The notes under the pieces were generated by a model that was not told the DNA's origin, searched no databases, and saw only the letters and a program-made list of their open reading frames with translations. Positions 1-64,000 of a stretch of DNA of 64,000 nt are shown piece after piece (positions within the stretch are counted from its first letter, which is position 1; each line of letters opens with the position of its first letter). The DNA is taken from the NCBI RefSeq assembly GCF_000772105.1, contig NZ_CP009357.1:58809-122808 (forward strand), read 5' to 3'. The translations under genes and the position numbers were made by a program. The stretch is from Vibrio tubiashii ATCC 19109 (lineage in GTDB: Bacteria; Pseudomonadota; Gammaproteobacteria; Enterobacterales; Vibrionaceae).

Positions 1-9
1 ACAATTCTC

Positions 10-795
10 CTATTGGCTCAGTATCTGCTGTACCGCCTGAAGAAGCTGCTCTGGCGTGCGGTATCCCTTCAGGAGGTAGTCCTTACCTGTCTGGTTATCC
101 AGGATGCGGATAGCCGGTGTCGCAGTAATACCGGCGCGGCGGCCATCTTCATAGTCCTGATTGATCTTGCCCTTATGGTCATCCGAGGCAAGACAGTTAC
201 CGATGAGGCTTCCGTTAAGTCCGAATGATCGAACGTATTCCGGAATATCACCCAGGCCTTTGCCATTTCCTTTCGTGTCCATCATGAACCTTTCCAGGGC
301 GATCCACGCGGTTCGGTTGTCATAGGCTTCCTTTACGCACTCAATGGCTTGGCTTTCAATAGCCGCGACCGGGTTATGGCTGCCGAGGGGAAAGTGTTTG
401 AATTCCCAGTTAATCACGCCTTTCGAGTGTTCTACGACTTGTTTGATGCTCCCGTGCATCTTTCGGCAGTAGGGGCATTCGATGTCTCCATACTCTTGAA
501 GCGTAATTCTCGCGTTGAGCTCACCATAGATCAGTCGGTTGTCCGGCGTAGATACCTGGGCTAACTGAAACTGTTCTTCCAAGCTGGACAGGAGTTCTTG
601 CGCCTTGCGCTTCTCCAGTGAGGATAGCCGGTCATCGACCAGTGTGATCACGTCATGTTGAGAGAGGTGCTCTCCGGGGGGCTGGTCAGTACGGGCCTTC
701 AGGTTAATCAGCTCCGTGTGTAGATAGATGTTGGATGCTATAAGAGCGACTGTTGAGATGCTCAAAACCCCGGTTATTAACTGATTTCCGCGCAT
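10..795 (-). CDS. DsbA-family thiol:disulfide oxidoreductase (thioredoxin fold)
   Basis: The protein is 261 aa with an N-terminal hydrophobic segment (about residues 7-25) that should anchor or export it to the periplasm. A short coiled linker (about 30-75) is followed by a thioredoxin-fold domain. The redox motif CPYC follows 'DIE' near residue 107, and a cis-Pro loop ATPA lies near residue 226. This arrangement is typical of DsbA/DsbG-like periplasmic thiol oxidoreductases that many conjugative plasmids carry, probably to fold pilus or secretion proteins. That role is inferred. It is transcribed away from the BREX operon and shares a short intergenic region with it. The ATG at 793-795 is used. 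Confidence 0.85.
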   Translation of the reverse strand: MRGNQLITGVLSISTVALIASNIYLHTELINLKARTDQPPGEHLSQHDVITLVDDRLSSLEKRKAQELLSSLEEQFQLAQVSTPDNRLIYGELNARITLQEYGDIECPYCRKMHGSIKQVVEHSKGVINWEFKHFPLGSHNPVAAIESQAIECVKEAYDNRTAWIALERFMMDTKGNGKGLGDIPEYVRSFGLNGSLIGNCLASDDHKGKINQDYEDGRRAGITATPAIRILDNQTGKDYLLKGYRTPEQLLQAVQQILSQ

Positions 796-904
796 AAAAT
801 CCTCATTTTTCCAGCAAATAAGGCACTTTAATCAATCTGGTTGTTGAGATCCGGGTTAATGGGTCAGGTATCCTCAACCTATTACCATGAATACTCAAAG
901 TTGT

Positions 905-940
905 TTTACAGTATAAAAACTTTACAGTAAATAAATTATG
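905..940 (+). promoter_or_regulatory. Tandem 16-bp repeat in the BREX promoter; candidate BrxR operator
   Basis: TTTACAGTA occurs at 905-913 and again at 921-929, exactly 16 bp apart. Each copy is followed by an A-rich stretch (TATAAAAAC and AATAAATTA). The core TTTACAGTAAA is almost palindromic. It sits 27-60 bp before brxR, the WYL-type regulator gene, where an autoregulatory operator or overlapping promoter would be expected. Binding by BrxR is inferred. Confidence 0.45.
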
Positions 941-966
941 GGGTAGCCTGATTATGTGATGGTTTA

Positions 967-1845
967 ATGAGGCTACTCATGGCTGATGAAAAGCATGAAG
1001 TTCTACTAAGGCTGAGAGCAATTGAATTGCTGGCATACTGGGAGGGACGATTGGTTACCAATCGGCTCATGTCCTGGTTTGGTATCAGCCGACAACAGGC
1101 TTCATCTGATATTAAGCGTTATATAAGTGTTCACAATCCTGGCTCCCTTTATCACGATCCGGGAGTTAAAGGGTATGTCCCACAAGGGGACTTCCAACCG
1201 GTCTTAACGAAGGGTCATATCAACGAATACCTAGATATGATTTCCGGTCTGGTCAGCGAATCTGTCGCTGTGACTCTCGAATCCGAAGATCATCTTGCTG
1301 CTGTCCAACTGCCCGATCGCACGGTTCGGCCAGAAATAGTCCGAGAAATATTACGAGCTTGTCGGACGCAAACCAGCGTAAAAATCCTCTACGCCTCTAT
1401 GACCAACCCTGTGTGGAGTGAGCGTGTTATATCCCCGCACACACTGGTTTATACAGGGTTCCGTTGGCATGTTCGTGCGTACTGCCATAAGCGTGGTGAG
1501 TTCCGTGATTTCATTCTGTCCAGGATAGACCGGACACCAAAGCCTGCTACAGAGTCGTCACCCGATCCAATGCACGACTCATTGTGGAATGAGCAGATCC
1601 TGTTAACCATTGTGCCGAACCCAAAGCTGAACGATGGGCAGAAGGCGCTGGTAGAGAAGGATTTTGGTATGCCGGATGGTCGGTTACAGATTTCAGTGAG
1701 AAAAGCACTGGCACACTATACCTTGCAGCGTTATCAGGCGGCGATAACCGTTGATGAAGCAGCCGATGAGTTTAAGTTCCCCATCATCCTACTGGATTCA
1801 GATCGAAAGAAGCTGAGTCCTTTTTTGTTTGGCTCAGAGTCTTAG
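967..1845 (+). CDS. brxR: BrxR-type WYL-domain transcriptional regulator of BREX
   Basis: The protein is 292 aa. An N-terminal winged helix (about residues 10-75, including the segment WFGISRQQASSDIKRY) precedes a WYL domain (about 125-200) and a C-terminal extension. WYL proteins of this size commonly sit first in BREX operons, where studied members repress the operon and may sense a nucleic-acid ligand. Here it lies 6-12 bp before brxA, so it belongs to the same transcript. ATGs at 967 and 979 are both possible starts. Assignment rests on domain layout and position. Confidence 0.85.
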   Translation: MRLLMADEKHEVLLRLRAIELLAYWEGRLVTNRLMSWFGISRQQASSDIKRYISVHNPGSLYHDPGVKGYVPQGDFQPVLTKGHINEYLDMISGLVSESVAVTLESEDHLAAVQLPDRTVRPEIVREILRACRTQTSVKILYASMTNPVWSERVISPHTLVYTGFRWHVRAYCHKRGEFRDFILSRIDRTPKPATESSPDPMHDSLWNEQILLTIVPNPKLNDGQKALVEKDFGMPDGRLQISVRKALAHYTLQRYQAAITVDEAADEFKFPIILLDSDRKKLSPFLFGSES

Positions 1846-1857
1846 GGGAGGTTGAGT

Positions 1858-2469
1858 TTGATAAAGCAGTTCCATTATGACAGCGACATGGCGGGTGGCT
1901 CCCTCATGGTGAGAGAAAGCCGTATCGTTGCTGGTTTGCTAATGGACGGCGTAACACCTGAACAGTGGGATGAAGCAATCCGTGTAGAGAACGTATTGCA
2001 AAAACGCACGCCAGCGTCAGCAAAGCGAAATGCAACGGCGATCCGCAAACGACTTGAGCGCCTAGAACCAGAGTTCTGGCGAGCGTTGAGAGATGGTGAT
2101 GACGAGCTGGCCACACAGGTGGCCTTTTGTGGCGCGTTGGAGCGGAATCTTTTGCTGGTGGAGTTTATGGAGACGGTACTTCGTGATGCCTACATGTCGA
2201 GAGCTGAGCACCTCGATGCGTTTGTTTGGGCGGATTTTCTCGAAGACCGGTCGCATAGAGATCCGGCCATTGGTGACTGGAAGGAATCCACCAAAAAGAA
2301 AATGGGGCAGGTTGTGTTTCGTATGCTTGCCGAGGTCGGGTACCTGAAGAGTACACGAAAGCTTGAGCTACAGCATGTTGTGGTAAGGCCTGAAGTCAAA
2401 ACCATGCTCGAAGAGCATTACAAACAGAGAATTAAAAAGTGCATGGAAGTGTCGGCATGGACGCGATAA
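1858..2469 (+). CDS. brxA: BREX protein BrxA (DUF1819)
   Basis: A small (about 203 aa) basic protein with the conserved BrxA opening: an SLMVRESRIVAGLL segment near residue 18, then EQWDEAIRVENVLQKR. BrxA is a DNA-binding component required for type I BREX function. A strong Shine-Dalgarno GGGGAGG (1845-1851) favours the TTG at 1858; a TTG at 1852 is in frame but too close. It overlaps the upstream extension of brxB, consistent with translational coupling. Confidence 0.85.
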   Translation: MIKQFHYDSDMAGGSLMVRESRIVAGLLMDGVTPEQWDEAIRVENVLQKRTPASAKRNATAIRKRLERLEPEFWRALRDGDDELATQVAFCGALERNLLLVEFMETVLRDAYMSRAEHLDAFVWADFLEDRSHRDPAIGDWKESTKKKMGQVVFRMLAEVGYLKSTRKLELQHVVVRPEVKTMLEEHYKQRIKKCMEVSAWTR

Positions 2470-2486
2470 GTGCATTGGGAGCAACT

Positions 2487-3062
2487 ATGGATCAACGACT
2501 ACATGACCGGCTGAATCAGATACCAGACAAGATTCTGTCCCCAGAGTTTTTGAGTGGGCAGGGACTGGGAAATGAAATTGGCTTCTGGATATTTGATTAC
2601 GAGCCTGAGCAAGAACTTGGGGTTCGAGAGTACATCGAATTCCTTGAGGTTATGTTGGCCAAGAAGCACAGCCATTTGAAGGTGGTTAACATCAATCTTC
2701 TCAAGTGCCTGGTCGGTTATCTTGCCGATCGCAACTTCGTTGATAAAGCCATAGAGATGCAGAAGATCAAAGGTGATGAGGCCTTGATGAAAGCCCTTAA
2801 AGGGCCGCTGCACATGGACAAATTCGCGCCTTACCTGACAGAAAAACATTCCGCTACCGAGCAGGACATCATCTTCATTACTGGAGTGGGTTCTGTTTGG
2901 CCGTTATTGCGAGCACACAACCTGCTAAACAGCCTTCATTCACTGTTGGGGCATAAGCCTGTCGTCCTGTTTTATCCCGGCCAATACAACGGCCAGGCAA
3001 TGAGCCTGTTCGGGAGAATACCCAGCAACAATTACTACAGAGCCTTCAGGTTGGTTCCGTAA
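2487..3062 (+). CDS. brxB: BREX protein BrxB (DUF1788)
   Basis: 191 aa, matching the usual BrxB length of about 190-200. It contains the characteristic C-terminal segment ITGVGSVWPLLRAHNLLNSL followed by PVVLFYPGQYNG, and LFGRIPSNNYYRAFRL at the end. I chose ATG 2487 because GGGAG lies 6 nt upstream; an in-frame GTG at 2439 inside brxA has no ribosome site. BrxB is a core component of unknown biochemical activity, next to the ATPase gene brxC. Confidence 0.88.
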   Translation: MDQRLHDRLNQIPDKILSPEFLSGQGLGNEIGFWIFDYEPEQELGVREYIEFLEVMLAKKHSHLKVVNINLLKCLVGYLADRNFVDKAIEMQKIKGDEALMKALKGPLHMDKFAPYLTEKHSATEQDIIFITGVGSVWPLLRAHNLLNSLHSLLGHKPVVLFYPGQYNGQAMSLFGRIPSNNYYRAFRLVP

Positions 3063-3107
3063 GCGATGGCGACCAATTAATAAGAATTTCAGGGGAATCA
3101 ACACACT

Positions 3108-6100
3108 ATGAACATCAAAGAACTCTTTTTTAAGCCACTGGATCGCTCAATTAACGGCGTTGTTAAGGCTGACCAGGATGATGATGCCACTGTTTACCAG
3201 GAGCTGGATGAATATGTGGTGACCAATGAGCTGGAGAAGCATTTTCGGGATTTCTTTCAGTCCTACGGTACCGATCTCAATGACCCCTCCATCGCTAACC
3301 GTGTGGGGGTGTGGATTTCTGGTTTCTTCGGTTCTGGTAAATCGCACTTCTTGAAGACGTTATCCTATATTCTGGCTAACACGGTGGCGCGGGATTCAGA
3401 GGGTAACGAACGCAGCGCAGTAGAGTTTTTTGATGAACACAAGATCCGCGATGCTTTTATTCGTGCAGATATTGATAAGGCCGTAAGCGGTCATTCCGAT
3501 GTCATTCTTTTCAATATTGACAGTAAGGCCAGCTCAAACGATGACGGCAACCCTATCCTTAATGTCTTCCTGCGAGTGTTCAATGAGCACCAGGGTTTTA
3601 GCGGCGATCATCCGCACATCGCGCACATGGAACGCCATTTGGCACAGAAAGGTGCCTATGAGACCTTCAAGGCTGCTTTTGAAGAATCCAGCGGTCTATC
3701 ATGGACTGAGGAACGAGACGGGTATCAGTTCTACCAAGATGACGTAGAGAAGGCCATTTCCAAGGCATTGAACCTGTCACCAGATGCTGCCCATAAATGG
3801 TTTGAAGAATCCGAAGAGGCGTTCAGCGTCTCCGTCGAAAACTTCTGTCACTGGGTCAAAGAGTACCTGGACAGTAAAGATCCGAAACACAGGATACTGT
3901 TTCTGGTGGATGAAGTCGGTCAGTTTATTGGCAGTAATACCCGCCTGATGCTGACCTTGCAAACCATCACGGAAAACCTGGGCACCATTTGTAAGGGGCG
4001 TGCCTGGATCATAGTAACCTCTCAGGCCGATATGGACGCGGTACTGGGTGAACTGTCATCTTCCAAAGCCAACGATTTCTCCAAGATTGCCGGTCGCTTC
4101 AAGACCCGGTTGTCACTGTCCAGCTCGAACACCGATGAGGTTATCCAGAAGCGCTTGCTGCGTAAGACTCCGGAAGCAGCGGACATGCTCAAGTCCGTGT
4201 TCGACCAGAAAGGCGACATCCTGAAGAACCAAATTACCTTCGATCGTTCTGGGCCGACGCTCAAAAACTTTGATGGTCCAGATAGCTTCGTCAATAACTA
4301 TCCGTTTGCGCCTTACCACTTCCAGTTGGTACAGAAGGTTTTTGAGGAGATCCGTAAAGTCGGGGCCACCGGGGCGCACCTGGCTTACGGTGAGCGGTCT
4401 ATGCTGGACGCCTTCCAAATGGCCGCCAGCTCCATCGCCAAGGAAGAGGTGGGAGCTCTCGTGCCAATGCACCGCTTCTATAGTGCCGTTGAAGGCTTTT
4501 TGGATACAGCCGTCAAACGCACCATCGATCAGGCCGGTGAAAATGCCACGCTGGACAGTTTCGATGTTCAGATGCTCCGCACATTGTTCATGATCCGCTA
4601 TGTAGACCTGATCAAAGGAACTCTCGATAACCTGGTCACCCTGTCGATAGAGAAAATTGACGATGACAAGCTGGCGCTACGCAAACGTATCGAGGAGAGC
4701 CTTCAGCGTCTGGAGAAGGAAAGCCTGATCACCCGTAATGGTGATGAGTTCCTGTTCCTGACCAACGAAGAGCGGGACATTACTCAGAAGATTAAGGCTA
4801 CTGACGTTGCCAGCTCGGAAGAAAACAAAGAACTGAGCAACCTGATTTTCAAAGACCTTCTGCGAGATACCAATAAATACCGGCATCAACCCAACAAGAT
4901 GGACTACAGCATTGGCCGGTACCTGGATGGGCATACCCTGGACGGTAAGTATGAAGCTGACCTGAAAGTGGAAGTGGTGTCACCGCTGGACACTGATTAC
5001 AGCCAATACTCTGAGGCTGGCTGCATCAACAAAAGCGCAGAGGGCGAAGGTCAAATCCTTATTAAGCTGGGCGATGATAAACAGTTTTTCAGTGAACTCC
5101 GCACCTGGCTGAAGACCAACAAGTTTATTCGTCTGAACGACGACGGTACCCAGGCGGACATTACCCGTATCTTGGCTGATCGTGGTCGGGAGAACCAGGA
5201 GCGTAAAAAGCGCCTGCGTGCCCGGATGGAAGACATGCTGTTGAAAGCGGAGGTCTACGCTCTTGGTCAGCATCTTTCTCTATCTTCATCCAATGCACTT
5301 ACCAAGCTTGATGAGGCTTGCCGCTACCTGCTGGAGAATACTTACACCAAGCTGAGCTATATCAAGGTCTACCAGCAAGATCCCTGGCGCGAGCTTAATG
5401 CCGTTCTGACCGTCGATGATATTGGACAAATGGGCCTGTCATTGGAAGGTGAAGAGGGTAATCCAAAGGCAACCCGCGATGTTGAGCAATACATCGGGCT
5501 TAGGGCGACCGGGACCGAGCGTATCCTGCTTTCAGACATTGTTGAGCGTTTCGCGAAGCGACCGTATGGCTGGCCAGATGCCGAGATTTTGTTGATTGTT
5601 GGCCGTTTGGCTGCGGCTGGCCGGATCTCGTTCCAGCTTGGGGGGGGAACGCTGCCTGTCAGGGAAGCGCTGGAGCCTCTCCAGAATACACGCCGTCGTC
5701 GCGAAGTCTCAATTATCAAGAAACGCCAAACCGATGAGGCAGTGCTGAAGCAGGCGCGTAACCTGACTCAAGACCTGTTCTCTTCAATGGGGCCTGCCAC
5801 TGAGAAGGAGTTGTTCGAGTTTTACACTCAGCACTTCAGCAAGTGGCTGGCCAATCTCAAATCCTACAAGAGCAAAACCGATGTGGGCCGTTTTCCAGGG
5901 AAGACAGTGATTGAGCAGTCAATCCTGACTCTGGAGCGCTTGCTTAGTAATGATGATAGCTTCGATTTCTTCAAGCAGGTCGTGGATAAGAAGGACGATT
6001 ATCTCGATCTGGAGGAGGATTACCGGGACATCCACGAATTCTTCAGTAACCAGATCCACACCTGGCAGCAGCTTCAGCAGGCGCTTCGTCACTTTGATAA

Positions 6101-6767
6101 GAACCGTCAGGCGTTGGAGAAGGACGCGGAAGCCAGTAAGGCTTTGTCGGAACTGCAATCTATCGAATCAGCAGATGCGCCTTACGGGATGTTGCACAAG
6201 GTCGCTTCTCTGGTAAGCGGAGTAGAAACCGTCAACGAACGTCTGCTAACTGAAAAGCGAACCCATGCCATTGAGCGAGTGGACGACAAAATCAAACAGC
6301 TTGAAGGTGAGATCGCCAAGAGTGGTATTGGCTCCCCTGAGCTGAGCAACCGGCTACTTCGACCACTACAACTGGTGAAAGCAGATTTAGAGACGGAGAC
6401 CAGTATTGCCGGTATCTACATGCTGCAAACCGAAACAGCCACTGAACGCTTTGATGATGGTCTGTATGAACTTGAGCGAGCGGTTCAGGCAGAGATTGAG
6501 CGCCGCGCCAAAGCAGAACAGGCCGCGAAAGCTCAGCAAACTGCCCCAACCGGTGCAGATACGTCCACACCGATCCCGGATACAAAACCAGAGCCACCCG
6601 TTGCTAAGCCTAAACCTGTTGTCGAGGTGAATGTGTCCAGCGTCTATAACAAGACCTGTGAAGGCGTGTACTTGGAAACTGAAGAATCCATCGACCAGTT
6701 TGTGGAAGCCCTCAAAACTGAGTTGAAGAGCATTGTTCGCAATGAAAAGCGCGTGCGTATTCGCTAA
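3108..6767 (+). CDS. brxC: BREX protein BrxC, large P-loop ATPase (PglY-like)
   Basis: 1,219 aa. It begins with the conserved MNIKELFFKPLDRSINGVVK. It carries a Walker A motif SGFFGSGKSHF at about residues 71-81 and a Walker B-like segment RILFLVDEVGQFI near 262. The remainder is helical, with a proline-rich linker at about 1140-1170. BrxC is the AAA-type ATPase of BREX, needed for both host methylation and phage restriction. It is 45 bp after brxB and 12 bp before pglX. GC content is that of the core BREX genes, unlike the middle of pglX. Confidence 0.93.
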   Translation: MNIKELFFKPLDRSINGVVKADQDDDATVYQELDEYVVTNELEKHFRDFFQSYGTDLNDPSIANRVGVWISGFFGSGKSHFLKTLSYILANTVARDSEGNERSAVEFFDEHKIRDAFIRADIDKAVSGHSDVILFNIDSKASSNDDGNPILNVFLRVFNEHQGFSGDHPHIAHMERHLAQKGAYETFKAAFEESSGLSWTEERDGYQFYQDDVEKAISKALNLSPDAAHKWFEESEEAFSVSVENFCHWVKEYLDSKDPKHRILFLVDEVGQFIGSNTRLMLTLQTITENLGTICKGRAWIIVTSQADMDAVLGELSSSKANDFSKIAGRFKTRLSLSSSNTDEVIQKRLLRKTPEAADMLKSVFDQKGDILKNQITFDRSGPTLKNFDGPDSFVNNYPFAPYHFQLVQKVFEEIRKVGATGAHLAYGERSMLDAFQMAASSIAKEEVGALVPMHRFYSAVEGFLDTAVKRTIDQAGENATLDSFDVQMLRTLFMIRYVDLIKGTLDNLVTLSIEKIDDDKLALRKRIEESLQRLEKESLITRNGDEFLFLTNEERDITQKIKATDVASSEENKELSNLIFKDLLRDTNKYRHQPNKMDYSIGRYLDGHTLDGKYEADLKVEVVSPLDTDYSQYSEAGCINKSAEGEGQILIKLGDDKQFFSELRTWLKTNKFIRLNDDGTQADITRILADRGRENQERKKRLRARMEDMLLKAEVYALGQHLSLSSSNALTKLDEACRYLLENTYTKLSYIKVYQQDPWRELNAVLTVDDIGQMGLSLEGEEGNPKATRDVEQYIGLRATGTERILLSDIVERFAKRPYGWPDAEILLIVGRLAAAGRISFQLGGGTLPVREALEPLQNTRRRREVSIIKKRQTDEAVLKQARNLTQDLFSSMGPATEKELFEFYTQHFSKWLANLKSYKSKTDVGRFPGKTVIEQSILTLERLLSNDDSFDFFKQVVDKKDDYLDLEEDYRDIHEFFSNQIHTWQQLQQALRHFDKNRQALEKDAEASKALSELQSIESADAPYGMLHKVASLVSGVETVNERLLTEKRTHAIERVDDKIKQLEGEIAKSGIGSPELSNRLLRPLQLVKADLETETSIAGIYMLQTETATERFDDGLYELERAVQAEIERRAKAEQAAKAQQTAPTGADTSTPIPDTKPEPPVAKPKPVVEVNVSSVYNKTCEGVYLETEESIDQFVEALKTELKSIVRNEKRVRIR

Positions 6768-6779
6768 GGAAGTAATCAC

Positions 6780-9700
6780 ATGAACACCAACAACGTAAAA
6801 AAATACGCACCTAAAGCCCGTAAAGCCTTCATTGAGGCCATGAGTAAACAGGCTGCGAAATATGGGATTACCAAAAATAAGATCGAGCCAGCGGAGCAGA
6901 AGGGCGACCTGGTTCTAATTGGTGATAGACCGTTTCCGGCTTCGGTTATCAAACCTCGTGAACGCTTGGTAAAGCGCATTGAGCAGCAAGGCTTCGACCA
7001 GGTAATGGAGCATGTGGCCTATAGCTGGTTTAACCGTCTATGCGCAATTCGCTACATGGAACGCAAAGGGTTCCTTGACCACGGTCGTCGGGTATTGAGC
7101 GCGGCTGACGGCAGTGCCGGTGTGCCCCAAATACTGGAAGAGTGTCTGGATGTCGAGTTGCCCGGCCTGGACCAGGCCAAGGTTAGAGAGCTGAAGCTTG
7201 ATGGCACCAAAGACGAAGAGCTTTACCGTGAGCTGTTACTGGCCCAGTGCCATGCCTTGCACCAAGCAATGCCATTTCTGTTTGAGGCGGTAGCAGATGA
7301 ATCCGAGTTGCTTTTGCCAGAAAACCTGACCAAGACCGACTCATTGATTCGTGATCTTGTTGCTAGTGTTCCCGATGAAGACTGGGACCATATCGAGATT
7401 ATTGGTTGGCTTTACCAGTTCTACATCTCCGAGAAGAAAGATCAGGTTATTGGCAAGGTCGTGAAGAGCGAGGATATTCCAGCCGCGACACAGCTTTTTA
7501 CGCCCAATTGGATTGTTCAGTACCTGGTTCAGAACTCGGTTGGTCGCCACTGGCTTCAGACGTATCCCGATTCTCCACTCAAGGAGAAAATGCCGTACTA
7601 CATTGAGCCTCCTGAACAATCGCCTGAAGTAATGTCAAAGATTGCAGATATTACGCCTTCAGAAGTTTCTCCTGAGTCACTAAAAATTGCGGATATTGCT
7701 TGCGGCTCTGGTCATATATTGGTTGAGACCTATAGGGTCATGAAGGCTATATATGAAGAACGAGGCTATCGTTCTCGCGATATTCCACAACTTATTCTCG
7801 AAAACAACTTGTTTGGTTTGGATATAGATGACCGAGCCGGACAAATGGCAGGGTTCGCGTTGTTGATGTTGGCGAGGGAAGATGATCGACGAATTTTCAG
7901 TCGCAATATAAGACTCAATATCCTGTCGTTACAGGAAAGTGCTAATGTAAATCTTCCTAGTCTATGGAGGTCATTGAACTTAACCGGAGAATGGCAGAGT
8001 GGCGCATCGCAAGGACTATTTGAAGAAGAGCAGCAGGACCTGAGTTCTTTTGCAGCAGATAACCGCTACCAGTTGATTCAGAGAACCTTAGAAAGGTTCA
8101 AGAAGGCTAAGACATTTGGCTCATTGATTGATGTTTCTCATGATGACTACGAGGAATTAAAAGAGCTTTTTCAGACCCTATGCGAACTTGAGATTGCTGG
8201 CGATTCTATGCAGAAAGCAGCAGCTAGCCAGTTGATACCATTTGTCCATCAGTCGATAGTGCTCTCTCAAAAATATGAATCGGTATTGGCTAACCCGCCA
8301 TATATGGGGAGCGCCTATTACAATAGCACGCTTAAAGATTTTGCATCATTAAAGTTCGATGAATGGGGAGGAGATCTCTTCACATGCTTTATTAAGCAGT
8401 CTTTAGATATGATTGCGCGTGAAGGTAGTGTCGCTTTAATTACGATTGGAACATGGACCTTTTTACCAACGTTTGAAGCGATGAGAAGACAGTTGCTAGA
8501 TTGCTGCATTTTTACATCCATTATTGATAATGGGCGTGGCGTTTGGGGGTCTGATCATGGTTCTTTGATGTTTTCAGCAAAAAAGATAGATGGCGATCTA
8601 TGTGGTAATAAAGTCGCGACTAAGTATCTTTCAAGAGGGAAAGGAAAGGTTCAGCAAGTAAACGTTATACGGAGTAAATATTTAAGCGATAAGCCCCTGT
8701 ATATAGAACAGGATCTTTTTAAGAAGATTCCTGGATATGTTATTTCAGTAGGCGCTACTCCAGAGCTATTAAATCAGTTTTTAGAGTCACATAGATTAAG
8801 GGATCTAGCGGACGCAAGGCAGGGTATAAAAACGGGAGATATTGCAAAGTACCTGAGATATTGGCACGAAGTATCTTACAGCAACATAAAGTTCGACTGT
8901 AATAGTTCAGACGAATCAATGGTTGCAAGTGAGCAATGGTATCCATGCAATAAAGGAGGGGAATTTCGTAAGTGGTATGGAAATCAAGATTATGTTCTGA
9001 ATTGGAAGTCTGACGGTTTTGAGATTAGAAACTTTAAAGATGAATCTGGAAAACTGAGGTCTAGGCCTCAGAATACGCATCTCTTCTTCAAGGAGGGCAT
9101 TACTTGGTCAACAGTAACCATGGGAAGGCCATCGTTTCGATATTCTAAACCCGGTCGAATCTTTGAATCTGGCGGCTCAACTATATTTACTAATGAAGAT
9201 ATTTATTATCTTCTTGGTGTGCTGAATTCTAAGTTAGGTGAGGTTTCAGTAGGAATACTTTCGCCGAAGGTAAGCCTGGGTGAAGGGGCGGTTTCAAAGT
9301 TTCCGATTCCGGATTTAAGCTCTGATAAAAAGGATAAAATATCGGAATGCGCTAAAACCTTAGTCCAGATATTTTCAACAATTGACTCATGGGATGAGAG
9401 CACATTTGATTTCACCGGCCTTTTTGATTTTCCTTCCCAAGATAATTTAGAAGTCTATGCGACACGTTGGATTGAAAAATACAAGTCGATTTTAAACGAT
9501 ATAAAACGTCAAGAAGATCTCATAAATTCAATTGTACTAGGGAGCGGTTTTGAAAAAAATACCGATGAGGTCGATCCGCAAGATTACGGCCTGCCTGAAA
9601 TAAACAGTTCGGTCATTGTCGAGCGTATAGTGAGTTTTGCTATTGGATGTATGATGGGGCGCTTTTCATTAGAGTCAAAAGGAGTTGTTTATGCAGATTC

Positions 9701-10400
9701 CAATGAAGAGAAAGGAAACTCATCATCATTTGAATTGATAAAAACGACAAGTAATTTTTCGGTTGATGAAGATGGAATTATACCCATAACGGGAATTGAG
9801 TGGTTTCCTGATGATGCGGCAAACAGGCTTCATGAGTTCCTCATGTCCGTTTGGCCGAAAGATAGATTGGGTGAGAACGTAGATTTCGTAGCAAATTCGC
9901 TTTGTAATTCAAGTATGAAGGCAAAGCAAAATGAATCTACCTCAGACACGATTCGTCGCTACTTATCTACCCAGTTCTACAAGGATCACCTTAAGACCTA
10001 CAAGAAACGTCCAATTTACTGGCTGTTCAGCTCTGGTAAACAGAAGGCTTTCGAGTGCCTTGTTTATCTGCACCGGTATAACGAAGGTACGCTGGCGCGT
10101 ATGCGTACCGAGTACGTCATTCCCCTGACAGCGAAGATGGCGGCCTATGCTCAAAAGCTGGAGAACGATAAAGAAGCCAGTGGATCGGCAGCGGAGGTGA
10201 AGCGGCTTGAAAAGGAAATTGCCCAACTGCACAAGCAGCAGGCTGAGTTGAGCGAGTTCGACGAAAAGTTACGCCACTATGCTGACCAGAGAATAAGCCT
10301 GGATCTGGATGATGGCGTAAAGGTCAACTACGGCAAGTTTGGTGATTTACTGGCAGAAGTGAAAGCCATTACCGGCGAGGCTCCGGAGGCTCTATCATGA
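6780..10400 (+). CDS. pglX: BREX adenine-specific DNA methyltransferase PglX (type I)
   Basis: 1,206 aa. The SAM-binding motif IADIACGSGHI lies at about residues 303-313, and the catalytic NPPY of N6-adenine methyltransferases at about 504-507. Downstream of it (about 510-1000) is the variable target-recognition part; a coiled coil (about 1120-1180) ends the protein. It methylates the host's non-palindromic BREX site so that self DNA is spared. Bases from about 7,620 to 9,950 are visibly more AT-rich than both ends of the gene and the neighbouring genes, suggesting exchange of the specificity region. It overlaps pglZ by 4 bp (ATGA). Confidence 0.93.
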   Translation: MNTNNVKKYAPKARKAFIEAMSKQAAKYGITKNKIEPAEQKGDLVLIGDRPFPASVIKPRERLVKRIEQQGFDQVMEHVAYSWFNRLCAIRYMERKGFLDHGRRVLSAADGSAGVPQILEECLDVELPGLDQAKVRELKLDGTKDEELYRELLLAQCHALHQAMPFLFEAVADESELLLPENLTKTDSLIRDLVASVPDEDWDHIEIIGWLYQFYISEKKDQVIGKVVKSEDIPAATQLFTPNWIVQYLVQNSVGRHWLQTYPDSPLKEKMPYYIEPPEQSPEVMSKIADITPSEVSPESLKIADIACGSGHILVETYRVMKAIYEERGYRSRDIPQLILENNLFGLDIDDRAGQMAGFALLMLAREDDRRIFSRNIRLNILSLQESANVNLPSLWRSLNLTGEWQSGASQGLFEEEQQDLSSFAADNRYQLIQRTLERFKKAKTFGSLIDVSHDDYEELKELFQTLCELEIAGDSMQKAAASQLIPFVHQSIVLSQKYESVLANPPYMGSAYYNSTLKDFASLKFDEWGGDLFTCFIKQSLDMIAREGSVALITIGTWTFLPTFEAMRRQLLDCCIFTSIIDNGRGVWGSDHGSLMFSAKKIDGDLCGNKVATKYLSRGKGKVQQVNVIRSKYLSDKPLYIEQDLFKKIPGYVISVGATPELLNQFLESHRLRDLADARQGIKTGDIAKYLRYWHEVSYSNIKFDCNSSDESMVASEQWYPCNKGGEFRKWYGNQDYVLNWKSDGFEIRNFKDESGKLRSRPQNTHLFFKEGITWSTVTMGRPSFRYSKPGRIFESGGSTIFTNEDIYYLLGVLNSKLGEVSVGILSPKVSLGEGAVSKFPIPDLSSDKKDKISECAKTLVQIFSTIDSWDESTFDFTGLFDFPSQDNLEVYATRWIEKYKSILNDIKRQEDLINSIVLGSGFEKNTDEVDPQDYGLPEINSSVIVERIVSFAIGCMMGRFSLESKGVVYADSNEEKGNSSSFELIKTTSNFSVDEDGIIPITGIEWFPDDAANRLHEFLMSVWPKDRLGENVDFVANSLCNSSMKAKQNESTSDTIRRYLSTQFYKDHLKTYKKRPIYWLFSSGKQKAFECLVYLHRYNEGTLARMRTEYVIPLTAKMAAYAQKLENDKEASGSAAEVKRLEKEIAQLHKQQAELSEFDEKLRHYADQRISLDLDDGVKVNYGKFGDLLAEVKAITGEAPEALS

Positions 10401-13021
10401 ATCTGAACCAGCTTCGAGAGGGCCTTGAGCAGGCCTTCTACAAAGAGAACCATCGCCTGGTGTTTTGGTATGACCCGGAGCAGTCATTTGTGGATGAGCT
10501 ACCGTCCCTGTCTCTCGTGGACGTGCAGATCCTCAACATGGCCAATGAATCAGCATTGGGTACCAAGCTCAAACTGGAGTTGGAAGATAAGGCCGGTAAG
10601 TATCTCCTGTACTTCCCATTTGCCGAGCCAGATGTAGAAAAGGACTGGCTGCTCGACATCAAGTTGTACTCCAGATGCTTCTACGCCGACCGCTTCTCAA
10701 TCATCTTCAACGAGCTTGGACTACACCAGCAAAGCTTGAGAGAGCACCTCGCTAAGCGAGACAAATTCCTTGCCAACAAAGCAAGGCTGACGGCACTGCA
10801 ACGCTATGTTCAGCCGGACTTTGATGAGTCTGATCTGGACATGGCCATGATAGCTTCTGTGGTGAAGGCGGAAAGCTGTGATCTCCCTCATGTGATCCTG
10901 GCGCTTGCGGAAGAGACGGTATCGGATGACCTTGGCCTGGAGGCCAACCCCGCTTCAATCAATGAACTTGAAAAGTACGACCTTATTCCGGCCTTGGTAG
11001 CTGCGCTTCAGTCCGAAATTGGTTACCCGGCTACGGTAGAGGAGCTGAAGGGAGAAGCACAGTTCAAGCTGGGGCATTTCTTCATCCGGCTGCTGGTTAC
11101 CGGCTTCTGCGAGAGCGTCGGTGATGTTCCCGGCTGGGCTCAAGAATTGGTAATGTCTTCGGCCAGCTCCCGTGCGACGGCCAGAGCACTACTTTCACGC
11201 TGGCGAGACAGCTCTCGGTATTACAAGGCATTCGATGCCGTGTCTGGGTGGGTGGCGATCGCGCTGCGGATCAAAGACAAGATGGGTATATTCGATACCG
11301 ACCAACTTAGCGATGTTGTTACCTTTGAGGCCGTGGAGCAGAAGATTATTGTCGATCTGGCCGTGGCCATCCCTCATGCTCCCAAGGGGGAGTTGGAACG
11401 TTTCCGCGCAATGATCGCGTCGCGCCTAGACGGCTACTGGGCTTCCAAGCATAAAGACGACACGACGCGCCGGAAGTACCGCACCGTTTATACCGCATTG
11501 CAGGCTGCTATCGACCTCTTCAGCTTGCGTATTCAGCATGATAGCGGATTCCACTTTGAGTCGAGTGAAGCGCTATACAAGGCTTACGAGCGAGACCTAT
11601 ACCGCTTCGATATGGCCTACCGTCATTACTGTGAAGCGTCCCAGCGTGCGCATGTAGAGATCCTGAAGAAGCTCGATGACGAAGTGGAGAATTGCTACGC
11701 CTACTGGTACATCGACAACCTGGCGAAGAACTGGGGTGACCGCGTTGAGGTGGAGCAGCGTCTCTCTCAGTGGCGCTTCCCTGGAATACCTAATCAGCAG
11801 GACTTCTTTCAGGGACTGGTGAAACCGTTGTTTTCCAAGGCTACAAAGCGCCGGGTTGTGGTCATTATCAGTGATGCCTTCCGCTATGAGGCGGCAGTTG
11901 AGCTTCGCGATCGGATCAACGACAAGCGCTACTCTGAAGCTACTCTGTCTTCCCAACTTGGCGTTGTCCCAAGTTATACGACATTGGGGATGGCGTCCCT
12001 CTTACCTCATAAAACGCTGGAGTACCGTGAAACAGCGTCAGATGACGTGTTTGTGGATGGCCAATCCAGTAAGGGCACAGCGGCAAGAACCAAGATCCTT
12101 GCAGCGCATGGCGGTCTGGCCGTGACAGCAGAAACCGTTAAAGCCTGGTCGAGGGATGAAGGCCGGGAAGCTCTCAAAGATCAGGAGCTGGTCTATGTCT
12201 ACCACAATGTGGTGGATGCCCGAGGCGATAGCTCATCGACGGAATCTGAAACCTTCATGGCCGTTGAACACGCCATCGAGGAGTTGACCGAGTTGAGCCG
12301 CAAGATCTTGATGCACTTCAACACGTCGACGGTGCTCATCACGGCAGATCACGGGTTCTTATTTCAGCAAAGTAAGCTGGAGGCTGCCGATCGCTCCTCT
12401 CTGGCTGAAAAGCCAACCAATGCCCTGAAGAACAAGAAGCGCTATGTGGTGGGCTTTGGTCTGCCAGACACCAAAGAAGCCTGGAAGGGTTCTACCAAGT
12501 CAACAGCCGGAACAGCTTCAGATACGGATTTCTGGGTACCGAAAGGGGCCAACCGATTCCATTTCGTGGGCGGTTCACGTTTTGTCCACGGTGGGGTTAT
12601 GCCGCAAGAGATTGTCGTGCCGGTATTGACCGTCAAACAGCTTCGTGGCGAAAAAGCCGAGAAGCGTACCAAGCGAAAAGTAGGGGTCATTTCCACCAAG
12701 TCCACCCTGAAAATGGTGAACAACATCCAGAAGTTCGACCTGATGCAGACCGAAGTGGTCAGTGATTTGGTTACACCGGTCACGGTGTCAGTGGCCATCT
12801 ACGACGGTGATAGCAAGATCTCCAGCGAAGAGACGGTGACCTTTGACTGTGCAACCGATTCGGTCGCGGAGCGGGTCAAGCAAGTACGACTCTCACTGTC
12901 TGGGACGGACTTCGATCGGAAGAAGGATTACTTCCTGGTGCTCAAGGACAAGGACCTGAATACCGAGATGGAGCGCTATAAGGTCACCATCGACCTGGCG
13001 TTTACCGATGACTTCTTTTAA
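10397..13021 (+). CDS. pglZ: BREX protein PglZ, alkaline-phosphatase-superfamily protein
   Basis: 874 aa. The PglZ domain shows the metal-binding segments VVIISDAFRYEAA (about residue 487) and LITADHGFLF (about 645) of the alkaline phosphatase fold. The large helical N-terminal part is BREX-type, and the C-terminal region (about 780-874) is beta-rich. PglZ is one of the two hallmark proteins of all BREX types. Its start overlaps the stop of pglX, so the two are translationally coupled. Confidence 0.93.
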   Translation: MNLNQLREGLEQAFYKENHRLVFWYDPEQSFVDELPSLSLVDVQILNMANESALGTKLKLELEDKAGKYLLYFPFAEPDVEKDWLLDIKLYSRCFYADRFSIIFNELGLHQQSLREHLAKRDKFLANKARLTALQRYVQPDFDESDLDMAMIASVVKAESCDLPHVILALAEETVSDDLGLEANPASINELEKYDLIPALVAALQSEIGYPATVEELKGEAQFKLGHFFIRLLVTGFCESVGDVPGWAQELVMSSASSRATARALLSRWRDSSRYYKAFDAVSGWVAIALRIKDKMGIFDTDQLSDVVTFEAVEQKIIVDLAVAIPHAPKGELERFRAMIASRLDGYWASKHKDDTTRRKYRTVYTALQAAIDLFSLRIQHDSGFHFESSEALYKAYERDLYRFDMAYRHYCEASQRAHVEILKKLDDEVENCYAYWYIDNLAKNWGDRVEVEQRLSQWRFPGIPNQQDFFQGLVKPLFSKATKRRVVVIISDAFRYEAAVELRDRINDKRYSEATLSSQLGVVPSYTTLGMASLLPHKTLEYRETASDDVFVDGQSSKGTAARTKILAAHGGLAVTAETVKAWSRDEGREALKDQELVYVYHNVVDARGDSSSTESETFMAVEHAIEELTELSRKILMHFNTSTVLITADHGFLFQQSKLEAADRSSLAEKPTNALKNKKRYVVGFGLPDTKEAWKGSTKSTAGTASDTDFWVPKGANRFHFVGGSRFVHGGVMPQEIVVPVLTVKQLRGEKAEKRTKRKVGVISTKSTLKMVNNIQKFDLMQTEVVSDLVTPVTVSVAIYDGDSKISSEETVTFDCATDSVAERVKQVRLSLSGTDFDRKKDYFLVLKDKDLNTEMERYKVTIDLAFTDDFF

Positions 13022-13050
13022 CCATGATTTGACGATAGAGCGTGCCGAGT

Positions 13051-15090
13051 ATGGAATCCGCTAACGATAAAGAATTAGATCAACTGCTGAATGAGCACTT
13101 TGCGGGTCGTGTGGTTCGCAAGGATCTCACCAAGCTCATTAAAGAAGGGGCGAATGTCCCTGTCTATGTGCTCGAATACCTGCTTGGCATGTACTGCGCG
13201 TCTGATGATCCAGACATCATTGAGCAAGGGCTGAACAACGTCAAAACCGTGTTGGCAGAGAATTACGTGCGCCCGGATGAGGCTGAGAAGGTTAAGTCCC
13301 TGGTGAAGGAGCGCGGAACCTATAAGGTCATCGACCGGGTTACCGTGAAGCTGAATGAACGCAAGGATAAATATGAGGCCTCCTTCAGCAATCTGGGTAT
13401 CAAGGACGCTGAAATTTCCTCTGGTATCGTCAAAGAGTACGAGAAGCTGCTGGTGGGTGGTATCTGGGTCATTGCCACTTTGAGTTATTACCACGAGGAA
13501 GGGCAGACCGGTTCGCCTTTCGGAGTAACGCTGCTCAAGCCAATCCAGATGCCGAACATGAATATGGACGAACTCTTCCAGGGGAGAGCTGCTTTGACAA
13601 CGGACCAGTGGCGTGAGTGTTTGATACGGTCAGTTGGTATGGAGCCAGCGGCGTTAGGTGTCGATGTGCAATGGCACATTCTGGCCCGGATGATTCCATT
13701 CGTTGAGAACAACTATAACGTCTGTGAGTTGGGTCCACGCGGGACAGGTAAAAGCCATATTTACAAGGAATGCTCCCCCAACAGCATTTTGGTGTCTGGC
13801 GGCCAAACGACCGTGGCCAACCTGTTTTACAACATGAGTTCACGCCGAATTGGTCTGGTCGGGCTTTGGGACTTGGTTGCCTTCGATGAGGTGGCCGGGA
13901 TCTCCTTCAAGGACAAAGATGGTGTCCAGATCATGAAGGACTATATGGCTTCTGGTTCCTTTGCCCGTGGCCGTGAACAGATGGAAGCTTCCGCCTCTAT
14001 GGTGTTTGTAGGCAACATCAACCAGAGCGTTGAGTCCTTAGTGAAAACAAGTCATCTGCTGGCACCATTCCCGGATGCCATGATCGACTCCGCTTTCTTT
14101 GACCGTTTCCATGCCTACATCCCAGGCTGGGAAATCCCCAAGATGCGCCCAGAGTTTTTCACCAACCGTTACGGCTTGATTGTTGACTACCTGGCAGAGT
14201 TTTATCGGGAGATGCGCAAGCGCAGCTTCGCAGATGCTATCGAGAAATACTTTAAGCTGGGGAACAACCTGAACCAGCGTGATGTGATCGCGGTACGCAA
14301 GACAGTTTCTGGCCTACTGAAACTACTATTCCCGCATGGACAGTTCGATAAAGAGGATGTGCGCCAGTGCCTGGAGTATGCCCTTCAGGTTCGACGCAGG
14401 GTGAAGGAACAACTCAAGAAGATTGGTGGCATGGAGTTCTACGATGTCCACTTCAGTTACATCGACAATGATTCGCTGGAAGAGCATTTCGTATCAGTCA
14501 AAGAGCAGGGTGGCGGTGGCCTGATCCCAGAAGGCCCTGGTAAGCCCGGATTCCTTCACACCATTGGTCTCAGCAACAAAGGGATGCCTGGCTTATACCG
14601 GCTGGAACTTCAGGTTACCAAGGGCTCCGGCAAGTTGGCCACATCAGGGCTATGGAACTCCAGTGCAGCTAAAGAGCAGGTGAAGATTGCCTTTGATTAC
14701 TTCAAGGCTAACGCATCCAGGATCAGCGGTGGGAGTAAAGTGGGAGAACATGACTTCCATTTGCACGCAGTTGAGCTTCAGAACACCGGGCCATTCAGTC
14801 ACCTGGCGCTCTCCAGTCTTGTTGCCTTTGCGTCAGGCCTCCTTGGTAAGCCTCTTCAGAACCAGATGGTGGTGCTGGGGGATATGAGTCTGGGCGGTTC
14901 CGTTACGCCGGTAGAAAGCCTTGCTGAGTGCCTCCAGGTCGCTTTTGATGCAGGGGCCAAGAAAGTGGCCTTGCCGATGAGCAGTGCAGCAGACATACCA
15001 ACGATTCCGGCTGAACTGTTTACCAAGTTCCAGACAAGTTTTTACGCCGATCCGGTTGATGCGGTGTTTAAGGCTCTTGGGGTGGATTAA
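13051..15090 (+). CDS. brxL: BREX protein BrxL, AAA+ with Lon-like C-terminal domain
   Basis: About 679 aa. Walker A LGPRGTGKSHIYKE lies near residue 230 and Walker B-like LVAFDEVAGI near 280. A C-terminal Lon-like domain (about 490-679) contains GDMSLGGSVTPVESLAE and AGAKKVALPMSSA. BrxL forms DNA-binding AAA+ rings and defines type I BREX together with brxA/B/C. The lysine of the Lon dyad is not obvious in the SLAECL segment, so protease activity should not be assumed. GTG 13042 and ATG 13051 are both possible starts; I list the ATG. Confidence 0.9.
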   Translation: MESANDKELDQLLNEHFAGRVVRKDLTKLIKEGANVPVYVLEYLLGMYCASDDPDIIEQGLNNVKTVLAENYVRPDEAEKVKSLVKERGTYKVIDRVTVKLNERKDKYEASFSNLGIKDAEISSGIVKEYEKLLVGGIWVIATLSYYHEEGQTGSPFGVTLLKPIQMPNMNMDELFQGRAALTTDQWRECLIRSVGMEPAALGVDVQWHILARMIPFVENNYNVCELGPRGTGKSHIYKECSPNSILVSGGQTTVANLFYNMSSRRIGLVGLWDLVAFDEVAGISFKDKDGVQIMKDYMASGSFARGREQMEASASMVFVGNINQSVESLVKTSHLLAPFPDAMIDSAFFDRFHAYIPGWEIPKMRPEFFTNRYGLIVDYLAEFYREMRKRSFADAIEKYFKLGNNLNQRDVIAVRKTVSGLLKLLFPHGQFDKEDVRQCLEYALQVRRRVKEQLKKIGGMEFYDVHFSYIDNDSLEEHFVSVKEQGGGGLIPEGPGKPGFLHTIGLSNKGMPGLYRLELQVTKGSGKLATSGLWNSSAAKEQVKIAFDYFKANASRISGGSKVGEHDFHLHAVELQNTGPFSHLALSSLVAFASGLLGKPLQNQMVVLGDMSLGGSVTPVESLAECLQVAFDAGAKKVALPMSSAADIPTIPAELFTKFQTSFYADPVDAVFKALGVD

Positions 15091-15130
15091 TGAAAGGCAT
15101 CGAAATGAAATCAGGGTTAGAAGGACGTTC

Positions 15131-16552
15131 ATGAAACAGGTCGAAATCGAAAATCAGTTACGAGAAGTTGTCAGCAGGCTGATAACTGAGATTGATCTGG
15201 CAACGAAGCAGGGAAGGCTTGATGTTAACCTGATTTCTGAAGATGCCTGGATACCTATCCTGAAGGAGGTTTACCAGTGCCCGAATCTTGTAAATCTGAA
15301 TAGAAAACACAAGAACTTCCCTGGCATTGATTTAGGAGATGAGCAGGACCGGGTTGCCTTCCAAGTAACCTCGTCCACTGACCTTGAGAAGGTCAAATCG
15401 ACCTTGGAGCAGTTTAAGAAACGCAATTACAAGAATGCCTTTGACGAGCTCTATATATTCACGCTGCGTTCTAAGCAGAAAAGCTACTCTCAGGATGCGA
15501 TTGATAACGTCATTGGTGATGAAATACGCTTTGATGCAAAGGAGCACATCATTGATCCTGGCGATATTTTGGCTCAGATAACCGGGTTACGGTTGCCAGC
15601 ACAAGAGAGAATGTTGCAGGAGTTTCGCGCGATACTAGGAGATGTAGAAGCATCGGTCAAAGAGTTAAACGCGCCCGAGAATGCTCCGTATATCTTAGTT
15701 TCAAATCTCATTGAGGTTACACCTCCAAAGGAATTGTATGTAGCCGAATTGTGCATCGACGAAGAAAGCACAATTGCAGCGGCCAAGCGCGATTTGAACT
15801 ACAACGGGAGACGCCCTAACAAGCATCTATTGGTGAGACTGGCTTTACAGCTCGCTGGGTTAGATTGTCATGGCTGGGCGATATTTGAGAATCGCATTTT
15901 CACGTTCTATGACATGGAGCGTGAGTCGGCTTTCAGATCCATAGTAGACGTTGGAAGTATCGAAGAGCTCACGACGGAAGATATTTCACAACATGAACTC
16001 GTTGAATATCAGAATCTTTTCAAGTATCTGATGAAGGATACACTCCGGGATCAGCTTCATGCGTTCAATGTAAATTGGAGTAAGCAACAAAATCAATTTT
16101 ACTTTTTGCCTGATGAAAAAGACTCTGAGCAGAGAAGGGAAGAATGGGTTGGTAAAAAGCTCTCACGAAGAAGAGTTTTTGAAAAGAAGTACCAGACGAA
16201 AGACCCAACAAAAGTAGCCTTCTTCAAGCACTTGGCATTTGACATCTCATTCATTGATGTTGACTCACAGTGGTATGCCACTGTTACCCCTAGCTGGTAC
16301 TACACATGGAATCTGTATAAGCGCAATCGATTCCATGATGATCTTCTCTCAAAGCAGAAGCGTCTTGAGCATAACAATTCCGTTAGAGATCAAGTTAGAT
16401 TCATCGGGTATTTCCTTGCTAATAGCCGTAATGATAACGATTTGATCTCATTTGGCGAATTGGTCGAATTCCAATGTTTGTCCAACATATCACTCGAAGA
16501 AAACGACGAGCTGGAAGAAGTGTTGGAAGAGGAGGATGCCAGTGCAAATTAA
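15131..16552 (+). CDS. SMEK-domain nuclease-like protein with C-terminal APAZ-like region; pAgo partner
   Basis: 473 aa. The N-terminal domain (about residues 1-150) reads as a SMEK domain, a PD-(D/E)XK-like fold with FPGIDLGD at about 63-70 followed by VAFQVTS. The last motif has Q and T where a classical nuclease has E and K. Residues about 190-460 differ in character. The segment with RRVFEKKY, AFFKHLAFDISF, QWYATVTPSWYYTW and VRFIGYFLA resembles the APAZ domain that pairs with short Argonautes. It overlaps the Argonaute gene by 11 bp. Known short-pAgo partners carry SIR2, TIR or DREN/Mrr effectors; SMEK would be a variant. SD AAGGA lies 7 nt before ATG 15131. The APAZ call is my inference from motif order. 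Confidence 0.65.
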   Translation: MKQVEIENQLREVVSRLITEIDLATKQGRLDVNLISEDAWIPILKEVYQCPNLVNLNRKHKNFPGIDLGDEQDRVAFQVTSSTDLEKVKSTLEQFKKRNYKNAFDELYIFTLRSKQKSYSQDAIDNVIGDEIRFDAKEHIIDPGDILAQITGLRLPAQERMLQEFRAILGDVEASVKELNAPENAPYILVSNLIEVTPPKELYVAELCIDEESTIAAAKRDLNYNGRRPNKHLLVRLALQLAGLDCHGWAIFENRIFTFYDMERESAFRSIVDVGSIEELTTEDISQHELVEYQNLFKYLMKDTLRDQLHAFNVNWSKQQNQFYFLPDEKDSEQRREEWVGKKLSRRRVFEKKYQTKDPTKVAFFKHLAFDISFIDVDSQWYATVTPSWYYTWNLYKRNRFHDDLLSKQKRLEHNNSVRDQVRFIGYFLANSRNDNDLISFGELVEFQCLSNISLEENDELEEVLEEEDASAN

Positions 16553-17984
16553 GATTCTTGAGGAGCCGAAGCTGGAGTTTGCCAATGGAACACACATCTG
16601 TCCAAAAGCAGGCATTGAAACCCTTGGCGTATATGACAAAAACGATGAATTCCGGCAAAGCGAGTTGAGACTGGGAATCGTTGGGCGCGGGGAAGGTGTC
16701 GATCTGTTAGATCTCTGGATAGCAAAATGCCAAGAAGGAATAGAGGCGAAGGAGTCAAAATATTCCAATCTGTTCAGAGGGTTTGGGGGATTCACACAGC
16801 ATCACGGTTTCTATGCAAAATTCCTGTATGGACCGACTCTAACCAGAACAATCCAGAAGTCAGAGCTAAACAAAACGCTGAAAATTCAATCCAGGGAAGA
16901 GCGAGTCAAGGTATGTGTTGACCTTTACTTCGATCAAATCCGGTTTCTTGCCGAGCATCGGCCTGTGGATGTCATTATTTGCGTTATCCCAAATGATATG
17001 TTCGATGCGCTGACCAAGGAGAAGGGAAAGGATGAAGATCCAGAAAACTATGATGGCGACTCGAACGATGACAAATCCAAGAACTCATTAGAGCATAACT
17101 TCCGCCGACTACTGAAAGCGAAGACTATGCATTTGGGTAAGCCGCTACAGCTTGTTTTAGAGAAGTCATTGTCCATTGATACCGGTAATAAGGGACAACA
17201 GGATGATGCGACGAGAGCGTGGAATTTTTGTACAGCACTTTACTACAAGGGGAACAAAACAATTCCGTGGCGATTGGTGGAGGAAACACATAAGCCTAAG
17301 ACTTGCTATGTCGGAATTGGATTTTATAAAAGTCGTGACAGTGAGACCGTATCAACCAGTTTGGCGCAGGTCTTTGATGAGTTTGGACATGGCGTAATTC
17401 TCAGGGGAGCTCCTGTTCAGTTGGATAAAAGAGACCGCCGACCGTACATGAACGAGGAGCAAGCGTTCGAGTTGTTAATGAACGCTTTAAATGAGTATGA
17501 CCACGCTTTGATGCAAATGCCTGCACGGATTGTCATTCACAAATCCAGCAACTTCCGGGAAGAAGAGATACGGGGTTTTACCAAGGCAATAGAAAGCAAG
17601 GGTATACGAATGAAAGACTTCGTAACCATTATGGAGTCCAAAGTCCGTCTCTACAGCTACGAACAGTATCCCCCTGTGAGGGGAACATTGCTATCACTAT
17701 CGGAAAGCAAGGCCATTCTCTATACAAAAGGTGCGGTCAATTTTTACAAGACCTATCCGGGGATGTATGTTCCGTCTCCACTGGAAATCAGAGCTTTTGA
17801 ACACGACTCTTCGTTGGAAGATTTATGTGAAGAAGTACTCGGGCTGACCAAGATGAACTGGAACAACACGCAATTTGACGGACGGTATCCGATCACACTG
17901 GAATGCTCACGGAAAGTTGGTGAAATCATGAAGTATGTTGAGGCTAACGAGAAGCCGCAAGTCAGTTATAGCTTCTACATGTGA
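16542..17984 (+). CDS. Short prokaryotic Argonaute (MID-PIWI), catalytically inactive
   Basis: 480 aa with no room for N or PAZ domains, the usual size of short pAgos. The MID domain includes a guide 5'-end pocket-like segment: LKAKTMHLGKPLQLVLEKSL, then ATRAWNFCTALYYKGN and PWRL. In the PIWI domain (about 240-480) the first catalytic Asp is absent (CYVGIGFYKS in place of the usual GID) and the later one is absent (IVIHKSSNF in place of HRDG). It should therefore bind guide and target but not cleave. C-terminal ITLECSRKVGEIMKYV is typical PIWI. GTG 16542 is chosen, 6 nt after GGAGG; ATG 16536 abuts the SD. Its partner gene overlaps it and a nuclease gene follows after 9 bp. Confidence 0.85.
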   Translation: MQIKILEEPKLEFANGTHICPKAGIETLGVYDKNDEFRQSELRLGIVGRGEGVDLLDLWIAKCQEGIEAKESKYSNLFRGFGGFTQHHGFYAKFLYGPTLTRTIQKSELNKTLKIQSREERVKVCVDLYFDQIRFLAEHRPVDVIICVIPNDMFDALTKEKGKDEDPENYDGDSNDDKSKNSLEHNFRRLLKAKTMHLGKPLQLVLEKSLSIDTGNKGQQDDATRAWNFCTALYYKGNKTIPWRLVEETHKPKTCYVGIGFYKSRDSETVSTSLAQVFDEFGHGVILRGAPVQLDKRDRRPYMNEEQAFELLMNALNEYDHALMQMPARIVIHKSSNFREEEIRGFTKAIESKGIRMKDFVTIMESKVRLYSYEQYPPVRGTLLSLSESKAILYTKGAVNFYKTYPGMYVPSPLEIRAFEHDSSLEDLCEEVLGLTKMNWNNTQFDGRYPITLECSRKVGEIMKYVEANEKPQVSYSFYM

Positions 17985-17993
17985 GGGAGTCCC

Positions 17994-19046
17994 ATGCCAA
18001 TTTATGAATTGAGCGATACTGGTATTAAACGCCTACAGAAAACAACCTTTGCTGACCGGGGTATCCGTGAGCGGCAGGATATTCAGCGACTGTTGAGAGA
18101 CCAGATCGAGATCATTTCCGACCAGACAATGGTGATTGCGGAAGAGTTCGGCGATTGGGACGTAAGCCGGAGGCGGATTGATCTGCTTTGCATCGACAAA
18201 GAAGCCAATCTGGTTGTTATTGAGTTGAAGCGCACTGAAGACGGTGGGCATATGGAGCTCCAGGCTATTCGCTATAGTGCGATGATCTCAACTATGACCT
18301 TTGACCAGGTTGTTGAGGCCCACAAGTCCTTCCTGACCAGTATCGGATCGGAAGAAGATGCTCAGCAAAGAATCCTTGAGTTCCTCGACTGGGAAGAGCC
18401 AGATGAGGACTCTTTTGCACAGGATGTCCGTATTGTTCTGGCATCAGCCGAGTTTTCTAAAGAGCTTACCAGTGCGGTGCTATGGCTTAACGACAAGGGA
18501 ATTGATATTCGTTGCGTCAAGATGGAGCCCTTCTACGACGGGCAACGAATCCTGTTGGACATTCAGCAGGTTATCCCTTTACCTGAGACCGAACAATTTC
18601 AGGTCCAGGTGAGACAGAAGAAGCAGAAAGAGCAGCAGTCCAGAACGTCATCTCGCGATTTCTCAAAATTCACTCTCTCGATTGGAGGGCGTGACCACCA
18701 CGGTCTGAATAAGCGTAATCTTATGTACCAACTGGTTAGTGAGGTCATCCAAGGTGGAGCCAAGCCAGAAGAGGTCGCGGATATTGTTAGCTGGCGAAAA
18801 GGGAATCTCTTCGTTTGCTTTGATGGCTCACTCGATGAAGAGCAATTCGCAGAACAGTTAATGACGCTCGATACCGGGGGCAAGCTACCGAAGACCAAGC
18901 GTTATTTCTGCAAGCAGGAGGAACTATTTCACATTGACGGTAAGACCTATGCCATGACCAATCAGTGGGGGGTAAGAACGCTGGAGGCGGTGGATCTGCT
19001 TAGTGCAAAGTACCCTGAAAAGAACATCAGTATCGAGCGGGAGTAA
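17994..19046 (+). CDS. DUF91/NucS-like PD-(D/E)XK endonuclease
   Basis: 350 aa. The N-terminal nuclease core has RRRIDLLCIDKEANLVVIEL followed by KRTEDG at about residues 60-85, i.e. the D...ExK catalytic pattern, plus the QAIRY helix. This is the arrangement of DUF91/endonuclease NucS-type domains. The C-terminal half (about 215-350) is a separate domain that I do not recognise. It lies 9 bp after the Argonaute gene and 6 bp before the helicase, so it is in the same transcript. It may belong to the pAgo cassette or to a separate nuclease-helicase module. Confidence 0.75.
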   Translation: MPIYELSDTGIKRLQKTTFADRGIRERQDIQRLLRDQIEIISDQTMVIAEEFGDWDVSRRRIDLLCIDKEANLVVIELKRTEDGGHMELQAIRYSAMISTMTFDQVVEAHKSFLTSIGSEEDAQQRILEFLDWEEPDEDSFAQDVRIVLASAEFSKELTSAVLWLNDKGIDIRCVKMEPFYDGQRILLDIQQVIPLPETEQFQVQVRQKKQKEQQSRTSSRDFSKFTLSIGGRDHHGLNKRNLMYQLVSEVIQGGAKPEEVADIVSWRKGNLFVCFDGSLDEEQFAEQLMTLDTGGKLPKTKRYFCKQEELFHIDGKTYAMTNQWGVRTLEAVDLLSAKYPEKNISIERE

Positions 19047-19052
19047 GAGCGA

Positions 19053-22000
19053 ATGTATATCCAACACGGAACGTTAATGTATTCTCCATCCGATCTAACC
19101 CTCTTCATGGAGAGTCCATTTGCTTCATGGATGGAGCATTTAGCCATTGTTGCTCCCGATCAAATTCCAGAGCGAGATCCAGGCGATGGCATGATGGCCA
19201 TGCTTCAGGAGAAAGGCGGTGAGCATGAAAAAGCGGTTTTAGAGGCGTTCATTGCTCAAGGACTTAATGTCGCAGACATCAGTTCTTCGCCTGATAAGGA
19301 AACCGCGACGGTTACTGCGATGGAGTCTGGCGCAGAGGTCATATTTCAAGCTTGCCTGAGTCGAGGAGCATTCAAAGGCTTCGCTGATTTTCTGGTTAAA
19401 GTTCCAGGGGAAAGCCGTCTTGGCGAATACCACTATGAGGTTTGGGATACCAAGTTATCGAAAACTCTCAAACCCTACTTCACGGTCCAGCTTTGCTGCT
19501 ACGAAGACCTACTGGAAGGTATCCAGGGCAGACGCTCACAAGACTTTGTGGTTGTGCTCGGTGATGGACAACGGGAACGTCTGCGTACAGACGACTATTT
19601 CTATTATTACCAGTCCATCCGAGACGCTTTTCTAAAGGCACATAATAATTTTGAAGTTTCCCAACGTCCTGATCCTGCTGATTCTAAATCCTGGGGCAAT
19701 TGGGAGACTTATGCCAAACAACTACTGAAGGAAGCGGATCATCCATCGCAGGTTGCAACGATAACGCGCTCTCAGATCAAAAAGCTCAGTGCAGTCGGTA
19801 TCAAGACAATGGCAGAGCTCGCCAATACAGAATTAGAGCGTGTACCAGGTATCAGCGTGGCCGTATTTCAAAAGCTGAAAGCCCAAGCAAAGATTCAGAA
19901 GGCCAGCGAAGGACGGGAAACCCCGTTGTTTGAAGTGCTGGTACCTGAGCAAGGGAAGAAGCAGGGGTTCTCGCTTTTGCCACCTCATTCGGATCTTGAT
20001 GTTTTTTTTGACATCGAGGGTTTCCCATTAGTCGATGGTGGACTGGAGTATCTTTGGGGTAACACTTATTTTGATGAATCCGGTGAGCGGCAATTCAAAG
20101 ACTTCTGGGCGCACACGCCAGAAGAGGAGAGGCGATCTTTTAAGGAATTCATAGAGTGGGTGTACGCACGGTGGCTGGCAGACCCTCAAATGCACATCTA
20201 CCACTATGCGAACTATGAGATCGCCGCGTGCCGCAAGCTTATGAGCCGATACGGCATATGTGAATACGAAGTCGATCAGCTTTTGCGTAATGAGGTATTC
20301 GTTGACCTTTATAAAATCGTTAAAAGCGGCCTATTGATCGGAGAGCCGAAATACTCCATCAAGAACGTCGAGCACTTGTATAGAGGGAAGCGCCAGACCG
20401 AAGTGGGTACCGGAGGTGACTCCGTTGTTGTTTACGAAAACTGGCGGCAAAACCCTGATGGTCTCACCTGGCAGACATCGAAGATCCTCAACGACATCCG
20501 AGACTACAACATTGACGACTGCAATAGCACTCAGGAGCTGGTGGAATGGCTTCGAGAACGGCAGGCAGAGCATGGTATTCCTTACCTTGGCAGAACGGAG
20601 GTTGTCGAACCGGATGTGCCAGAGGAAATCACTGATCGAACCAGGCTACGGGATACTCTGTTAGAGAAAGCGGAGTCCACTAAGGACAGTGACTCCATCA
20701 CTTCCTCAGTGACAGAGAATCTAGCCTGGTCATTGGAATTTCATCGGCGGGAATCTAAGCCGGTTTTTTGGAGGCTATTTGATCGCCTTGGCCTCACTGA
20801 AATTGACTTGATTGATGACCTGGATTGTCTGGCAGCATGTGAAAGGTCAGAGGCGGAGCCATTTAAGCCTTCATCGAGGGCTCGAAACTTGGCTTACGAG
20901 TACCAATTCAATCCGAACCAGGAATTCAAGCTGGCCAATACAACCTCTTTCTACGTCCTCGGAGAGGAAAACGACAAGGGAGAGCGCTTGAAGGTGACAC
21001 TCTTACCTGAATTTACCAATCTTGGGGAAGGTATTATCACCGTTCAGGCCAAGGCTGAGCCACCATCCATTATTACCCTGGTTCCTGATGAATATGTAAG
21101 ACCTGATCCAATCCCGCAGTCCATAGAGGCTGTAGTCAAAGAGTATGAGGCAGGCTCGCTGAGCCAGTGTGCGATCGTGGATTTTCTGAAGCGCGATTAT
21201 CCACGAATCAAAGGCCTTCAACCTGGTCAGCCGATCGCGTCGAGCCATGACCCCAAAGAACGGTTGACCCAAATCGTTCAGGCCATTGCCAACCTTGATA
21301 ATTCCTATCTGCCAATACAAGGTCCACCAGGTGCCGGTAAGACCTACACAGGTAAGCACGTTATTGCCGAGCTTCTACGGCAAGAAAAAAGGGTGGGTAT
21401 CAGCTCAAACTCCCACAAGGCAATTAACAATTTATTGGTGGGAACCGCCAGATACTGCATGGATCAGGGGATTGAGGCGTTCTTCGGTTGCACGAAAGAT
21501 ACTGACGATGAAATTCAGGCGTTGGGGATTTCGGTACTTCAGAACAAGGACATTGCAAGCTATACCAGACAGGCCTGCGTCATTGGCACCACGGCCTGGG
21601 GTTTCTCCAGGGATGATCTACAGGGACAGTTCGATTACCTGTTCGTTGATGAAGCTGGACAAGTCTCAGTGGCCAACCTGATTGCTATGAGTCGTGCAAC
21701 CAGCAACATTATCCTTATGGGTGATCAGATGCAGCTAGGGCAACCGGCGCAAGGAACTCATCCGGGGGAAAGCGGCCTGTCCACGTTGGACTATCTGCTT
21801 CATCACACGCCAACAATTTCGGAAGACAGAGGCGTGTTCCTGGAAACAACCTATCGGATGCACTCAGCGGTTAACCGATTTATTAGTGAGGCCATCTACG
21901 AAGGGAAGCTGCATTCGCACCCAGACAATGACAAGCAGATAATCACGGTACCTATCGGATATACGGGGGCGATAAATAAGGAAGCCGGTGTTATTTTTAT

Positions 22001-22487
22001 TCCGGTCGAACACGAAGGGAATACGCAAGCCAGCGATGAGGAAGTAGAGGCCATTCAGCACGCAGTTCAGGATATATTGGGCCGGGAGTTTTGCGACAAG
22101 GGCGGTAAAAGGCGTCCGATCGGTTGGGATGACATGCTGTTCGTAGCGCCCTACAACTTTCAGGTCAATAAAATCCGAGAAGCATTAGGGCCAAATGCCA
22201 AAGTTGGCAGCGTTGATAAGTTTCAGGGGCAAGAAGCGCCGGTGGTATTTTTCAGTATGTGTGCCAGCGACGCCAATGATTCCCCACGCGGTATGGATTT
22301 TCTCTTTGATAAGAATCGGATCAACGTTGCTATCTCCAGGGCTCAGTCTCTGGCCATTATTATTGGCAACAGTAGACTGGCGGAAAGTACAGCTAATAGT
22401 ACTGACCAACAGAACAAAATAAACACGTTTTGCCAACTTGTAAGTTTTGGTGGCAATAATTACAAGAAGGAAAACACTTATGGCTGA
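19053..22487 (+). CDS. RecB-like nuclease (TM0106 type) fused to SF1 helicase
   Basis: 1,144 aa. The N-terminus (MYSPSDLTLFMESPFASWMEH) and EVWDTKLSKTLKPYFTVQL near residue 130 match TM0106-family RecB-like nucleases. A helix-hairpin-helix-like stretch follows (about 245-285), then an RNase-H-like domain starting DVFFDIEGFP (about 310). The SF1 (Upf1/Dna2-type) helicase occupies about 740-1120, with Walker A GPPGAGKTYTG, Walker B FVDEAGQV and motif VI NVAISRAQS. Such proteins process DNA ends or flaps and recur in defence islands. It overlaps the next gene by 8 bp. Confidence 0.85.
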   Translation: MYIQHGTLMYSPSDLTLFMESPFASWMEHLAIVAPDQIPERDPGDGMMAMLQEKGGEHEKAVLEAFIAQGLNVADISSSPDKETATVTAMESGAEVIFQACLSRGAFKGFADFLVKVPGESRLGEYHYEVWDTKLSKTLKPYFTVQLCCYEDLLEGIQGRRSQDFVVVLGDGQRERLRTDDYFYYYQSIRDAFLKAHNNFEVSQRPDPADSKSWGNWETYAKQLLKEADHPSQVATITRSQIKKLSAVGIKTMAELANTELERVPGISVAVFQKLKAQAKIQKASEGRETPLFEVLVPEQGKKQGFSLLPPHSDLDVFFDIEGFPLVDGGLEYLWGNTYFDESGERQFKDFWAHTPEEERRSFKEFIEWVYARWLADPQMHIYHYANYEIAACRKLMSRYGICEYEVDQLLRNEVFVDLYKIVKSGLLIGEPKYSIKNVEHLYRGKRQTEVGTGGDSVVVYENWRQNPDGLTWQTSKILNDIRDYNIDDCNSTQELVEWLRERQAEHGIPYLGRTEVVEPDVPEEITDRTRLRDTLLEKAESTKDSDSITSSVTENLAWSLEFHRRESKPVFWRLFDRLGLTEIDLIDDLDCLAACERSEAEPFKPSSRARNLAYEYQFNPNQEFKLANTTSFYVLGEENDKGERLKVTLLPEFTNLGEGIITVQAKAEPPSIITLVPDEYVRPDPIPQSIEAVVKEYEAGSLSQCAIVDFLKRDYPRIKGLQPGQPIASSHDPKERLTQIVQAIANLDNSYLPIQGPPGAGKTYTGKHVIAELLRQEKRVGISSNSHKAINNLLVGTARYCMDQGIEAFFGCTKDTDDEIQALGISVLQNKDIASYTRQACVIGTTAWGFSRDDLQGQFDYLFVDEAGQVSVANLIAMSRATSNIILMGDQMQLGQPAQGTHPGESGLSTLDYLLHHTPTISEDRGVFLETTYRMHSAVNRFISEAIYEGKLHSHPDNDKQIITVPIGYTGAINKEAGVIFIPVEHEGNTQASDEEVEAIQHAVQDILGREFCDKGGKRRPIGWDDMLFVAPYNFQVNKIREALGPNAKVGSVDKFQGQEAPVVFFSMCASDANDSPRGMDFLFDKNRINVAISRAQSLAIIIGNSRLAESTANSTDQQNKINTFCQLVSFGGNNYKKENTYG

Positions 22488-25116
22488 TTGGAACGTTGAA
22501 CCATTTCAAAATGGAAGCTCATGGATGAGAGCGGATTTTCATTTGCATACTAAGGCGGATAAAGAATTTAAATATACGGGCGAGGAAAACAGCTTCGTTA
22601 ATGATTATGTCGATGCTTTAAAGAAAGCTGATATTCGAATAGGTGCTATTACCAATCATAATAAATTTGATGTCAGTGAATATAACGCACTTCGTAAGAA
22701 AGCCAAGAAAAACGGCATTTTATTGCTTCCAGGTGTTGAGTTATCTGTTAATGACGGTGCAAATGGCGTTCATACTCTCATTATATTTTCGCAAGAGTGG
22801 ATTGAAGGCGGGAAAGATCTAATTAATCAATTCCTCGGGAATGCCTTTAAAGGAAAAACCCCTGCCGAATATGAGCAGGAAAATGGTAGGTCTTCGCTTG
22901 GTCTTCGGGCAACGTTAGAAGAATTGGATACTTATCATAAGGATTTCTTTATTGTTTTTGCTCACGTTGAGTCCGCCAGCGGTTTATGGAATGAGCTAGA
23001 TGGTGGTCGCTTACAAGAACTTGCGAATGACCCTCTGATAAAGAAATATTGCCTTGGATTTCAGAAGGTGCGTACTCACGATAAGCCCGACACCAAATGC
23101 AGAATAAAGGTTAAAGGCTGGTGGGGAGAAAGCTATCCTGCTGAACTCGAAGGAAGTGATCCGAAGGCAATCAATGAGATTGGAAGAGGTCAATGTGCGT
23201 ATTTGAAAATTGGAGAGCTTTCATATGAGTCTGTAAAATATTCATTGAGTGATTTTCAATTCAGAGTAAGAAAAGAGCCAAGTAAAGTATCGCATTCACA
23301 CATAGAAGCAATTCGCTATGAGGGAGGCTTACTTGACAACTCAAGAGTACCTTTTTCACCCCATCTTAATTGTTTGATAGGTATTCGCGGAAGTGGTAAG
23401 TCATCATTGCTCGAATCAATCCGGTATGCTTTAGATATTCCCTTCGGCCAGGTTGCACAGGATAGATCTTATAAGGACGACCTGATACCTCACTTGTTGC
23501 AGAGTGGTGGCAAGATAGTCGTAGAAGCTCGCGATAAACACGGGACTCTATATGAAATAAAGCGAATCCATCGCCATGCTCCCGAGGTGTATGTTGATGG
23601 AATTCTCCAGCCAGGCTTAGCTATACGCCAAACAGTGGTATGGAAGCCACTTTATTTCGGACAAAAAGACTTAGCTGCTGCTGGCAAAGGATTTGGTCAG
23701 GATTTGGTTGAAAAACTGGTTGGCGATTCTTTGAAGCCAATCCGCCAGAAAATACAAGAACGAGTAGACCAACTAGAATCTGCAATTACAGCTCTCATGG
23801 CTCTAAACACTGATGTTGAGCAGAAAGATGCAGATGAAGATGATCTGAAAGACGTTCAATTCAGATTAGATCAGTTTAAAAAGTATGGAGTTCAAGAAAA
23901 GCTTGATAAGCAAGTGGAGTTTGGAAAGGATCTGGCCTACTTTGATCAAGTAATAAAAATTGGAAGTGAATGGGCTGACTCCATAAATAATGGAATAGTT
24001 GAGGCTGAGGAGTCCGTATCTCACATACCGGAATATACGTCTCAACACAATTCAGATCTATTAATCCGGTTTAATGCTACGTTCGACACATTGAAAAAAA
24101 TAATAGAGGAGGCCAAATTGGTCCTTCTCAATATAACTTCAAAAACGGAAGCACTTGAATCTATTAAAACTGAGCTGGAATCTAAGAAAGACACTCTTAA
24201 AGAGGCGTTTGCTGAAACAGAAAGAGAGATTGTCAAAGCTCTGGCAGAAAAGGGCGTCACATCAATCCAACCGGATGAATATGTGACACTATCTAATAAG
24301 AAAACACAGCTTGAGGCGTCGATAAAGGATCTAAAGAGAAAAACTGATAAATACAAAGAAAAACAGAATGCAGTAATGATTGCCATTTCGTCACTGAATG
24401 AAGCATGGCATGAGGAATATGTGCTAATCACTAAGGCCCTTGAACAGATTAATACTGCCCAATCAGCATTAAAAGTTGAACCTCAATATAAAGGGGATGC
24501 TGAAAAATTTGCTAGTAAAATGGATGAAGTATTTAAGGGGCAGAATATTAGGAAAGAGTATTACAAGAATATTGCTGAAAAATATGCTGACTTTGGCGAA
24601 ATATACAAAGACCTTGAGGCGGCAGCAGAGCAAACGAAGAGCAAAGCAGACGTTTTTATTAGGCTGTTTAATGAGAGTCTTTTTGAACTTCTTAGCTTTC
24701 AGGTTCCCAATTGCTACAAGGTTACGTATCACGGGAAAGATTTGAAGCAGCATTCATTAGGGCAAAGGGCATCCGCAATGATGCTATTCATCCTGAGCCA
24801 AAAAGATTGCGACCTGCTCATGATTGATCAGCCAGAGGACGATCTCGATGGCCAAAGTATTTATGAGGAGGTTGTAAAACTTATTCGAGAGCTCAAGCCT
24901 AACCAGCAATTCATTTTTGCAACACATAACGCAAATTTCCCAGTTCTAGGTGATGCGGAGCTTGTTGTTAGTTGCCAGTACAATGAAGACAAAATAACGG
25001 TCGAAGGTGCAAGTATTGATGACAAGGAAAGCCAGAAGAAAATTGTTAATATCATGGAGGGAGGACGGGAAGCGTTTGAACGCAGGAAGATAATTTATCA
25101 GCAGTGGGAACATTAA
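22480..25116 (+). CDS. TrlF-family protein: PHP phosphoesterase + SMC-like ATPase
   Basis: 878 aa. A PHP domain opens the protein: metal ligands H21 and H23 in DFHLHTKAD, ITNHN near 64, and LPGVELSV near 87. An ABC/SMC-type ATPase follows, with Walker A GIRGSGKSS (about 303), a long coiled coil (about 430-680), a signature-like SLGQRASAMM (about 759) and Walker B LLMIDQPEDDLD (about 780). The name TrlF is used for this architecture; a role as a nuclease or phosphoesterase gated by an ATPase is inferred. The gene is AT-richer than the BREX core. SD AAGAAGGA precedes ATG 22480. Confidence 0.82.
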   Translation: MADWNVEPFQNGSSWMRADFHLHTKADKEFKYTGEENSFVNDYVDALKKADIRIGAITNHNKFDVSEYNALRKKAKKNGILLLPGVELSVNDGANGVHTLIIFSQEWIEGGKDLINQFLGNAFKGKTPAEYEQENGRSSLGLRATLEELDTYHKDFFIVFAHVESASGLWNELDGGRLQELANDPLIKKYCLGFQKVRTHDKPDTKCRIKVKGWWGESYPAELEGSDPKAINEIGRGQCAYLKIGELSYESVKYSLSDFQFRVRKEPSKVSHSHIEAIRYEGGLLDNSRVPFSPHLNCLIGIRGSGKSSLLESIRYALDIPFGQVAQDRSYKDDLIPHLLQSGGKIVVEARDKHGTLYEIKRIHRHAPEVYVDGILQPGLAIRQTVVWKPLYFGQKDLAAAGKGFGQDLVEKLVGDSLKPIRQKIQERVDQLESAITALMALNTDVEQKDADEDDLKDVQFRLDQFKKYGVQEKLDKQVEFGKDLAYFDQVIKIGSEWADSINNGIVEAEESVSHIPEYTSQHNSDLLIRFNATFDTLKKIIEEAKLVLLNITSKTEALESIKTELESKKDTLKEAFAETEREIVKALAEKGVTSIQPDEYVTLSNKKTQLEASIKDLKRKTDKYKEKQNAVMIAISSLNEAWHEEYVLITKALEQINTAQSALKVEPQYKGDAEKFASKMDEVFKGQNIRKEYYKNIAEKYADFGEIYKDLEAAAEQTKSKADVFIRLFNESLFELLSFQVPNCYKVTYHGKDLKQHSLGQRASAMMLFILSQKDCDLLMIDQPEDDLDGQSIYEEVVKLIRELKPNQQFIFATHNANFPVLGDAELVVSCQYNEDKITVEGASIDDKESQKKIVNIMEGGREAFERRKIIYQQWEH

Positions 25117-25245
25117 TGTATGTATGACCAGCATGACATTTGAAAACGAGGGGCGGCAACGGTTCATTCATTAAACAGCCAGATGCTTGAAATGCCCATG
25201 CTGAGTCTACGATCACAGCTTGCCATTGCCAAATAGGCAGTCTGA

Positions 25246-25563
25246 TTAATCTCTTCTCTCAACTGTGATCCACTCTGCTGAGACCTCGGTATTGCTGGTA
25301 TTGCAGTTGTATCCCTTGGGAAAAGAGGAGTTAACCTGGTACTTATTCTCAATCGCCTCCAGAAGGGTTTTGAGCATATACTTTGAACCTATCGGCGTAC
25401 CAGGTGTTCCCGCAAGACGGGATATACCGGAAGAATTTGTGTATATCACTTCCCCGGAATCGCTAACCTTTAGTCCTTTAATATATTCTGCCTGACACTC
25501 GACCGATGCTGTTGCCATGTTGGAAGTCATTGCCAGCGTTGTTATCAATAGAAATTTCTTCAT
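25246..25563 (-). CDS. Small exported protein of unknown function
   Basis: 105 aa starting MKKFLLITTLAMTSNMATASVEC, a clear Sec signal peptide (n-region KK, hydrophobic core, cleavage after ATA-S or nearby). The mature part has two cysteines (VECQ, YNCN) that could form a disulfide. An upstream in-frame extension exists, but the ATG at 25,563 follows a ribosome-site-like AAGGATG and gives a normal signal peptide. It lies downstream of the two genes below it in the same minus-strand group. I do not recognise the family. Confidence 0.6.
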   Translation of the reverse strand: MKKFLLITTLAMTSNMATASVECQAEYIKGLKVSDSGEVIYTNSSGISRLAGTPGTPIGSKYMLKTLLEAIENKYQVNSSFPKGYNCNTSNTEVSAEWITVERRD

Positions 25564-25579
25564 GATGCATCCTTGGAGT

Positions 25580-26065
25580 TTAACTGCTGTTAGGCTTGTA
25601 GAGTCCTGCTGCACCTCGAAGCGCAGCAATTAGTAGGTTACTGTCTGAATATTCCGTTTGTTTCTGAAGCTGAGACAGGACAAGGCTCGATACCTGGAAT
25701 GTCTGACCAATAGGGATTGGCAGCGCAAATGCATTACCGCTTCCCTGTGTGGCAGAGACAAAAAGCTTATTGGGTTGTCGCTCGATGAAGATGCCCTTGC
25801 CACTGCGCTTGAAGTGAGCTTTGGGAAGATAGCCAAGGCATACGGCAGCCATGATCGGCAACTCAGTGTCGCTCAATTGAACAGTTATCTTCCTCGCCCA
25901 GATGACGTTTTCACCTTGTCTCGGGGCGACATCGAGATTTACCGTATGTCCGTGCGGTACGCCTTTCACAAGAAGCGGGGTGGCCTCGACCGTTAGAGCT
26001 GCATTGGAGCCAAAACAGCGAACTTTTGGCTGATCTGATGGGCTTAATTCAGCTTCATTGTGCAT
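25580..26065 (-). CDS. Hypothetical protein, downstream of the Tus-like gene
   Basis: 161 aa if started at ATG 26,065, which overlaps the stop of the upstream gene by 11 bp. Longer in-frame starts would lie deeper inside that gene. The protein is beta-rich with no membrane segment and no motif I recognise. Conservation of the frame and tight coupling support a real gene. It is probably co-transcribed with the Tus-like gene and the small exported protein. Confidence 0.55.
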   Translation of the reverse strand: MHNEAELSPSDQPKVRCFGSNAALTVEATPLLVKGVPHGHTVNLDVAPRQGENVIWARKITVQLSDTELPIMAAVCLGYLPKAHFKRSGKGIFIERQPNKLFVSATQGSGNAFALPIPIGQTFQVSSLVLSQLQKQTEYSDSNLLIAALRGAAGLYKPNSS

Positions 26066-26975
26066 ATCGATACAGGTCCAACGCCAGAATAAGTGGCTCT
26101 TCCTCGATTCCAGATTCTTGGGCCGGGCGTCGTCGTTGATCGCCAGGATTATCTCGCCAGAATTTTCTGGGTAGATTTTTCTGTTGTGCAATCACGACCC
26201 CTGAAATAGGGCATGATTTTCTGACGATGCTGCCATCCTCAAGGTAGGCATAGTTTGCACGGAGCTGATTGGGTAGCGTTGATTTCTTCACCAGAATCTC
26301 GCCTGGATTGCATTTGTTTAACAAATCAACGGCAGTTTGAGACGCACCCTGACCAGGTAGCTTTTTTGCCATCTCGATAGCTTCCTGGAGAGTAACCTTC
26401 TTGATCCGGGCATGGTTAGTCGCCCACGTCCAGCTAAACACATCCAGCGCCGGTGGCATGATTCTGATCTGTGCGTAACATCTCTTGAGGTCTAGCGAGC
26501 CGATACCAGCAGTGCCCATTGCCTTCTTGAGTGCCTCAGTCCTGTAACCTTTTTCGGTGACTTCATCCCTGATCAGCTTGGAGATTCTCGATACAGAAGC
26601 GTCAGTCTCTTTCTGGAAATTGCGTATGGCCATCACCGCATCTTTGAAGGCAGCTTTTGCGGCGTTCAAATGTTCCACGGCAGCTACCGTTTCCGGTGAG
26701 GCACAGACAATTCCTGCTTCTGGCACATGCTCCCCCTCATCGGCCACAAACAACTGCGTCATCGACTTAATAGCCGCCTCCCGTGCTTCATTGGACTCCT
26801 TGTCCTTGTCTTCCATCCCGAACGTGGGGATATAAACGGGGTAGCTTTCCCGGTCCGAACGGACCGCGCCACTTAACGTCAGGCAGGCCTCGGCCAACAC
26901 CTGGTAAGCCTCGTAAAGCACCCTGATGTATTCCGCAGGTAAGACGGCTGTATTGTCATGAGTTTGGATATTCAT
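26055..26975 (-). CDS. Tus-like DNA replication terminus site-binding protein
   Basis: 306 aa, close to the 309 aa of E. coli Tus. Several segments align with Tus in order. ALDVFSWTWATNHARIKKVT corresponds to the Tus stretch with RFGWANKHIIKNL. RANYAYLEDGSIVRKSCPIS corresponds to the stretch with ARVWYKGDQKQVQHACPTP. The C-terminal EEPLILALDLYRYAQ corresponds to QPLRLIIPRLHLYVAD. Tus binds Ter sites and blocks the replicative helicase in one direction. On a plasmid it would stop or arrest replication forks; R6K-type plasmids use host Tus similarly. The match is from memory of the Tus sequence, so moderate confidence. Its promoter region carries the shared motif at 27,028-27,042. Confidence 0.65.
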   Translation of the reverse strand: MNIQTHDNTAVLPAEYIRVLYEAYQVLAEACLTLSGAVRSDRESYPVYIPTFGMEDKDKESNEAREAAIKSMTQLFVADEGEHVPEAGIVCASPETVAAVEHLNAAKAAFKDAVMAIRNFQKETDASVSRISKLIRDEVTEKGYRTEALKKAMGTAGIGSLDLKRCYAQIRIMPPALDVFSWTWATNHARIKKVTLQEAIEMAKKLPGQGASQTAVDLLNKCNPGEILVKKSTLPNQLRANYAYLEDGSIVRKSCPISGVVIAQQKNLPRKFWRDNPGDQRRRPAQESGIEEEPLILALDLYRYAQ

Positions 26976-27027
26976 TCCACCACCACACTGGACAGCAAGT
27001 CCAAATTACATTAGTAATATGTATAGA

Positions 27028-27042
27028 ATACCAGATAAGCAA
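27028..27042 (-). promoter_or_regulatory. Motif copy 1 (TTGCTTATCTGGTAT), upstream of the Tus-like gene
   Basis: Read on the minus strand this is TTGCTTATCTGGTAT followed by TCTATAC. It differs at one base from the copy at 27,376-27,390. It lies 53 bp upstream of the Tus-like start, in a promoter position (extended -10 like TGGTAT). Confidence 0.5.
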
Positions 27043-27089
27043 ATGTAAGCCAGTCTTGCAACGAATATTAATCACTGAAGGAATTGAAT

Positions 27090-27338
27090 ATGCACACCAT
27101 TGAAATGGCTCTCAATATGCTGCGGATTGGACATCTCATCGAATGCGAGATCGTACCGTCCGACAAGGAAGTAGGAGCATATAACGTAGTGACGATTGCC
27201 CAGCAGGGACAGGGCGGCGATCGTTACCTAGTTACGGATGACGCTGGGCGAGTGATAGAGTGCAGAAGCACAAGTTACGCAAAATCAGTCGCAGCAAGGA
27301 TAGGTTTTCAGGATGCCCAAATTAAGGCAGCATCCTGA
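27090..27338 (+). CDS. Small hypothetical plasmid protein
   Basis: 82 aa (MHTIEMALNMLRIGHLIECE...). AAGGA lies 7 nt before ATG 27,090. No domain is recognised. It diverges from the Tus-like gene and is followed by a 400-bp regulatory region. Acidic and basic residues are balanced and there is no membrane segment, so it is likely cytoplasmic. Confidence 0.55.
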   Translation: MHTIEMALNMLRIGHLIECEIVPSDKEVGAYNVVTIAQQGQGGDRYLVTDDAGRVIECRSTSYAKSVAARIGFQDAQIKAAS

Positions 27339-27375
27339 AGCCAGGCCAAGACAGCATAAATAAAACAGGTATACT

Positions 27376-27390
27376 ATACCAGATCAGCAA
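27376..27390 (-). promoter_or_regulatory. Motif copy 2 (TTGCTGATCTGGTAT)
   Basis: On the minus strand, TTGCTGATCTGGTAT is followed by AGTATACC, giving an extended -10-like TGGTATAGTAT. It points left, antisense to the small gene at 27,090-27,338. Confidence 0.5.
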
Positions 27391-27454
27391 GGGGTATTCT
27401 TTATTGGTGCCACACCCCAGCCTTCGTGCAAAATTCAGATTGCGCCCCTTCTTT

Positions 27455-27490
27455 TTCCTTACCTTTCCTTTATTTTCCTTCTGTTTCCTT
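27455..27490. repeat. Four TTTCCTT repeats at exact 10-bp spacing
   Basis: TTCCTT ends at 27,460, 27,470, 27,480 and 27,490, each preceded by T. The unit is NNNTTTCCTT. On the minus strand this is AAGGAAA four times, once per helical turn. Confidence 0.8.
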
Positions 27491-27601
27491 GGCACTCGCG
27501 AGGCTACGCCTCCCGGTGCAGGGGTCAATCAGTAAGGTAGGGATTACTCGGGAGTGTCGATCGGAGTGAGGGGGTGAGGCTGGCGCTTGGTCGCTCCCTA
27601 A

Positions 27602-27615
27602 TGCTGATCTGGTAT
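27602..27615 (+). promoter_or_regulatory. Motif copy 3 (TGCTGATCTGGTAT), likely promoter of the ATPase operon
   Basis: TGCTGATCTGGTAT is followed by AGTAG, so TGGTATAGT could act as an extended -10 (TG-N-TATAGT). It lies 124 bp upstream of the ATPase start on the same strand. Confidence 0.5.
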
Positions 27616-27650
27616 AGTAGTTGTTATCAAAAATAGCTCGTAGGACTTGA

Positions 27651-27700
27651 ATTACGCGCAGTTACCTGTATTATGCGTAATTATGCAATTGGCGCGTAAT
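27651..27700. repeat. Inverted repeat ATTACGCGC ... GCGCGTAAT before the ATPase gene
   Basis: A perfect 9-bp arm at 27,651-27,659 and its inverse at 27,692-27,700, with further GCGTAA copies at 27,675 and 27,703. It lies 39-88 bp before the start codon and looks like an operator set. Confidence 0.55.
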
Positions 27701-27738
27701 CCCGCGTAAGTCACAAAACAAATATAGAGGTCCTTTTT

Positions 27739-28842
27739 ATGGAAGGGTGGCACTATCCACGAACAGAGCTGGCAGAACAATACCTTGGCCTACTGGCCCT
27801 CGGTATCTCATCAAGCCTAGCGATCATAGCCCCTCGACGTAAAGGAAAGACGCTATTCATCCTTCAGGATCTCGCGCCACTATCGCAGAAGAAAAACTAC
27901 ATCCCTGTCTATGCGAGTCTATGGCAAAACATCAATGCCCCCCATGAAGGACTGATCGCAGCCCTGGAAGATGCCATTGCGGCGCTCGATAAAAAAGCGA
28001 CCTTCAGCCGGTTGCTCAAGGCCAAAATCAAAAAGACCACCGTAAGCAACGAGCTGCTGGGGAAAATGGAAGTAGAGTTTGCCGACAATCCGAGTAAACC
28101 AACCAGCAAAGAACTCGCCTATCTCGATCAGTTACTCAGTATGCTGGTCGAAAAGGCTGGCAAGAAAACGGTTTTGCTACTGATTGATGAAGTGCAACAT
28201 CTTACAACGTCCACCCAGTTTGACCCGCTTGCTCACACGCTCCGGACCATGCTGGACAAGCGCCAAGGCAAGGTAAAAAGCATTTTTACCGGCTCCTCCA
28301 GACACTATCTGGATCTGCTGTTGAACGAATCAAAGTCACCGTTCTACCACTTCGTTGAACAACACGATTTTCCAGACCTCGATGATCAATTCATTGAATT
28401 TCTGAGAGACAAGCTGGCTAAAAACCACCAGATCACTATTGCCATTCAACCATTACGCAAAGCCTTCCTGGACTTGGATCAGTCACCGTACTGGATGATG
28501 AAGCTGATCGCCCAAATGATTACCTTCAAGGCTACTGTTGAGGAAGCCTTGGAATATGTGCTTCAGCTTATGGAAGCAACCGAAGATTTCGAGGGCATAT
28601 CAAAGAGACTGAAGCCGATCGACCGGCTTGTGTTTCTGGCGCTTTGCAAGGGTACAAACCCCTTCTCAAAAGAGCTAATGGCGAGAATAGACAAGGAAAC
28701 CGATGTTAAAGGCGTCGCTTCTAATATCCAGCGAGCCATCAAGCGTCTATCGGAAGCCAGTCTAATCAGCCAGACCCGAAAGGACGGGTACAACATTGAA
28801 AAGCCCGGTTTGAAGCGCTACTTGGAACAGCAGCACCAATAA
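27739..28842 (+). CDS. P-loop ATPase (AAA/ORC-like), plasmid backbone
   Basis: 367 aa. Walker A IIAPRRKGKTLF lies at about residues 34-45 and Walker B VLLLIDEVQHL at about 145-155. A sensor-1-like IFTGSSRHYL follows (about 182), then a C-terminal winged-helix-like part (about 290-365). The layout resembles STAND/ORC-type or TniB/MuB-like ATPases. No transposase gene is adjacent, so a transposition role is not supported. It heads a run with the cold-shock gene 15 bp downstream, and its upstream region is rich in repeats. Confidence 0.65.
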   Translation: MEGWHYPRTELAEQYLGLLALGISSSLAIIAPRRKGKTLFILQDLAPLSQKKNYIPVYASLWQNINAPHEGLIAALEDAIAALDKKATFSRLLKAKIKKTTVSNELLGKMEVEFADNPSKPTSKELAYLDQLLSMLVEKAGKKTVLLLIDEVQHLTTSTQFDPLAHTLRTMLDKRQGKVKSIFTGSSRHYLDLLLNESKSPFYHFVEQHDFPDLDDQFIEFLRDKLAKNHQITIAIQPLRKAFLDLDQSPYWMMKLIAQMITFKATVEEALEYVLQLMEATEDFEGISKRLKPIDRLVFLALCKGTNPFSKELMARIDKETDVKGVASNIQRAIKRLSEASLISQTRKDGYNIEKPGLKRYLEQQHQ

Positions 28843-28857
28843 GAAGGAGTCTAACGG

Positions 28858-29127
28858 ATGCAGACAACGGTTAAACGATGGTTCACCGACAAAGGATATG
28901 GATTTCTGCACAATGGGGGTGATGCCCCAGACATCATGGTCCACGCAAACGAACTGAAAAACTGCCAGTACTTGCGTCCAGGGAGGACAGTGGAATTTGA
29001 ATGCCACATCAACAGCAAAGGCCTGGTGGCTAAAAACGTCAGACTGGTTCAAGACCAGCCTAAAGCCCCCAATCAACGCCATTCACAGCAGTATCCATTC
29101 CAAAGATCCGGCTATGGAAGGTACTAG
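28858..29127 (+). CDS. Cold-shock-domain protein
   Basis: 89 aa. It has a cold-shock beta-barrel with RNP1 KGYGFLH (about residues 12-18) and an RNP2-like DIMVHANEL (about 25-33), then a basic, Gln/Arg-rich tail. Such proteins bind single-stranded RNA or DNA. It is one of two cold-shock domains on this backbone (the other is fused to CsrA). SD AAGGAG lies before ATG 28,858, and a strong terminator follows 6 bp after the stop. Confidence 0.85.
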   Translation: MQTTVKRWFTDKGYGFLHNGGDAPDIMVHANELKNCQYLRPGRTVEFECHINSKGLVAKNVRLVQDQPKAPNQRHSQQYPFQRSGYGRY

Positions 29128-29133
29128 CGCCAT

Positions 29134-29165
29134 AAAAGGGTACATCCTCGATGACCCTTTTTTTA
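29134..29165 (+). terminator. Rho-independent terminator after the cold-shock gene
   Basis: Stem AAAAGGGT / ACCCTTTT (29,134-29,141 and 29,154-29,161), extended by CATC / GATG around a 3-nt loop and followed by a T run. Confidence 0.85.
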
Positions 29166-29336
29166 TTGGTTTTCATTCGATGACCGGGATAATCCCACGC
29201 TACACAGGTCTATCCAAGACTTCTATGTGCAGGTGTCTCCTGGCTCGATGCTCATTCAGCAACCTGGTTTGCCGGGTTGCTAGTTTGGCACCTCGTAGTA
29301 ACGTTTAAATAAACCACTCTTTATAGGAGAACATTC

Positions 29337-29933
29337 ATGAAGTTATCTGCACTTTTCGGCTCTTTGGCCTTGGTTCTTATCGTTAGCGGCTGCGCCTCCA
29401 ACCAGCACGTTTACTCTTCTGATGGCAAATGCCTGACCTGCTGGAACAACCCTATTACCGGCAAGCCCATCAACCATGATGGTAAAGCTAACCAGGAACA
29501 AACAGCACAGGAATCACAGGTAACCCAGACAACGACTACCGAAACTACCGTTGTAAATACCACTACCGCTAAGCCAACTGAGCACAAAATCGCATTTACC
29601 GTGCCAGTGAATGTGGATGTCGCGTTCCTCAAGATTAAGAAAGAATTCAACTACTACACCGAGCAGGAAATCCGTCAGGAGTGGGGGAGCATGGCCGAAG
29701 CCAAAATGCAGACTTTCGCCTACGCCTACGATGCTACTCCTTCGGTTTACTACCACATGCGTGCCGATCGCAACCACGATGGCATTCAGGCAATCATCGA
29801 CAGCCAGATCGAGAAGCAGTCTGACAAGGAAAGCAAAATCACGATCACTTACTGGCTAAGAGATAAGTCTGTTAATGCCAGTCAGTTTGGCGAATCACTG
29901 AAAAATCGAACCAGAAAGGCATTAAACATCTAA
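29337..29933 (+). CDS. Plasmid lipoprotein of unknown function
   Basis: 198 aa. The signal peptide MKLSALFGSLALVLIVSGC ends in the lipobox VSGC, so Cys19 should be lipidated. A Thr-rich linker (about residues 55-80, with many TTT/TTE) leads to an outer domain from about 83. The gene has its own SD (TAGGAG) and is closed by a strong terminator, so it is a monocistron. Surface exclusion or envelope roles are possible but not shown. Confidence 0.7.
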   Translation: MKLSALFGSLALVLIVSGCASNQHVYSSDGKCLTCWNNPITGKPINHDGKANQEQTAQESQVTQTTTTETTVVNTTTAKPTEHKIAFTVPVNVDVAFLKIKKEFNYYTEQEIRQEWGSMAEAKMQTFAYAYDATPSVYYHMRADRNHDGIQAIIDSQIEKQSDKESKITITYWLRDKSVNASQFGESLKNRTRKALNI

Positions 29934-29937
29934 CACC

Positions 29938-29966
29938 GGGAGGGGGAACCCTCCCTCTTTTATTTT
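29938..29966 (+). terminator. Rho-independent terminator after the lipoprotein gene
   Basis: GGGAGGG (29,938-29,944), loop GGAA, CCCTCCC (29,949-29,955), then TCTTTTATTTT. Confidence 0.9.
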
Positions 29967-29976
29967 GGAGTGATGA

Positions 29977-30378
29977 ATGATCAGAACAATAATTGGCTTC
30001 ATACTGGGAGCTGTTGCGACCTTCTACACATTGCCCTTTATTGAGTCCGGTACCGGTAAACTACCAAGACCGGCTATCGGTGACTGGTTTTCGTCTGACA
30101 ATAACAATCACTCCTCAAACATCATCAACTCAGTACCACCTTCCGATTATCGCCAACATGCTGACAGCAAGCTTGCGGCAGAGGTCATGACGGCCATCTC
30201 CGTTACCAGAACACGCGCCCTCAATGACCAGACATCCGATTACGTTGTAAAGCTCATTACAAACCTGATTGAACGCGAACCAGGTATTCAGTCATTCGTC
30301 CGTGAGAGACTCGGAAACGGCCTGACAAATCGGGAGGCACTTGAGATCTTTGAAAAGTACTACTCGATCCAAGGATGA
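29977..30378 (+). CDS. Small membrane-anchored hypothetical protein
   Basis: 133 aa. An N-terminal hydrophobic helix (MIRTIIGFILGAVATFYTLP) anchors or exports it; the rest is soluble and helical. SD GGAG lies upstream. Its stop overlaps the next start (ATGA), so the two are coupled. I do not recognise the family. Confidence 0.6.
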   Translation: MIRTIIGFILGAVATFYTLPFIESGTGKLPRPAIGDWFSSDNNNHSSNIINSVPPSDYRQHADSKLAAEVMTAISVTRTRALNDQTSDYVVKLITNLIEREPGIQSFVRERLGNGLTNREALEIFEKYYSIQG

Positions 30379-30959
30379 ATCGTATGAAGGCCCTTATCGA
30401 AATCAATGTCTATGGCGGAAACACACTATTAGCCACGCTTAAAAAGCATGATGACCTGCCAACTGGGATCTACTCCGACCGCCCTGTGAAGTCGCTGATT
30501 AATCTCACACCTGGCATTCAAGCCAATGTGAAGCTCCAGATAGAAACTGTCTCATTGAGCAATGATGACACTTCGCTCCTGGTTAGCGATAAACGCCTCC
30601 AAGTATCGGAGCTTTTACAGACCCTGGGGGTGCAGAACTTCGTGGCCTTTGTAAAAGATGCAGAGCATCATGGTTGGATAGTGGAAAAGTACATCGACGG
30701 TATCAACCAATATTTCCACTTAGATCACAACAATCAGCCACTATCAGCTCCTGCCATCTTATCGGAAAACATCCTTACCTTGTTTCTGTTCATTCTCATG
30801 GCAGCAACTCCTGCCGTAGTTTTGAAGTTTATGAGCAGTGGCTATTTGGGAAGTCCTTTCTGGGTGTTTGCCCTGTTCTTAGGGCTTACTTCAGTCGTGT
30901 ATTTTCTCTCGTTCGGCGTCATGCAGTATATGAGGACCAGAGGGGAACCAATATTCTAA
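30375..30959 (+). CDS. Inner-membrane hypothetical protein with two C-terminal helices
   Basis: 194 aa. Residues about 1-130 look soluble. Two hydrophobic helices follow at about 134-152 (ENILTLFLFILMAATPAVV) and 162-183 (FWVFALFLGLTSVVYFLSF). ATG 30,375 overlaps the previous stop; ATG 30,384 has a better-spaced AAGG. It precedes the interrupted DUF1173 gene by 10 bp, so all three were one operon before the transposon entered. Confidence 0.6.
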   Translation: MNRMKALIEINVYGGNTLLATLKKHDDLPTGIYSDRPVKSLINLTPGIQANVKLQIETVSLSNDDTSLLVSDKRLQVSELLQTLGVQNFVAFVKDAEHHGWIVEKYIDGINQYFHLDHNNQPLSAPAILSENILTLFLFILMAATPAVVLKFMSSGYLGSPFWVFALFLGLTSVVYFLSFGVMQYMRTRGEPIF

Positions 30960-30969
30960 GGTGGCAACC

Positions 30970-31560
30970 ATGACACAATACTCCATCGGTGATTGCGTTC
31001 TCGAACGTTCCGATCCTTTATTTGAAGAGGCGCTGGCCAGCGCCTACAAATCTCGCGAGCGCCCCTTGTGCCTTTGCTCAACTCCCGGCGTGCCAATGTA
31101 TATTGCTCGCACCGGCGACAACAGCTATGTGCTGAAGCGAATGCCAAACAGTGGCCAACAGCATCATCCAGACTGTGATTCCTACGAGATCCCGGCTGAA
31201 CTCTCCGGTCGTGGAGCCGTTGAGAACAAGGCTATTTCAGAAGACCAGGAAACAGGAATAACCAATCTGAAACTGGACTTCACCCTCTCAAAGGTTTCTC
31301 TGAATCGAACGATTAGCAAGGGTGAAACCAAAGAACCCACTGCGGTCAAAGCAGATCCCACCAAGCTTACCATCCGATCGCTGCTCCACTTCCTCTATGA
31401 AGATGCAGGCCTTAACAAGTGGGCACCAAACATGGAAGGCAAGCGCTCCTGGTATGTGATCAGAAAGTACCTCCTACAAGCAGCGCAAAACAAAGTCACC
31501 AGAAAACACCCACTAGGAGAAGCACTGCTGATCCCAGAGCAGTTTTCTCTGGACCACAAA
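30970..31560 (+). pseudogene. DUF1173 gene, 5' half, split by the composite transposon
   Basis: The frame runs 197 codons from ATG 30,970 (SD AAGGTGG) to codon AAA ending exactly at 31,560, where the transposon begins. It resumes in frame at 46,406 after the duplicated ACAAA. The joined protein is about 397 aa, reading ...FSLDHK + DEIVARRRQF.... The opening MTQYSIGDCVLERSD and the CSTPGVPMYIAR and HHPDCDSYE segments fit DUF1173, a plasmid/ICE family of unknown function. In its present state translation would run into the inverted repeat and end after 11 foreign residues (GVLGIFPSKKT). Confidence 0.85.
31556..31560. repeat. Target-site duplication (ACAAA), left copy
   Basis: ACAAA precedes the left outer end of the composite transposon; the same five bases follow its right outer end at 46,401-46,405. 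5 bp is the Tn3-family duplication length. Confidence 0.9.
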
Positions 31561-31654
31561 GGGGTTCTAGGGATTTTCCCCTCTAAAAAGACATAATCCT
31601 CTGTAGACCACACCAATAAATGGCTGCGGAGGTGGTTTACTTTCAGCTTGGAGC

Positions 31655-34633
31655 CTAATCATCCACTATCGGCCTTGTTATTTCGCCAATATTGGGCAAT
31701 TTCCCAGTATTAGTGAAGTTATACGTTCCGCTTAAGTTGATATTTTGCCACGCAACGGGCGAAACAGCACGAGTGATACCCGCTTTCTCTTCATCTCCTC
31801 TCGCTTCAAAGTGTCCCAGAAGATGACTCAGTATCGCGGAGTTGAAGTAGATGATCGCGTTGGCAAGCAATCTTGCGCATTCATTCCAGATAGCGATTTC
31901 AGACTCGTTTTTGCCACGGAACTGATCACCATTCACCGACGCAATGGCTCGTCTAAGGAAGTGCCATGCTTCTCCCCGGTTCAGGGCACGTTGCACATAC
32001 TGCCGCAAACTGGCATCGTCGATGTAGTCAAGTAAATATTGCGCTTTAACCAGTCGATTATACTCCGTCAGAGCCTGTAATATTGGGTGTCCAGAAGGGT
32101 AACCAGACAACTTTCTTACCAGCATTGCTTGTGTCGTCCGCTTTGTCTGAAGTGACAGAACAATACGCCTGATATCTTGCCATCCCGTTGTAATAACATT
32201 CGTTCTGATAGGCTTCTTTAGCGCCAGTATGGTGCTGCCTTGTTCACTTTCAGTCACATCAAACAGATCATTGATGACACTACTGAACTGCGCGTATCGC
32301 GGTGCAAAACTGTAACCGCATAGATCCAGTAAGGCGAAGTTAACATGATTGACACCGTGTGTATCTGTCGAGAGTACGTCAGGTTTGATTTCACTGCTGT
32401 TGGATTGTAACAGGTCATAAATATAGTGTGATTCGTGCTCGTTGGAACCGATGATCCGAGCATTGAGGGCGCTGTGGTTGGCCACCAGTGTCATGGCCGT
32501 GATCCCTTTGTTGGTGCCGAAATACTTAGAGGAGTACCGGGTTTTAAAGGTTTCCAGATGGGTTTCGAATTTCTGACCATCCGCACTGGCGTGCAACTGG
32601 TCCTCCTGAATATGGTAGTGGCGGAAGATGGGTAGCGCTGCAACCGCATTATTGATCACGTCGCTGGCGTCATGCAGCGTTTCAGGCCGGATATAGTTGG
32701 CCTGCACCGTACTCAGGTGTTCATAGCTTCGATCGGAGATCTGCGCCATGCCATACACACCACGGTGAGTGGCGTTGGCAATCAGAATGGCCAGTAAATC
32801 ATCCTGATGAGTGAACCCTTGTTTTTGTATCGGAAGTACATGAGTCAGACATTTCATGAACCCGGTTTCGCGCTCTACATACCGCAGTACATCCGCGATA
32901 CCGACCGGTTGCATTCGCTTAAAAAAGGGATTGTTGACCAGAGATGTAGCGCTTTTGGTCGGCAGACGCCAGCGGGTACCGGTACGATTTTTCATGATCA
33001 CATTTCGATTGTCTCCCTCATCAATATGGAGAGCAACGTCTTTGAGTGCACTTTCCAGCCGGTGTTGTTTCTCCTGTAACAATAACTCTGCGGGCTGTTT
33101 TAGTCTGTCCAGTGTTGATGAGGCCAGCAAGGTATCCTGCGATGTCTGGGGGATCAGGTCGTCTTCCAGTGCGCGGTATTTGGTAACATTTGGCAAATAA
33201 ATGCGTCCATTCAGTCGTGAGGTTAACTGCCGGTAGAGCAGCCATTCGTAACGTTGCGGGTTAACGTTATCCTGTTTAACCAACCATGGGAGGTGCTTTT
33301 TCGGGATGAGCGACGTATCCATCGTCTTCAGTGGTCCACCGAATGCGATTTCCGTCTGCATCTGTTGAAGTTGGGCGACGACGGCTTCTGAGCCTTTACC
33401 GGCCTCACATTCAAGACACAAAAACACCTGCCTTAACAGTTGCTCCAGGAGATTGCATTGTTCATCGTAATGTTGCCACTGGTACTCTTCCACGGTCCGT
33501 TTCTGTTTTTTCAGGTAAAGGCAGAGGGTCTGGATATCCCTGTCATTCATGACCTTCAATGCCTGTTGTCTGACTACTGAGAAGGGTTGATTATCATCAA
33601 TGTTCTCATCCACAAACAGATGCAGTAACTCTGCCGCTTTCGTGACATTGTCCGCGGCTGACTGCCAGGACAGGAACACTGCTTGTTGTGCAAAGGTGTT
33701 GGCAGCTTCTTGTTGCTTGCGGATATGGTAAATGAACCCATCAGTTAACCGTTCCAGTGCCAGTTGTATCCGCTCTGTCAGGTGACATAGCAACCATAGA
33801 TGCTGCTGTGCGCGTTTGAATCGTTTGAGTTTACTACCGTAATAGTTGATGAGCTCACCGAAGTGTTGTCGATTTTTAAGAGACAGATTAAGCCCATCGA
33901 TAACGCCATTGATTTGCGTGCGCCATGGCGCTAACTGATGATAAAGGGCAAGCTCTTTTTTAAGTTCAGGTACGGTCAGACTTTTTGCACCGCCTCTGAG
34001 CTGGTTCAGGCTTAGTCCGTCATCAATGGCTGTTATGCTGTCCAGAAAGACGTGAAGTTCAGGACTGGTGAGTTGATTAAGTTGGTGCGCCAGGTCTTTT
34101 CTGACCTGCTGCATCGCTCTGCTTATCAGTCTCTGGAGTACGGTGTACCTAGGGATAGCAATGCTGTGACTGGTTAGGAATTCAATAGCAGTATCAAAGA
34201 GGTAACGCGGCTCCAGCCAGGCATTGCCCACCTGAACAAGGTGGTCGAAAAGAGAATTGAAGTGCTGACTTTCGTCCCATTTGTGATAACCAGCAAGGTC
34301 TAATACTTTTGCGTAGAGTCGATCTTTTTGTTTTTGTGAGGGAGTGAATGGTCTGAGCCCCTTGCCGCCAAGCAGCTCTTTACTGATGAACATTAAATCC
34401 TTAGAAACCTGCGAGTAAGCGATATCTAGGATGACGGGCTTTGATTTGAAGTATCCCAAAATCGCGACAAAGTAACATCTATGAGCTCTGAGACGAATTG
34501 ACCGAAAAACTGCCAATTCCGCATCGTTCAGAGAAAAGTACAGACGTTGTTCTTCGATTGAAAAAATGGGTGGGGAATAAAGATCTGCCTGTTCTGCTCT
34601 CGTGAGAATAGTAATTTCGTTTTTGATGGCCAT
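31655..34633 (-). CDS. tnpA: Tn3-family transposase, copy 1
   Basis: 992 aa, the normal TnpA length. The N-terminal DUF4158-like DNA-binding part is followed by the DDE catalytic half. The first Asp is in VLSTDTHGVNHVNFALLDL (about residue 755), the second in TTGWQDIRRI (about 820), and the Glu is in the EIAIWNEC segment (about 910). It mediates replicative transposition through the 81-bp ends. It is identical in sequence to the copy at 43,283-46,261. The start ATG lies 59 bp inside the right-hand inverted repeat boundary. Confidence 0.95.
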   Translation of the reverse strand: MAIKNEITILTRAEQADLYSPPIFSIEEQRLYFSLNDAELAVFRSIRLRAHRCYFVAILGYFKSKPVILDIAYSQVSKDLMFISKELLGGKGLRPFTPSQKQKDRLYAKVLDLAGYHKWDESQHFNSLFDHLVQVGNAWLEPRYLFDTAIEFLTSHSIAIPRYTVLQRLISRAMQQVRKDLAHQLNQLTSPELHVFLDSITAIDDGLSLNQLRGGAKSLTVPELKKELALYHQLAPWRTQINGVIDGLNLSLKNRQHFGELINYYGSKLKRFKRAQQHLWLLCHLTERIQLALERLTDGFIYHIRKQQEAANTFAQQAVFLSWQSAADNVTKAAELLHLFVDENIDDNQPFSVVRQQALKVMNDRDIQTLCLYLKKQKRTVEEYQWQHYDEQCNLLEQLLRQVFLCLECEAGKGSEAVVAQLQQMQTEIAFGGPLKTMDTSLIPKKHLPWLVKQDNVNPQRYEWLLYRQLTSRLNGRIYLPNVTKYRALEDDLIPQTSQDTLLASSTLDRLKQPAELLLQEKQHRLESALKDVALHIDEGDNRNVIMKNRTGTRWRLPTKSATSLVNNPFFKRMQPVGIADVLRYVERETGFMKCLTHVLPIQKQGFTHQDDLLAILIANATHRGVYGMAQISDRSYEHLSTVQANYIRPETLHDASDVINNAVAALPIFRHYHIQEDQLHASADGQKFETHLETFKTRYSSKYFGTNKGITAMTLVANHSALNARIIGSNEHESHYIYDLLQSNSSEIKPDVLSTDTHGVNHVNFALLDLCGYSFAPRYAQFSSVINDLFDVTESEQGSTILALKKPIRTNVITTGWQDIRRIVLSLQTKRTTQAMLVRKLSGYPSGHPILQALTEYNRLVKAQYLLDYIDDASLRQYVQRALNRGEAWHFLRRAIASVNGDQFRGKNESEIAIWNECARLLANAIIYFNSAILSHLLGHFEARGDEEKAGITRAVSPVAWQNINLSGTYNFTNTGKLPNIGEITRPIVDD

Positions 34634-34691
34634 ATCAGGGCTGTTCCGTATTAAATGTACGATATTTACCTAATTTGCCACACTTATAAGT

Positions 34692-34772
34692 AGTAACCCA
34701 CCTCCGCAGCCATTTATTGGTGTGGTCTACAGAGGATTAAGTCTTTTTAGAGGGGAAAATCCCTAGAACCCC
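34692..34772. repeat. Terminal inverted repeat, right end of copy 1
   Basis: The reverse complement of 31,561-31,641 with two mismatches. It overlaps the 3' end of the resolvase gene, supplying its last 11 codons and stop. Confidence 0.9.
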
Positions 34773-35381
34773 TTTTTGGTGCTTGGACCAAACAAGTTTA
34801 ACCTGACTTTCACTACAACCGGCCAGCCGTGCAGTTTCAGCAATCGTATGGTTAGGCCGCAGCTTAACGATAAGCTCATGTGTTTTGTGGTCAGCCTTTC
34901 GCCCCCGGTACTTGCCTTTTTTCTTCGCCTGGCTGATACCCTGTCGCTGGCGTTCCCTACGGTCCTCGTAATCATCGCGGGCCATCTGCAAGGACAGCTT
35001 TAAAAGCAGCTCCTGAACGGCCTCCAGAACGATCCTGGACACTCCTTCGGCACCGGCAACAAGGTCGGTCAAATCGACAACGCCGGGCACGGCCAACATA
35101 GCCCCCTTGCCTTGTATCGTAGCAATCAGGCGCTCCGCTTCCGGCAGGGGCAAGCGGCTGATACGGTCTATTTTCTCCGCAATTACCACGTCCCCAGGCT
35201 GCAAGTCCTCGATCATGCGCAGCAGCTCGGGGCGATCTGCACGCGCTCCCGACGCCTTCTCTCGATACACTCCGGCCACGTAGTAACCGGCAGCCCTGGC
35301 GTCCAGAATAATCCCCTCCTGGCGTTCCAGGTCTTGCGAGTCGCTACTGACTCGCAAGTAAATCCGGGCATTCTGTGTCAT
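34737..35381 (-). CDS. Serine recombinase/resolvase with 3' end replaced by IS sequence
   Basis: 214 aa. The N-terminal resolvase domain has IYLRVSSDSQDLERQ (catalytic Ser in RVSSDSQ, about residue 11-13) and IDRISRLPLPEAERL. The C-terminal helix-turn-helix is HTIAETARLAGCSESQVKLV. Only the last 11 residues (GVLGIFPSKKT) come from the inserted Tn3-family end, so the protein may still work. It is coupled with the small membrane protein upstream (4-bp overlap). It is not the resolvase of the flanking elements and probably came from a small plasmid, where it would resolve multimers. Confidence 0.85.
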   Translation of the reverse strand: MTQNARIYLRVSSDSQDLERQEGIILDARAAGYYVAGVYREKASGARADRPELLRMIEDLQPGDVVIAEKIDRISRLPLPEAERLIATIQGKGAMLAVPGVVDLTDLVAGAEGVSRIVLEAVQELLLKLSLQMARDDYEDRRERQRQGISQAKKKGKYRGRKADHKTHELIVKLRPNHTIAETARLAGCSESQVKLVWSKHQKGVLGIFPSKKT

Positions 35382-35653
35382 TTTTCAGACTCTTCATTGT
35401 TCCTCCTGGTTTGCTTTGCTTTTTTCTGCTTCTGAAAAGCGAAGGGCACACAGCTTGCCGTAACCAAGAGAACACCAATACCCCCCAGTAATTGACTGAA
35501 TGTGTATCTCACGCCGAAGAAGGTGACAGCAGTTGCACCCACTGCGAACAGAATCGTTGGAATGAGAAAAGCCAAACGGGAGGCGAAAGTATTTAGCGGG
35601 CCGTCAGTCAACAGCCCCTCTACCTGGTGCTTCTTCAAAAAGTAGTCGCTCAT
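35378..35653 (-). CDS. Small two-helix membrane protein
   Basis: 91 aa. Hydrophobic helices lie at about residues 26-45 (LAFLIPTILFAVGATAVTFF) and 53-73 (FSQLLGGIGVLLVTASCVPF), with a strongly basic tail. Its stop overlaps the resolvase start (ATGA type). Function unknown; it is likely carried over from the same donor plasmid as the resolvase. Confidence 0.55.
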   Translation of the reverse strand: MSDYFLKKHQVEGLLTDGPLNTFASRLAFLIPTILFAVGATAVTFFGVRYTFSQLLGGIGVLLVTASCVPFAFQKQKKAKQTRRNNEESEK

Positions 35654-36384
35654 GGCTAATCACCTTCCTTATTGTCTGACCAGTTGTAATTTCCGTTATC
35701 GTCCAGAACATTCCTTATAGCTTCTTTCAGTTGCGACAAGTGCTCAATAGCGCAGCTTGGTATCGGTCAGCATGTACCTTGTCCTTCTTCGTCTCCGATA
35801 CCATGCTGAAAAAATCTCGAATTTATCGTATTTTTTCTTACGAAACAGTAACTTATAGAATATTAATACCATGAACACACAAAAGAACGCAGCATGGTAT
35901 CGGCATCAATCATGGCATCGCCAAACCATAATACCAGCTTTAATGCCATGCTCAAACGGTGCTTGGCGCTTCCTCCCGTTGCCAGATCGTGCCAAACACA
36001 AACAAAAAAAAGCCCGCAATTACGCGGGCTTAGCGGCATTTCATGCCATCAGGTGCCTGGCTGTGCCAGACGCGGAATCATTCCCACTCTATTGTAAACA
36101 AGACATTTTTATCTTTTATATTCAATGGCTTATTTTCCTGCTAATTGGTAATACCATGAAAAATACCATGCTCAGAAAAGGCTTAACAATATTTTGAAAA
36201 ATTGCCTACTGAGCGCTGCCGCACAGCTCCATAGGCCGCTTTCCTGGCTTTGCTTCCAGATGTATGCTATTCTGCTCCTGCAGCTAATGGATCACCGCAA
36301 ACAGGTTACTCGCCTGGGGATTCCCTTTCGACCCGAGCATCCGTATGAGACTCATGCTCGATTATTATTATTATAGAAGCCCCC
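35654..36384. other. 730-bp non-coding stretch upstream of sul2 with TACCATG repeats
   Basis: No convincing gene. It holds a perfect 14-bp inverted repeat, CCGATACCATGCTG (35,796-35,809) and CAGCATGGTATCGG (35,890-35,903), and further (A/G)ATACCATG copies near 35,866, 36,150 and 36,161. A terminator-like hairpin (36,011-36,030) is also present. The last ~200 bp is the conserved sul2 leader seen in many plasmids. The repeats resemble a remnant of a small-plasmid origin or control region. Confidence 0.55.
36001..36030 (-). terminator. Rho-independent terminator, minus strand
   Basis: AGCCCGC (36,011-36,017) pairs with GCGGGCT (36,024-36,030). The A run to its left gives a U tract on the minus-strand transcript, so it ends leftward transcription. 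Confidence 0.75.
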
Positions 36385-37200
36385 ATGAATAAATCGCTCA
36401 TCATTTTCGGCATCGTCAACATAACCTCGGACAGTTTCTCCGATGGAGGCCGGTATCTGGCGCCAGACGCAGCCATTGCGCAGGCGCGTAAGCTGATGGC
36501 CGAGGGGGCAGATGTGATCGACCTCGGTCCGGCATCCAGCAATCCCGACGCCGCGCCTGTTTCGTCCGACACAGAAATCGCGCGTATCGCGCCGGTGCTG
36601 GACGCGCTCAAGGCAGATGGCATTCCCGTCTCGCTCGACAGTTATCAACCCGCGACGCAAGCCTATGCCTTGTCGCGTGGTGTGGCCTATCTCAATGATA
36701 TTCGCGGTTTTCCAGACGCTGCGTTCTATCCGCAATTGGCGAAATCATCTGCCAAACTCGTCGTTATGCATTCGGTGCAAGACGGGCAGGCAGATCGGCG
36801 CGAGGCACCCGCTGGCGACATCATGGATCACATTGCGGCGTTCTTTGACGCGCGCATCGCGGCGCTGACGGGTGCCGGTATCAAACGCAACCGCCTTGTC
36901 CTTGATCCCGGCATGGGGTTTTTTCTGGGGGCTGCTCCCGAAACCTCGCTCTCGGTGCTGGCGCGGTTCGATGAATTGCGGCTGCGCTTCGATTTGCCGG
37001 TGCTTCTGTCTGTTTCGCGCAAATCCTTTCTGCGCGCGCTCACAGGCCGTGGTCCGGGGGATGTCGGGGCCGCGACACTCGCTGCAGAGCTTGCCGCCGC
37101 CGCAGGTGGAGCTGACTTCATCCGCACACACGAGCCGCGCCCCTTGCGCGACGGGCTGGCGGTATTGGCGGCGCTGAAAGAAACCGCAAGAATTCGTTAA
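36385..37200 (+). CDS. sul2: Sulfonamide-insensitive dihydropteroate synthase Sul2
   Basis: 271 aa from MNKSLIIFGIVNITSDSFSD to KETARIR, which I recognise as Sul2. It makes dihydropteroate in folate synthesis but is not inhibited by sulfonamides. The DHPS signatures are IVNITSDSFSDGG (about residues 10-22) and LDPGMGFF (about 172). It is followed by the glmM remnant, the usual sul2-linked arrangement, but no ISCR2 is visible here. Confidence 0.97.
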   Translation: MNKSLIIFGIVNITSDSFSDGGRYLAPDAAIAQARKLMAEGADVIDLGPASSNPDAAPVSSDTEIARIAPVLDALKADGIPVSLDSYQPATQAYALSRGVAYLNDIRGFPDAAFYPQLAKSSAKLVVMHSVQDGQADRREAPAGDIMDHIAAFFDARIAALTGAGIKRNRLVLDPGMGFFLGAAPETSLSVLARFDELRLRFDLPVLLSVSRKSFLRALTGRGPGDVGAATLAAELAAAAGGADFIRTHEPRPLRDGLAVLAALKETARIR

Positions 37201-37286
37201 CTGCACATTCGGGATATTTCTCTATATTCGCGGTTCAGCAGGCATGTCCCCTTTGAGGGCGACCCGACGACAGGATAATCGACCTT

Positions 37287-37530
37287 ATGGTGCGCAAATA
37301 TTTCGGCACAGACGGTATTCGTGGCAAAGCCAACGAAGGCGCGATGACGGCGGAAACCGCCTTGCGCGTCGGCATGGCGGCTGGCCGTGTCTTTCGTCGC
37401 GGTGACCACCGCCATCGTGTCGTGATCGGCAAGGATACGCGCCTGTCGGGCTATATGCTTGAACCCGCGCTCACAGCCGGTTTCACCTCGATGGGCATGG
37501 ACGTATTCCTTTTTGGCCCGCTGCCGACAA
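37287..37530 (+). pseudogene. glmM: 5' remnant of glmM (phosphoglucosamine mutase)
   Basis: About 81 codons starting [17 protein letters not shown] and running to [11 protein letters not shown] match the N-terminus of GlmM. The frame then leaves homology at the palindrome at 37,542 and stops. This truncated gene commonly travels with sul2. The catalytic serine region is missing, so it is not functional. Confidence 0.9.
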
Positions 37531-37541
37531 CGTATAGGAAG

Positions 37542-37561
37542 AATTTCGTACGTACGAAATT
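37542..37561. repeat. Palindrome AATTTCGTACGTACGAAATT at the glmM breakpoint
   Basis: A 20-bp perfect palindrome, a variant (GTACGTAC centre) of the TTTCGTGCGCACGAAA repeats found four times downstream. It lies exactly where glmM homology ends. Confidence 0.8.
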
Positions 37562-37655
37562 TTGCCGGCCATCGCCTGGAAGGCCTGGCCATCGACAGAC
37601 CTGCCGATCTGGCCTATAGTAGTTGCAGGTATTACCTCTAACTACGGAGGCCATC

Positions 37656-37934
37656 ATGGCAACACCAACATCCATCAAGCTCGATGACGATCTGAAAGGG
37701 CGGGTCCAGCATCTGGCCGATACTCGTAGGCGCTCGGCGCACTGGCTCATGCGTGAAGCAATCGAACAGTACGTGGAGCGCGAGGAAAGGCGGGAGAGCT
37801 TCAGAAGAGACACGCTCAAGGCTTGGGAGGACTACCAGGCTACCGGCTTGCACGCGACCGCTGGCGAAGTGGAGAAGTGGCTGGCCAGTTGGGGAACGGA
37901 TAACGAGGTGCCGGCCCCGACATGTCACAAGTGA
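37656..37934 (+). CDS. Ribbon-helix-helix antitoxin of a ParD/RelB type pair
   Basis: 92 aa. The N-terminal RHH domain has TSIKLDDDLKGRVQHLADTR followed by HWLMREAIEQYV, a basic dimeric DNA-binding fold. The C-terminal part would wrap the toxin. It overlaps the toxin gene by 13 bp. ATG 37,656 follows CGGAGG. Such antitoxins repress their own promoter, which would lie in 37,562-37,650. Confidence 0.85.
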   Translation: MATPTSIKLDDDLKGRVQHLADTRRRSAHWLMREAIEQYVEREERRESFRRDTLKAWEDYQATGLHATAGEVEKWLASWGTDNEVPAPTCHK

Positions 37935-38212
37935 TCTTCGCCCCGGCAGCGATCCAGGACCTGGAGCGGCTGCGCGAGTTTCTACGGCCCAAGAACCCCA
38001 CAGCAGCGGAGCGGGCCGCTAAAGCCATCATCCAGGGTGTCCAGGCGCTCGGAGAACTGCCGCGCATTGGCCGCCCCATTGAGGATATGCCCGAGGAGTT
38101 CCGGGACTGGCTGATAGACTTTGGTGATAGCGGCTATGTCGCACGATACCGTATTGATGGTGACACCGTTGTGGTGTTGGCCATCCGTCACCAGAAAGAA
38201 GCCGGCTTCTAA
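37922..38212 (+). CDS. ParE/RelE-superfamily toxin
   Basis: 96 aa. It has the RelE/ParE fold pattern, with FAPAAIQDLERLREFLRPKN at residues 6-25, then LPRIGRPIEDMPEEFRDWLI and a beta strand YVARYRIDGDTVVVLAIRHQKEAGF. ParE members poison gyrase and RelE members cut mRNA; the class cannot be settled here. Overlap with the upstream antitoxin supports a functional addiction module that helps keep the region. Confidence 0.88.
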   Translation: MSQVIFAPAAIQDLERLREFLRPKNPTAAERAAKAIIQGVQALGELPRIGRPIEDMPEEFRDWLIDFGDSGYVARYRIDGDTVVVLAIRHQKEAGF

Positions 38213-38232
38213 TTTTTCGTGCGCACGAAAAA
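38213..38232. repeat. Palindrome TTTTTCGTGCGCACGAAAAA
   Basis: A 20-bp perfect palindrome starting at the toxin stop codon; one of four TTTCGTGCGCACGAAA copies. Confidence 0.85.
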
Positions 38233-38287
38233 ACGCCCCACCTGATTCAATCAATATCACGCCTTCAATGACCCTCATCAGGGTCAT

Positions 38288-38315
38288 TTTTTTTGGATTG
38301 TACAATCCAAAAAAA
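38288..38315. repeat. 28-bp perfect palindrome centred on GGATTGTACAATCC
   Basis: Arms T7-GGATTGT and ACAATCC-A7. On either strand it can form a hairpin with a T tail, so it can act as a two-way terminator between the toxin-antitoxin pair and the conjugation genes. Confidence 0.8.
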
Positions 38316-38320
38316 TAAAA

Positions 38321-38338
38321 ATTTCGTGCGCACGAAAT
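38321..38338. repeat. Palindrome ATTTCGTGCGCACGAAAT
   Basis: An 18-bp perfect palindrome, second copy of the TTTCGTGCGCACGAAA family, 5 bp after the 28-bp palindrome. Confidence 0.85.
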
Positions 38339-38397
38339 AAAAACAGAGCCTTATCTATTTACATTAACAGATAACGTAAACACTTGATTCCATTAAT

Positions 38398-38445
38398 ATA
38401 ATACAGCAGCTGTACTATTGCGTTAGTAGTGATAAAGCCTATAAT
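38398..38445 (+). promoter_or_regulatory. Promoter and operator of the virB-type operon
   Basis: TTGCGT (38,418-38,423), a 16-bp spacer and TATAAT (38,440-38,445) make a good sigma-70 promoter. Just upstream and touching the -35 is a 21-bp near-perfect palindrome, ATAATACAGC-A-GCTGTACTAT (38,398-38,418), a likely operator for the small RHH-like protein that follows. Confidence 0.6.
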
Positions 38446-38486
38446 TTTCTTCTAAAGGCTAGGTGATTTTTGGGGCTTAAACACGA

Positions 38487-38666
38487 ATGAACAGCGACCC
38501 TAAGACGGCCGCTCAGCGACAGCGAGAATACGCCAATAGACAAAAGCAGATGGGACGCCGGCAACGCTCTTTCTGGCTTACCGATGAGGAACACCAGGCG
38601 CTGAGCAAACGGCTAAAGGAAATTCGAGCGGCGCGGAACGGGGGTGATGACCCCGACCGCGCCTAA
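38487..38666 (+). CDS. Small basic DNA-binding-like protein (candidate operon repressor)
   Basis: 59 aa: MNSDPKTAAQRQREYANRQK, then RQRSFWLTDEEHQALSKRLK. A basic N-terminus precedes a beta strand (RSFWL) and a helix pair, the pattern of ribbon-helix-helix plasmid regulators. It is the first gene after the promoter/operator, ahead of the conjugation genes. Its identity as the repressor is inferred. Confidence 0.6.
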   Translation: MNSDPKTAAQRQREYANRQKQMGRRQRSFWLTDEEHQALSKRLKEIRAARNGGDDPDRA

Positions 38667-38693
38667 CCATAACTGCCTGAATAGGAGGCAACC

Positions 38694-39020
38694 ATGGCTA
38701 ACAACCAGTGTATCACACACACCTTCACCGACAGCGGCCTGTCTCGGCTATGCCGATCACACGCAGTCGAACGGCTCGCCATTGAGAGCGAGATTCAAAC
38801 GCTGATGATCACCGCCGGTTATGCCCGCGAATTTCTGGCCGAAGGGCCGGAAGCCCTGCCCGAGGATTTCTTTAGCTGCATCGAGGAGATGAAGGAAGTC
38901 CTGGAGTCCATCGACCTGAAAAGCCTGGATTTTGAAAAACGGTCGCTCACGCTCAAGCGGAGAAAACGCCGCCTGGAGGCCAAGGCGACCCGCCAAAACA
39001 GCCAAAAGGAGGCCCAATAA
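38694..39020 (+). CDS. Hypothetical plasmid transfer-region protein
   Basis: 108 aa, mostly helical with a highly charged basic C-terminus (FEKRSLTLKRRKRRLEAKAT). SD AGGAGG precedes ATG 38,694. Its TAA overlaps the ATG of the virB5 gene. I do not recognise the family. Position suggests a cytoplasmic accessory of the conjugation operon. Confidence 0.6.
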   Translation: MANNQCITHTFTDSGLSRLCRSHAVERLAIESEIQTLMITAGYAREFLAEGPEALPEDFFSCIEEMKEVLESIDLKSLDFEKRSLTLKRRKRRLEAKATRQNSQKEAQ

Positions 39021-39667
39021 TGAGCATCAAGATTTCGTGCGCACGAAAAATGGCCGGCGTCGCCCTCGCCGCCGCTATCGGTCTGTCCCAGCCCGCCATG
39101 GCGGGTGGGATTCCCGTTATCGACGTGTCGAGCCTGACCCAGCAGATTTTGCAGGTCCAGCACATGCTTAGCCAAATCGAGCAACTGAAAAGCCAGCTCG
39201 AAACGGCGAATAAAGAGCTGGACAGCATCAGCGGGGTTCGTGGCCTGGCCGGCGTCATTGACTCGACTTACGACACGGCCGTGGATGTGGACCCCCAAGG
39301 GGTCCTAGACCGCTACGGCATCCGCAGCGGGAGCGACTACGGCATGAGCGGAGACGTGGCCGATCTGTACGACAGCAGCAACCAGAACGCGGCGACTTGG
39401 CTGGCTCAGTCGGAGAAGTCCCTGGAGCAGGCGCAGGAGCGCTTCCACGACCTGACCGGCCTGGTGGCCCAGGTCAACAACAGCCCGGATCAGAAGGACA
39501 TCCTGGACCTCCAAGCCCGGATCGGCGCTGAGGAAGTCATGCTGGAGAATGAGATGGCCAAGCTGACCATGCTCCAGTCCCAGGCAGAAGCCAACCGGGC
39601 AGTTCATGGCCAACGCGTTCAGCAGATGGCCATCGAGTCGTCCGGCGAACCCCGCGATATTTGGTAA
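39020..39667 (+). CDS. VirB5-type minor pilin of a type IV secretion system
   Basis: 215 aa. The signal peptide reads MSIKISCARKMAGVALAAAI and ends near AMA-GG. The mature helical protein begins IPVIDVSSLTQQILQVQHML and has a long coiled-coil segment, typical of VirB5/TrwJ pilus-tip proteins. The palindrome TTTCGTGCGCACGAAA lies inside codons 5-9 (ISCARK). The gene ends in PRDIW-stop-AAGGAGG, duplicated at the end of the next gene. Confidence 0.82.
   Translation: MSIKISCARKMAGVALAAAIGLSQPAMAGGIPVIDVSSLTQQILQVQHMLSQIEQLKSQLETANKELDSISGVRGLAGVIDSTYDTAVDVDPQGVLDRYGIRSGSDYGMSGDVADLYDSSNQNAATWLAQSEKSLEQAQERFHDLTGLVAQVNNSPDQKDILDLQARIGAEEVMLENEMAKLTMLQSQAEANRAVHGQRVQQMAIESSGEPRDIW
39033..39048. 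repeat. Palindrome TTTCGTGCGCACGAAA inside the virB5 signal-peptide codons
   Basis: 16-bp perfect palindrome, third copy, encoding ISCARK. Confidence 0.85.
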
Positions 39668-39674
39668 GGAGGCC
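39650..39674 (+). repeat. 25-bp gene-end repeat, copy 1
   Basis: Identical to 39,923-39,947. It encodes PRDIW, the stop codon and the Shine-Dalgarno AAGGAGG of the next gene. Confidence 0.9.
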
Positions 39675-39676
39675 CT

Positions 39677-39940
39677 ATGAATATCAGGAACATTTCGTGC
39701 GCACGAAATTTTGCTGTCGTGGCCCTGGTCAGCTTCGCGCTGACCGGGTGCTTTGACAACACCCCGGATACCGGTCCGGTGCAGACCGTGGACTGGTACC
39801 AATCTCACGACGACGAACGCCAGGCGATGCTGGAAACGTGCGCGAACAATCCTGGCGAGCTGGCAGACGACTCGAACTGCGTCAATGCCCGTGAAGCTGA
39901 ACACCTACTGTCCAGCGGCAAGCCCCGCGATATTTGGTAA
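39677..39940 (+). CDS. EexN-like entry-exclusion lipoprotein
   Basis: 87 aa. The N-terminus MNIRNISCARNFAVVALVSF is followed by the lipobox ALTGC, giving a short lipoprotein between virB5 and virB6, the usual place of eex genes in VirB/Trw-type systems. Entry exclusion blocks redundant uptake. The palindrome ATTTCGTGCGCACGAAAT again sits in the N-terminal codons (ISCARN). The C-terminus PRDIW matches that of VirB5. Confidence 0.78.
   Translation: MNIRNISCARNFAVVALVSFALTGCFDNTPDTGPVQTVDWYQSHDDERQAMLETCANNPGELADDSNCVNAREAEHLLSSGKPRDIW
39692..39709. repeat. Palindrome ATTTCGTGCGCACGAAAT inside the eexN start
   Basis: 18-bp perfect palindrome, fourth copy, encoding ISCARN. Confidence 0.85.
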
Positions 39941-39947
39941 GGAGGCC
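39923..39947 (+). repeat. 25-bp gene-end repeat, copy 2
   Basis: Same 25 bases as 39,650-39,674. It places the identical PRDIW-stop-SD at the end of eexN and before virB6. Confidence 0.9.
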
Positions 39948-39949
39948 TC

Positions 39950-40948
39950 ATGGATCTTTTTCAAGGGACGTTCGAGCTAGTCGACAATGTTCTAGACACT
40001 TATATTTCCAGCACAGTAGGGGACCTGATCGCACACATTACCCCCATTTTCACCAGTATGTTGATCGTCTGGATTGCCATTTGGGGCTACATGATGATGT
40101 TCGGTAAGGTCAGCGAACCACTGCAAGAAGGGGTTTTTCGCATACTCCGAATTGGCTTCATTATGACTCTAGGCCTAACAGTCGGCACTTATATGGATGT
40201 TGTCGTGGATGTGTTGGCCCACGGTCCTGAGAAAATAGCGTCTGTCATAACTGGTACCCCAGCCGACAGCATGGCTAGCATTATGGATACCCTCTTTTCT
40301 CGGGTCTTCGAGATAGCCGATCGCGCTTGGGACAAAGCTGGCGTAATGAATGGCAATTTCGGCATGTATCTCATTGCCTTAGCCATTCTATTAGCCGGCG
40401 GCGTTGTAACCGTTATCATCGCGGCACTTATCCTGATCAGCAAGTTTATGACTACTTTGCTGCTTGGCATTGGGCCACTATTTATTATTGGCCTACTATT
40501 CAATGCTACCCAGAGATTCTTCGAATCCTGGCTTGGCCAAGTGATCAATTTTGGCATGATCCTGGTACTTGCTGCCGCCGGTGGGCGTCTGACTCTTGAG
40601 TTTTGTGAGCTTTTCCTAGACAGAATGACCGCAAGCGGCAGTGATCTAACGACTATGTGGGATGCCGCAGCATTCGTAATATTCTTTGGTCTTTGCTTTC
40701 TGTTCCTTAAGCAGGTTCCTGCAATGGCATCGGCTTTGGGTGGGGGCGTAGCCCTGGCAACGCAAGGTGCTCTAGGGTCAGCCATGAATGCCATGCGCCC
40801 GTCCACAATCCGCCGGCAATATCGCGGTATCCAACGTGATGCGCGCTTGGCAGGTAATGCCGCTGCATCGCCTTACCGTGGAGCCAAGAAGGCTTATCAC
40901 GCCTACCAAAAACGTTTTGGTGCCGGCAACACAATCACGGGAGGATAA
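39950..40948 (+). CDS. VirB6/TrbL-type inner-membrane protein of a type IV secretion system
   Basis: 332 aa with about six membrane helices, at roughly 28-50, 66-85, 135-165, 168-190, 200-220 and 238-258. It carries the VirB6-like stretch LGIGPLFIIGLLFNATQRFFESWLG. It forms part of the DNA-translocation channel. The C-terminal tail is basic and cytoplasmic. Its base composition is slightly lower in GC than its immediate neighbours. The operon is cut off downstream, so no complete T4SS is present. Confidence 0.85.
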   Translation: MDLFQGTFELVDNVLDTYISSTVGDLIAHITPIFTSMLIVWIAIWGYMMMFGKVSEPLQEGVFRILRIGFIMTLGLTVGTYMDVVVDVLAHGPEKIASVITGTPADSMASIMDTLFSRVFEIADRAWDKAGVMNGNFGMYLIALAILLAGGVVTVIIAALILISKFMTTLLLGIGPLFIIGLLFNATQRFFESWLGQVINFGMILVLAAAGGRLTLEFCELFLDRMTASGSDLTTMWDAAAFVIFFGLCFLFLKQVPAMASALGGGVALATQGALGSAMNAMRPSTIRRQYRGIQRDARLAGNAAASPYRGAKKAYHAYQKRFGAGNTITGG

Positions 40949-40952
40949 CGCC

Positions 40953-41249
40953 ATGGAATCCAAATGGATCGACACCTGGCGCACCCGCTGGGCGCGCTTA
41001 AAACGAGGTTGGGAGCTGGGGATAGCAGGATTGATCCTGGTATCCGGCGTTCTGCTGTTCGTGGCCTTGATACCCGAGCTACCCAGCATGGTATGGGGCA
41101 CTCTGACCGGAGACGGTGAGGCCGCCCGTACCCTATTCGTCTGCGCGGCCGGCGTAGCCGTGTGCGTACTCCAATGGCGATGGCGCACAGCCTTTTACCC
41201 TCAGCTCAGGCGCGACGCGGCGACCGCGCGCGACAAGCCCTCTTCCTGA
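40953..41249 (+). CDS. Small membrane hypothetical protein after virB6
   Basis: 98 aa with two hydrophobic helices (about residues 21-42 and 60-75) and basic ends. SD GGAGG precedes ATG 40,953. It is the last intact gene of the conjugation fragment. Family not recognised. Confidence 0.55.
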   Translation: MESKWIDTWRTRWARLKRGWELGIAGLILVSGVLLFVALIPELPSMVWGTLTGDGEAARTLFVCAAGVAVCVLQWRWRTAFYPQLRRDAATARDKPSS

Positions 41250-41279
41250 CCCTTCCGGCCGTGCATCCAGTGCGGCCGT

Positions 41280-41418
41280 TTACTTCTTCTTAGAAGCCTC
41301 TCCTTTCAACTCGGCCAGTTGAGCCTTGATGGCGTTCAGCTCCCCGGTAAGGGTTGCGTTCCGCTCCCGGCACTCGGCCAGTTCCTGCCGGGCCTGCTCG
41401 CGTTCCTGCTGAGCCGTT
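41280..41418 (-). pseudogene. 3' remnant of a coiled-coil plasmid gene cut by Tn5393
   Basis: The last about 45 codons (TAQQEREQARQELAECRERN... ending GEASKKK) form a charged coiled coil. The 5' part has been replaced by the Tn5393 end at 41,419. Probably the end of a mobilisation or KfrA-like protein of the donor plasmid; identity is not resolvable. Confidence 0.5.
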
Positions 41419-41524
41419 GGGGTCGTTTGCGGGAGAGGGCGAAATCCTACGCTAAGGCTTTGGCCAACGATATTCTCCGGTAAGATTGATGTGTTCCCAG
41501 GGGATAGGAGAAGTCGCTTGATAT

Positions 41525-42361
41525 CTAGTATGACGTCTGTCGCACCTGCTTGATCGCGGCCGCGATAGCTAGATCGCGTTGCTCCTCTTCTCCATCCGCG
41601 TTCCAAGCTGCGGAAAGGCACCCATAAGCGTACGCCTGGTCGAGCAGGCGACGCGGATCGACGTCCAGCGCACGAGAGAATGCGTCCGCCATCTGTGCAA
41701 TGCGTCTAGGATCGAGACAAAGGTCGTCTCTGTCAGCCGGATCGTAGAACATATTGGCGGCGCCAAAGCCCACTTCACCGACCAGACCGACGGGATCTAT
41801 CACCAGCCAGCCGCGACTGGAGAACATGATGTTTTCATGATGCAGATCGCCATGTAGCCCACGCAGTTCCGAGGCATTGCTCATCATTTGATCGGCTATA
41901 ATCGCCGCGTGGACGTAGTCAGTTTGACAACCTGCGTTTTGATCATCGCGCGCCCGCTGAAACAAAGCTGCAAAGCGATCCCGGATCGGGAGAAGGGCAG
42001 AAGGCAGGGGTTCCTCAGATGCGGCATACAGCTTCGCCATTAGTTCCGCTGCAATTTCGGTCGCCTGGTAGTCGCCGTGCTCGGCAACGATGTGAGAGAG
42101 CATTCGCTCCCCGGCATATTCGAGCAACATCAGATTGTTCTCACGACCGAGCAACCGGACTGCTCCCCTCCCATTGCGCCATACCAGATAGTCGGCCCCG
42201 CGCAGTTCATCAGCAATGTCTTCTATAGGTTTCAATCCCTTGACGATTGCAGGAGTCCCGTCTGGCAATGAAACTTTCCAAACGAGGCTGGAAAAGGTGT
42301 CCGCAATGAGAACAGGTTGCGAAACGTGCCAATGAGCAGGAAAAACAGGCGGCATGAACAT
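41525..42361 (-). CDS. strB: Aminoglycoside 6-phosphotransferase APH(6)-Id (StrB)
   Basis: 278 aa starting MFMPPVFPAHWHVSQP, which I recognise as StrB. It phosphorylates streptomycin at the 6-OH. The kinase motif LHGDLHHENIMF (about residues 190-200) and the metal-binding VIDPVG are present. The start overlaps the strA stop (ATGA), so the pair is coupled as in Tn5393. Confidence 0.97.
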   Translation of the reverse strand: MFMPPVFPAHWHVSQPVLIADTFSSLVWKVSLPDGTPAIVKGLKPIEDIADELRGADYLVWRNGRGAVRLLGRENNLMLLEYAGERMLSHIVAEHGDYQATEIAAELMAKLYAASEEPLPSALLPIRDRFAALFQRARDDQNAGCQTDYVHAAIIADQMMSNASELRGLHGDLHHENIMFSSRGWLVIDPVGLVGEVGFGAANMFYDPADRDDLCLDPRRIAQMADAFSRALDVDPRRLLDQAYAYGCLSAAWNADGEEEQRDLAIAAAIKQVRQTSY

Positions 42362-43164
42362 CAACCCCAAGTCAGAGGGTCCAATCGCAGATAGAAGGCA
42401 AGGCGTTCGCGGTCGGGGGCTTCGATCCCCAATACATTGAATAGGACAGCGAAGGCGCGCTCTGCTTCATCTGGCGCTGCCCAGTTCTCTTCGGCGTTAG
42501 CAATCATGAGTGCCAAATCGGCATAGCGATCTGCTGTTCCGAGCCGCCCAAGGTCGATCAGACCCGTGCATTGAAGAGTTTTAGGGTCCACCATGAAGTT
42601 CGGCATGCAGGGATCACCATGGCAAACAACCATATCGGTGCGCTCTTGGTCGAGCCGCACCGGTAGCTCTCGTTCGACACGAGCCAAAAGATCGAGCTGC
42701 GGCGTACTCTTGTCCTCGTCCGGTAAGAAGTCGGGATTGACGGCATTGCGGGACACCACATCAACGGCGCGTCCGAACATTCGCGACAGCCTGCGCTCAA
42801 ACGGACATTGATCAACCGATAGGCTGTGAACAGCGCCAAGTTGCTGCCCCATTGACGGCCACGCTTTGAGCAAATCCGCTCCAGACAGATCAGCCGCCGG
42901 TACTCCCGGAATTGCCGTTATCACCAAGCATGCACCCTCCTGTTCCTCCTGCCAGTTGATCACCTCGGGGCAAGCCACACCTCGACCTTTGAGCCAAATG
43001 AGGCGGTCACGCTCTCCAGCGAGCTCACCGCGGCGGGAAGCAGGTGCGATTTTCGCGAAGGCATGCCCGTCACCACGTCGAAAAACAAAATCACCAGATT
43101 CTCCGCCTCTGACAGGCAACCAGTCAGAATGCGATTCACCAAAAAAAATATTAGTTCGATTCAA
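42361..43164 (-). CDS. strA: Aminoglycoside 3''-phosphotransferase APH(3'')-Ib (StrA)
   Basis: 267 aa starting MNRTNIFFGESHSDWL, which I recognise as StrA. It phosphorylates streptomycin at the 3''-OH. The catalytic loop VCHGDPCMPNFMVD and the GLIDLGRLG motif are intact. Only 24 bp of native upstream sequence remain. Transcription must therefore come from the adjacent IS element, whose tnpA reads in the same direction and ends 118 bp upstream. Confidence 0.97.
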   Translation of the reverse strand: MNRTNIFFGESHSDWLPVRGGESGDFVFRRGDGHAFAKIAPASRRGELAGERDRLIWLKGRGVACPEVINWQEEQEGACLVITAIPGVPAADLSGADLLKAWPSMGQQLGAVHSLSVDQCPFERRLSRMFGRAVDVVSRNAVNPDFLPDEDKSTPQLDLLARVERELPVRLDQERTDMVVCHGDPCMPNFMVDPKTLQCTGLIDLGRLGTADRYADLALMIANAEENWAAPDEAERAFAVLFNVLGIEAPDRERLAFYLRLDPLTWG

Positions 43165-43188
43165 TGGAGGTTCCTTCAGTTTTCTGAT

Positions 43189-46100
43189 GGGGTTCTAGGG
43201 ATTTTCCCCTCTAAAAAGACATAATCCTCTGTAGACCACACCAATAAATGGCTGCGGAGGTGGTTTACTTTCAGCTTGGAGCCTAATCATCCACTATCGG
43301 CCTTGTTATTTCGCCAATATTGGGCAATTTCCCAGTATTAGTGAAGTTATACGTTCCGCTTAAGTTGATATTTTGCCACGCAACGGGCGAAACAGCACGA
43401 GTGATACCCGCTTTCTCTTCATCTCCTCTCGCTTCAAAGTGTCCCAGAAGATGACTCAGTATCGCGGAGTTGAAGTAGATGATCGCGTTGGCAAGCAATC
43501 TTGCGCATTCATTCCAGATAGCGATTTCAGACTCGTTTTTGCCACGGAACTGATCACCATTCACCGACGCAATGGCTCGTCTAAGGAAGTGCCATGCTTC
43601 TCCCCGGTTCAGGGCACGTTGCACATACTGCCGCAAACTGGCATCGTCGATGTAGTCAAGTAAATATTGCGCTTTAACCAGTCGATTATACTCCGTCAGA
43701 GCCTGTAATATTGGGTGTCCAGAAGGGTAACCAGACAACTTTCTTACCAGCATTGCTTGTGTCGTCCGCTTTGTCTGAAGTGACAGAACAATACGCCTGA
43801 TATCTTGCCATCCCGTTGTAATAACATTCGTTCTGATAGGCTTCTTTAGCGCCAGTATGGTGCTGCCTTGTTCACTTTCAGTCACATCAAACAGATCATT
43901 GATGACACTACTGAACTGCGCGTATCGCGGTGCAAAACTGTAACCGCATAGATCCAGTAAGGCGAAGTTAACATGATTGACACCGTGTGTATCTGTCGAG
44001 AGTACGTCAGGTTTGATTTCACTGCTGTTGGATTGTAACAGGTCATAAATATAGTGTGATTCGTGCTCGTTGGAACCGATGATCCGAGCATTGAGGGCGC
44101 TGTGGTTGGCCACCAGTGTCATGGCCGTGATCCCTTTGTTGGTGCCGAAATACTTAGAGGAGTACCGGGTTTTAAAGGTTTCCAGATGGGTTTCGAATTT
44201 CTGACCATCCGCACTGGCGTGCAACTGGTCCTCCTGAATATGGTAGTGGCGGAAGATGGGTAGCGCTGCAACCGCATTATTGATCACGTCGCTGGCGTCA
44301 TGCAGCGTTTCAGGCCGGATATAGTTGGCCTGCACCGTACTCAGGTGTTCATAGCTTCGATCGGAGATCTGCGCCATGCCATACACACCACGGTGAGTGG
44401 CGTTGGCAATCAGAATGGCCAGTAAATCATCCTGATGAGTGAACCCTTGTTTTTGTATCGGAAGTACATGAGTCAGACATTTCATGAACCCGGTTTCGCG
44501 CTCTACATACCGCAGTACATCCGCGATACCGACCGGTTGCATTCGCTTAAAAAAGGGATTGTTGACCAGAGATGTAGCGCTTTTGGTCGGCAGACGCCAG
44601 CGGGTACCGGTACGATTTTTCATGATCACATTTCGATTGTCTCCCTCATCAATATGGAGAGCAACGTCTTTGAGTGCACTTTCCAGCCGGTGTTGTTTCT
44701 CCTGTAACAATAACTCTGCGGGCTGTTTTAGTCTGTCCAGTGTTGATGAGGCCAGCAAGGTATCCTGCGATGTCTGGGGGATCAGGTCGTCTTCCAGTGC
44801 GCGGTATTTGGTAACATTTGGCAAATAAATGCGTCCATTCAGTCGTGAGGTTAACTGCCGGTAGAGCAGCCATTCGTAACGTTGCGGGTTAACGTTATCC
44901 TGTTTAACCAACCATGGGAGGTGCTTTTTCGGGATGAGCGACGTATCCATCGTCTTCAGTGGTCCACCGAATGCGATTTCCGTCTGCATCTGTTGAAGTT
45001 GGGCGACGACGGCTTCTGAGCCTTTACCGGCCTCACATTCAAGACACAAAAACACCTGCCTTAACAGTTGCTCCAGGAGATTGCATTGTTCATCGTAATG
45101 TTGCCACTGGTACTCTTCCACGGTCCGTTTCTGTTTTTTCAGGTAAAGGCAGAGGGTCTGGATATCCCTGTCATTCATGACCTTCAATGCCTGTTGTCTG
45201 ACTACTGAGAAGGGTTGATTATCATCAATGTTCTCATCCACAAACAGATGCAGTAACTCTGCCGCTTTCGTGACATTGTCCGCGGCTGACTGCCAGGACA
45301 GGAACACTGCTTGTTGTGCAAAGGTGTTGGCAGCTTCTTGTTGCTTGCGGATATGGTAAATGAACCCATCAGTTAACCGTTCCAGTGCCAGTTGTATCCG
45401 CTCTGTCAGGTGACATAGCAACCATAGATGCTGCTGTGCGCGTTTGAATCGTTTGAGTTTACTACCGTAATAGTTGATGAGCTCACCGAAGTGTTGTCGA
45501 TTTTTAAGAGACAGATTAAGCCCATCGATAACGCCATTGATTTGCGTGCGCCATGGCGCTAACTGATGATAAAGGGCAAGCTCTTTTTTAAGTTCAGGTA
45601 CGGTCAGACTTTTTGCACCGCCTCTGAGCTGGTTCAGGCTTAGTCCGTCATCAATGGCTGTTATGCTGTCCAGAAAGACGTGAAGTTCAGGACTGGTGAG
45701 TTGATTAAGTTGGTGCGCCAGGTCTTTTCTGACCTGCTGCATCGCTCTGCTTATCAGTCTCTGGAGTACGGTGTACCTAGGGATAGCAATGCTGTGACTG
45801 GTTAGGAATTCAATAGCAGTATCAAAGAGGTAACGCGGCTCCAGCCAGGCATTGCCCACCTGAACAAGGTGGTCGAAAAGAGAATTGAAGTGCTGACTTT
45901 CGTCCCATTTGTGATAACCAGCAAGGTCTAATACTTTTGCGTAGAGTCGATCTTTTTGTTTTTGTGAGGGAGTGAATGGTCTGAGCCCCTTGCCGCCAAG
46001 CAGCTCTTTACTGATGAACATTAAATCCTTAGAAACCTGCGAGTAAGCGATATCTAGGATGACGGGCTTTGATTTGAAGTATCCCAAAATCGCGACAAAG

Positions 46101-46400
46101 TAACATCTATGAGCTCTGAGACGAATTGACCGAAAAACTGCCAATTCCGCATCGTTCAGAGAAAAGTACAGACGTTGTTCTTCGATTGAAAAAATGGGTG
46201 GGGAATAAAGATCTGCCTGTTCTGCTCTCGTGAGAATAGTAATTTCGTTTTTGATGGCCATATCAGGGCTGTTCCGTATTAAATGTACGATATTTACCTA
46301 ATTTGCCACACTTATAAGTAGTAACCCACCTCCGCAGCCATTTATTGGTGTGGTCTACAGAGGATTAAGTCTTTTTAGAGGGGAAAATCCCTAGAACCCC
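43189..46400 (-). mobile_element. Tn3-family insertion element, copy 2 (3,212 bp, tnpA only)
   Basis: Same length, same ends and same transposase as copy 1, in the same orientation. It starts GGGGTTCTAGGG at 43,189 and ends CTAGAACCCC at 46,400. Confidence 0.92.
43283..46261 (-). CDS. tnpA: Tn3-family transposase, copy 2
   Basis: 992 aa, identical to the protein encoded at 31,655-34,633. The same DDE segments are present (STDTHG, TTGWQDI, EIAIWNEC). It reads toward strA-strB and probably co-transcribes them. No resolvase is associated, so cointegrates would rely on host recombination or the serine resolvase in the cargo. Confidence 0.95.
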   Translation of the reverse strand: MAIKNEITILTRAEQADLYSPPIFSIEEQRLYFSLNDAELAVFRSIRLRAHRCYFVAILGYFKSKPVILDIAYSQVSKDLMFISKELLGGKGLRPFTPSQKQKDRLYAKVLDLAGYHKWDESQHFNSLFDHLVQVGNAWLEPRYLFDTAIEFLTSHSIAIPRYTVLQRLISRAMQQVRKDLAHQLNQLTSPELHVFLDSITAIDDGLSLNQLRGGAKSLTVPELKKELALYHQLAPWRTQINGVIDGLNLSLKNRQHFGELINYYGSKLKRFKRAQQHLWLLCHLTERIQLALERLTDGFIYHIRKQQEAANTFAQQAVFLSWQSAADNVTKAAELLHLFVDENIDDNQPFSVVRQQALKVMNDRDIQTLCLYLKKQKRTVEEYQWQHYDEQCNLLEQLLRQVFLCLECEAGKGSEAVVAQLQQMQTEIAFGGPLKTMDTSLIPKKHLPWLVKQDNVNPQRYEWLLYRQLTSRLNGRIYLPNVTKYRALEDDLIPQTSQDTLLASSTLDRLKQPAELLLQEKQHRLESALKDVALHIDEGDNRNVIMKNRTGTRWRLPTKSATSLVNNPFFKRMQPVGIADVLRYVERETGFMKCLTHVLPIQKQGFTHQDDLLAILIANATHRGVYGMAQISDRSYEHLSTVQANYIRPETLHDASDVINNAVAALPIFRHYHIQEDQLHASADGQKFETHLETFKTRYSSKYFGTNKGITAMTLVANHSALNARIIGSNEHESHYIYDLLQSNSSEIKPDVLSTDTHGVNHVNFALLDLCGYSFAPRYAQFSSVINDLFDVTESEQGSTILALKKPIRTNVITTGWQDIRRIVLSLQTKRTTQAMLVRKLSGYPSGHPILQALTEYNRLVKAQYLLDYIDDASLRQYVQRALNRGEAWHFLRRAIASVNGDQFRGKNESEIAIWNECARLLANAIIYFNSAILSHLLGHFEARGDEEKAGITRAVSPVAWQNINLSGTYNFTNTGKLPNIGEITRPIVDD

Positions 46401-46405
46401 ACAAA
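46401..46405. repeat. Target-site duplication (ACAAA), right copy
   Basis: Matches 31,556-31,560 and marks the right outer edge of the composite transposon. Confidence 0.9.
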
Positions 46406-47008
46406 GATGAAATTGTGGCCAGACGCAGACAGTTCCTATCCAAGTTGAAAAAGCAGGGCAACAAACAGCCTATGGGCATACTCATTGGCGAAGTGAAGAC
46501 GATCGAAGAAGCCCGGTTTGGATTCAAGATGATCGTCAAGCATATGCCCGATACTCCGGTTTACATGGGAGAGGATGTTTACAAGCGAATAAATAAGGCC
46601 TTCTCCACTGAGCTTGCTTTTTTCCATGAAAATGAATCCATTCATTTGCTAACAATCTGTACTTTTCTTCTTAGCGCATCCGGCAGTCCCCAGGTGGATA
46701 CCATCTCTTTCATGGCCGTGGATCGGAATTGGCTTCCCTTTGAAAACATAGAGGAGCTTGAACTCCTGGAGCGGCTCTGTACAGGGAAGCGTCATTTCAT
46801 CAAAGGCTTACGCTACAACCTTGGATCGTCTGATGTCATAGCCTCGGTTCTTCTAACCGATACTGAAGGAAAACCTACGGCTGTTTACCTGGTTCCAGCA
46901 GGAGCGACAGAGAGCTATTACGACGAGCTGAACGCGGTTGTTAGTCATAGCGAGTTACCAAGTCAAATCCTTGATGTGAATCAGGAAGATACCCTTAGCG
47001 CCGTTTAA
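46406..47008 (+). pseudogene. DUF1173 gene, 3' half
   Basis: 200 codons continuing in frame from the 5' half at 30,970-31,560, reading DEIVARRRQFLSKLKKQG... to DVNQEDTLSAV. An internal GTG or ATG could start a shorter product, but there is no ribosome site near the transposon edge. It sits upstream of the 47,024 gene by 15 bp, so the transposon also separates this downstream operon from its original promoter. Confidence 0.85.
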
Positions 47009-47023
47009 GAAGTAGGAATAACA

Positions 47024-47527
47024 ATGAGAACACTCGACCAGAATCAAATAGAAAACATCTTCCAGGAGTTGAGAGACAATATTTCGCCTGAGCATGGTAA
47101 GGCAATCATTGGTCTAGATAATGTAAAGCCTTCACACCACGAATTTGAGAGCCTCGAATGGCGATACCGATTAGGTGGATACACCGAAGCTCTATGCGCT
47201 TGCGACATCCTGAGCAATAGTGTTTATGAGTCTGCAATCGCTGAAATATTCGGCCAAAGGCCAAGGGATGGAGCAGACCGTCCTGGGCGAAAACATAAGT
47301 ACAGCGTGGACATCAAAACGGAACAAAACAAGCAGTTCACGTTCGATGTGCCATCAATGAACCCACTCGATGCTTACTTTCAGCTCACCAAACGTATTGC
47401 TTATAAAACGATACCCGGTATCGTCTCTGTATTGGTATACGCTGGCTTTCATACTGATCGAAAACCTGATTCTTCACCTCTCAGATCCTTTGAGAAGGAC
47501 GAGCTGGTATTTGTAAGCCTCGTTTAA
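47024..47527 (+). CDS. Hypothetical plasmid protein
   Basis: 167 aa, soluble, with no domain I recognise. A basic central segment ([20 protein letters not shown]) is followed by beta structure. It is in line with the DUF1173 and csrA-like genes (15 bp after the former, 23 bp before the latter), so probably the same operon. Confidence 0.55.
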
Positions 47528-47550
47528 TCTATTCAAAGGAACGTGTCATT

Positions 47551-47952
47551 ATGCTCATATTAACTCGGCGAATTGGTGAAACTCTCATGATAGGCGACGA
47601 CGTTTCCGTCACCATATTGGGGGTCAATGGTAACCAGGTACGAATCGGAATCAACGCACCAAAAAACATTGAGGTCCATCGCGAAGAAATATACCTCAGA
47701 ATTCAGCGCGGTGACGAATATCAACCCTCCGATAACCTTGGCGGTGGTGAAAAAACGGGAAGTATCTCTGACATGGTTTACAGCAAAGGATATGGATTCA
47801 TTTATTCACCGGGATTCGATGACAATATCTTCTTCCATGCTTCCGGTGTTGAAGATAACTTATTTAACGACCTCCACGAAGGTATGGATGTTTGCTTCTC
47901 AGTAGAGCGGGGCAATCGTGGCCTAGTCGCAACCGGAGTTAAGAAGGTATGA
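47551..47952 (+). CDS. CsrA-cold-shock domain fusion protein
   Basis: 133 aa. Residues 1-58 are a full CsrA/RsmA domain: [20 protein letters not shown], then [23 protein letters not shown], with the RNA-contact residues L4, R6 and R44 (VHREEIY) kept. After a short linker (about 59-69), residues 70-133 form a cold-shock domain with RNP1 KGYGFIY and RNP2 NIFFHAS. Both halves are RNA-binding folds, so the protein probably binds GGA-containing leaders plus adjacent single-stranded RNA. It overlaps the downstream nuclease gene (ATGA). I know of CsrA homologues on plasmids but not of this fusion as a characterised protein. Confidence 0.88.
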
Positions 47953-48479
47953 GAATCCTAGCTCCAGCGAAGTTTTTGTATTCATTTCTGATTGTTCTGT
48001 TCGCTTTAGTATCGCCGTTTTCATTTGCTGAAAGCTTCATGGCGAAGGTTGTCGGTGTCTCCGATGGAGATACTGTAAATGTTTTGACAGATAAGCCGTG
48101 CAATTCCGGAAAAAACTGCAAAAGCGGTAAGATCCAGTATCGTGTTCGTTTAGCAGAAATTGATACGCCTGAGAAGAAGCAACCTTATGGCAGCCGTTCC
48201 AAACAGGCCTTATCGGATCTTGTGTTCGGACGCCTGGTAAAAGTCGATACTGTTGACACTGACAGGTATGGCCGCCTGGTAGCAAACCTTTATGTTGACG
48301 GGAAGTGGGTTAACGCCGAGCTTGTTAAATCTGGCAGCGCCTGGGTGTATCGGCAGTATGCAAAGTCTCCCTTACTCTTTGAATTTGAAAAAGATGCGCG
48401 AATCAACAAACGTGGCCTATGGGGCCTACCTGAAGCAGATCGTATTCCACCTTGGGAATGGCGTAGGAATAAAAAATGA
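47949..48479 (+). CDS. Secreted staphylococcal-nuclease-like (thermonuclease family) protein
   Basis: 176 aa. A signal peptide ([21 protein letters not shown], cleavage near FA-ES) is followed by an SNase fold. Motifs are [33 protein letters not shown] (catalytic Arg and Asp) and [17 protein letters not shown], ending in a W-rich tail. Relatives are plasmid-encoded periplasmic nucleases; a role in transfer or DNA uptake is inferred. It overlaps both neighbours by 4 bp. Confidence 0.87.
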
Positions 48480-49294
48480 GTAACCAGATGATGGACGCTT
48501 TTACCAGTGCGCTGATCCCTCAAGCGTTGAATCTTGCAGGTCAGTTCTGGTGGCTCATTCTATTGCTGATTATTGTTTCCATAACGCGCACAGCATGGTT
48601 CAAAGGCGTTTTCGGCGAATGGATCGTGAACCTCATATTACGCAAAAATTTTAAGGAGCCTGAGTACTCACTATTTAAAGATGTCATGCTGCCAACGGAA
48701 GATGGTACTACACAAATAGATCACATCCTGTTGTCCAAGTACGGCATCTTCGTAATCGAAACCAAGAACATGAAAGGCTGGATATTTGGCAATGAAACCA
48801 GTCCGTATTGGACACAGCAGATATTCAAGAATAAGTTTAGGTTCCAGAATCCACTTCGCCAGAATTACAAACATACCAAGACACTTTCAGATCTTATCGA
48901 GGTTGACCCAGCAGTAGTACATTCGATTATTGTTTTTGTCGGTGACGCCACATTCAAAACTCCAATGCCAAACAACGTGCTAACTGCCTTCAAACTGCGC
49001 CGTTATATCAGTGAATATTCACACCCTGTCATCGACGACACTGCTCTGGAGGCAATTAAAGTATCGCTTAGTCGAGGTAAACTAGATAACTCATTCACAA
49101 ACAAGCGAAAGCATATCGCTCACGCTAAATCACTAAAGAAAATGACAAATACAACCCCTGATGAAAGGGATACGACCAACTGTCCTAGATGTGGCGGTTC
49201 ACTCGTTATGAGAACGTCCAAACGTGGAACAAACGAAGGAAAACAGTTCCTGGGATGCAGCAACTACCCGAAATGTCGTTTCATTCGCCATTAA
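48476..49294 (+). CDS. NERD-domain membrane protein with C-terminal topoisomerase-type zinc ribbon
   Basis: 272 aa. An N-terminal membrane helix (about residues 15-38) precedes a NERD nuclease-related domain. That domain contains GEWIVN, LPTEDGTTQIDHILLSKYGI and FVIETKNMKGW (the D...ExK pattern of PD-(D/E)XK nucleases, about 80-105). A C-terminal topo-C4 zinc finger follows (NCPRCGGSLVMR ... FLGCSNYPKCR, about 232-268). It is probably a membrane-tethered DNA-processing enzyme. The start overlaps the stop of the SNase gene. Confidence 0.87.
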   Translation: MSNQMMDAFTSALIPQALNLAGQFWWLILLLIIVSITRTAWFKGVFGEWIVNLILRKNFKEPEYSLFKDVMLPTEDGTTQIDHILLSKYGIFVIETKNMKGWIFGNETSPYWTQQIFKNKFRFQNPLRQNYKHTKTLSDLIEVDPAVVHSIIVFVGDATFKTPMPNNVLTAFKLRRYISEYSHPVIDDTALEAIKVSLSRGKLDNSFTNKRKHIAHAKSLKKMTNTTPDERDTTNCPRCGGSLVMRTSKRGTNEGKQFLGCSNYPKCRFIRH

Positions 49295-49338
49295 GCTGAC
49301 AATCAGACACCTAAATTGACTGACGGCTTACCTCAAAC

Positions 49339-49360
49339 AGCCCTGTTAATCTTCAGGGCT
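49339..49360. terminator. Hairpin between convergent genes
   Basis: AGCCCTG (49,339-49,345) and CAGGGCT (49,354-49,360), 7-bp arms around an 8-nt loop. It lies between the NERD gene and the integrase stop; there is no long T run, so termination is tentative. Confidence 0.45.
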
Positions 49361-50428
49361 ACTGAGCCGTCTAGGGTTTGTATCGCTGAGAAGTGATCCT
49401 GTCTGTAACTTCCTCTCAATAATCTTGCTTGGCAGGGAAGACTTACCATCCAGGTAACGCATTGCTGTTCTGGTATCTCTCCAACCGATCCACTCTTTCA
49501 GTTCAGCAACAGAAGCTCCAGAATCTATAATCCAGTTCGCAACGCCACGGCGCATACTATGGGTACTATATTCCTCTGGATCAACGCCTCCGGATTCCAA
49601 AAGCCCTTTGAAAAGCTTGTTGATCGAGTTTGGATGTATATGGGTTTCTGAGACATCTCCCCAACGACTAACTTTTGCAAATAGCGGTACTTCGCTTTCT
49701 CTAAAGGATTTTACATCGACACCACTGCACCTTGCTTCAATCCAGTCTCTAATCGCTCGCATAGGACATAGGTTTGGCAGTGAATCCAGTTTCTTTGTCG
49801 TTCCCTGGCCATCTCTATCCGTTTTCGATTTTGGAAGAAATAACTCGAAATATGGGGTATCTCCATCCCAATGAAATTTGATGTCACAAGCACGGATGTT
49901 AATGAGTTCGTCGGAGCGCAATCCAAACCAGAACGCCGTTAGCAGCATGGCCTTGTCTCTGATAGCTCTCAGCTTCTGGCTATTCTTTTCATCCTCAATG
50001 TTCTCTTGAACTTCATCCAGGTGTGAACATACTTTTTCAATGACTCTTAACGGTGCCGGTTTTGCCTGTTTAGGCTTTTTACCAAACTTCCGCCGTATTC
50101 CCCGCATTATTTTCCGAACAAGCTCCGAATCATTAGGATTATGCTCAAAGCCGTTTTCTTTGTGCCAGCGGCCAATGAGAACCCTGCGTTGTTCCAGAGT
50201 TGCAACACTCAGCTTACCGGCGTACATCACGAGGTAATTCTTCAGATCCTCATCTGTGCACGGGAGCCGTCCACCAAAGACCTTTGTGAAGTGTTTGACC
50301 GCATTCTCCAAAGCTCTATTGGTATTGTCGTTCTCGGATGCGTCCAAAATCGTTGCTTCTTTGGCAAGCAGGTCGAGCTCAGCAGACCTTCCCACGAAAG
50401 TGGGATCATCGTCCCTTCGATCAGTCAT
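49346..50428 (-). CDS. Tyrosine recombinase/integrase
   Basis: 360 aa. An N-terminal SAM-like DNA-binding domain (about 30-120) precedes the catalytic domain. Catalytic residues are Arg in FGLRSDELINI (about 171), HSMRR (about 288), Trp in EWIGWRD (about 309) and Tyr in AMRYLDG (about 324). The resemblance is to XerC/D-like and plasmid integrases. GTG 50,434 and ATG 50,428 are possible starts. It is the last gene of a minus-strand group with the four small genes at 50,431-52,220. It may resolve dimers or integrate a module; no att repeat was identified. Confidence 0.87.
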   Translation of the reverse strand: MTDRRDDDPTFVGRSAELDLLAKEATILDASENDNTNRALENAVKHFTKVFGGRLPCTDEDLKNYLVMYAGKLSVATLEQRRVLIGRWHKENGFEHNPNDSELVRKIMRGIRRKFGKKPKQAKPAPLRVIEKVCSHLDEVQENIEDEKNSQKLRAIRDKAMLLTAFWFGLRSDELINIRACDIKFHWDGDTPYFELFLPKSKTDRDGQGTTKKLDSLPNLCPMRAIRDWIEARCSGVDVKSFRESEVPLFAKVSRWGDVSETHIHPNSINKLFKGLLESGGVDPEEYSTHSMRRGVANWIIDSGASVAELKEWIGWRDTRTAMRYLDGKSSLPSKIIERKLQTGSLLSDTNPRRLSSPED

Positions 50429-50430
50429 CT

Positions 50431-50958
50431 TCACTGTTCCTTAACGTAGCTGTCTACGATCGACTGGATGCTTTCTGAGTTCATCACTGGAGACTCAGAG
50501 TGCGCGACTATCAACTCCAGAGGTGATTCAAGATTAGCTCTATCAATGATCACCAGAATGTGTGGCTTCTTAGCTCCCTCTGTAGAGAATGCTCTTTCAG
50601 AAAAGCTCTGCCACTCCGTCAAACCAGGCAGGGCTCTCAGTGCAAGCTGCATTGTGTTGAGCTTATGGGTTTCATCAAATGGCATTTCCGGATCGGCTAT
50701 AACATCCCATGCCAGAACAAAATGTCCCCAATGAACAATCTCTAAAGAACCTGGGGCTGGGATACTATCCTTGCTGCACCCAAAGAGAACTACACCTGAC
50801 TCTTTGCTGTCGATCAGATAGAAGCAGATTTCTGAATCGATCGAGGAAACATCGCCATCAATATCCCAACCAGAGGCAGCAATCCTTTCCTTTAGGGCCT
50901 CTGCTTGTCGTTTCTTCTGGAGGTGAGCCGTAAAATCAATGACAATACTTTCAGCCAT
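50431..50958 (-). CDS. Hypothetical protein in the integrase operon
   Basis: 175 aa from ATG 50,958, preceded by an excellent AAAGGAGG. The start is MAESIVIDFTAHLQKKRQAE. Soluble, mixed alpha/beta, with no motif I recognise. Its stop overlaps the integrase start region, so the genes are coupled. Confidence 0.55.
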   Translation of the reverse strand: MAESIVIDFTAHLQKKRQAEALKERIAASGWDIDGDVSSIDSEICFYLIDSKESGVVLFGCSKDSIPAPGSLEIVHWGHFVLAWDVIADPEMPFDETHKLNTMQLALRALPGLTEWQSFSERAFSTEGAKKPHILVIIDRANLESPLELIVAHSESPVMNSESIQSIVDSYVKEQ

Positions 50959-50968
50959 AATTCCTCCT

Positions 50969-51268
50969 TTAATCGCCTTTGCCAGAAAGAAACTGCTCAT
51001 AGAATTCCTGCTGGTTCGCAGTTAGGGCTCTGAAACCCGTAAACTTTCCATCTGCATGGCGTAACTCATCAAATCGTCCCATAGTGTCCTGATATACAAT
51101 CCGTCGATTGGATAGATCATAGAGCTGAGCCAACGATTCAACCGTATAATCTGCGGCGTTAGTCACAGACGCAAAATCTGGGTCATCATTATCTTTGATG
51201 AGAATGAACGTGTCGGTATCCAGGATAACTGAATAGGAAGAGGTCATTCTTTGTTTACCAATAGCCAT
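50969..51268 (-). CDS. Small hypothetical protein in the integrase operon
   Basis: 99 aa, starting MAIGKQRMTSSYSVILDTDT with SD AGGAGAGG. The pattern VILDTDTFILIKDNDDPDFASVTNAADYTVESL has an acidic beta-strand character. Function unknown. It lies 9 bp from the downstream gene of the same strand. Confidence 0.55.
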   Translation of the reverse strand: MAIGKQRMTSSYSVILDTDTFILIKDNDDPDFASVTNAADYTVESLAQLYDLSNRRIVYQDTMGRFDELRHADGKFTGFRALTANQQEFYEQFLSGKGD

Positions 51269-51277
51269 GCACCTCTC

Positions 51278-51658
51278 CTAGTGGAAATCCATTGAAACAT
51301 TAAGCACGTTGAAATCCCACGAGCCATAGTAAGTACGTGCAGCGAAGAAATGCCTACGCTTTTCCATATCCGAAAAGTGCTTGAGCTGCGGTTGAGGCTC
51401 AAAGATATGATCAATGCTTTTCACCTGATCAAGAATCAACAGCCCCATTTGAACAGCTTGAAAAATCACCTGGAACATCTCATCAGCTATTTCCGAAGAT
51501 TGCCCGAACAGAATCAGATCTGGCGAACCAATATTTTTCATTCCGACCGTGTAGCTGTAGCCTTTCTCATGCATAACATACAGGCCGTTCTTCAACAGTG
51601 CGCGGTGTATCACTTGGTTATGGCTTTGAATGCCATTCTCAAAAATCTTCAATTCCAT
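51278..51658 (-). CDS. DUF4262-like protein
   Basis: 126 aa. The segment GYSYTVGMKNIGSPDLILFG (about residues 33-52) matches the DUF4262 signature of a GWxYTVGL-type strand followed by PEL-ilfG. Function of the family is unknown. It is one of four small genes transcribed with the integrase. Confidence 0.65.
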   Translation of the reverse strand: MELKIFENGIQSHNQVIHRALLKNGLYVMHEKGYSYTVGMKNIGSPDLILFGQSSEIADEMFQVIFQAVQMGLLILDQVKSIDHIFEPQPQLKHFSDMEKRRHFFAARTYYGSWDFNVLNVSMDFH

Positions 51659-51659
51659 G

Positions 51660-52220
51660 TTACCTCCGAAATGGGACGACAGGGCTTGAATTAAAATAGC
51701 TCGGGTTGGCTACTTCATCCCTCGCGATCACAGACTGCGCATATTGCTTAATAAGCTCAGCTTCTAGGATTGGCTCCTGGCTAACTAAGCCAAAAGGGCG
51801 GAGAGTGCATTCATTCGTATGACGGTTCCGGTAGAGCAGGATAATGAAATGCCGGTGGCCATCTTTTTCATTGGCGCACAGTGTTTGATAGCTGGTCGTA
51901 TTAACCATATAAATACCAATCAACACGCCCAGCTCTTCAACCCGCTTCCGGACTGCTCCACCAGAGGCGTTCACATACCGCTTGAACTGTTGATCAACGG
52001 CACCACAAACCGCCTCAATTGGCTCCTTTACCTGTTTGAGCCTAACCAGATCCTGTTCAGTAAAACCCGCCAATGCGATTTGCTCGCTATCGAAGGGGTC
52101 ATATACATACGCATTTACCGCTATATCTGAGTTCGCGTGAAAGCCCTCCATATTCCAGGATTTGCTGCTCAACATTTTCTTGAGCTTCTTTTTGGCCTTA
52201 TGTGCCTGAATGTCATCCAT
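51660..52220 (-). CDS. Hypothetical protein, first gene of the integrase operon
   Basis: 186 aa from ATG 52,220 (GGAG 6 nt upstream). A basic helical N-terminus (MDDIQAHKAKKKLKKMLSSK) precedes an alpha/beta body. No recognised domain. Its stop is 2 bp from the next start, so translation is coupled. The operon's promoter should lie in 52,221-52,350. Confidence 0.55.
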   Translation of the reverse strand: MDDIQAHKAKKKLKKMLSSKSWNMEGFHANSDIAVNAYVYDPFDSEQIALAGFTEQDLVRLKQVKEPIEAVCGAVDQQFKRYVNASGGAVRKRVEELGVLIGIYMVNTTSYQTLCANEKDGHRHFIILLYRNRHTNECTLRPFGLVSQEPILEAELIKQYAQSVIARDEVANPSYFNSSPVVPFRR

Positions 52221-52562
52221 AGTTATCTCCAATTGCTGGGTTCTCTATCCAACGTACACCAGGTCTTCCAACCAGCAACCCCAATCAAAGCGTAGGTTTT
52301 CGTCCAAATGCCTCCGCAGGCCTTCACCTGACCAATATTTTGAAAGCGGCCAAAAACCGTGAATTTTCAAAATTGGCGAACTTTACCACCCTATCCTATC
52401 CCAAATTTTAACCTAAGGCTAGATAATGTTCTATTATCACGCCTTATATATTCCATATCAACGGCTGGTTTTCGCCATGTTTCTTTATATGTTTCTTGTC
52501 ACATGAAATATACTAAGCTATTATACTGGAAGACTGAGACTGCATCCCCCGAGGAGAGACAA
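52221..52562. promoter_or_regulatory. Divergent control region of the integrase operon and the KfrA-like gene
   Basis: About 340 bp without a gene. It contains an inverted repeat, CCAATATTTTGAAA (52,332-52,345) against TTTCAAAATTGG (about 52,364-52,375), and AT-rich -10-like TATATT near 52,446. KfrA-type proteins usually repress their own promoter, so the inverted repeat is a candidate site. Confidence 0.45.
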
Positions 52563-53582
52563 ATGGCTAGACCGCCAGTTATTGGATACGAGGACGTCGA
52601 AGAAGCTGTGCGAATGCTTCAGGACAAGGGAAAGCCAATCAACCCTTACCAGGTAAGATCGGTACTTGGGAAAGGCTCCGAGGCCAAAATCCTTTATTAT
52701 CTGAAAGGTATGGGGCTGGACATCGAATACCAGGACGAAGATCCGCTGACAAAGCGAATCGTTAACTTGGTGCGCCCGGTGGTAGTCGAGTTGAATGAGC
52801 AGTACGAAGAACAGATCCGAAAGGAAAAAGCTGGCCTGATTGAAGAGCTGTCCTCTGAAAGAGAACGAGTTAAGTCATATCGAGACCAATTGGCCGATAT
52901 GAGCGCCAAGCTGAAAGATGAGACCAGTCGCGCAGACTCCAGTTTAAAAAAAATCGAACAGCTTCAAACTGAACTTAACGCTGAGCGCAAGGCTTTGGCA
53001 GAGCAGAAGCAACGCACATTGTCACTGGAAGAAAAACTAGATAGCACGAATACCTCATTGAAAGATACCAGGCTACACCTGGAGTCCACTAAGGCTGAGC
53101 ACAAGGAGTTAGTGGTTCTGCTCAAAGATGAACACGCTCGAACCCTCCAGGGCTACAAGGAAGCGCTTGAGCAATCCAATCGATCCGCAGACCGAATGAA
53201 GGCCCAATTGGAAGAGACAACCACAGTCGTAAGTAAACAGGGATTGGAACTTACGGCCCTTAAAGAACGTCTCGCCGAAGCAAGCCAAAGAGAGCAATCC
53301 TTCATTGTCCAGATAGAACAAAAGGATCGTCTAATCTCTGAGCATTCATCAAAGTTAGAAAATTTATCCTCAGAACTCGAAAAGCTTTCAACAGAGATAC
53401 AGGGACACCTCAAAACGATAGCCACGTTGCGTGAGTCTGACGAGGAAAATATAAAGCTGAAATCTGAGAACGCTGCGCTCGTAAAAGCAAACGACAAGCT
53501 CTCTACCGAGCTTGATGTGCTAAAAGTGGTAATCGACAAGCTTTCACCCAGGCAGGAGGATAAGGACAAGAAGCCGGGATAA
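52563..53582 (+). CDS. KfrA-like DNA-binding coiled-coil protein
   Basis: 339 aa. The N-terminal domain (about 1-85; MARPPVIGYEDVEEAVRMLQ... INPYQVRSVLGKGSEAKI) matches the KfrA N-terminal DNA-binding type. From about 85 to 325 there is one long heptad-rich coiled coil. KfrA proteins are autorepressors that coat plasmid DNA and assist segregation. SD GAGGAGAG precedes ATG 52,563; an in-frame upstream extension lacks a ribosome site. Confidence 0.82.
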   Translation: MARPPVIGYEDVEEAVRMLQDKGKPINPYQVRSVLGKGSEAKILYYLKGMGLDIEYQDEDPLTKRIVNLVRPVVVELNEQYEEQIRKEKAGLIEELSSERERVKSYRDQLADMSAKLKDETSRADSSLKKIEQLQTELNAERKALAEQKQRTLSLEEKLDSTNTSLKDTRLHLESTKAEHKELVVLLKDEHARTLQGYKEALEQSNRSADRMKAQLEETTTVVSKQGLELTALKERLAEASQREQSFIVQIEQKDRLISEHSSKLENLSSELEKLSTEIQGHLKTIATLRESDEENIKLKSENAALVKANDKLSTELDVLKVVIDKLSPRQEDKDKKPG

Positions 53583-53600
53583 GGAGCCAATACAATTAAA

Positions 53601-54326
53601 TTAAACGTCTATCCACTCTGGCGAAGACACGACTCCATTTGACATCACTGCCAGCCAAGGTTGAGCAATTGCCTTTCCTGGCTCTGAATGTCGATCAACC
53701 TCATGCCCATATAATGCATCGTAACCAAGGCGCTTAGCTGAGACGCATATCAACTCAATTAATCCTCTGGCGCTGTTATGTCCTACAACAGAATAAGCTG
53801 TATCGAATGGTAGCCCAGTATGGGCTGCCAAATCAGAAGCCATCTTATCTAAATGTGCAGACATAGCTGGATCGTTGTACGCGACCCTCAATACATTTCC
53901 TGTCAACCATCCTTCATGCCAGTAGTCATGATTCACATTAAGTGTCCTTGATGCCATCGGATTGCGCATTACCTCTCGACGCAAATGCTCAGAGGCTGCG
54001 TAATTAGCAATTGTATCTAATAGCCTGGCATTGGATGATAGAGATACCCTGGCCAATCTGGTTCCAGCTTCCTTTGCGAAGTCACGATTGATAGTAAAAA
54101 AGATGGCGGTATGCTGTACGAGTAAATCTTCACCTGGTTTCCTGGGAGGGGGAAGTTTCCAAGTACTAAAGCTCTGGTCGGTTCCGTGGTACCAACATGG
54201 TTTATCCAAAGCGTCCGATAATTCAGATGAAATTACGGCCTTGTCCTTCGTGAGTTGATTCAAACAACACTTTTTGTATTTCTTGCCACTTCCACAAGGG
54301 CATGGTTCGTTTCTATTACTCCCCAA
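53601..54326 (-). CDS. SEC-C zinc-motif protein with ADP-ribosyltransferase-like domain
   Basis: 241 aa from a TTG (AGAGGT upstream). The SEC-C motif EPCPCGSGKKYKKCC lies at residues 7-21. The remainder shows WYHGTDQSFSTW (about 46-57) and IFFTINRDFAKEAGTRLARVSL (about 76-97). These match the H-G-T ... F-F-T-x-x-x-x-x-A signature of small ADP-ribosyltransferase folds. The glutamate usually found near the end is not assigned. It is convergent with the KfrA-like gene and 14 bp from the kinase gene's stop. The ART call is inference. Confidence 0.55.
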   Translation of the reverse strand: MGSNRNEPCPCGSGKKYKKCCLNQLTKDKAVISSELSDALDKPCWYHGTDQSFSTWKLPPPRKPGEDLLVQHTAIFFTINRDFAKEAGTRLARVSLSSNARLLDTIANYAASEHLRREVMRNPMASRTLNVNHDYWHEGWLTGNVLRVAYNDPAMSAHLDKMASDLAAHTGLPFDTAYSVVGHNSARGLIELICVSAKRLGYDALYGHEVDRHSEPGKAIAQPWLAVMSNGVVSSPEWIDV

Positions 54327-54340
54327 GTCTACCTCTCAAA

Positions 54341-56299
54341 TTAACTCACTGATCTTAATGAAATTGACCGAATCATATTTCTAATATCAGCAGATGTTAT
54401 CCCCTTGCTCATTACCTTGTCTGCCATAGACAGCATTTCACGCTTTACTGTCTCGGGGATGTTCGCGTCAGCAGTTATCACAATCTTGGTAGCCTCTTTG
54501 CATTCGTGTTCATTGTCGCGAAGAAAACGAAGGAACTGCAATCCATCCATACCAGGCATATGGTAGTCGATCAAAAGCAGGTCGAATTCAAAATCCTCGA
54601 CATGCCTTATCGCATCGGATGAGCTTGAGCAAAAGGTGACTTGAACATCTTTTCTCCGAAGAAACTCCGGTGATAGAAGTTCTTCCATTTGGCTAAGATA
54701 CTGTGCGTCGTTGTCAATCACTAATACTTTTAATCCATCTTCGACAATGTTATGCACATAGGATGAACTGAACCCTAAACCGTTACCTACGGACACTACT
54801 TCACTTCTACTCTCGATGGCAGTTTCGTTCTCGATGGCGATTAGTTCAGATTTACAATCGGCAGGAATGCGAATGGATACTTTAGTTCCAAAGTCTTTCT
54901 TACTTTCAATCTCAATTGTTCCACCAAGGAAATCTGCGAATTTGTGCATCGTGGCCATTCCGATACCCCAACCATCTCGTTTGCGCTTGATGTGATTCTG
55001 CAATTGATTTGGTCGAGCTGTTAAGACCTCAATGTCTTTCTCTGTCAACCCAACACCACTATCATGAACAGTAACGAGAAGGGCTTTATCTTCTACCTTG
55101 TACGATACTTTAACGAATCCCCTATTGGTATATTTCACCGCATTATCAATAGCATTTGAGATGATGATCGATACCAGGTCATAATCAATGTAAACTTGAT
55201 CACGCATGTCTCCCACAGCAAAGCAATTCCAAGATACTGCCTGCTTTGCTTTACACTTGACTGAAAACTGTTTATCGAGATCAGAGAATAGTTTTCTGAC
55301 ATCTACCCAATCATCATTTCTGGTTAGCGATCCGTTTTCGAGTGCGGATAAACAAAGTATTGAAGTAATGTGCCGATCAAGGGCATCAATATCAGAGAAA
55401 CATTTTTTAAGCGTAGACAAAACATCAGCATGACGCTTTTCAGAGTTGTGATGGATTGCTATATCAAGAAACGTCTTAATACTTCCGATTGGAGTTCTGA
55501 GTTCGTGAGCAGCGATCTGCAATATGTTGTGCTTTAATTCGTAAATCTGTTCTTGATGTTCAATATCACTCCAATTTTTTTCCAACTCTTTAGAAATCGT
55601 ATTGAAGGATTCAGCAAAATGTGAGATTTCCCTAATTGTAGAATCTTCTGATAATCGTATTCCTCTTTCACCTCCGGCCAGTCGATTAGCTGAGACTACC
55701 ATGTTAGAGAAATTCCTGGTGATGGAGCGGAGAACGACAAAAAAGATAACGACGGTTATGACGCCAAATAAAAATGAAAACAGAAGGGATTTTAGAATAG
55801 GAGAAATCGCTGCATTGGCACCGAAAACATCAGTGTACGAAATTAATAATGTACCCACATGCTTCCGGTCAGGAGGGTCGCTATCTTCATTCAAAATATC
55901 ATTTTCGATTACCGACTTAGTTATTGATGACGCTGAGTAGATCGGTAATTCTTTTGAACTAAGATCAGAAACCTCTACACCATTATATCCATCGCTTTTT
56001 ACAAAACCGATAATGTTATTATTCGGATCAAGAACAGTAATACTGTAGATAAAGCTGTAATCTTTCAGATCATCAAGAGTAGCGTCAATGATTTCTTTGT
56101 TACCCGCTTCAATTGCATAGGCAAGGATATTTGTTGAATGGAGCTCGGTAATGCCCTTGATGTTTTTAAGCTCTAAGTCAACAAGCTTTTCATTTTGATG
56201 GTGTATGGTAAAAATGATCGGCGCGTAAATGACGATCGAAATTAGTACCACTGATGCACAAAGTAATGTCTTATAGGAAATCCTTTTCTTACTGCTCAT
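54341..56299 (-). CDS. Hybrid sensor histidine kinase with C-terminal receiver domain
   Basis: 652 aa. Two membrane helices (about 10-32 and 165-190) flank a periplasmic sensor loop. A HAMP-like linker follows (about 190-240). HisKA carries the phospho-accepting His in [11 protein letters not shown] (about 266). The HATPase_c motifs are [16 protein letters not shown] and [12 protein letters not shown]. The receiver domain (about 530-640) has the Asp in [13 protein letters not shown] (about 577). No DNA-binding output is attached, so a partner regulator is expected. ATG 56,299 is chosen (GGAG 7 nt before). It overlaps the upstream binding-protein gene, so the two form a sensory unit. Confidence 0.9.
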
Positions 56300-57188
56300 G
56301 TATTTCTCCATACTTCATGAGATTTCTCAAATCCAACTGAAACGCCTCTGCTAATTTTAAATTAACAACTACCTTGGCCTTAGTTGGTGTCGAGGTCGTA
56401 GTAGACAACTCTCCCGTTTCATAAAATGAGTGAATTCTGTTTACCATTTCCGACAAGACAAGCTCCTTGTCGAAGTAGGCCGCGGCGACGCACCCTACTC
56501 CTCCCTCAACTAATCTCGGCGTATACGCGATCGCTGGAATGTTGAGTTGGTAGAGTGAATAGAGCATCGCCTTCAGCGAGTGCGGATCATAAATTATACT
56601 GGACGGTATAACAATGAATGCATCCAGATTGTTGTCCTCTACGAATCGAGCAATGAGCTGGGCCGGATTCTCAGCCTCATTCAACTCCTTCTGTACCAAG
56701 GAAAAACCACCAATTTTATCAGGCAAATCCCGCCCAAATAGGTAGTCTGTCTCACTATCAACAAAAACTCCGATACGAGGCTCTCGCCCAGGATACATTT
56801 GCTTGATCAGCTTGACGTGTATTGCCGGATTGATGTCGCTGAATACCGCCGACCTTAGAGGGCCTGCACGGTATTCTGATCTTGGAATGAAACCACTTAG
56901 TACGGGAAGGTATCTGAAGCGCTTATCATGGTTGACTGCATGGGTAGCTTCATTGCCAATAGTGACTACTAATTCATAGTCATCGAGTGATGGCGGTAAA
57001 TCAGTATACAGCCTCAACTGCCCTGCACTTCCAGGTGCAGCCTGGATTATGGAATGAGCAAGACTGGCATATTGCTCAGAATATTCGGGGACAACAACCA
57101 TGACTTCTGCACAAGCCAGTCTTGCGAGAGCAATTAGAGCGCAACCAAACAGAAGTCCGCCGATATTCCCTTGTGGAAACCGGCGCAT
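56289..57188 (-). CDS. Periplasmic substrate-binding protein (ABC-sugar/TrpX-like), probable sensor partner
   Basis: 299 aa. A signal peptide ([22 protein letters not shown]) is followed by a two-lobe periplasmic binding fold of the PF04392 type: [12 protein letters not shown], then [18 protein letters not shown] and [20 protein letters not shown]. No permease or ATPase is encoded nearby. The stop overlaps the kinase start. It most likely presents a small ligand to the kinase rather than serving transport; that is inferred from context. Confidence 0.75.
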
Positions 57189-57189
57189 A

Positions 57190-57783
57190 TCATTTTTTCT
57201 TTTTATTCAGAAGTTCGGACAACTCTGCCTTGATTGCCATACGCAAATAATCAGATGGGCAGTCCGTTTTAAATGGGTCAGAGTAGTCTTGTGCGAATTG
57301 GGCAACTTTGTCCTTCAGCCTAACGAGATCTTTACTGGACAACGATTTAAAATGTTCGCCTGTCTCTTCTGTAACAAGCGACATGATAACAAACTGTAGT
57401 TTTTCCTCGTTGTCTTTAGCTTCCTGCTGGAGATCTGTAATTGACGGAGCCGGTTCGCCAGATTCGTTGACGAATGGATAAAAACCTCCAACTTTCCACC
57501 AGGTCTTTATCTGAGAGATGTCGTGACGAAATTTGTACTCAAACTGAAGCGCTTGGATAGCAGCATCAATCTTCCGCATCGGCGGAGAGTGCTCCTGAAA
57601 CCACGACCGAACGGTTGTGTATTTCAGATCAGCAAAAACGCCTGGGGATTTTTCAGCAAGATAATTCTGGAATTCGGCGACCCTACCCCTTCCTTGTTTG
57701 AAGCCTATTTGATCCAGAATGTGATTAAGTCTCTCGCCTGGTAGTTCAAAGGCTTCAAGTTCAGTGTTTCGGTTAGTGTTCAT
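57190..57783 (-). CDS. Hypothetical protein upstream of the sensor pair (HTH-like N-terminus)
   Basis: 197 aa from ATG 57,783 (GTG 57,798 is an alternative). Residues about 20-70 (LNHILDQIGFKQGRGRVAEF ... YTTVRSWFQEHSPPMRKIDA) look like a repressor-type helix-turn-helix in which the recognition helix is TVRSWF. The C-terminal half is helical and ends in a lysine tail. It lies 1 bp before the binding-protein gene, so it could be the transcriptional output of the kinase unit or its regulator. Confidence 0.55.
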   Translation of the reverse strand: MNTNRNTELEAFELPGERLNHILDQIGFKQGRGRVAEFQNYLAEKSPGVFADLKYTTVRSWFQEHSPPMRKIDAAIQALQFEYKFRHDISQIKTWWKVGGFYPFVNESGEPAPSITDLQQEAKDNEEKLQFVIMSLVTEETGEHFKSLSSKDLVRLKDKVAQFAQDYSDPFKTDCPSDYLRMAIKAELSELLNKKKK

Positions 57784-58019
57784 TGTTCGCGCTATCACCT
57801 TTTTGGGGTGAGTCTCCTATCATTGCAGCATGGACAGCCACAAATAGGGGCTCAGGCGACGAAAATCCTATTTACGGCACAATTTATTGTAGTTGTTGCC
57901 TCTTTTCGGGGCCAAAGTGCAATAAAAATCATAGAATCAAATATACTCATTTTGATAGCGCAAGTCCATGATGGACATCCAAAACGGCCCGATCTATGGC
58001 TATCCTTCCTTGGGGTCCG

Positions 58020-59936
58020 TCAAAGGTGAATAGTCATTGCCTTGTTTGCACTGAAGTTTGCTAAAGAGGGAAAGCATTCCCTATTGAGAAGGTATACCCT
58101 CAACTCAGATTGGGATCGTTGCCCTTCAACTGACATCCTGACAATGTTTTGGCCATTTGAGCCTCGCTGATGAATGTCAAGTGATTCCAGTTCTTTCTGG
58201 AGTAAGGTATAGACTTTCTTGTCCCCTGCCCTTTTCTCGTATAAGCGTTTCTTCAGTGAATTTTTGTCCAGATACAGGTTGAAAATCGCCGGTGTAACCA
58301 AAGCAACGTGGTTTTCTAGGATATGTACCGGAGCCTTTGATTCATTCACTCGAATGTTCCGGCGCGAGATGCCCTTCAACAACCAGGCAACGAAGTCGTT
58401 TTGCACAAGAAGGTCCTCTTGCACTTTTCTGGAGTGCTTCCACAAGTTCCTAGCTTCACTGGAGCTAACGCCGGTATTAGCATGGACATAGCTTTGTGCA
58501 ACTTCCGGGATCTGTGCTTTTGTTTGCTTAGCAGTAAGGTTTGACTGAGACTTCGTTGTTGGCACCTTGACTTCAAGTTGTCTCTGCTTGTCCTGTAAGA
58601 CTTCGCGTTCGGCCTTAGCTACAGGAAGTTCCTTTGGGGGCTGTATGTGCGGCTTATCAAGGTCAATCTTTTGATTGAGTACTTCTGTGTTCTCATTCTC
58701 AAGAGGCTGCTGTGTTTGAGAGAAATTGTCAGATTCCTCCGGATCGCTTTCAATAACATTCCCAGCCTTATCGACCGGAAGCACTTCGCCATCAAAGGTA
58801 TCAGGATTACTTGTTGGCCAGATGATTTCGTTCTTAAATCTCAAGAAGGTTAGTTTCTGTTGCCAGTTCTTAGCAAAGTCGTTTATCTCTGCGGTCCAGA
58901 CACTCTCCCCTTCAGAGTTCGGTATCAGCAATTCATGCTCCCTCAACACTTCAAATAAGCGCACAATGTTTTTGGGGATACCTTTGTGGCCTTCGTTTAG
59001 TAACTGGACTCTAACCGCCTCCATTGTTGCTTTTGATACCACCCATGTATCAGTTTCAGTTACCCATATGGCTGCACCTGGCTTATTGCGTTTGAGATCT
59101 CCGTCATTGATTAGCTTCCTTAGAGAAACTATCAATTTTTCATGTAGTGGTACGGCATTGGAATGATCCGTTCTTATGCCGGTATCAGCTCCAAGATTCT
59201 TAGCTACGCTTGCACTATCAGCAGTTCTTACGATTTCTGCGATGGCCTGTCCACCAAAGGTTGAGTGGGTCACTGTGCTAAAGAGTTGAGCAAGCAGTTC
59301 TGTGTCCTCAAAAACCCACTGGGCAGCTTTCCTGGTCAGCAGCCTTGGCAAAAGTGACATTGCAGCTTTTTCATGAAGCGATTTCGCTATCTTGGTGTTA
59401 CTAGCTCGCTTTTTGTATCGGTAACTGTACTCTGCTTCAACTGGAATGTTTCCATACCAGGGATGCCAATGTTGGAATTCCCCTCCCCTTTCCCTATAAA
59501 CAACCTCAATATCCGTTACGATCTTGCCTATATCATGCGCGAGAATCGCAATGAAAGCTCCAAACCTCCAGCGATCAGATGCTGAAGCAATATGTTCAGG
59601 TTCTGAATTCGGAGGTAAGACATATCCTTGAGCGATTCTGATGCCTGCATGGAGCGCTTCCAGAGTGTGGTCAATCAAGCCTCCAGCTTTTGAATGATGG
59701 TGGATTTCAGAGGCGGGAACCTCCTGAACTAACTCAGCGAATTGTTCTATCGCATAGAGGTAGTGATTAGCCCATACCTCTTCAGTGATGCTGAAGAGTC
59801 GTTTGATCTTTCTTATCAGGGCTTGACGCTCAGAAGTATTCAAAAGGTCCTTCCCGGATCTCGCAATCGAATACTTGGGTAGTGTCTGAACAACTTCGTT
59901 TTGATCCGGTTTACGTCTAAAAAATGTAGTTAACAT
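58020..59936 (-). CDS. traI: MobH-family relaxase (TraI_2 type)
   Basis: 638 aa. The N-terminal TraI_2 domain has the MobH histidines HHHSKAGGLIDHTLEALHAG (about residues 79-98) and the HD signature AILAHDIGKIVTD (about 128-140). A disordered, charged linker follows (about 390-490), then a TraI_2_C-type domain (about 500-610) with AWLLKGISRRNIRVNESKAP. MobH relaxases nick oriT and lead DNA transfer in IncHI, IncA/C and SXT-type elements; this one is shorter than those. GGAGGT lies 6 nt before ATG 59,936. No coupling protein gene is in view. Confidence 0.85.
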   Translation of the reverse strand: MLTTFFRRKPDQNEVVQTLPKYSIARSGKDLLNTSERQALIRKIKRLFSITEEVWANHYLYAIEQFAELVQEVPASEIHHHSKAGGLIDHTLEALHAGIRIAQGYVLPPNSEPEHIASASDRWRFGAFIAILAHDIGKIVTDIEVVYRERGGEFQHWHPWYGNIPVEAEYSYRYKKRASNTKIAKSLHEKAAMSLLPRLLTRKAAQWVFEDTELLAQLFSTVTHSTFGGQAIAEIVRTADSASVAKNLGADTGIRTDHSNAVPLHEKLIVSLRKLINDGDLKRNKPGAAIWVTETDTWVVSKATMEAVRVQLLNEGHKGIPKNIVRLFEVLREHELLIPNSEGESVWTAEINDFAKNWQQKLTFLRFKNEIIWPTSNPDTFDGEVLPVDKAGNVIESDPEESDNFSQTQQPLENENTEVLNQKIDLDKPHIQPPKELPVAKAEREVLQDKQRQLEVKVPTTKSQSNLTAKQTKAQIPEVAQSYVHANTGVSSSEARNLWKHSRKVQEDLLVQNDFVAWLLKGISRRNIRVNESKAPVHILENHVALVTPAIFNLYLDKNSLKKRLYEKRAGDKKVYTLLQKELESLDIHQRGSNGQNIVRMSVEGQRSQSELRVYLLNRECFPSLANFSANKAMTIHL

Positions 59937-60098
59937 GGGCATACCTCCGCAACGATAGGATGCCCTAGTCTAAAACAGCAAAGGAGGGAAAAAGGGTCAG
60001 TGGAGCCTGACCTAAAAAGCATCGTAGCGATAGGTCTCGTGTAGGAAAATCAGGAGAATCGGAAACTTTAAACTTCATACTATGGTAAACGGCTGGAT

Positions 60099-60455
60099 AT
60101 GACACAAGACAAAACAAAGCTGACCGCATTCACTCTCAAGCTGAGTGACGATGATAGACAGACCATGAAGCTCGTTTGCGCCGTAGACAGTGCTTTCAAG
60201 TATCAATATCAAATGTTCGATGCTGCTGTGTACTGGGCGATAGAAAACAAAGAAAAGTTAGTCGCTATAGCAAATCCCAAAGATGGTGATAACCGCTCTT
60301 ACTACGTCAGTGATACTGCTGATCAGATTAAAGTTTTGGAAGAACAGTGGAATTGCAACACCACGAGGGCTCTCTATACAGCGGTGGTGACTTATCTGAA
60401 GTTTCGTGAGGCTGGTTTAAGGGTAGATGACAAAATAGCTTCTAAGGCCTCTTAA
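60099..60455 (+). CDS. Small hypothetical protein between the relaxase gene and oriV
   Basis: 118 aa, helical and soluble (MTQDKTKLTAFTLKLSDDDR...). LTAFTLKLSDDDRQTMKLVCAV at the start has a short beta strand followed by helices, as in ribbon-helix-helix proteins. Relaxosome accessories often look like this and lie next to the relaxase gene. No clear SD. Function not established. Confidence 0.5.
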   Translation: MTQDKTKLTAFTLKLSDDDRQTMKLVCAVDSAFKYQYQMFDAAVYWAIENKEKLVAIANPKDGDNRSYYVSDTADQIKVLEEQWNCNTTRALYTAVVTYLKFREAGLRVDDKIASKAS

Positions 60456-60710
60456 TTAGCTCCTGATGATTTAGCCTTTACGTCTTTGTGAAGGCTTCCT
60501 TTCCTTTTTTAAAATAAAATATATTGGCTTTGCGCCTTTCACATTTGGGACCGTAGGTCGGATTAACTATAATAAATACAAAGTATTTATTATCTGTTTA
60601 AAAAGAATAAATAACGGATTAATGACGGTTTAAAAACGGTAGGCCCTCGGTAGGGTTTCTCGCTAATTGTCCTGTAACCCTTGATATTACTAGCCTCCAT
60701 CATTTTTTCG

Positions 60711-60822
60711 CTATGCCAAACCTTGGTGTTTTACTATGCCAAACCTTACTACTGCTCTATGGGAAACCTAAGTGGTATTCACTGCCAAACCTTGGTATTA
60801 TTCTACGTCAAACCCTACCCTT
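60711..60822 (+). repeat. Five direct 23-bp iterons
   Basis: Starts at 60,711, 60,734, 60,757, 60,780 and 60,803; core GCCAAACCTTGGT with variants (GGGAAACCTAAGT, GTCAAACCCTACC). Confidence 0.9.
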
Positions 60823-60883
60823 CTATTTTTATACATCGGCGTCCACACGATATACACAGCATATCAACACCTTAATCACAGGT

Positions 60884-60892
60884 TTATGCACA
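60884..60892 (+). promoter_or_regulatory. DnaA box TTATGCACA
   Basis: Perfect match to TTATNCACA between the two iteron groups; a weaker TTAATCACA lies at 60,872-60,880. Confidence 0.75.
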
Positions 60893-61339
60893 TGTAGCTG
60901 TTCGCGATCCCCTTTCTCTAGCATAAACCTTAGTACTTTTAGTTCGATTTATAACCAGATATGCCCTTTCTATGCCAAACCTTAGTATTGCTCTATCTCA
61001 AACCTTACTAAGGTTTGGCATAGAGTTTGGCTTGTATTGTTGCTTATCTTAGCTAAGTGTTTGTAAAAATTGATGAATTACAGATGAAATTTGTACAAAC
61101 ACATAGAAATTTACCTCATTTGGGCATTTTTTATGCTCTGCCCTACTCTATCCCAAACCTTTGCTTTCATAGCTTCTTATGGATTTGATGCCCAACTCTA
61201 TCTAAAACCTAAGTAAAAAATGCTGTTCCAGCGTGATTTTTGGACTTTGGGAGGCGCTTTTGGTGAGGTTTGGGGTAGAGAAAGGCCGGTATTCAGCTAG
61301 ATCCCGGCAAAAACTGAGGTTTGACGTAGAGAAAGGATT

Positions 61340-62413
61340 TTAAAAGTCGATTTCGTCTTTGATTTCTTGGATACGTGAGACTGGATGCTCTTCAGGCTTC
61401 GGATCGTTACCCAGCAGTGCGTTCGCAACCTTGTTGTTGGCAGCTACCTGCTTTGCAAAGGTATTGGATGCATATAGTTCGAACCGCCAATCAACTATTT
61501 TTTTGCCTTCTTTTTTAGGGATCATTTCGTAACGTTCGAGCACATCCTCGTTAACCAGGTCATCCATAACGTCTTTAAAAAGTGCCTTGTCCTGGTAGGT
61601 ATTCTGATATGGGTCCTTCATTGCGCTGATCAGTGTGCTGAGTAAGATCGTATAAGGTTTACCTGGAGAGGCCTGAACCCAGCGGTGACACAACCTTTTG
61701 TAGGTTAGTCTGGTGTAGTGGCGTTTAAACTCCAGTGCTTTTGCGTAGTTGTACCGTCTGAAGTTCAAAGTAAGGATCACATCAGTGACCATTGGATGGA
61801 AGCAGACGAAGGAACGAGTTTCCTTTTTATTGCCCCTGTCCGCTATGGCCATGATTGGGAAAAATGGCGCTGATAGGTCTATTGAGTTGTCCATACTTTG
61901 TATCGAAAGTATGGAACGATTCATTATATGGAGAGCTTCTCGGATCTCAGAATACGAATATGACTTCCCTACCCTCTTGAGCTCTTCATAAATTTCATAA
62001 AGCGTGAAGGCAATCCCGACAAACTTTGTGCCAGCGTTTGTACCTGTTGTTGCTTCATAGGCTTCAGCTCTTCGTTCGGTCGCAAGCTTGCGTAGTACGT
62101 CTTCTATGATCTCTTCCCTCGCGCCTGGAAAAACAAAGACCCTTTGCTTTGTGCCACCTTTTACACGCTCAATATTTGCCGCTGTGACAGAGATCCGAAG
62201 TTCCATGTCTTTGTAGTTGGTTATGCGGGTGAATTCTGTTTCTTCTGCCGAAGCTGAACTCAGGTATTTATTGTGCTTGTCGTATAAGAATTTACCGGCG
62301 AGATCGTAGATTTCGAGAGTATTGCTGTAGTTCTTGTCCAGTAGTGGATCAAGCTCGAAAAGATCAAGGTTAAGTTGCTGCGACTTAATCGGCTCCAAAT
62401 CATTTTTATTCAT
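61340..62413 (-). CDS. Iteron-binding replication initiation protein (Rep)
   Basis: 357 aa. Helical, with a winged-helix-like pattern in both halves; segments include FPGAREEIIEDVLRKLATER, YSEIREALHIMNRSILSI and YNYAKALEFKRHYTRLTYKRL. The position between 13 iterons and parA, and its size, identify it as the plasmid initiator. The family is not one of the common RepA types I can name. It reads toward the iterons, so the origin lies downstream of its own gene, and the last inverted iteron is within 10 bp of the stop. It is divergent from parA. Confidence 0.75.
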   Translation of the reverse strand: MNKNDLEPIKSQQLNLDLFELDPLLDKNYSNTLEIYDLAGKFLYDKHNKYLSSASAEETEFTRITNYKDMELRISVTAANIERVKGGTKQRVFVFPGAREEIIEDVLRKLATERRAEAYEATTGTNAGTKFVGIAFTLYEIYEELKRVGKSYSYSEIREALHIMNRSILSIQSMDNSIDLSAPFFPIMAIADRGNKKETRSFVCFHPMVTDVILTLNFRRYNYAKALEFKRHYTRLTYKRLCHRWVQASPGKPYTILLSTLISAMKDPYQNTYQDKALFKDVMDDLVNEDVLERYEMIPKKEGKKIVDWRFELYASNTFAKQVAANNKVANALLGNDPKPEEHPVSRIQEIKDEIDF

Positions 62414-62609
62414 ATTTTTTATTCCTACCGCAACAAAAGCTTCATACCCAAGATCACATTAGAGCACCAAATACGGCTTATATTAACAGATTGCCCTTAA
62501 AAATTAGCATATTCACCAAATAGTGCTTTTTTTTAGTAAAGCGTGAATATAGAATCGGATTATCCACGATACGTGAAAAAAGTCAATTTGAACAGCAAAG
62601 GATACCGAA
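62414..62609. promoter_or_regulatory. Divergent rep-parA control region
   Basis: 196 bp. An 8-bp inverted repeat, ATATTCAC (62,509-62,516) and GTGAATAT (62,543-62,550), brackets a T-rich spacer. It lies where ParA autoregulation would act, upstream of ATG 62,610. Confidence 0.5.
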
Positions 62610-63998
62610 ATGACCGATAACGACACCCAAAAAAGCTACCTGCTGGCTTCTCTTAAAAAGATCAGCACAGTGGTAAAACGCGGCGAGACCATCATGAAAG
62701 AGATTCCTGGCCTGGTCCGCAAGACACAAAAATCCAAGCATGATCCGGAGTGGCTGGAGGTCGCTCAGGTAGATGAACGTATTCAGAAACGTCGTTACGG
62801 TACAACTCAGGCTGCTGAGCTTGCAGGTATCAGTCACTCTCTCCTTTACGCGGCAGAACAAGATGGGCGACTACCAGAACCAGAGTATCGTTTAGATACA
62901 GCTAAGAAGGTTCGTTCTGGATACACCATGAATCATATCAATCATATTCGCCAGGTGTTCAATACGGCTCCTCGAAAGCCTGAAGGTGCGTCTGCTGCTG
63001 TGGTTGGCATCCTCAATTTGAAAGGTGGAAGTCAGAAGACAACTACCTGTCACTTGTTTTCTCAGTACCTTGCTATGAAGGGGTATCGCGTTCTCTTACT
63101 TGATACTGATCCCCAAGGGTCATTGAGTTTCTTCTTTGGGAAGAGACCCGACGATAACGTTCATTATGAAAACACCATCGCACCGTTCTTTCTGGAAGAT
63201 GACGAAGCGCTGGTAGAGGCCGGACATCCAGAAGGCGCTTCTCGGTCTTTGCATTATGCGATTCAGAAAACCTACTGGGACAACATCGACATTATTCCGA
63301 GTTGTTTGCAGAACCTTAATATTGACTTGATGATGCCGAAGGTTATGGATGATGCGAACGTCCCTTTCATCGACCGAATTATGAAATTGCGTAGTGGGTT
63401 GGTTGAGGTAGGAAAGGATTACGACTTCATTGTTATTGATGGAACTCCTTCTTTAAACATCAGCACGCTTAATGTGGTGTCTGCATGTGACATGGTTTTT
63501 GTGCCCACTCCAGCGGCTATGTTGGACTTTGCATCAACGCTTCAATTCGCAGGTTTGGTGGCTGAAACCATTGAGACATATGACGAAGGAGGAATCTATC
63601 CAAACGTCCCTGACATGCGTTTCTTCATTACAAAGTATTCCGGCAGTAGTTATGCTCAGTTCATGGGCCAGATTATTCGTCGTGTGTTTACTGTCGAAAG
63701 AGGAGATGTTCTATCTAATGAAGCACATGCCTCTGACGAAATTGGTAAGGCTACAAACTCTACTTACTCAATCTATGAACAGAATCCCGCAGAGTCTGAT
63801 AATCGTAAGAGACTGAAATCAACTTGCGAGATGTTCGATAAGTTATTTGAAGAAATGCACGATGCAGTTTGGGAAACATGTTACGAAGAGGTTCTGAGAA
63901 CTTCGCATCTGGATAAAATTGATCAAATTATGGCAAACGCAGATTCAGTGAAAGCGGAACTGGAGGAAGCAAAAGCTAGAGCAGGGGAGGGTATGTAA
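62610..63998 (+). CDS. parA: ParA-type partition ATPase (P1/SopA-like)
   Basis: 462 aa. An N-terminal MerR-like helix-turn-helix (about 60-110; YGTTQAAELAGISHSLLYAA) binds the par promoter. The deviant Walker A KGGSQKTTT lies at about 137-145, followed by LLLDTDPQGSLSFFF and the Walker B-like FIVIDGTPSLNI. Its length and N-terminal DNA-binding domain place it with P1 ParA/SopA. A parB gene is expected immediately after 63,998. Confidence 0.93.
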   Translation: MTDNDTQKSYLLASLKKISTVVKRGETIMKEIPGLVRKTQKSKHDPEWLEVAQVDERIQKRRYGTTQAAELAGISHSLLYAAEQDGRLPEPEYRLDTAKKVRSGYTMNHINHIRQVFNTAPRKPEGASAAVVGILNLKGGSQKTTTCHLFSQYLAMKGYRVLLLDTDPQGSLSFFFGKRPDDNVHYENTIAPFFLEDDEALVEAGHPEGASRSLHYAIQKTYWDNIDIIPSCLQNLNIDLMMPKVMDDANVPFIDRIMKLRSGLVEVGKDYDFIVIDGTPSLNISTLNVVSACDMVFVPTPAAMLDFASTLQFAGLVAETIETYDEGGIYPNVPDMRFFITKYSGSSYAQFMGQIIRRVFTVERGDVLSNEAHASDEIGKATNSTYSIYEQNPAESDNRKRLKSTCEMFDKLFEEMHDAVWETCYEEVLRTSHLDKIDQIMANADSVKAELEEAKARAGEGM

Positions 63999-64000
63999 TT

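Follow-up and report, generated by a model that had tools for sequence, protein, structure and literature searches.

A SMEK-APAZ/short Argonaute gene pair following the type I BREX gene brxL

In the window (the whole stretch of DNA that was analysed, 64,000 nucleotides), a SMEK-APAZ effector gene and a short Argonaute (pAgo) gene lie beside a BREX operon. The pair is real and far beyond chance: the PADLOC SMEK-APAZ model covers residues 1-469 of the effector (E 2.5e-187) and the pAgo_I model residues 4-482 of the pAgo (E 1.6e-187). The two genes very probably form a short-Argonaute system of the SPARDA type whose effector is SMEK. It would act as an RNA-guided and collateral nuclease and be carried as mobile cargo at the brxL end of a BREX operon on a plasmid. 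The features of the region are the following.

967..1845, + strand: WYL-domain regulator, BrxR-like by position, at the head of the BREX run
1852..15090, + strand: type I BREX core (domain and PADLOC searches)
1852-2469, + strand: brxA
2439-3062, + strand: brxB
3108-6767, + strand: brxC
6780-10400, + strand: pglX (called by methylase domain, size and position)
10397-13021, + strand: pglZ
13042-15090, + strand: brxL
15091..15130, + strand: 40-bp junction from brxL stop to effector start, alignable with a Marinobacter BREX copy (27/40 identical)
15131..16552, + strand: SMEK-APAZ effector gene, 473 aa, ATG at 15131 to stop at 16552; by domain searches and AlphaFold2 model, SMEK nuclease domain at residues ~1-170, low-confidence linker at 172-182 and APAZ at ~187-450
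15239-15241, + strand: codon of E37, invariant in 75 homologues
15329..15391, + strand: predicted active-site region with D67, Q78, T80 and K87, invariant in the same 75 homologues and placed on strands and the start of a helix by the AlphaFold2 model
16536..17984, + strand: short pAgo (MID-PIWI, no PAZ), 482 aa, ATG at 16536 to stop at 17984, two catalytic positions substituted
17994..19046, + strand: NucS-like nuclease (PADLOC PDC-S11), 9 bp after the pAgo
19053-22487, + strand: RecB-like/RNase H_2 plus AAA_11/12 helicase-like protein
22447-25116, + strand: TrlF-family ATPase

The neighboring BREX system is of type I, with brxA, brxB, brxC, pglX, pglZ and brxL all there. From the WYL regulator to TrlF, the 12 genes follow each other in the order given as one co-directional run (967 to 25116, gaps of at most 45 bp). 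The initial annotation had placed the pair inside a BREX operon. The BREX neighborhood is confirmed, but the pair sits 40 bp behind the last core gene, brxL, and not between core genes. The overlapping two-gene plan of short pAgo systems was read correctly: with the pAgo ATG at 16536, which is immediately preceded by GAGGAGG, the genes overlap by 17 bp. Alternative pAgo starts are the TTG that begins the frame at 16452 and a GTG two codons in, the latter used in the Methylomonas annotation. Such an operonic APAZ partner places the pair in SPARDA in the broad sense.

The N-terminal part of the effector matches SMEK_N (PF21941, residues 10-150, E 3.6e-45) and the Kordia domain of PDB 26bh (profile E 2e-54), in line with the PD-(D/E)XK-like domain proposed initially. 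For the C-terminal half, a profile match to the APAZ part of the Nba DREN-APAZ protein (PDB 9jsb, E 2.5e-39) was combined with a structure search. The AlphaFold2 model of the effector (mean pLDDT 85.1, pTM 0.63) retrieved SPARDA chains at ranks 1-24 among the 50 Foldseek matches listed, and its alignment with 9vx1_E, over 264 columns at an rmsd of 4.7, gave TM-scores of 0.84 (normalised by target length) and 0.42 (by query length). The APAZ identity that had been suggested for this half is thus confirmed at the level of sequence and predicted fold. SMEK_N is the only domain reported by Pfam and NCBIfam, and no DUF4365 domain was found in the effector; the pair is not a SPARDA in the strict sense, which has a DREN/DUF4365 effector. 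Neither is it a SPARTA or SPARSA, as no TIR or SIR2 domain was found by Pfam and the PADLOC SIR2-APAZ models match the APAZ part only (residues 240-436 and 242-434).

The SMEK effector had been presented as a type not yet described. This does not hold: SMEK-APAZ is already listed as an effector of short pAgos in passages of PMC10810196 and PMC12205087, which refer to the system of Kordia jejudonensis, PADLOC version 2.0.0 of 2023 already has a near full-length SMEK-APAZ model, and PDB 26bh contains the domain. A new effector type is ruled out by the same three sources. In the broad-sense SPARDA of PMC12205087, SMEK is grouped with MRR and HNH, in the passage concerned.

The noted motif FPGIDLGD ... 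FQVTS was found at effector residues 63-70 and 77-81. In the alignment of 75 SMEK-APAZ proteins, E37, D67, D70, Q78, T80 and K87 are invariant (75/75). The third active-site position is consequently a Thr (T80) in all 75, where DREN has lysine K62 (QxT vs QxK). With this substitution, catalysis would need another lysine, perhaps K87, which in the AlphaFold2 model lies close to where the helix that follows the active-site strand begins. Overall, the domain is predicted to be of the PD-(D/E)XK type with candidate active-site residues present, although the position of the lysine differs.

The lost lysine, together with the NucS-like gene 3' of the pAgo in the window and in the BREX locus L160 (54% identity), could also indicate a degenerate, non-cutting SMEK domain, whose complex binds DNA or recruits another nuclease such as the NucS-like neighbor. 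This is very improbable. The invariance of E37, D67, D70, Q78 and K87 is not expected from decay, the modeled placement of K87 would argue for an active site, and the Kordia pair was reported to cut DNA, as cited in passages of PMC10810196 and PMC12205087. Moreover, the NucS-like gene adjoins pAgo in only 2 of the 33 pAgo genomes, and on the same count it was rejected as a third gene of the pAgo system.

The pAgo matches the SPARDA pAgos 9qbp, 9qbl and 9jsb over its full length (PDB search, E 3.6e-78 or better). Judged by sequence, its 482 aa make it a short type with MID and PIWI only. The motifs VGIGFYK and HKSSNF, given initially as signs of a dead Argonaute, were located at residues 259-265 and 335-340. 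They contain G262 and S337, which we take to correspond to two Asp positions of active Argonautes. Across the 75 aligned homologues these are G/S/A and S/T, respectively, and never D or E. As judged on these two positions, the PIWI domain probably lacks the catalytic tetrad. Candidate guide-pocket residues are kept: the equivalents of Nba F182, R183, K187 and K240 are conserved in 75/75, those of Q224 and N232 in 74/75 and that of N181 in 69/75. The tryptophans of the Nba A1-pocket (W159 and W201) are replaced by T160 and L208, and the guide contacts S447, N451 and R459 by N444, D448 and E456.

Relatives suggest how the preferred SPARDA-type system would operate. As in solved relatives, the SMEK-APAZ protein and the pAgo would form a heterodimer, and the MID domain would hold a small RNA guide. 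By analogy with KjAgo, TmuRE-Ago and NbaSPARDA, pairing of the guide with invader DNA would then lead to assembly of the complexes, bringing the SMEK domains together. These would cut DNA non-specifically, by which the cell is killed or stalled, and the pair may thereby provide a second, suicidal layer when BREX is bypassed. That invader recognition triggers the SMEK nuclease, as initially supposed, is a fair inference by analogy.

A short Argonaute with a SMEK-APAZ partner from Kordia jejudonensis (KjAgo) was reportedly studied by Kim 2020 and is said to cut DNA. The summaries of that study differ. In the passage of PMC10810196, it is RNA-guided cleavage of target DNA, which would fit a SMEK domain that cuts the guide-bound target only, making the pair a programmable restriction enzyme without suicide. 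In that of PMC12205087, however, it is weak collateral nuclease activity, and TmuRE-Ago and NbaSPARDA are described in the literature as cleaving DNA collaterally under RNA guidance. Cutting of the target alone is therefore considered unlikely.

The generality of filament assembly is stated as open in a passage of PMC12205087, and SMEK-type SPARDAs would provide a further effector type for studying this question. None of the six residues of the Nba PIWI-PIWI mutant is identical in the window pAgo, and the filament residues are mostly not kept. The Nba salt bridge K324-E360 corresponds to D322-R358 here, with opposite charges kept through swaps, for which a minimum of 2 changes suffices on the tree. 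Reduction to 90% identity leaves 45 sequences, and in these the charges at the two positions are opposite in 26 and the same in 0. Other column pairs swap just as frequently: by swap count the position pair ranks 14 and comes first only once same-charge cases are also considered; with 2 changes per site in the tree test, an independent-pairs test cannot reach significance. The covariation is no more than suggestive of a filament interface, and the contact might also lie within one chain.

The SMEK-APAZ/pAgo pair is a widespread two-gene unit with near-obligate pairing in the loci seen. A pAgo match lies directly downstream of the SMEK-APAZ gene in 76 of the 80 genome loci listed, a count outside which 118 further relatives lie; the remaining 4 lie at the end of a contig or hold a broken copy. 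In the initial annotation, wide occurrence of this SMEK gene without an adjacent pAgo would have counted against the reading. Where the flanking DNA was long enough, no whole SMEK-APAZ gene of this kind was found among the 80 relatives listed. Taken by itself, the SMEK domain is also found in other places with different partners, and in 25 loci on viral contigs the BLAST matches were confined to the SMEK part, with no pAgo match.

Behind the pAgo of five close relatives there is an attC-like site (one degraded), those of L014, L015 and L016 being recognised by similarity to the L013 site. A structural attC scan of the 150 bp behind the pAgo found 3 of 75 loci (L013, L002 and, as a poor hit, L073) vs 8 of 375 shuffles, and taken alone is weak. 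When 8 sequences were scanned more strictly over the whole locus, there were 0-2 sites each vs 0-0.3 per strand in shuffles; behind the pAgo, a site was again flagged in L013 and L002 alone, two of the five relatives. In the window, no attC site was found after the last gene, and the pair is not assigned as an integron gene cassette. An integron integrase, counted at any distance from the pair, scored above the cut-off in 5 of the 9 genomes or records searched; in the source genome it lies on C2 and the window on C4. One close relative sits among Tn7/CRISPR-transposon genes. Because it is a widespread unit with attC-like sites in five close relatives and one such transposon setting, the pair looks like mobile cargo and not like a BREX component.

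The tight co-directional run and the occurrence of short-pAgo pairs with three effector kinds behind brxL would fit a functional BREX component that needs BREX proteins, for example BrxL or PglZ to supply guides or targets. No BREX genes similar to those of the window were found in 78 of the 80 genome loci (upstream DNA of at least 9 kb in 58/80 and at least 2 kb in 74/80). A dedicated component is not favoured, and is in fact quite unlikely, because close pairs (~90-96% DNA identity) in Gilvimarinus, Shewanella, Microbulbifer and Methylomonas have no similar BREX genes in the flanking DNA examined. In addition, no pAgo was detected behind 16 of the 19 brxL genes of a 369-genome sample. For a coupling of the cargo to BREX, the basis is position alone.

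The less expected part is the recurrence of short-pAgo pairs behind brxL, for which the literature searches returned no report. In the 369-genome sample, 3 of the 19 brxL genes precede such a pair, the window's included. TIR-APAZ/pAgo pairs occupy this place in two genomes (L159 and L160, one pAgo split; 27-29% pAgo identity to the window), and a DUF4365-APAZ/pAgo pair does so on a Mesorhizobium plasmid (27-32% across the TIR and DUF4365 cases). Three effector kinds with divergent pAgos at the same position mean that the context could matter. Tentatively, the slot could be a recurrent docking place for independently acquired short-Argonaute alarms whose effectors (SMEK, DUF4365, TIR) are interchangeable. 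These would guard BREX and go off once a phage has inactivated or evaded it and phage nucleic acids accumulate. PrrC, which guards a restriction system, offers a parallel. If functional, the link to BREX would be a case, open to testing, in which a first defence based on methylation is backed by an RNA-guided suicide layer.

Accessory effector genes adjoining the BREX core, as here, are known from the auxiliary or backup nucleases (BrxU, PARIS-like, Schlafen and others; PMC12839542), in whose main text the terms Argonaute, pAgo, APAZ, SMEK and PIWI are absent. SPARTA (TIR-APAZ) shares the two-gene plan and, in L159 and L160, the brxL-adjacent slot, but its effector is a TIR domain (NADase by literature). 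SPARHA (HNH-APAZ, PDB 9om4) resembles the window pair in its pAgo (E 4.9e-71) and APAZ, whereas its effector is an HNH domain. NbaSPARDA and XauSPARDA (PDB 9jsb, 9jsz, 9qbq, 9qcc) have the APAZ fold, the full-length pAgo homology and the pocket for the guide 5'-phosphate in common with it; their effector, however, is DREN (DUF4365) with QxK instead of SMEK with QxT, and the A1-pocket tryptophans and filament-contact residues of NbaSPARDA are replaced in the window pAgo. The Kordia KjAgo (PDB 26bh) shares both the SMEK nuclease domain and the two-gene plan, although its sequence has diverged and a BREX context is unmentioned in the passages citing it. The pair itself thus adds a member to an already described family.

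Two overlapping open reading frames were found on the forward strand, as the initial annotation had claimed:

15131 (ATG)-16552, + strand: SMEK-APAZ effector, ORF of 473 aa
16536 (ATG)-17984, + strand: short Argonaute (pAgo), ORF of 482 aa

They have 17 bp in common, and the motif GAGGAGG lies immediately 5' of the pAgo ATG. The pair had also been placed inside a BREX operon, which holds in part. It belongs to one run of 12 co-directional genes (967-25116) with intergenic gaps of at most 45 bp, in the order WYL regulator, brxA, brxB, brxC, pglX, pglZ, brxL, SMEK-APAZ, pAgo, NucS-like, RecB-like/helicase and TrlF. However, the effector gene follows brxL at a distance of 40 bp, and the pair therefore stands behind the BREX core genes, not between them.

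Elsewhere on this plasmid, in window 31655-46261, an ORF of 2979 bases for a Tn3-type transposase is present in two identical copies, between which lie:

36385-37200: pterin-binding dihydropteroate-synthase-like gene
38629-38701: R1162-like antisense RNA
42361-43164: APH-type phosphotransferase gene

The effector matches Pfam SMEK_N at residues 10-150 (E 3.6e-45), and the PADLOC model Aga_REase-PNTD1-PNTD2 spans its residues 1-469 (E 2.5e-187); the PADLOC model pAgo_I spans pAgo residues 4-482 (E 1.6e-187). A profile of 75 SMEK-APAZ proteins was searched against solved structures at a cut-off of E 0.01 and found six sequences in all. Its positions 4-171 match 26bh, the Mrr/SMEK domain from Kordia jejudonensis (E 2e-54), and it also matches the APAZ part of DREN-APAZ (E 2.5e-39) and that of the DUF4365 and HNH effectors from solved short-pAgo complexes. 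In the AlphaFold2 model of the effector (mean pLDDT 85.1, pTM 0.63) the linker 172-182 is of low confidence. With this model, Foldseek placed SPARDA effector chains at ranks 1-24 among the 50 matches listed (9vx1_E: TM 0.84 by target and 0.42 by query length). The APAZ identity, initially proposed from the sequence, is thus confirmed by both the profile and the predicted fold. The SMEK module had further been thought to fall outside the described effector types. In the available text of PMC10810196, DUF4365, SMEK and HNH are listed as nuclease-APAZ types, and a heterodimer of SMEK-APAZ and short pAgo is cited; that of PMC12205087 counts SMEK, MRR and HNH within SPARDA and describes KjAgo/SMEK-APAZ of K. 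jejudonensis as RNA-guided and DNA-targeted, with weak collateral cleavage. Given these texts, the claim of an undescribed effector type is unsupported. The observation of the pair is sound, and the pair is a known kind of system, SPARDA-type with a SMEK effector.

The two-gene plan is well kept among relatives. A scan of genome contigs gave 198 relatives, and in 76 of the best 80 a pAgo match lies directly downstream on the same strand, some of these loci being cut or interrupted themselves. Two of the other four (L018, L074) end with the contig; L057 and L058 are broken effector copies, interrupted or frame-disrupted at L057:10001-10447 and L058:10001-10870. The ORFs adjoining the former resemble an IS66-type element. 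On a Frigidibacter plasmid (L004:18440-19552) it is the pAgo frame that is interrupted. Both genes were scored whole by script in 74 pairs, 70 from the 80 genome loci and 4 from the five plasmid loci examined; two further genome loci were left out solely because no start codon was identified by the script. The spacing across whole pairs ranges from -26 to +16 bp, except for three overlaps (-76, -76, -101) that are taken for start-codon choice. Together with the window these pairs form the 75-protein sets, in which effector residues E37, D67, D70, Q78, T80 and K87 are invariant (75/75). The SMEK domain is a movable effector module. It also occurs where neither APAZ nor pAgo was detected (L008, L010 and the viral contigs L092-L116); in the same genus, for instance, it sits on long ORFs that carry a P-loop-like motif.

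What was not expected is that brxL is followed by short-Argonaute pairs with several kinds of effector. In an even class sample of 369 genomes, pAgo_I (cut-off E 1e-20) was found in 10 genomes and BrxL (E 1e-60) in 16, at 19 places. At a looser BrxL cut-off of E 0.001, matches appeared in 10/10 pAgo genomes and 12/14 controls, most likely through Lon proteases. Above 600 bits, BrxL is present in three of the ten pAgo genomes (that of the window, G075 and G096), always directly upstream of pAgo with one gene between. The arrangements outside the window's own genome are:

L160:7120-13434 (G096): pglZ-brxL-TIR-APAZ-pAgo-NucS-like
L159:7087-12497 (G075): brxL-TIR-APAZ-pAgo, pAgo split over two frames
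L121:1-5168 (Mesorhizobium plasmid): brxL-DUF4365-APAZ-pAgo, pAgo 32% identical to that of the window
L017 (Marinobacter): brxL-SMEK-APAZ-pAgo

The NucS-like protein of L160 is 54% identical to that of the window and likewise follows pAgo. At the other 16 of the 19 brxL places in the class sample, one of whose downstream stretches ends with the contig, BLAST gave no match to pAgo, APAZ or NucS-like queries in the downstream DNA covered, a search that a very divergent pair could escape. Two further samples speak against the pattern. A phylum sample had a pAgo match in 11/398 genomes, with BrxL in 2 of the 10 others and adjoining pAgo in none; in the class of genome G637, pAgo_I was found in 14/367 genomes and BrxL in 0 of the 13 newly tested. 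Excluding the window's own genome, this amounts to 32 pAgo genomes, four with BrxL and two with the genes adjacent. In the class sample, pAgo and BrxL co-occur more often than expected when the window's own genome is counted (p 0.0067); when it is left out, the excess is marginal (p 0.047). Among the best 80 of 198 SMEK-type loci, BLAST with BREX proteins from the window marked two as BREX-linked, L017 and L012, of which L012 is almost the same sequence as the window; 58 of the 80 had 9 kb or more of upstream DNA. The link between BREX and short pAgo is genuine and is seen repeatedly, with effectors that differ, yet it is a minority arrangement, and it could reflect ordinary defence-island clustering. 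No BREX-short-pAgo operon is reported in the available text of PMC8565348, where the two mentions of Argonaute are in a systems list and a reference, of PMC10952713, or of PMC12948488, at any of its nine BREX and pAgo mentions. BREX neighbourhoods were surveyed in 2026 in PMC12839542, the available text of which covers auxiliary and backup nucleases; Argonaute, pAgo, APAZ, SMEK and PIWI are absent from its main text.

Close relatives of the pair occur in settings unrelated to one another, with DNA identities of 95.9% (Gilvimarinus), 94.5% (Shewanella ANA-3), 90.1% (Microbulbifer) and 89.8% (a Methylomonas plasmid). In Shewanella ANA-3 (L015:6295-17500) the pair has a TniB gene on one side and TniQ-Csy2-Csy3 genes on the other, and it resembles cargo carried by a Tn7-like CRISPR-associated transposon. 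In all four, and in degraded form in a fifth relative, Litchfieldella, an attC-like site begins 11-23 bp past the pAgo stop:

L013:12877-12922: attC-like site after pAgo stop
L014:12877-12922: attC-like site after pAgo stop
L015:12865-12910: attC-like site after pAgo stop
L016:6190-6235: attC-like site after pAgo stop, degraded
L002:19874-19919: attC-like site after pAgo stop

In L013 the outer arms of the site are complementary and its inner arms have one extra base; as DNA it folds at -15 kcal/mol. A search for sites similar to that of L013 (at most 14 substitutions in 46) gave none in the window, in L012, in the Marinobacter copy, in seven other loci or in 25 shuffled loci; with the limit set to 12 substitutions, 65 more distant loci (1.18 Mb) had none either. 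De novo structural scans, weak on their own, flag a site only in L013 and L002. In these five relatives, each of a different genus, the pair has the appearance of an integron cassette. The available text of PMC12409362 names no short-pAgo cassette; what it names is the long pAgo DdmE, located outside the integron.

In the DNA tree of the pair, the window copy falls inside the attC-bearing group, apart from Marinobacter L017. Support is 100/100 for the four rows uniting the window with L012, Gilvimarinus and Shewanella, and 100/99 for six rows once Microbulbifer and Methylomonas are added. L012, a 15.8-kb contig assigned to a Dehalococcoidia MAG, shares 98% identity with window 10727-26544, pair and downstream genes included, and is either the same element or a mis-binned contig. 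Between the window and L017 the pair is 79.5% identical (SMEK 84.3%, APAZ part 76.3%, pAgo 80.1%), pglZ 86.1% and brxL 89.2%; the 40-bp brxL junction is alignable at 67.5% identity. The simplest reading is that the pair was captured behind brxL from a cassette pool, with a second capture or an allele exchange in addition.

The pAgo was also compared with NbaSPARDA (Nba), whose residue numbering was verified at 34/34 residues. The Nba PIWI-PIWI contact K324-E360 belongs to a group mutant that abolishes filaments, according to the available text of PMC12205087. The window pAgo has D322-R358 at these positions; across the 75 pAgos the combinations are DR in 38, RD in 13 and others in 24. DUF4365-type pAgos have K-E or R-E (5/5), and two other added plasmid pAgos D-R. 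At 90% redundancy (45 sequences) the charges are opposite in 26 and equal in none. On the tree, each position needs only two changes, there are one or two independent pairs, and many column pairs track the same clades. The charge pattern is a lead; it is not evidence of filaments.

In the guide pocket, the residues that correspond to Nba F182, R183, K187 and K240 are conserved in 75/75 pAgos, those corresponding to Q224 and N232 in 74/75 and the one corresponding to N181 in 69/75. In the window pAgo, the A1-pocket tryptophans W159 and W201 are replaced, as are the contacts S447, N451 and R459. A small-RNA guide with another 5' preference is plausible. For the effector, the DREN active site serves as reference (D41, Q60 and K62 in the available text of PMC12205087). 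In the SMEK effector, the lysine position of DREN is occupied by a threonine, the invariant T80. Since T80 ends a strand in the AlphaFold2 model, with K87 close to the beginning of the following helix, the predicted SMEK active site is most naturally read as having a migrated lysine in place of the K62 of DREN.
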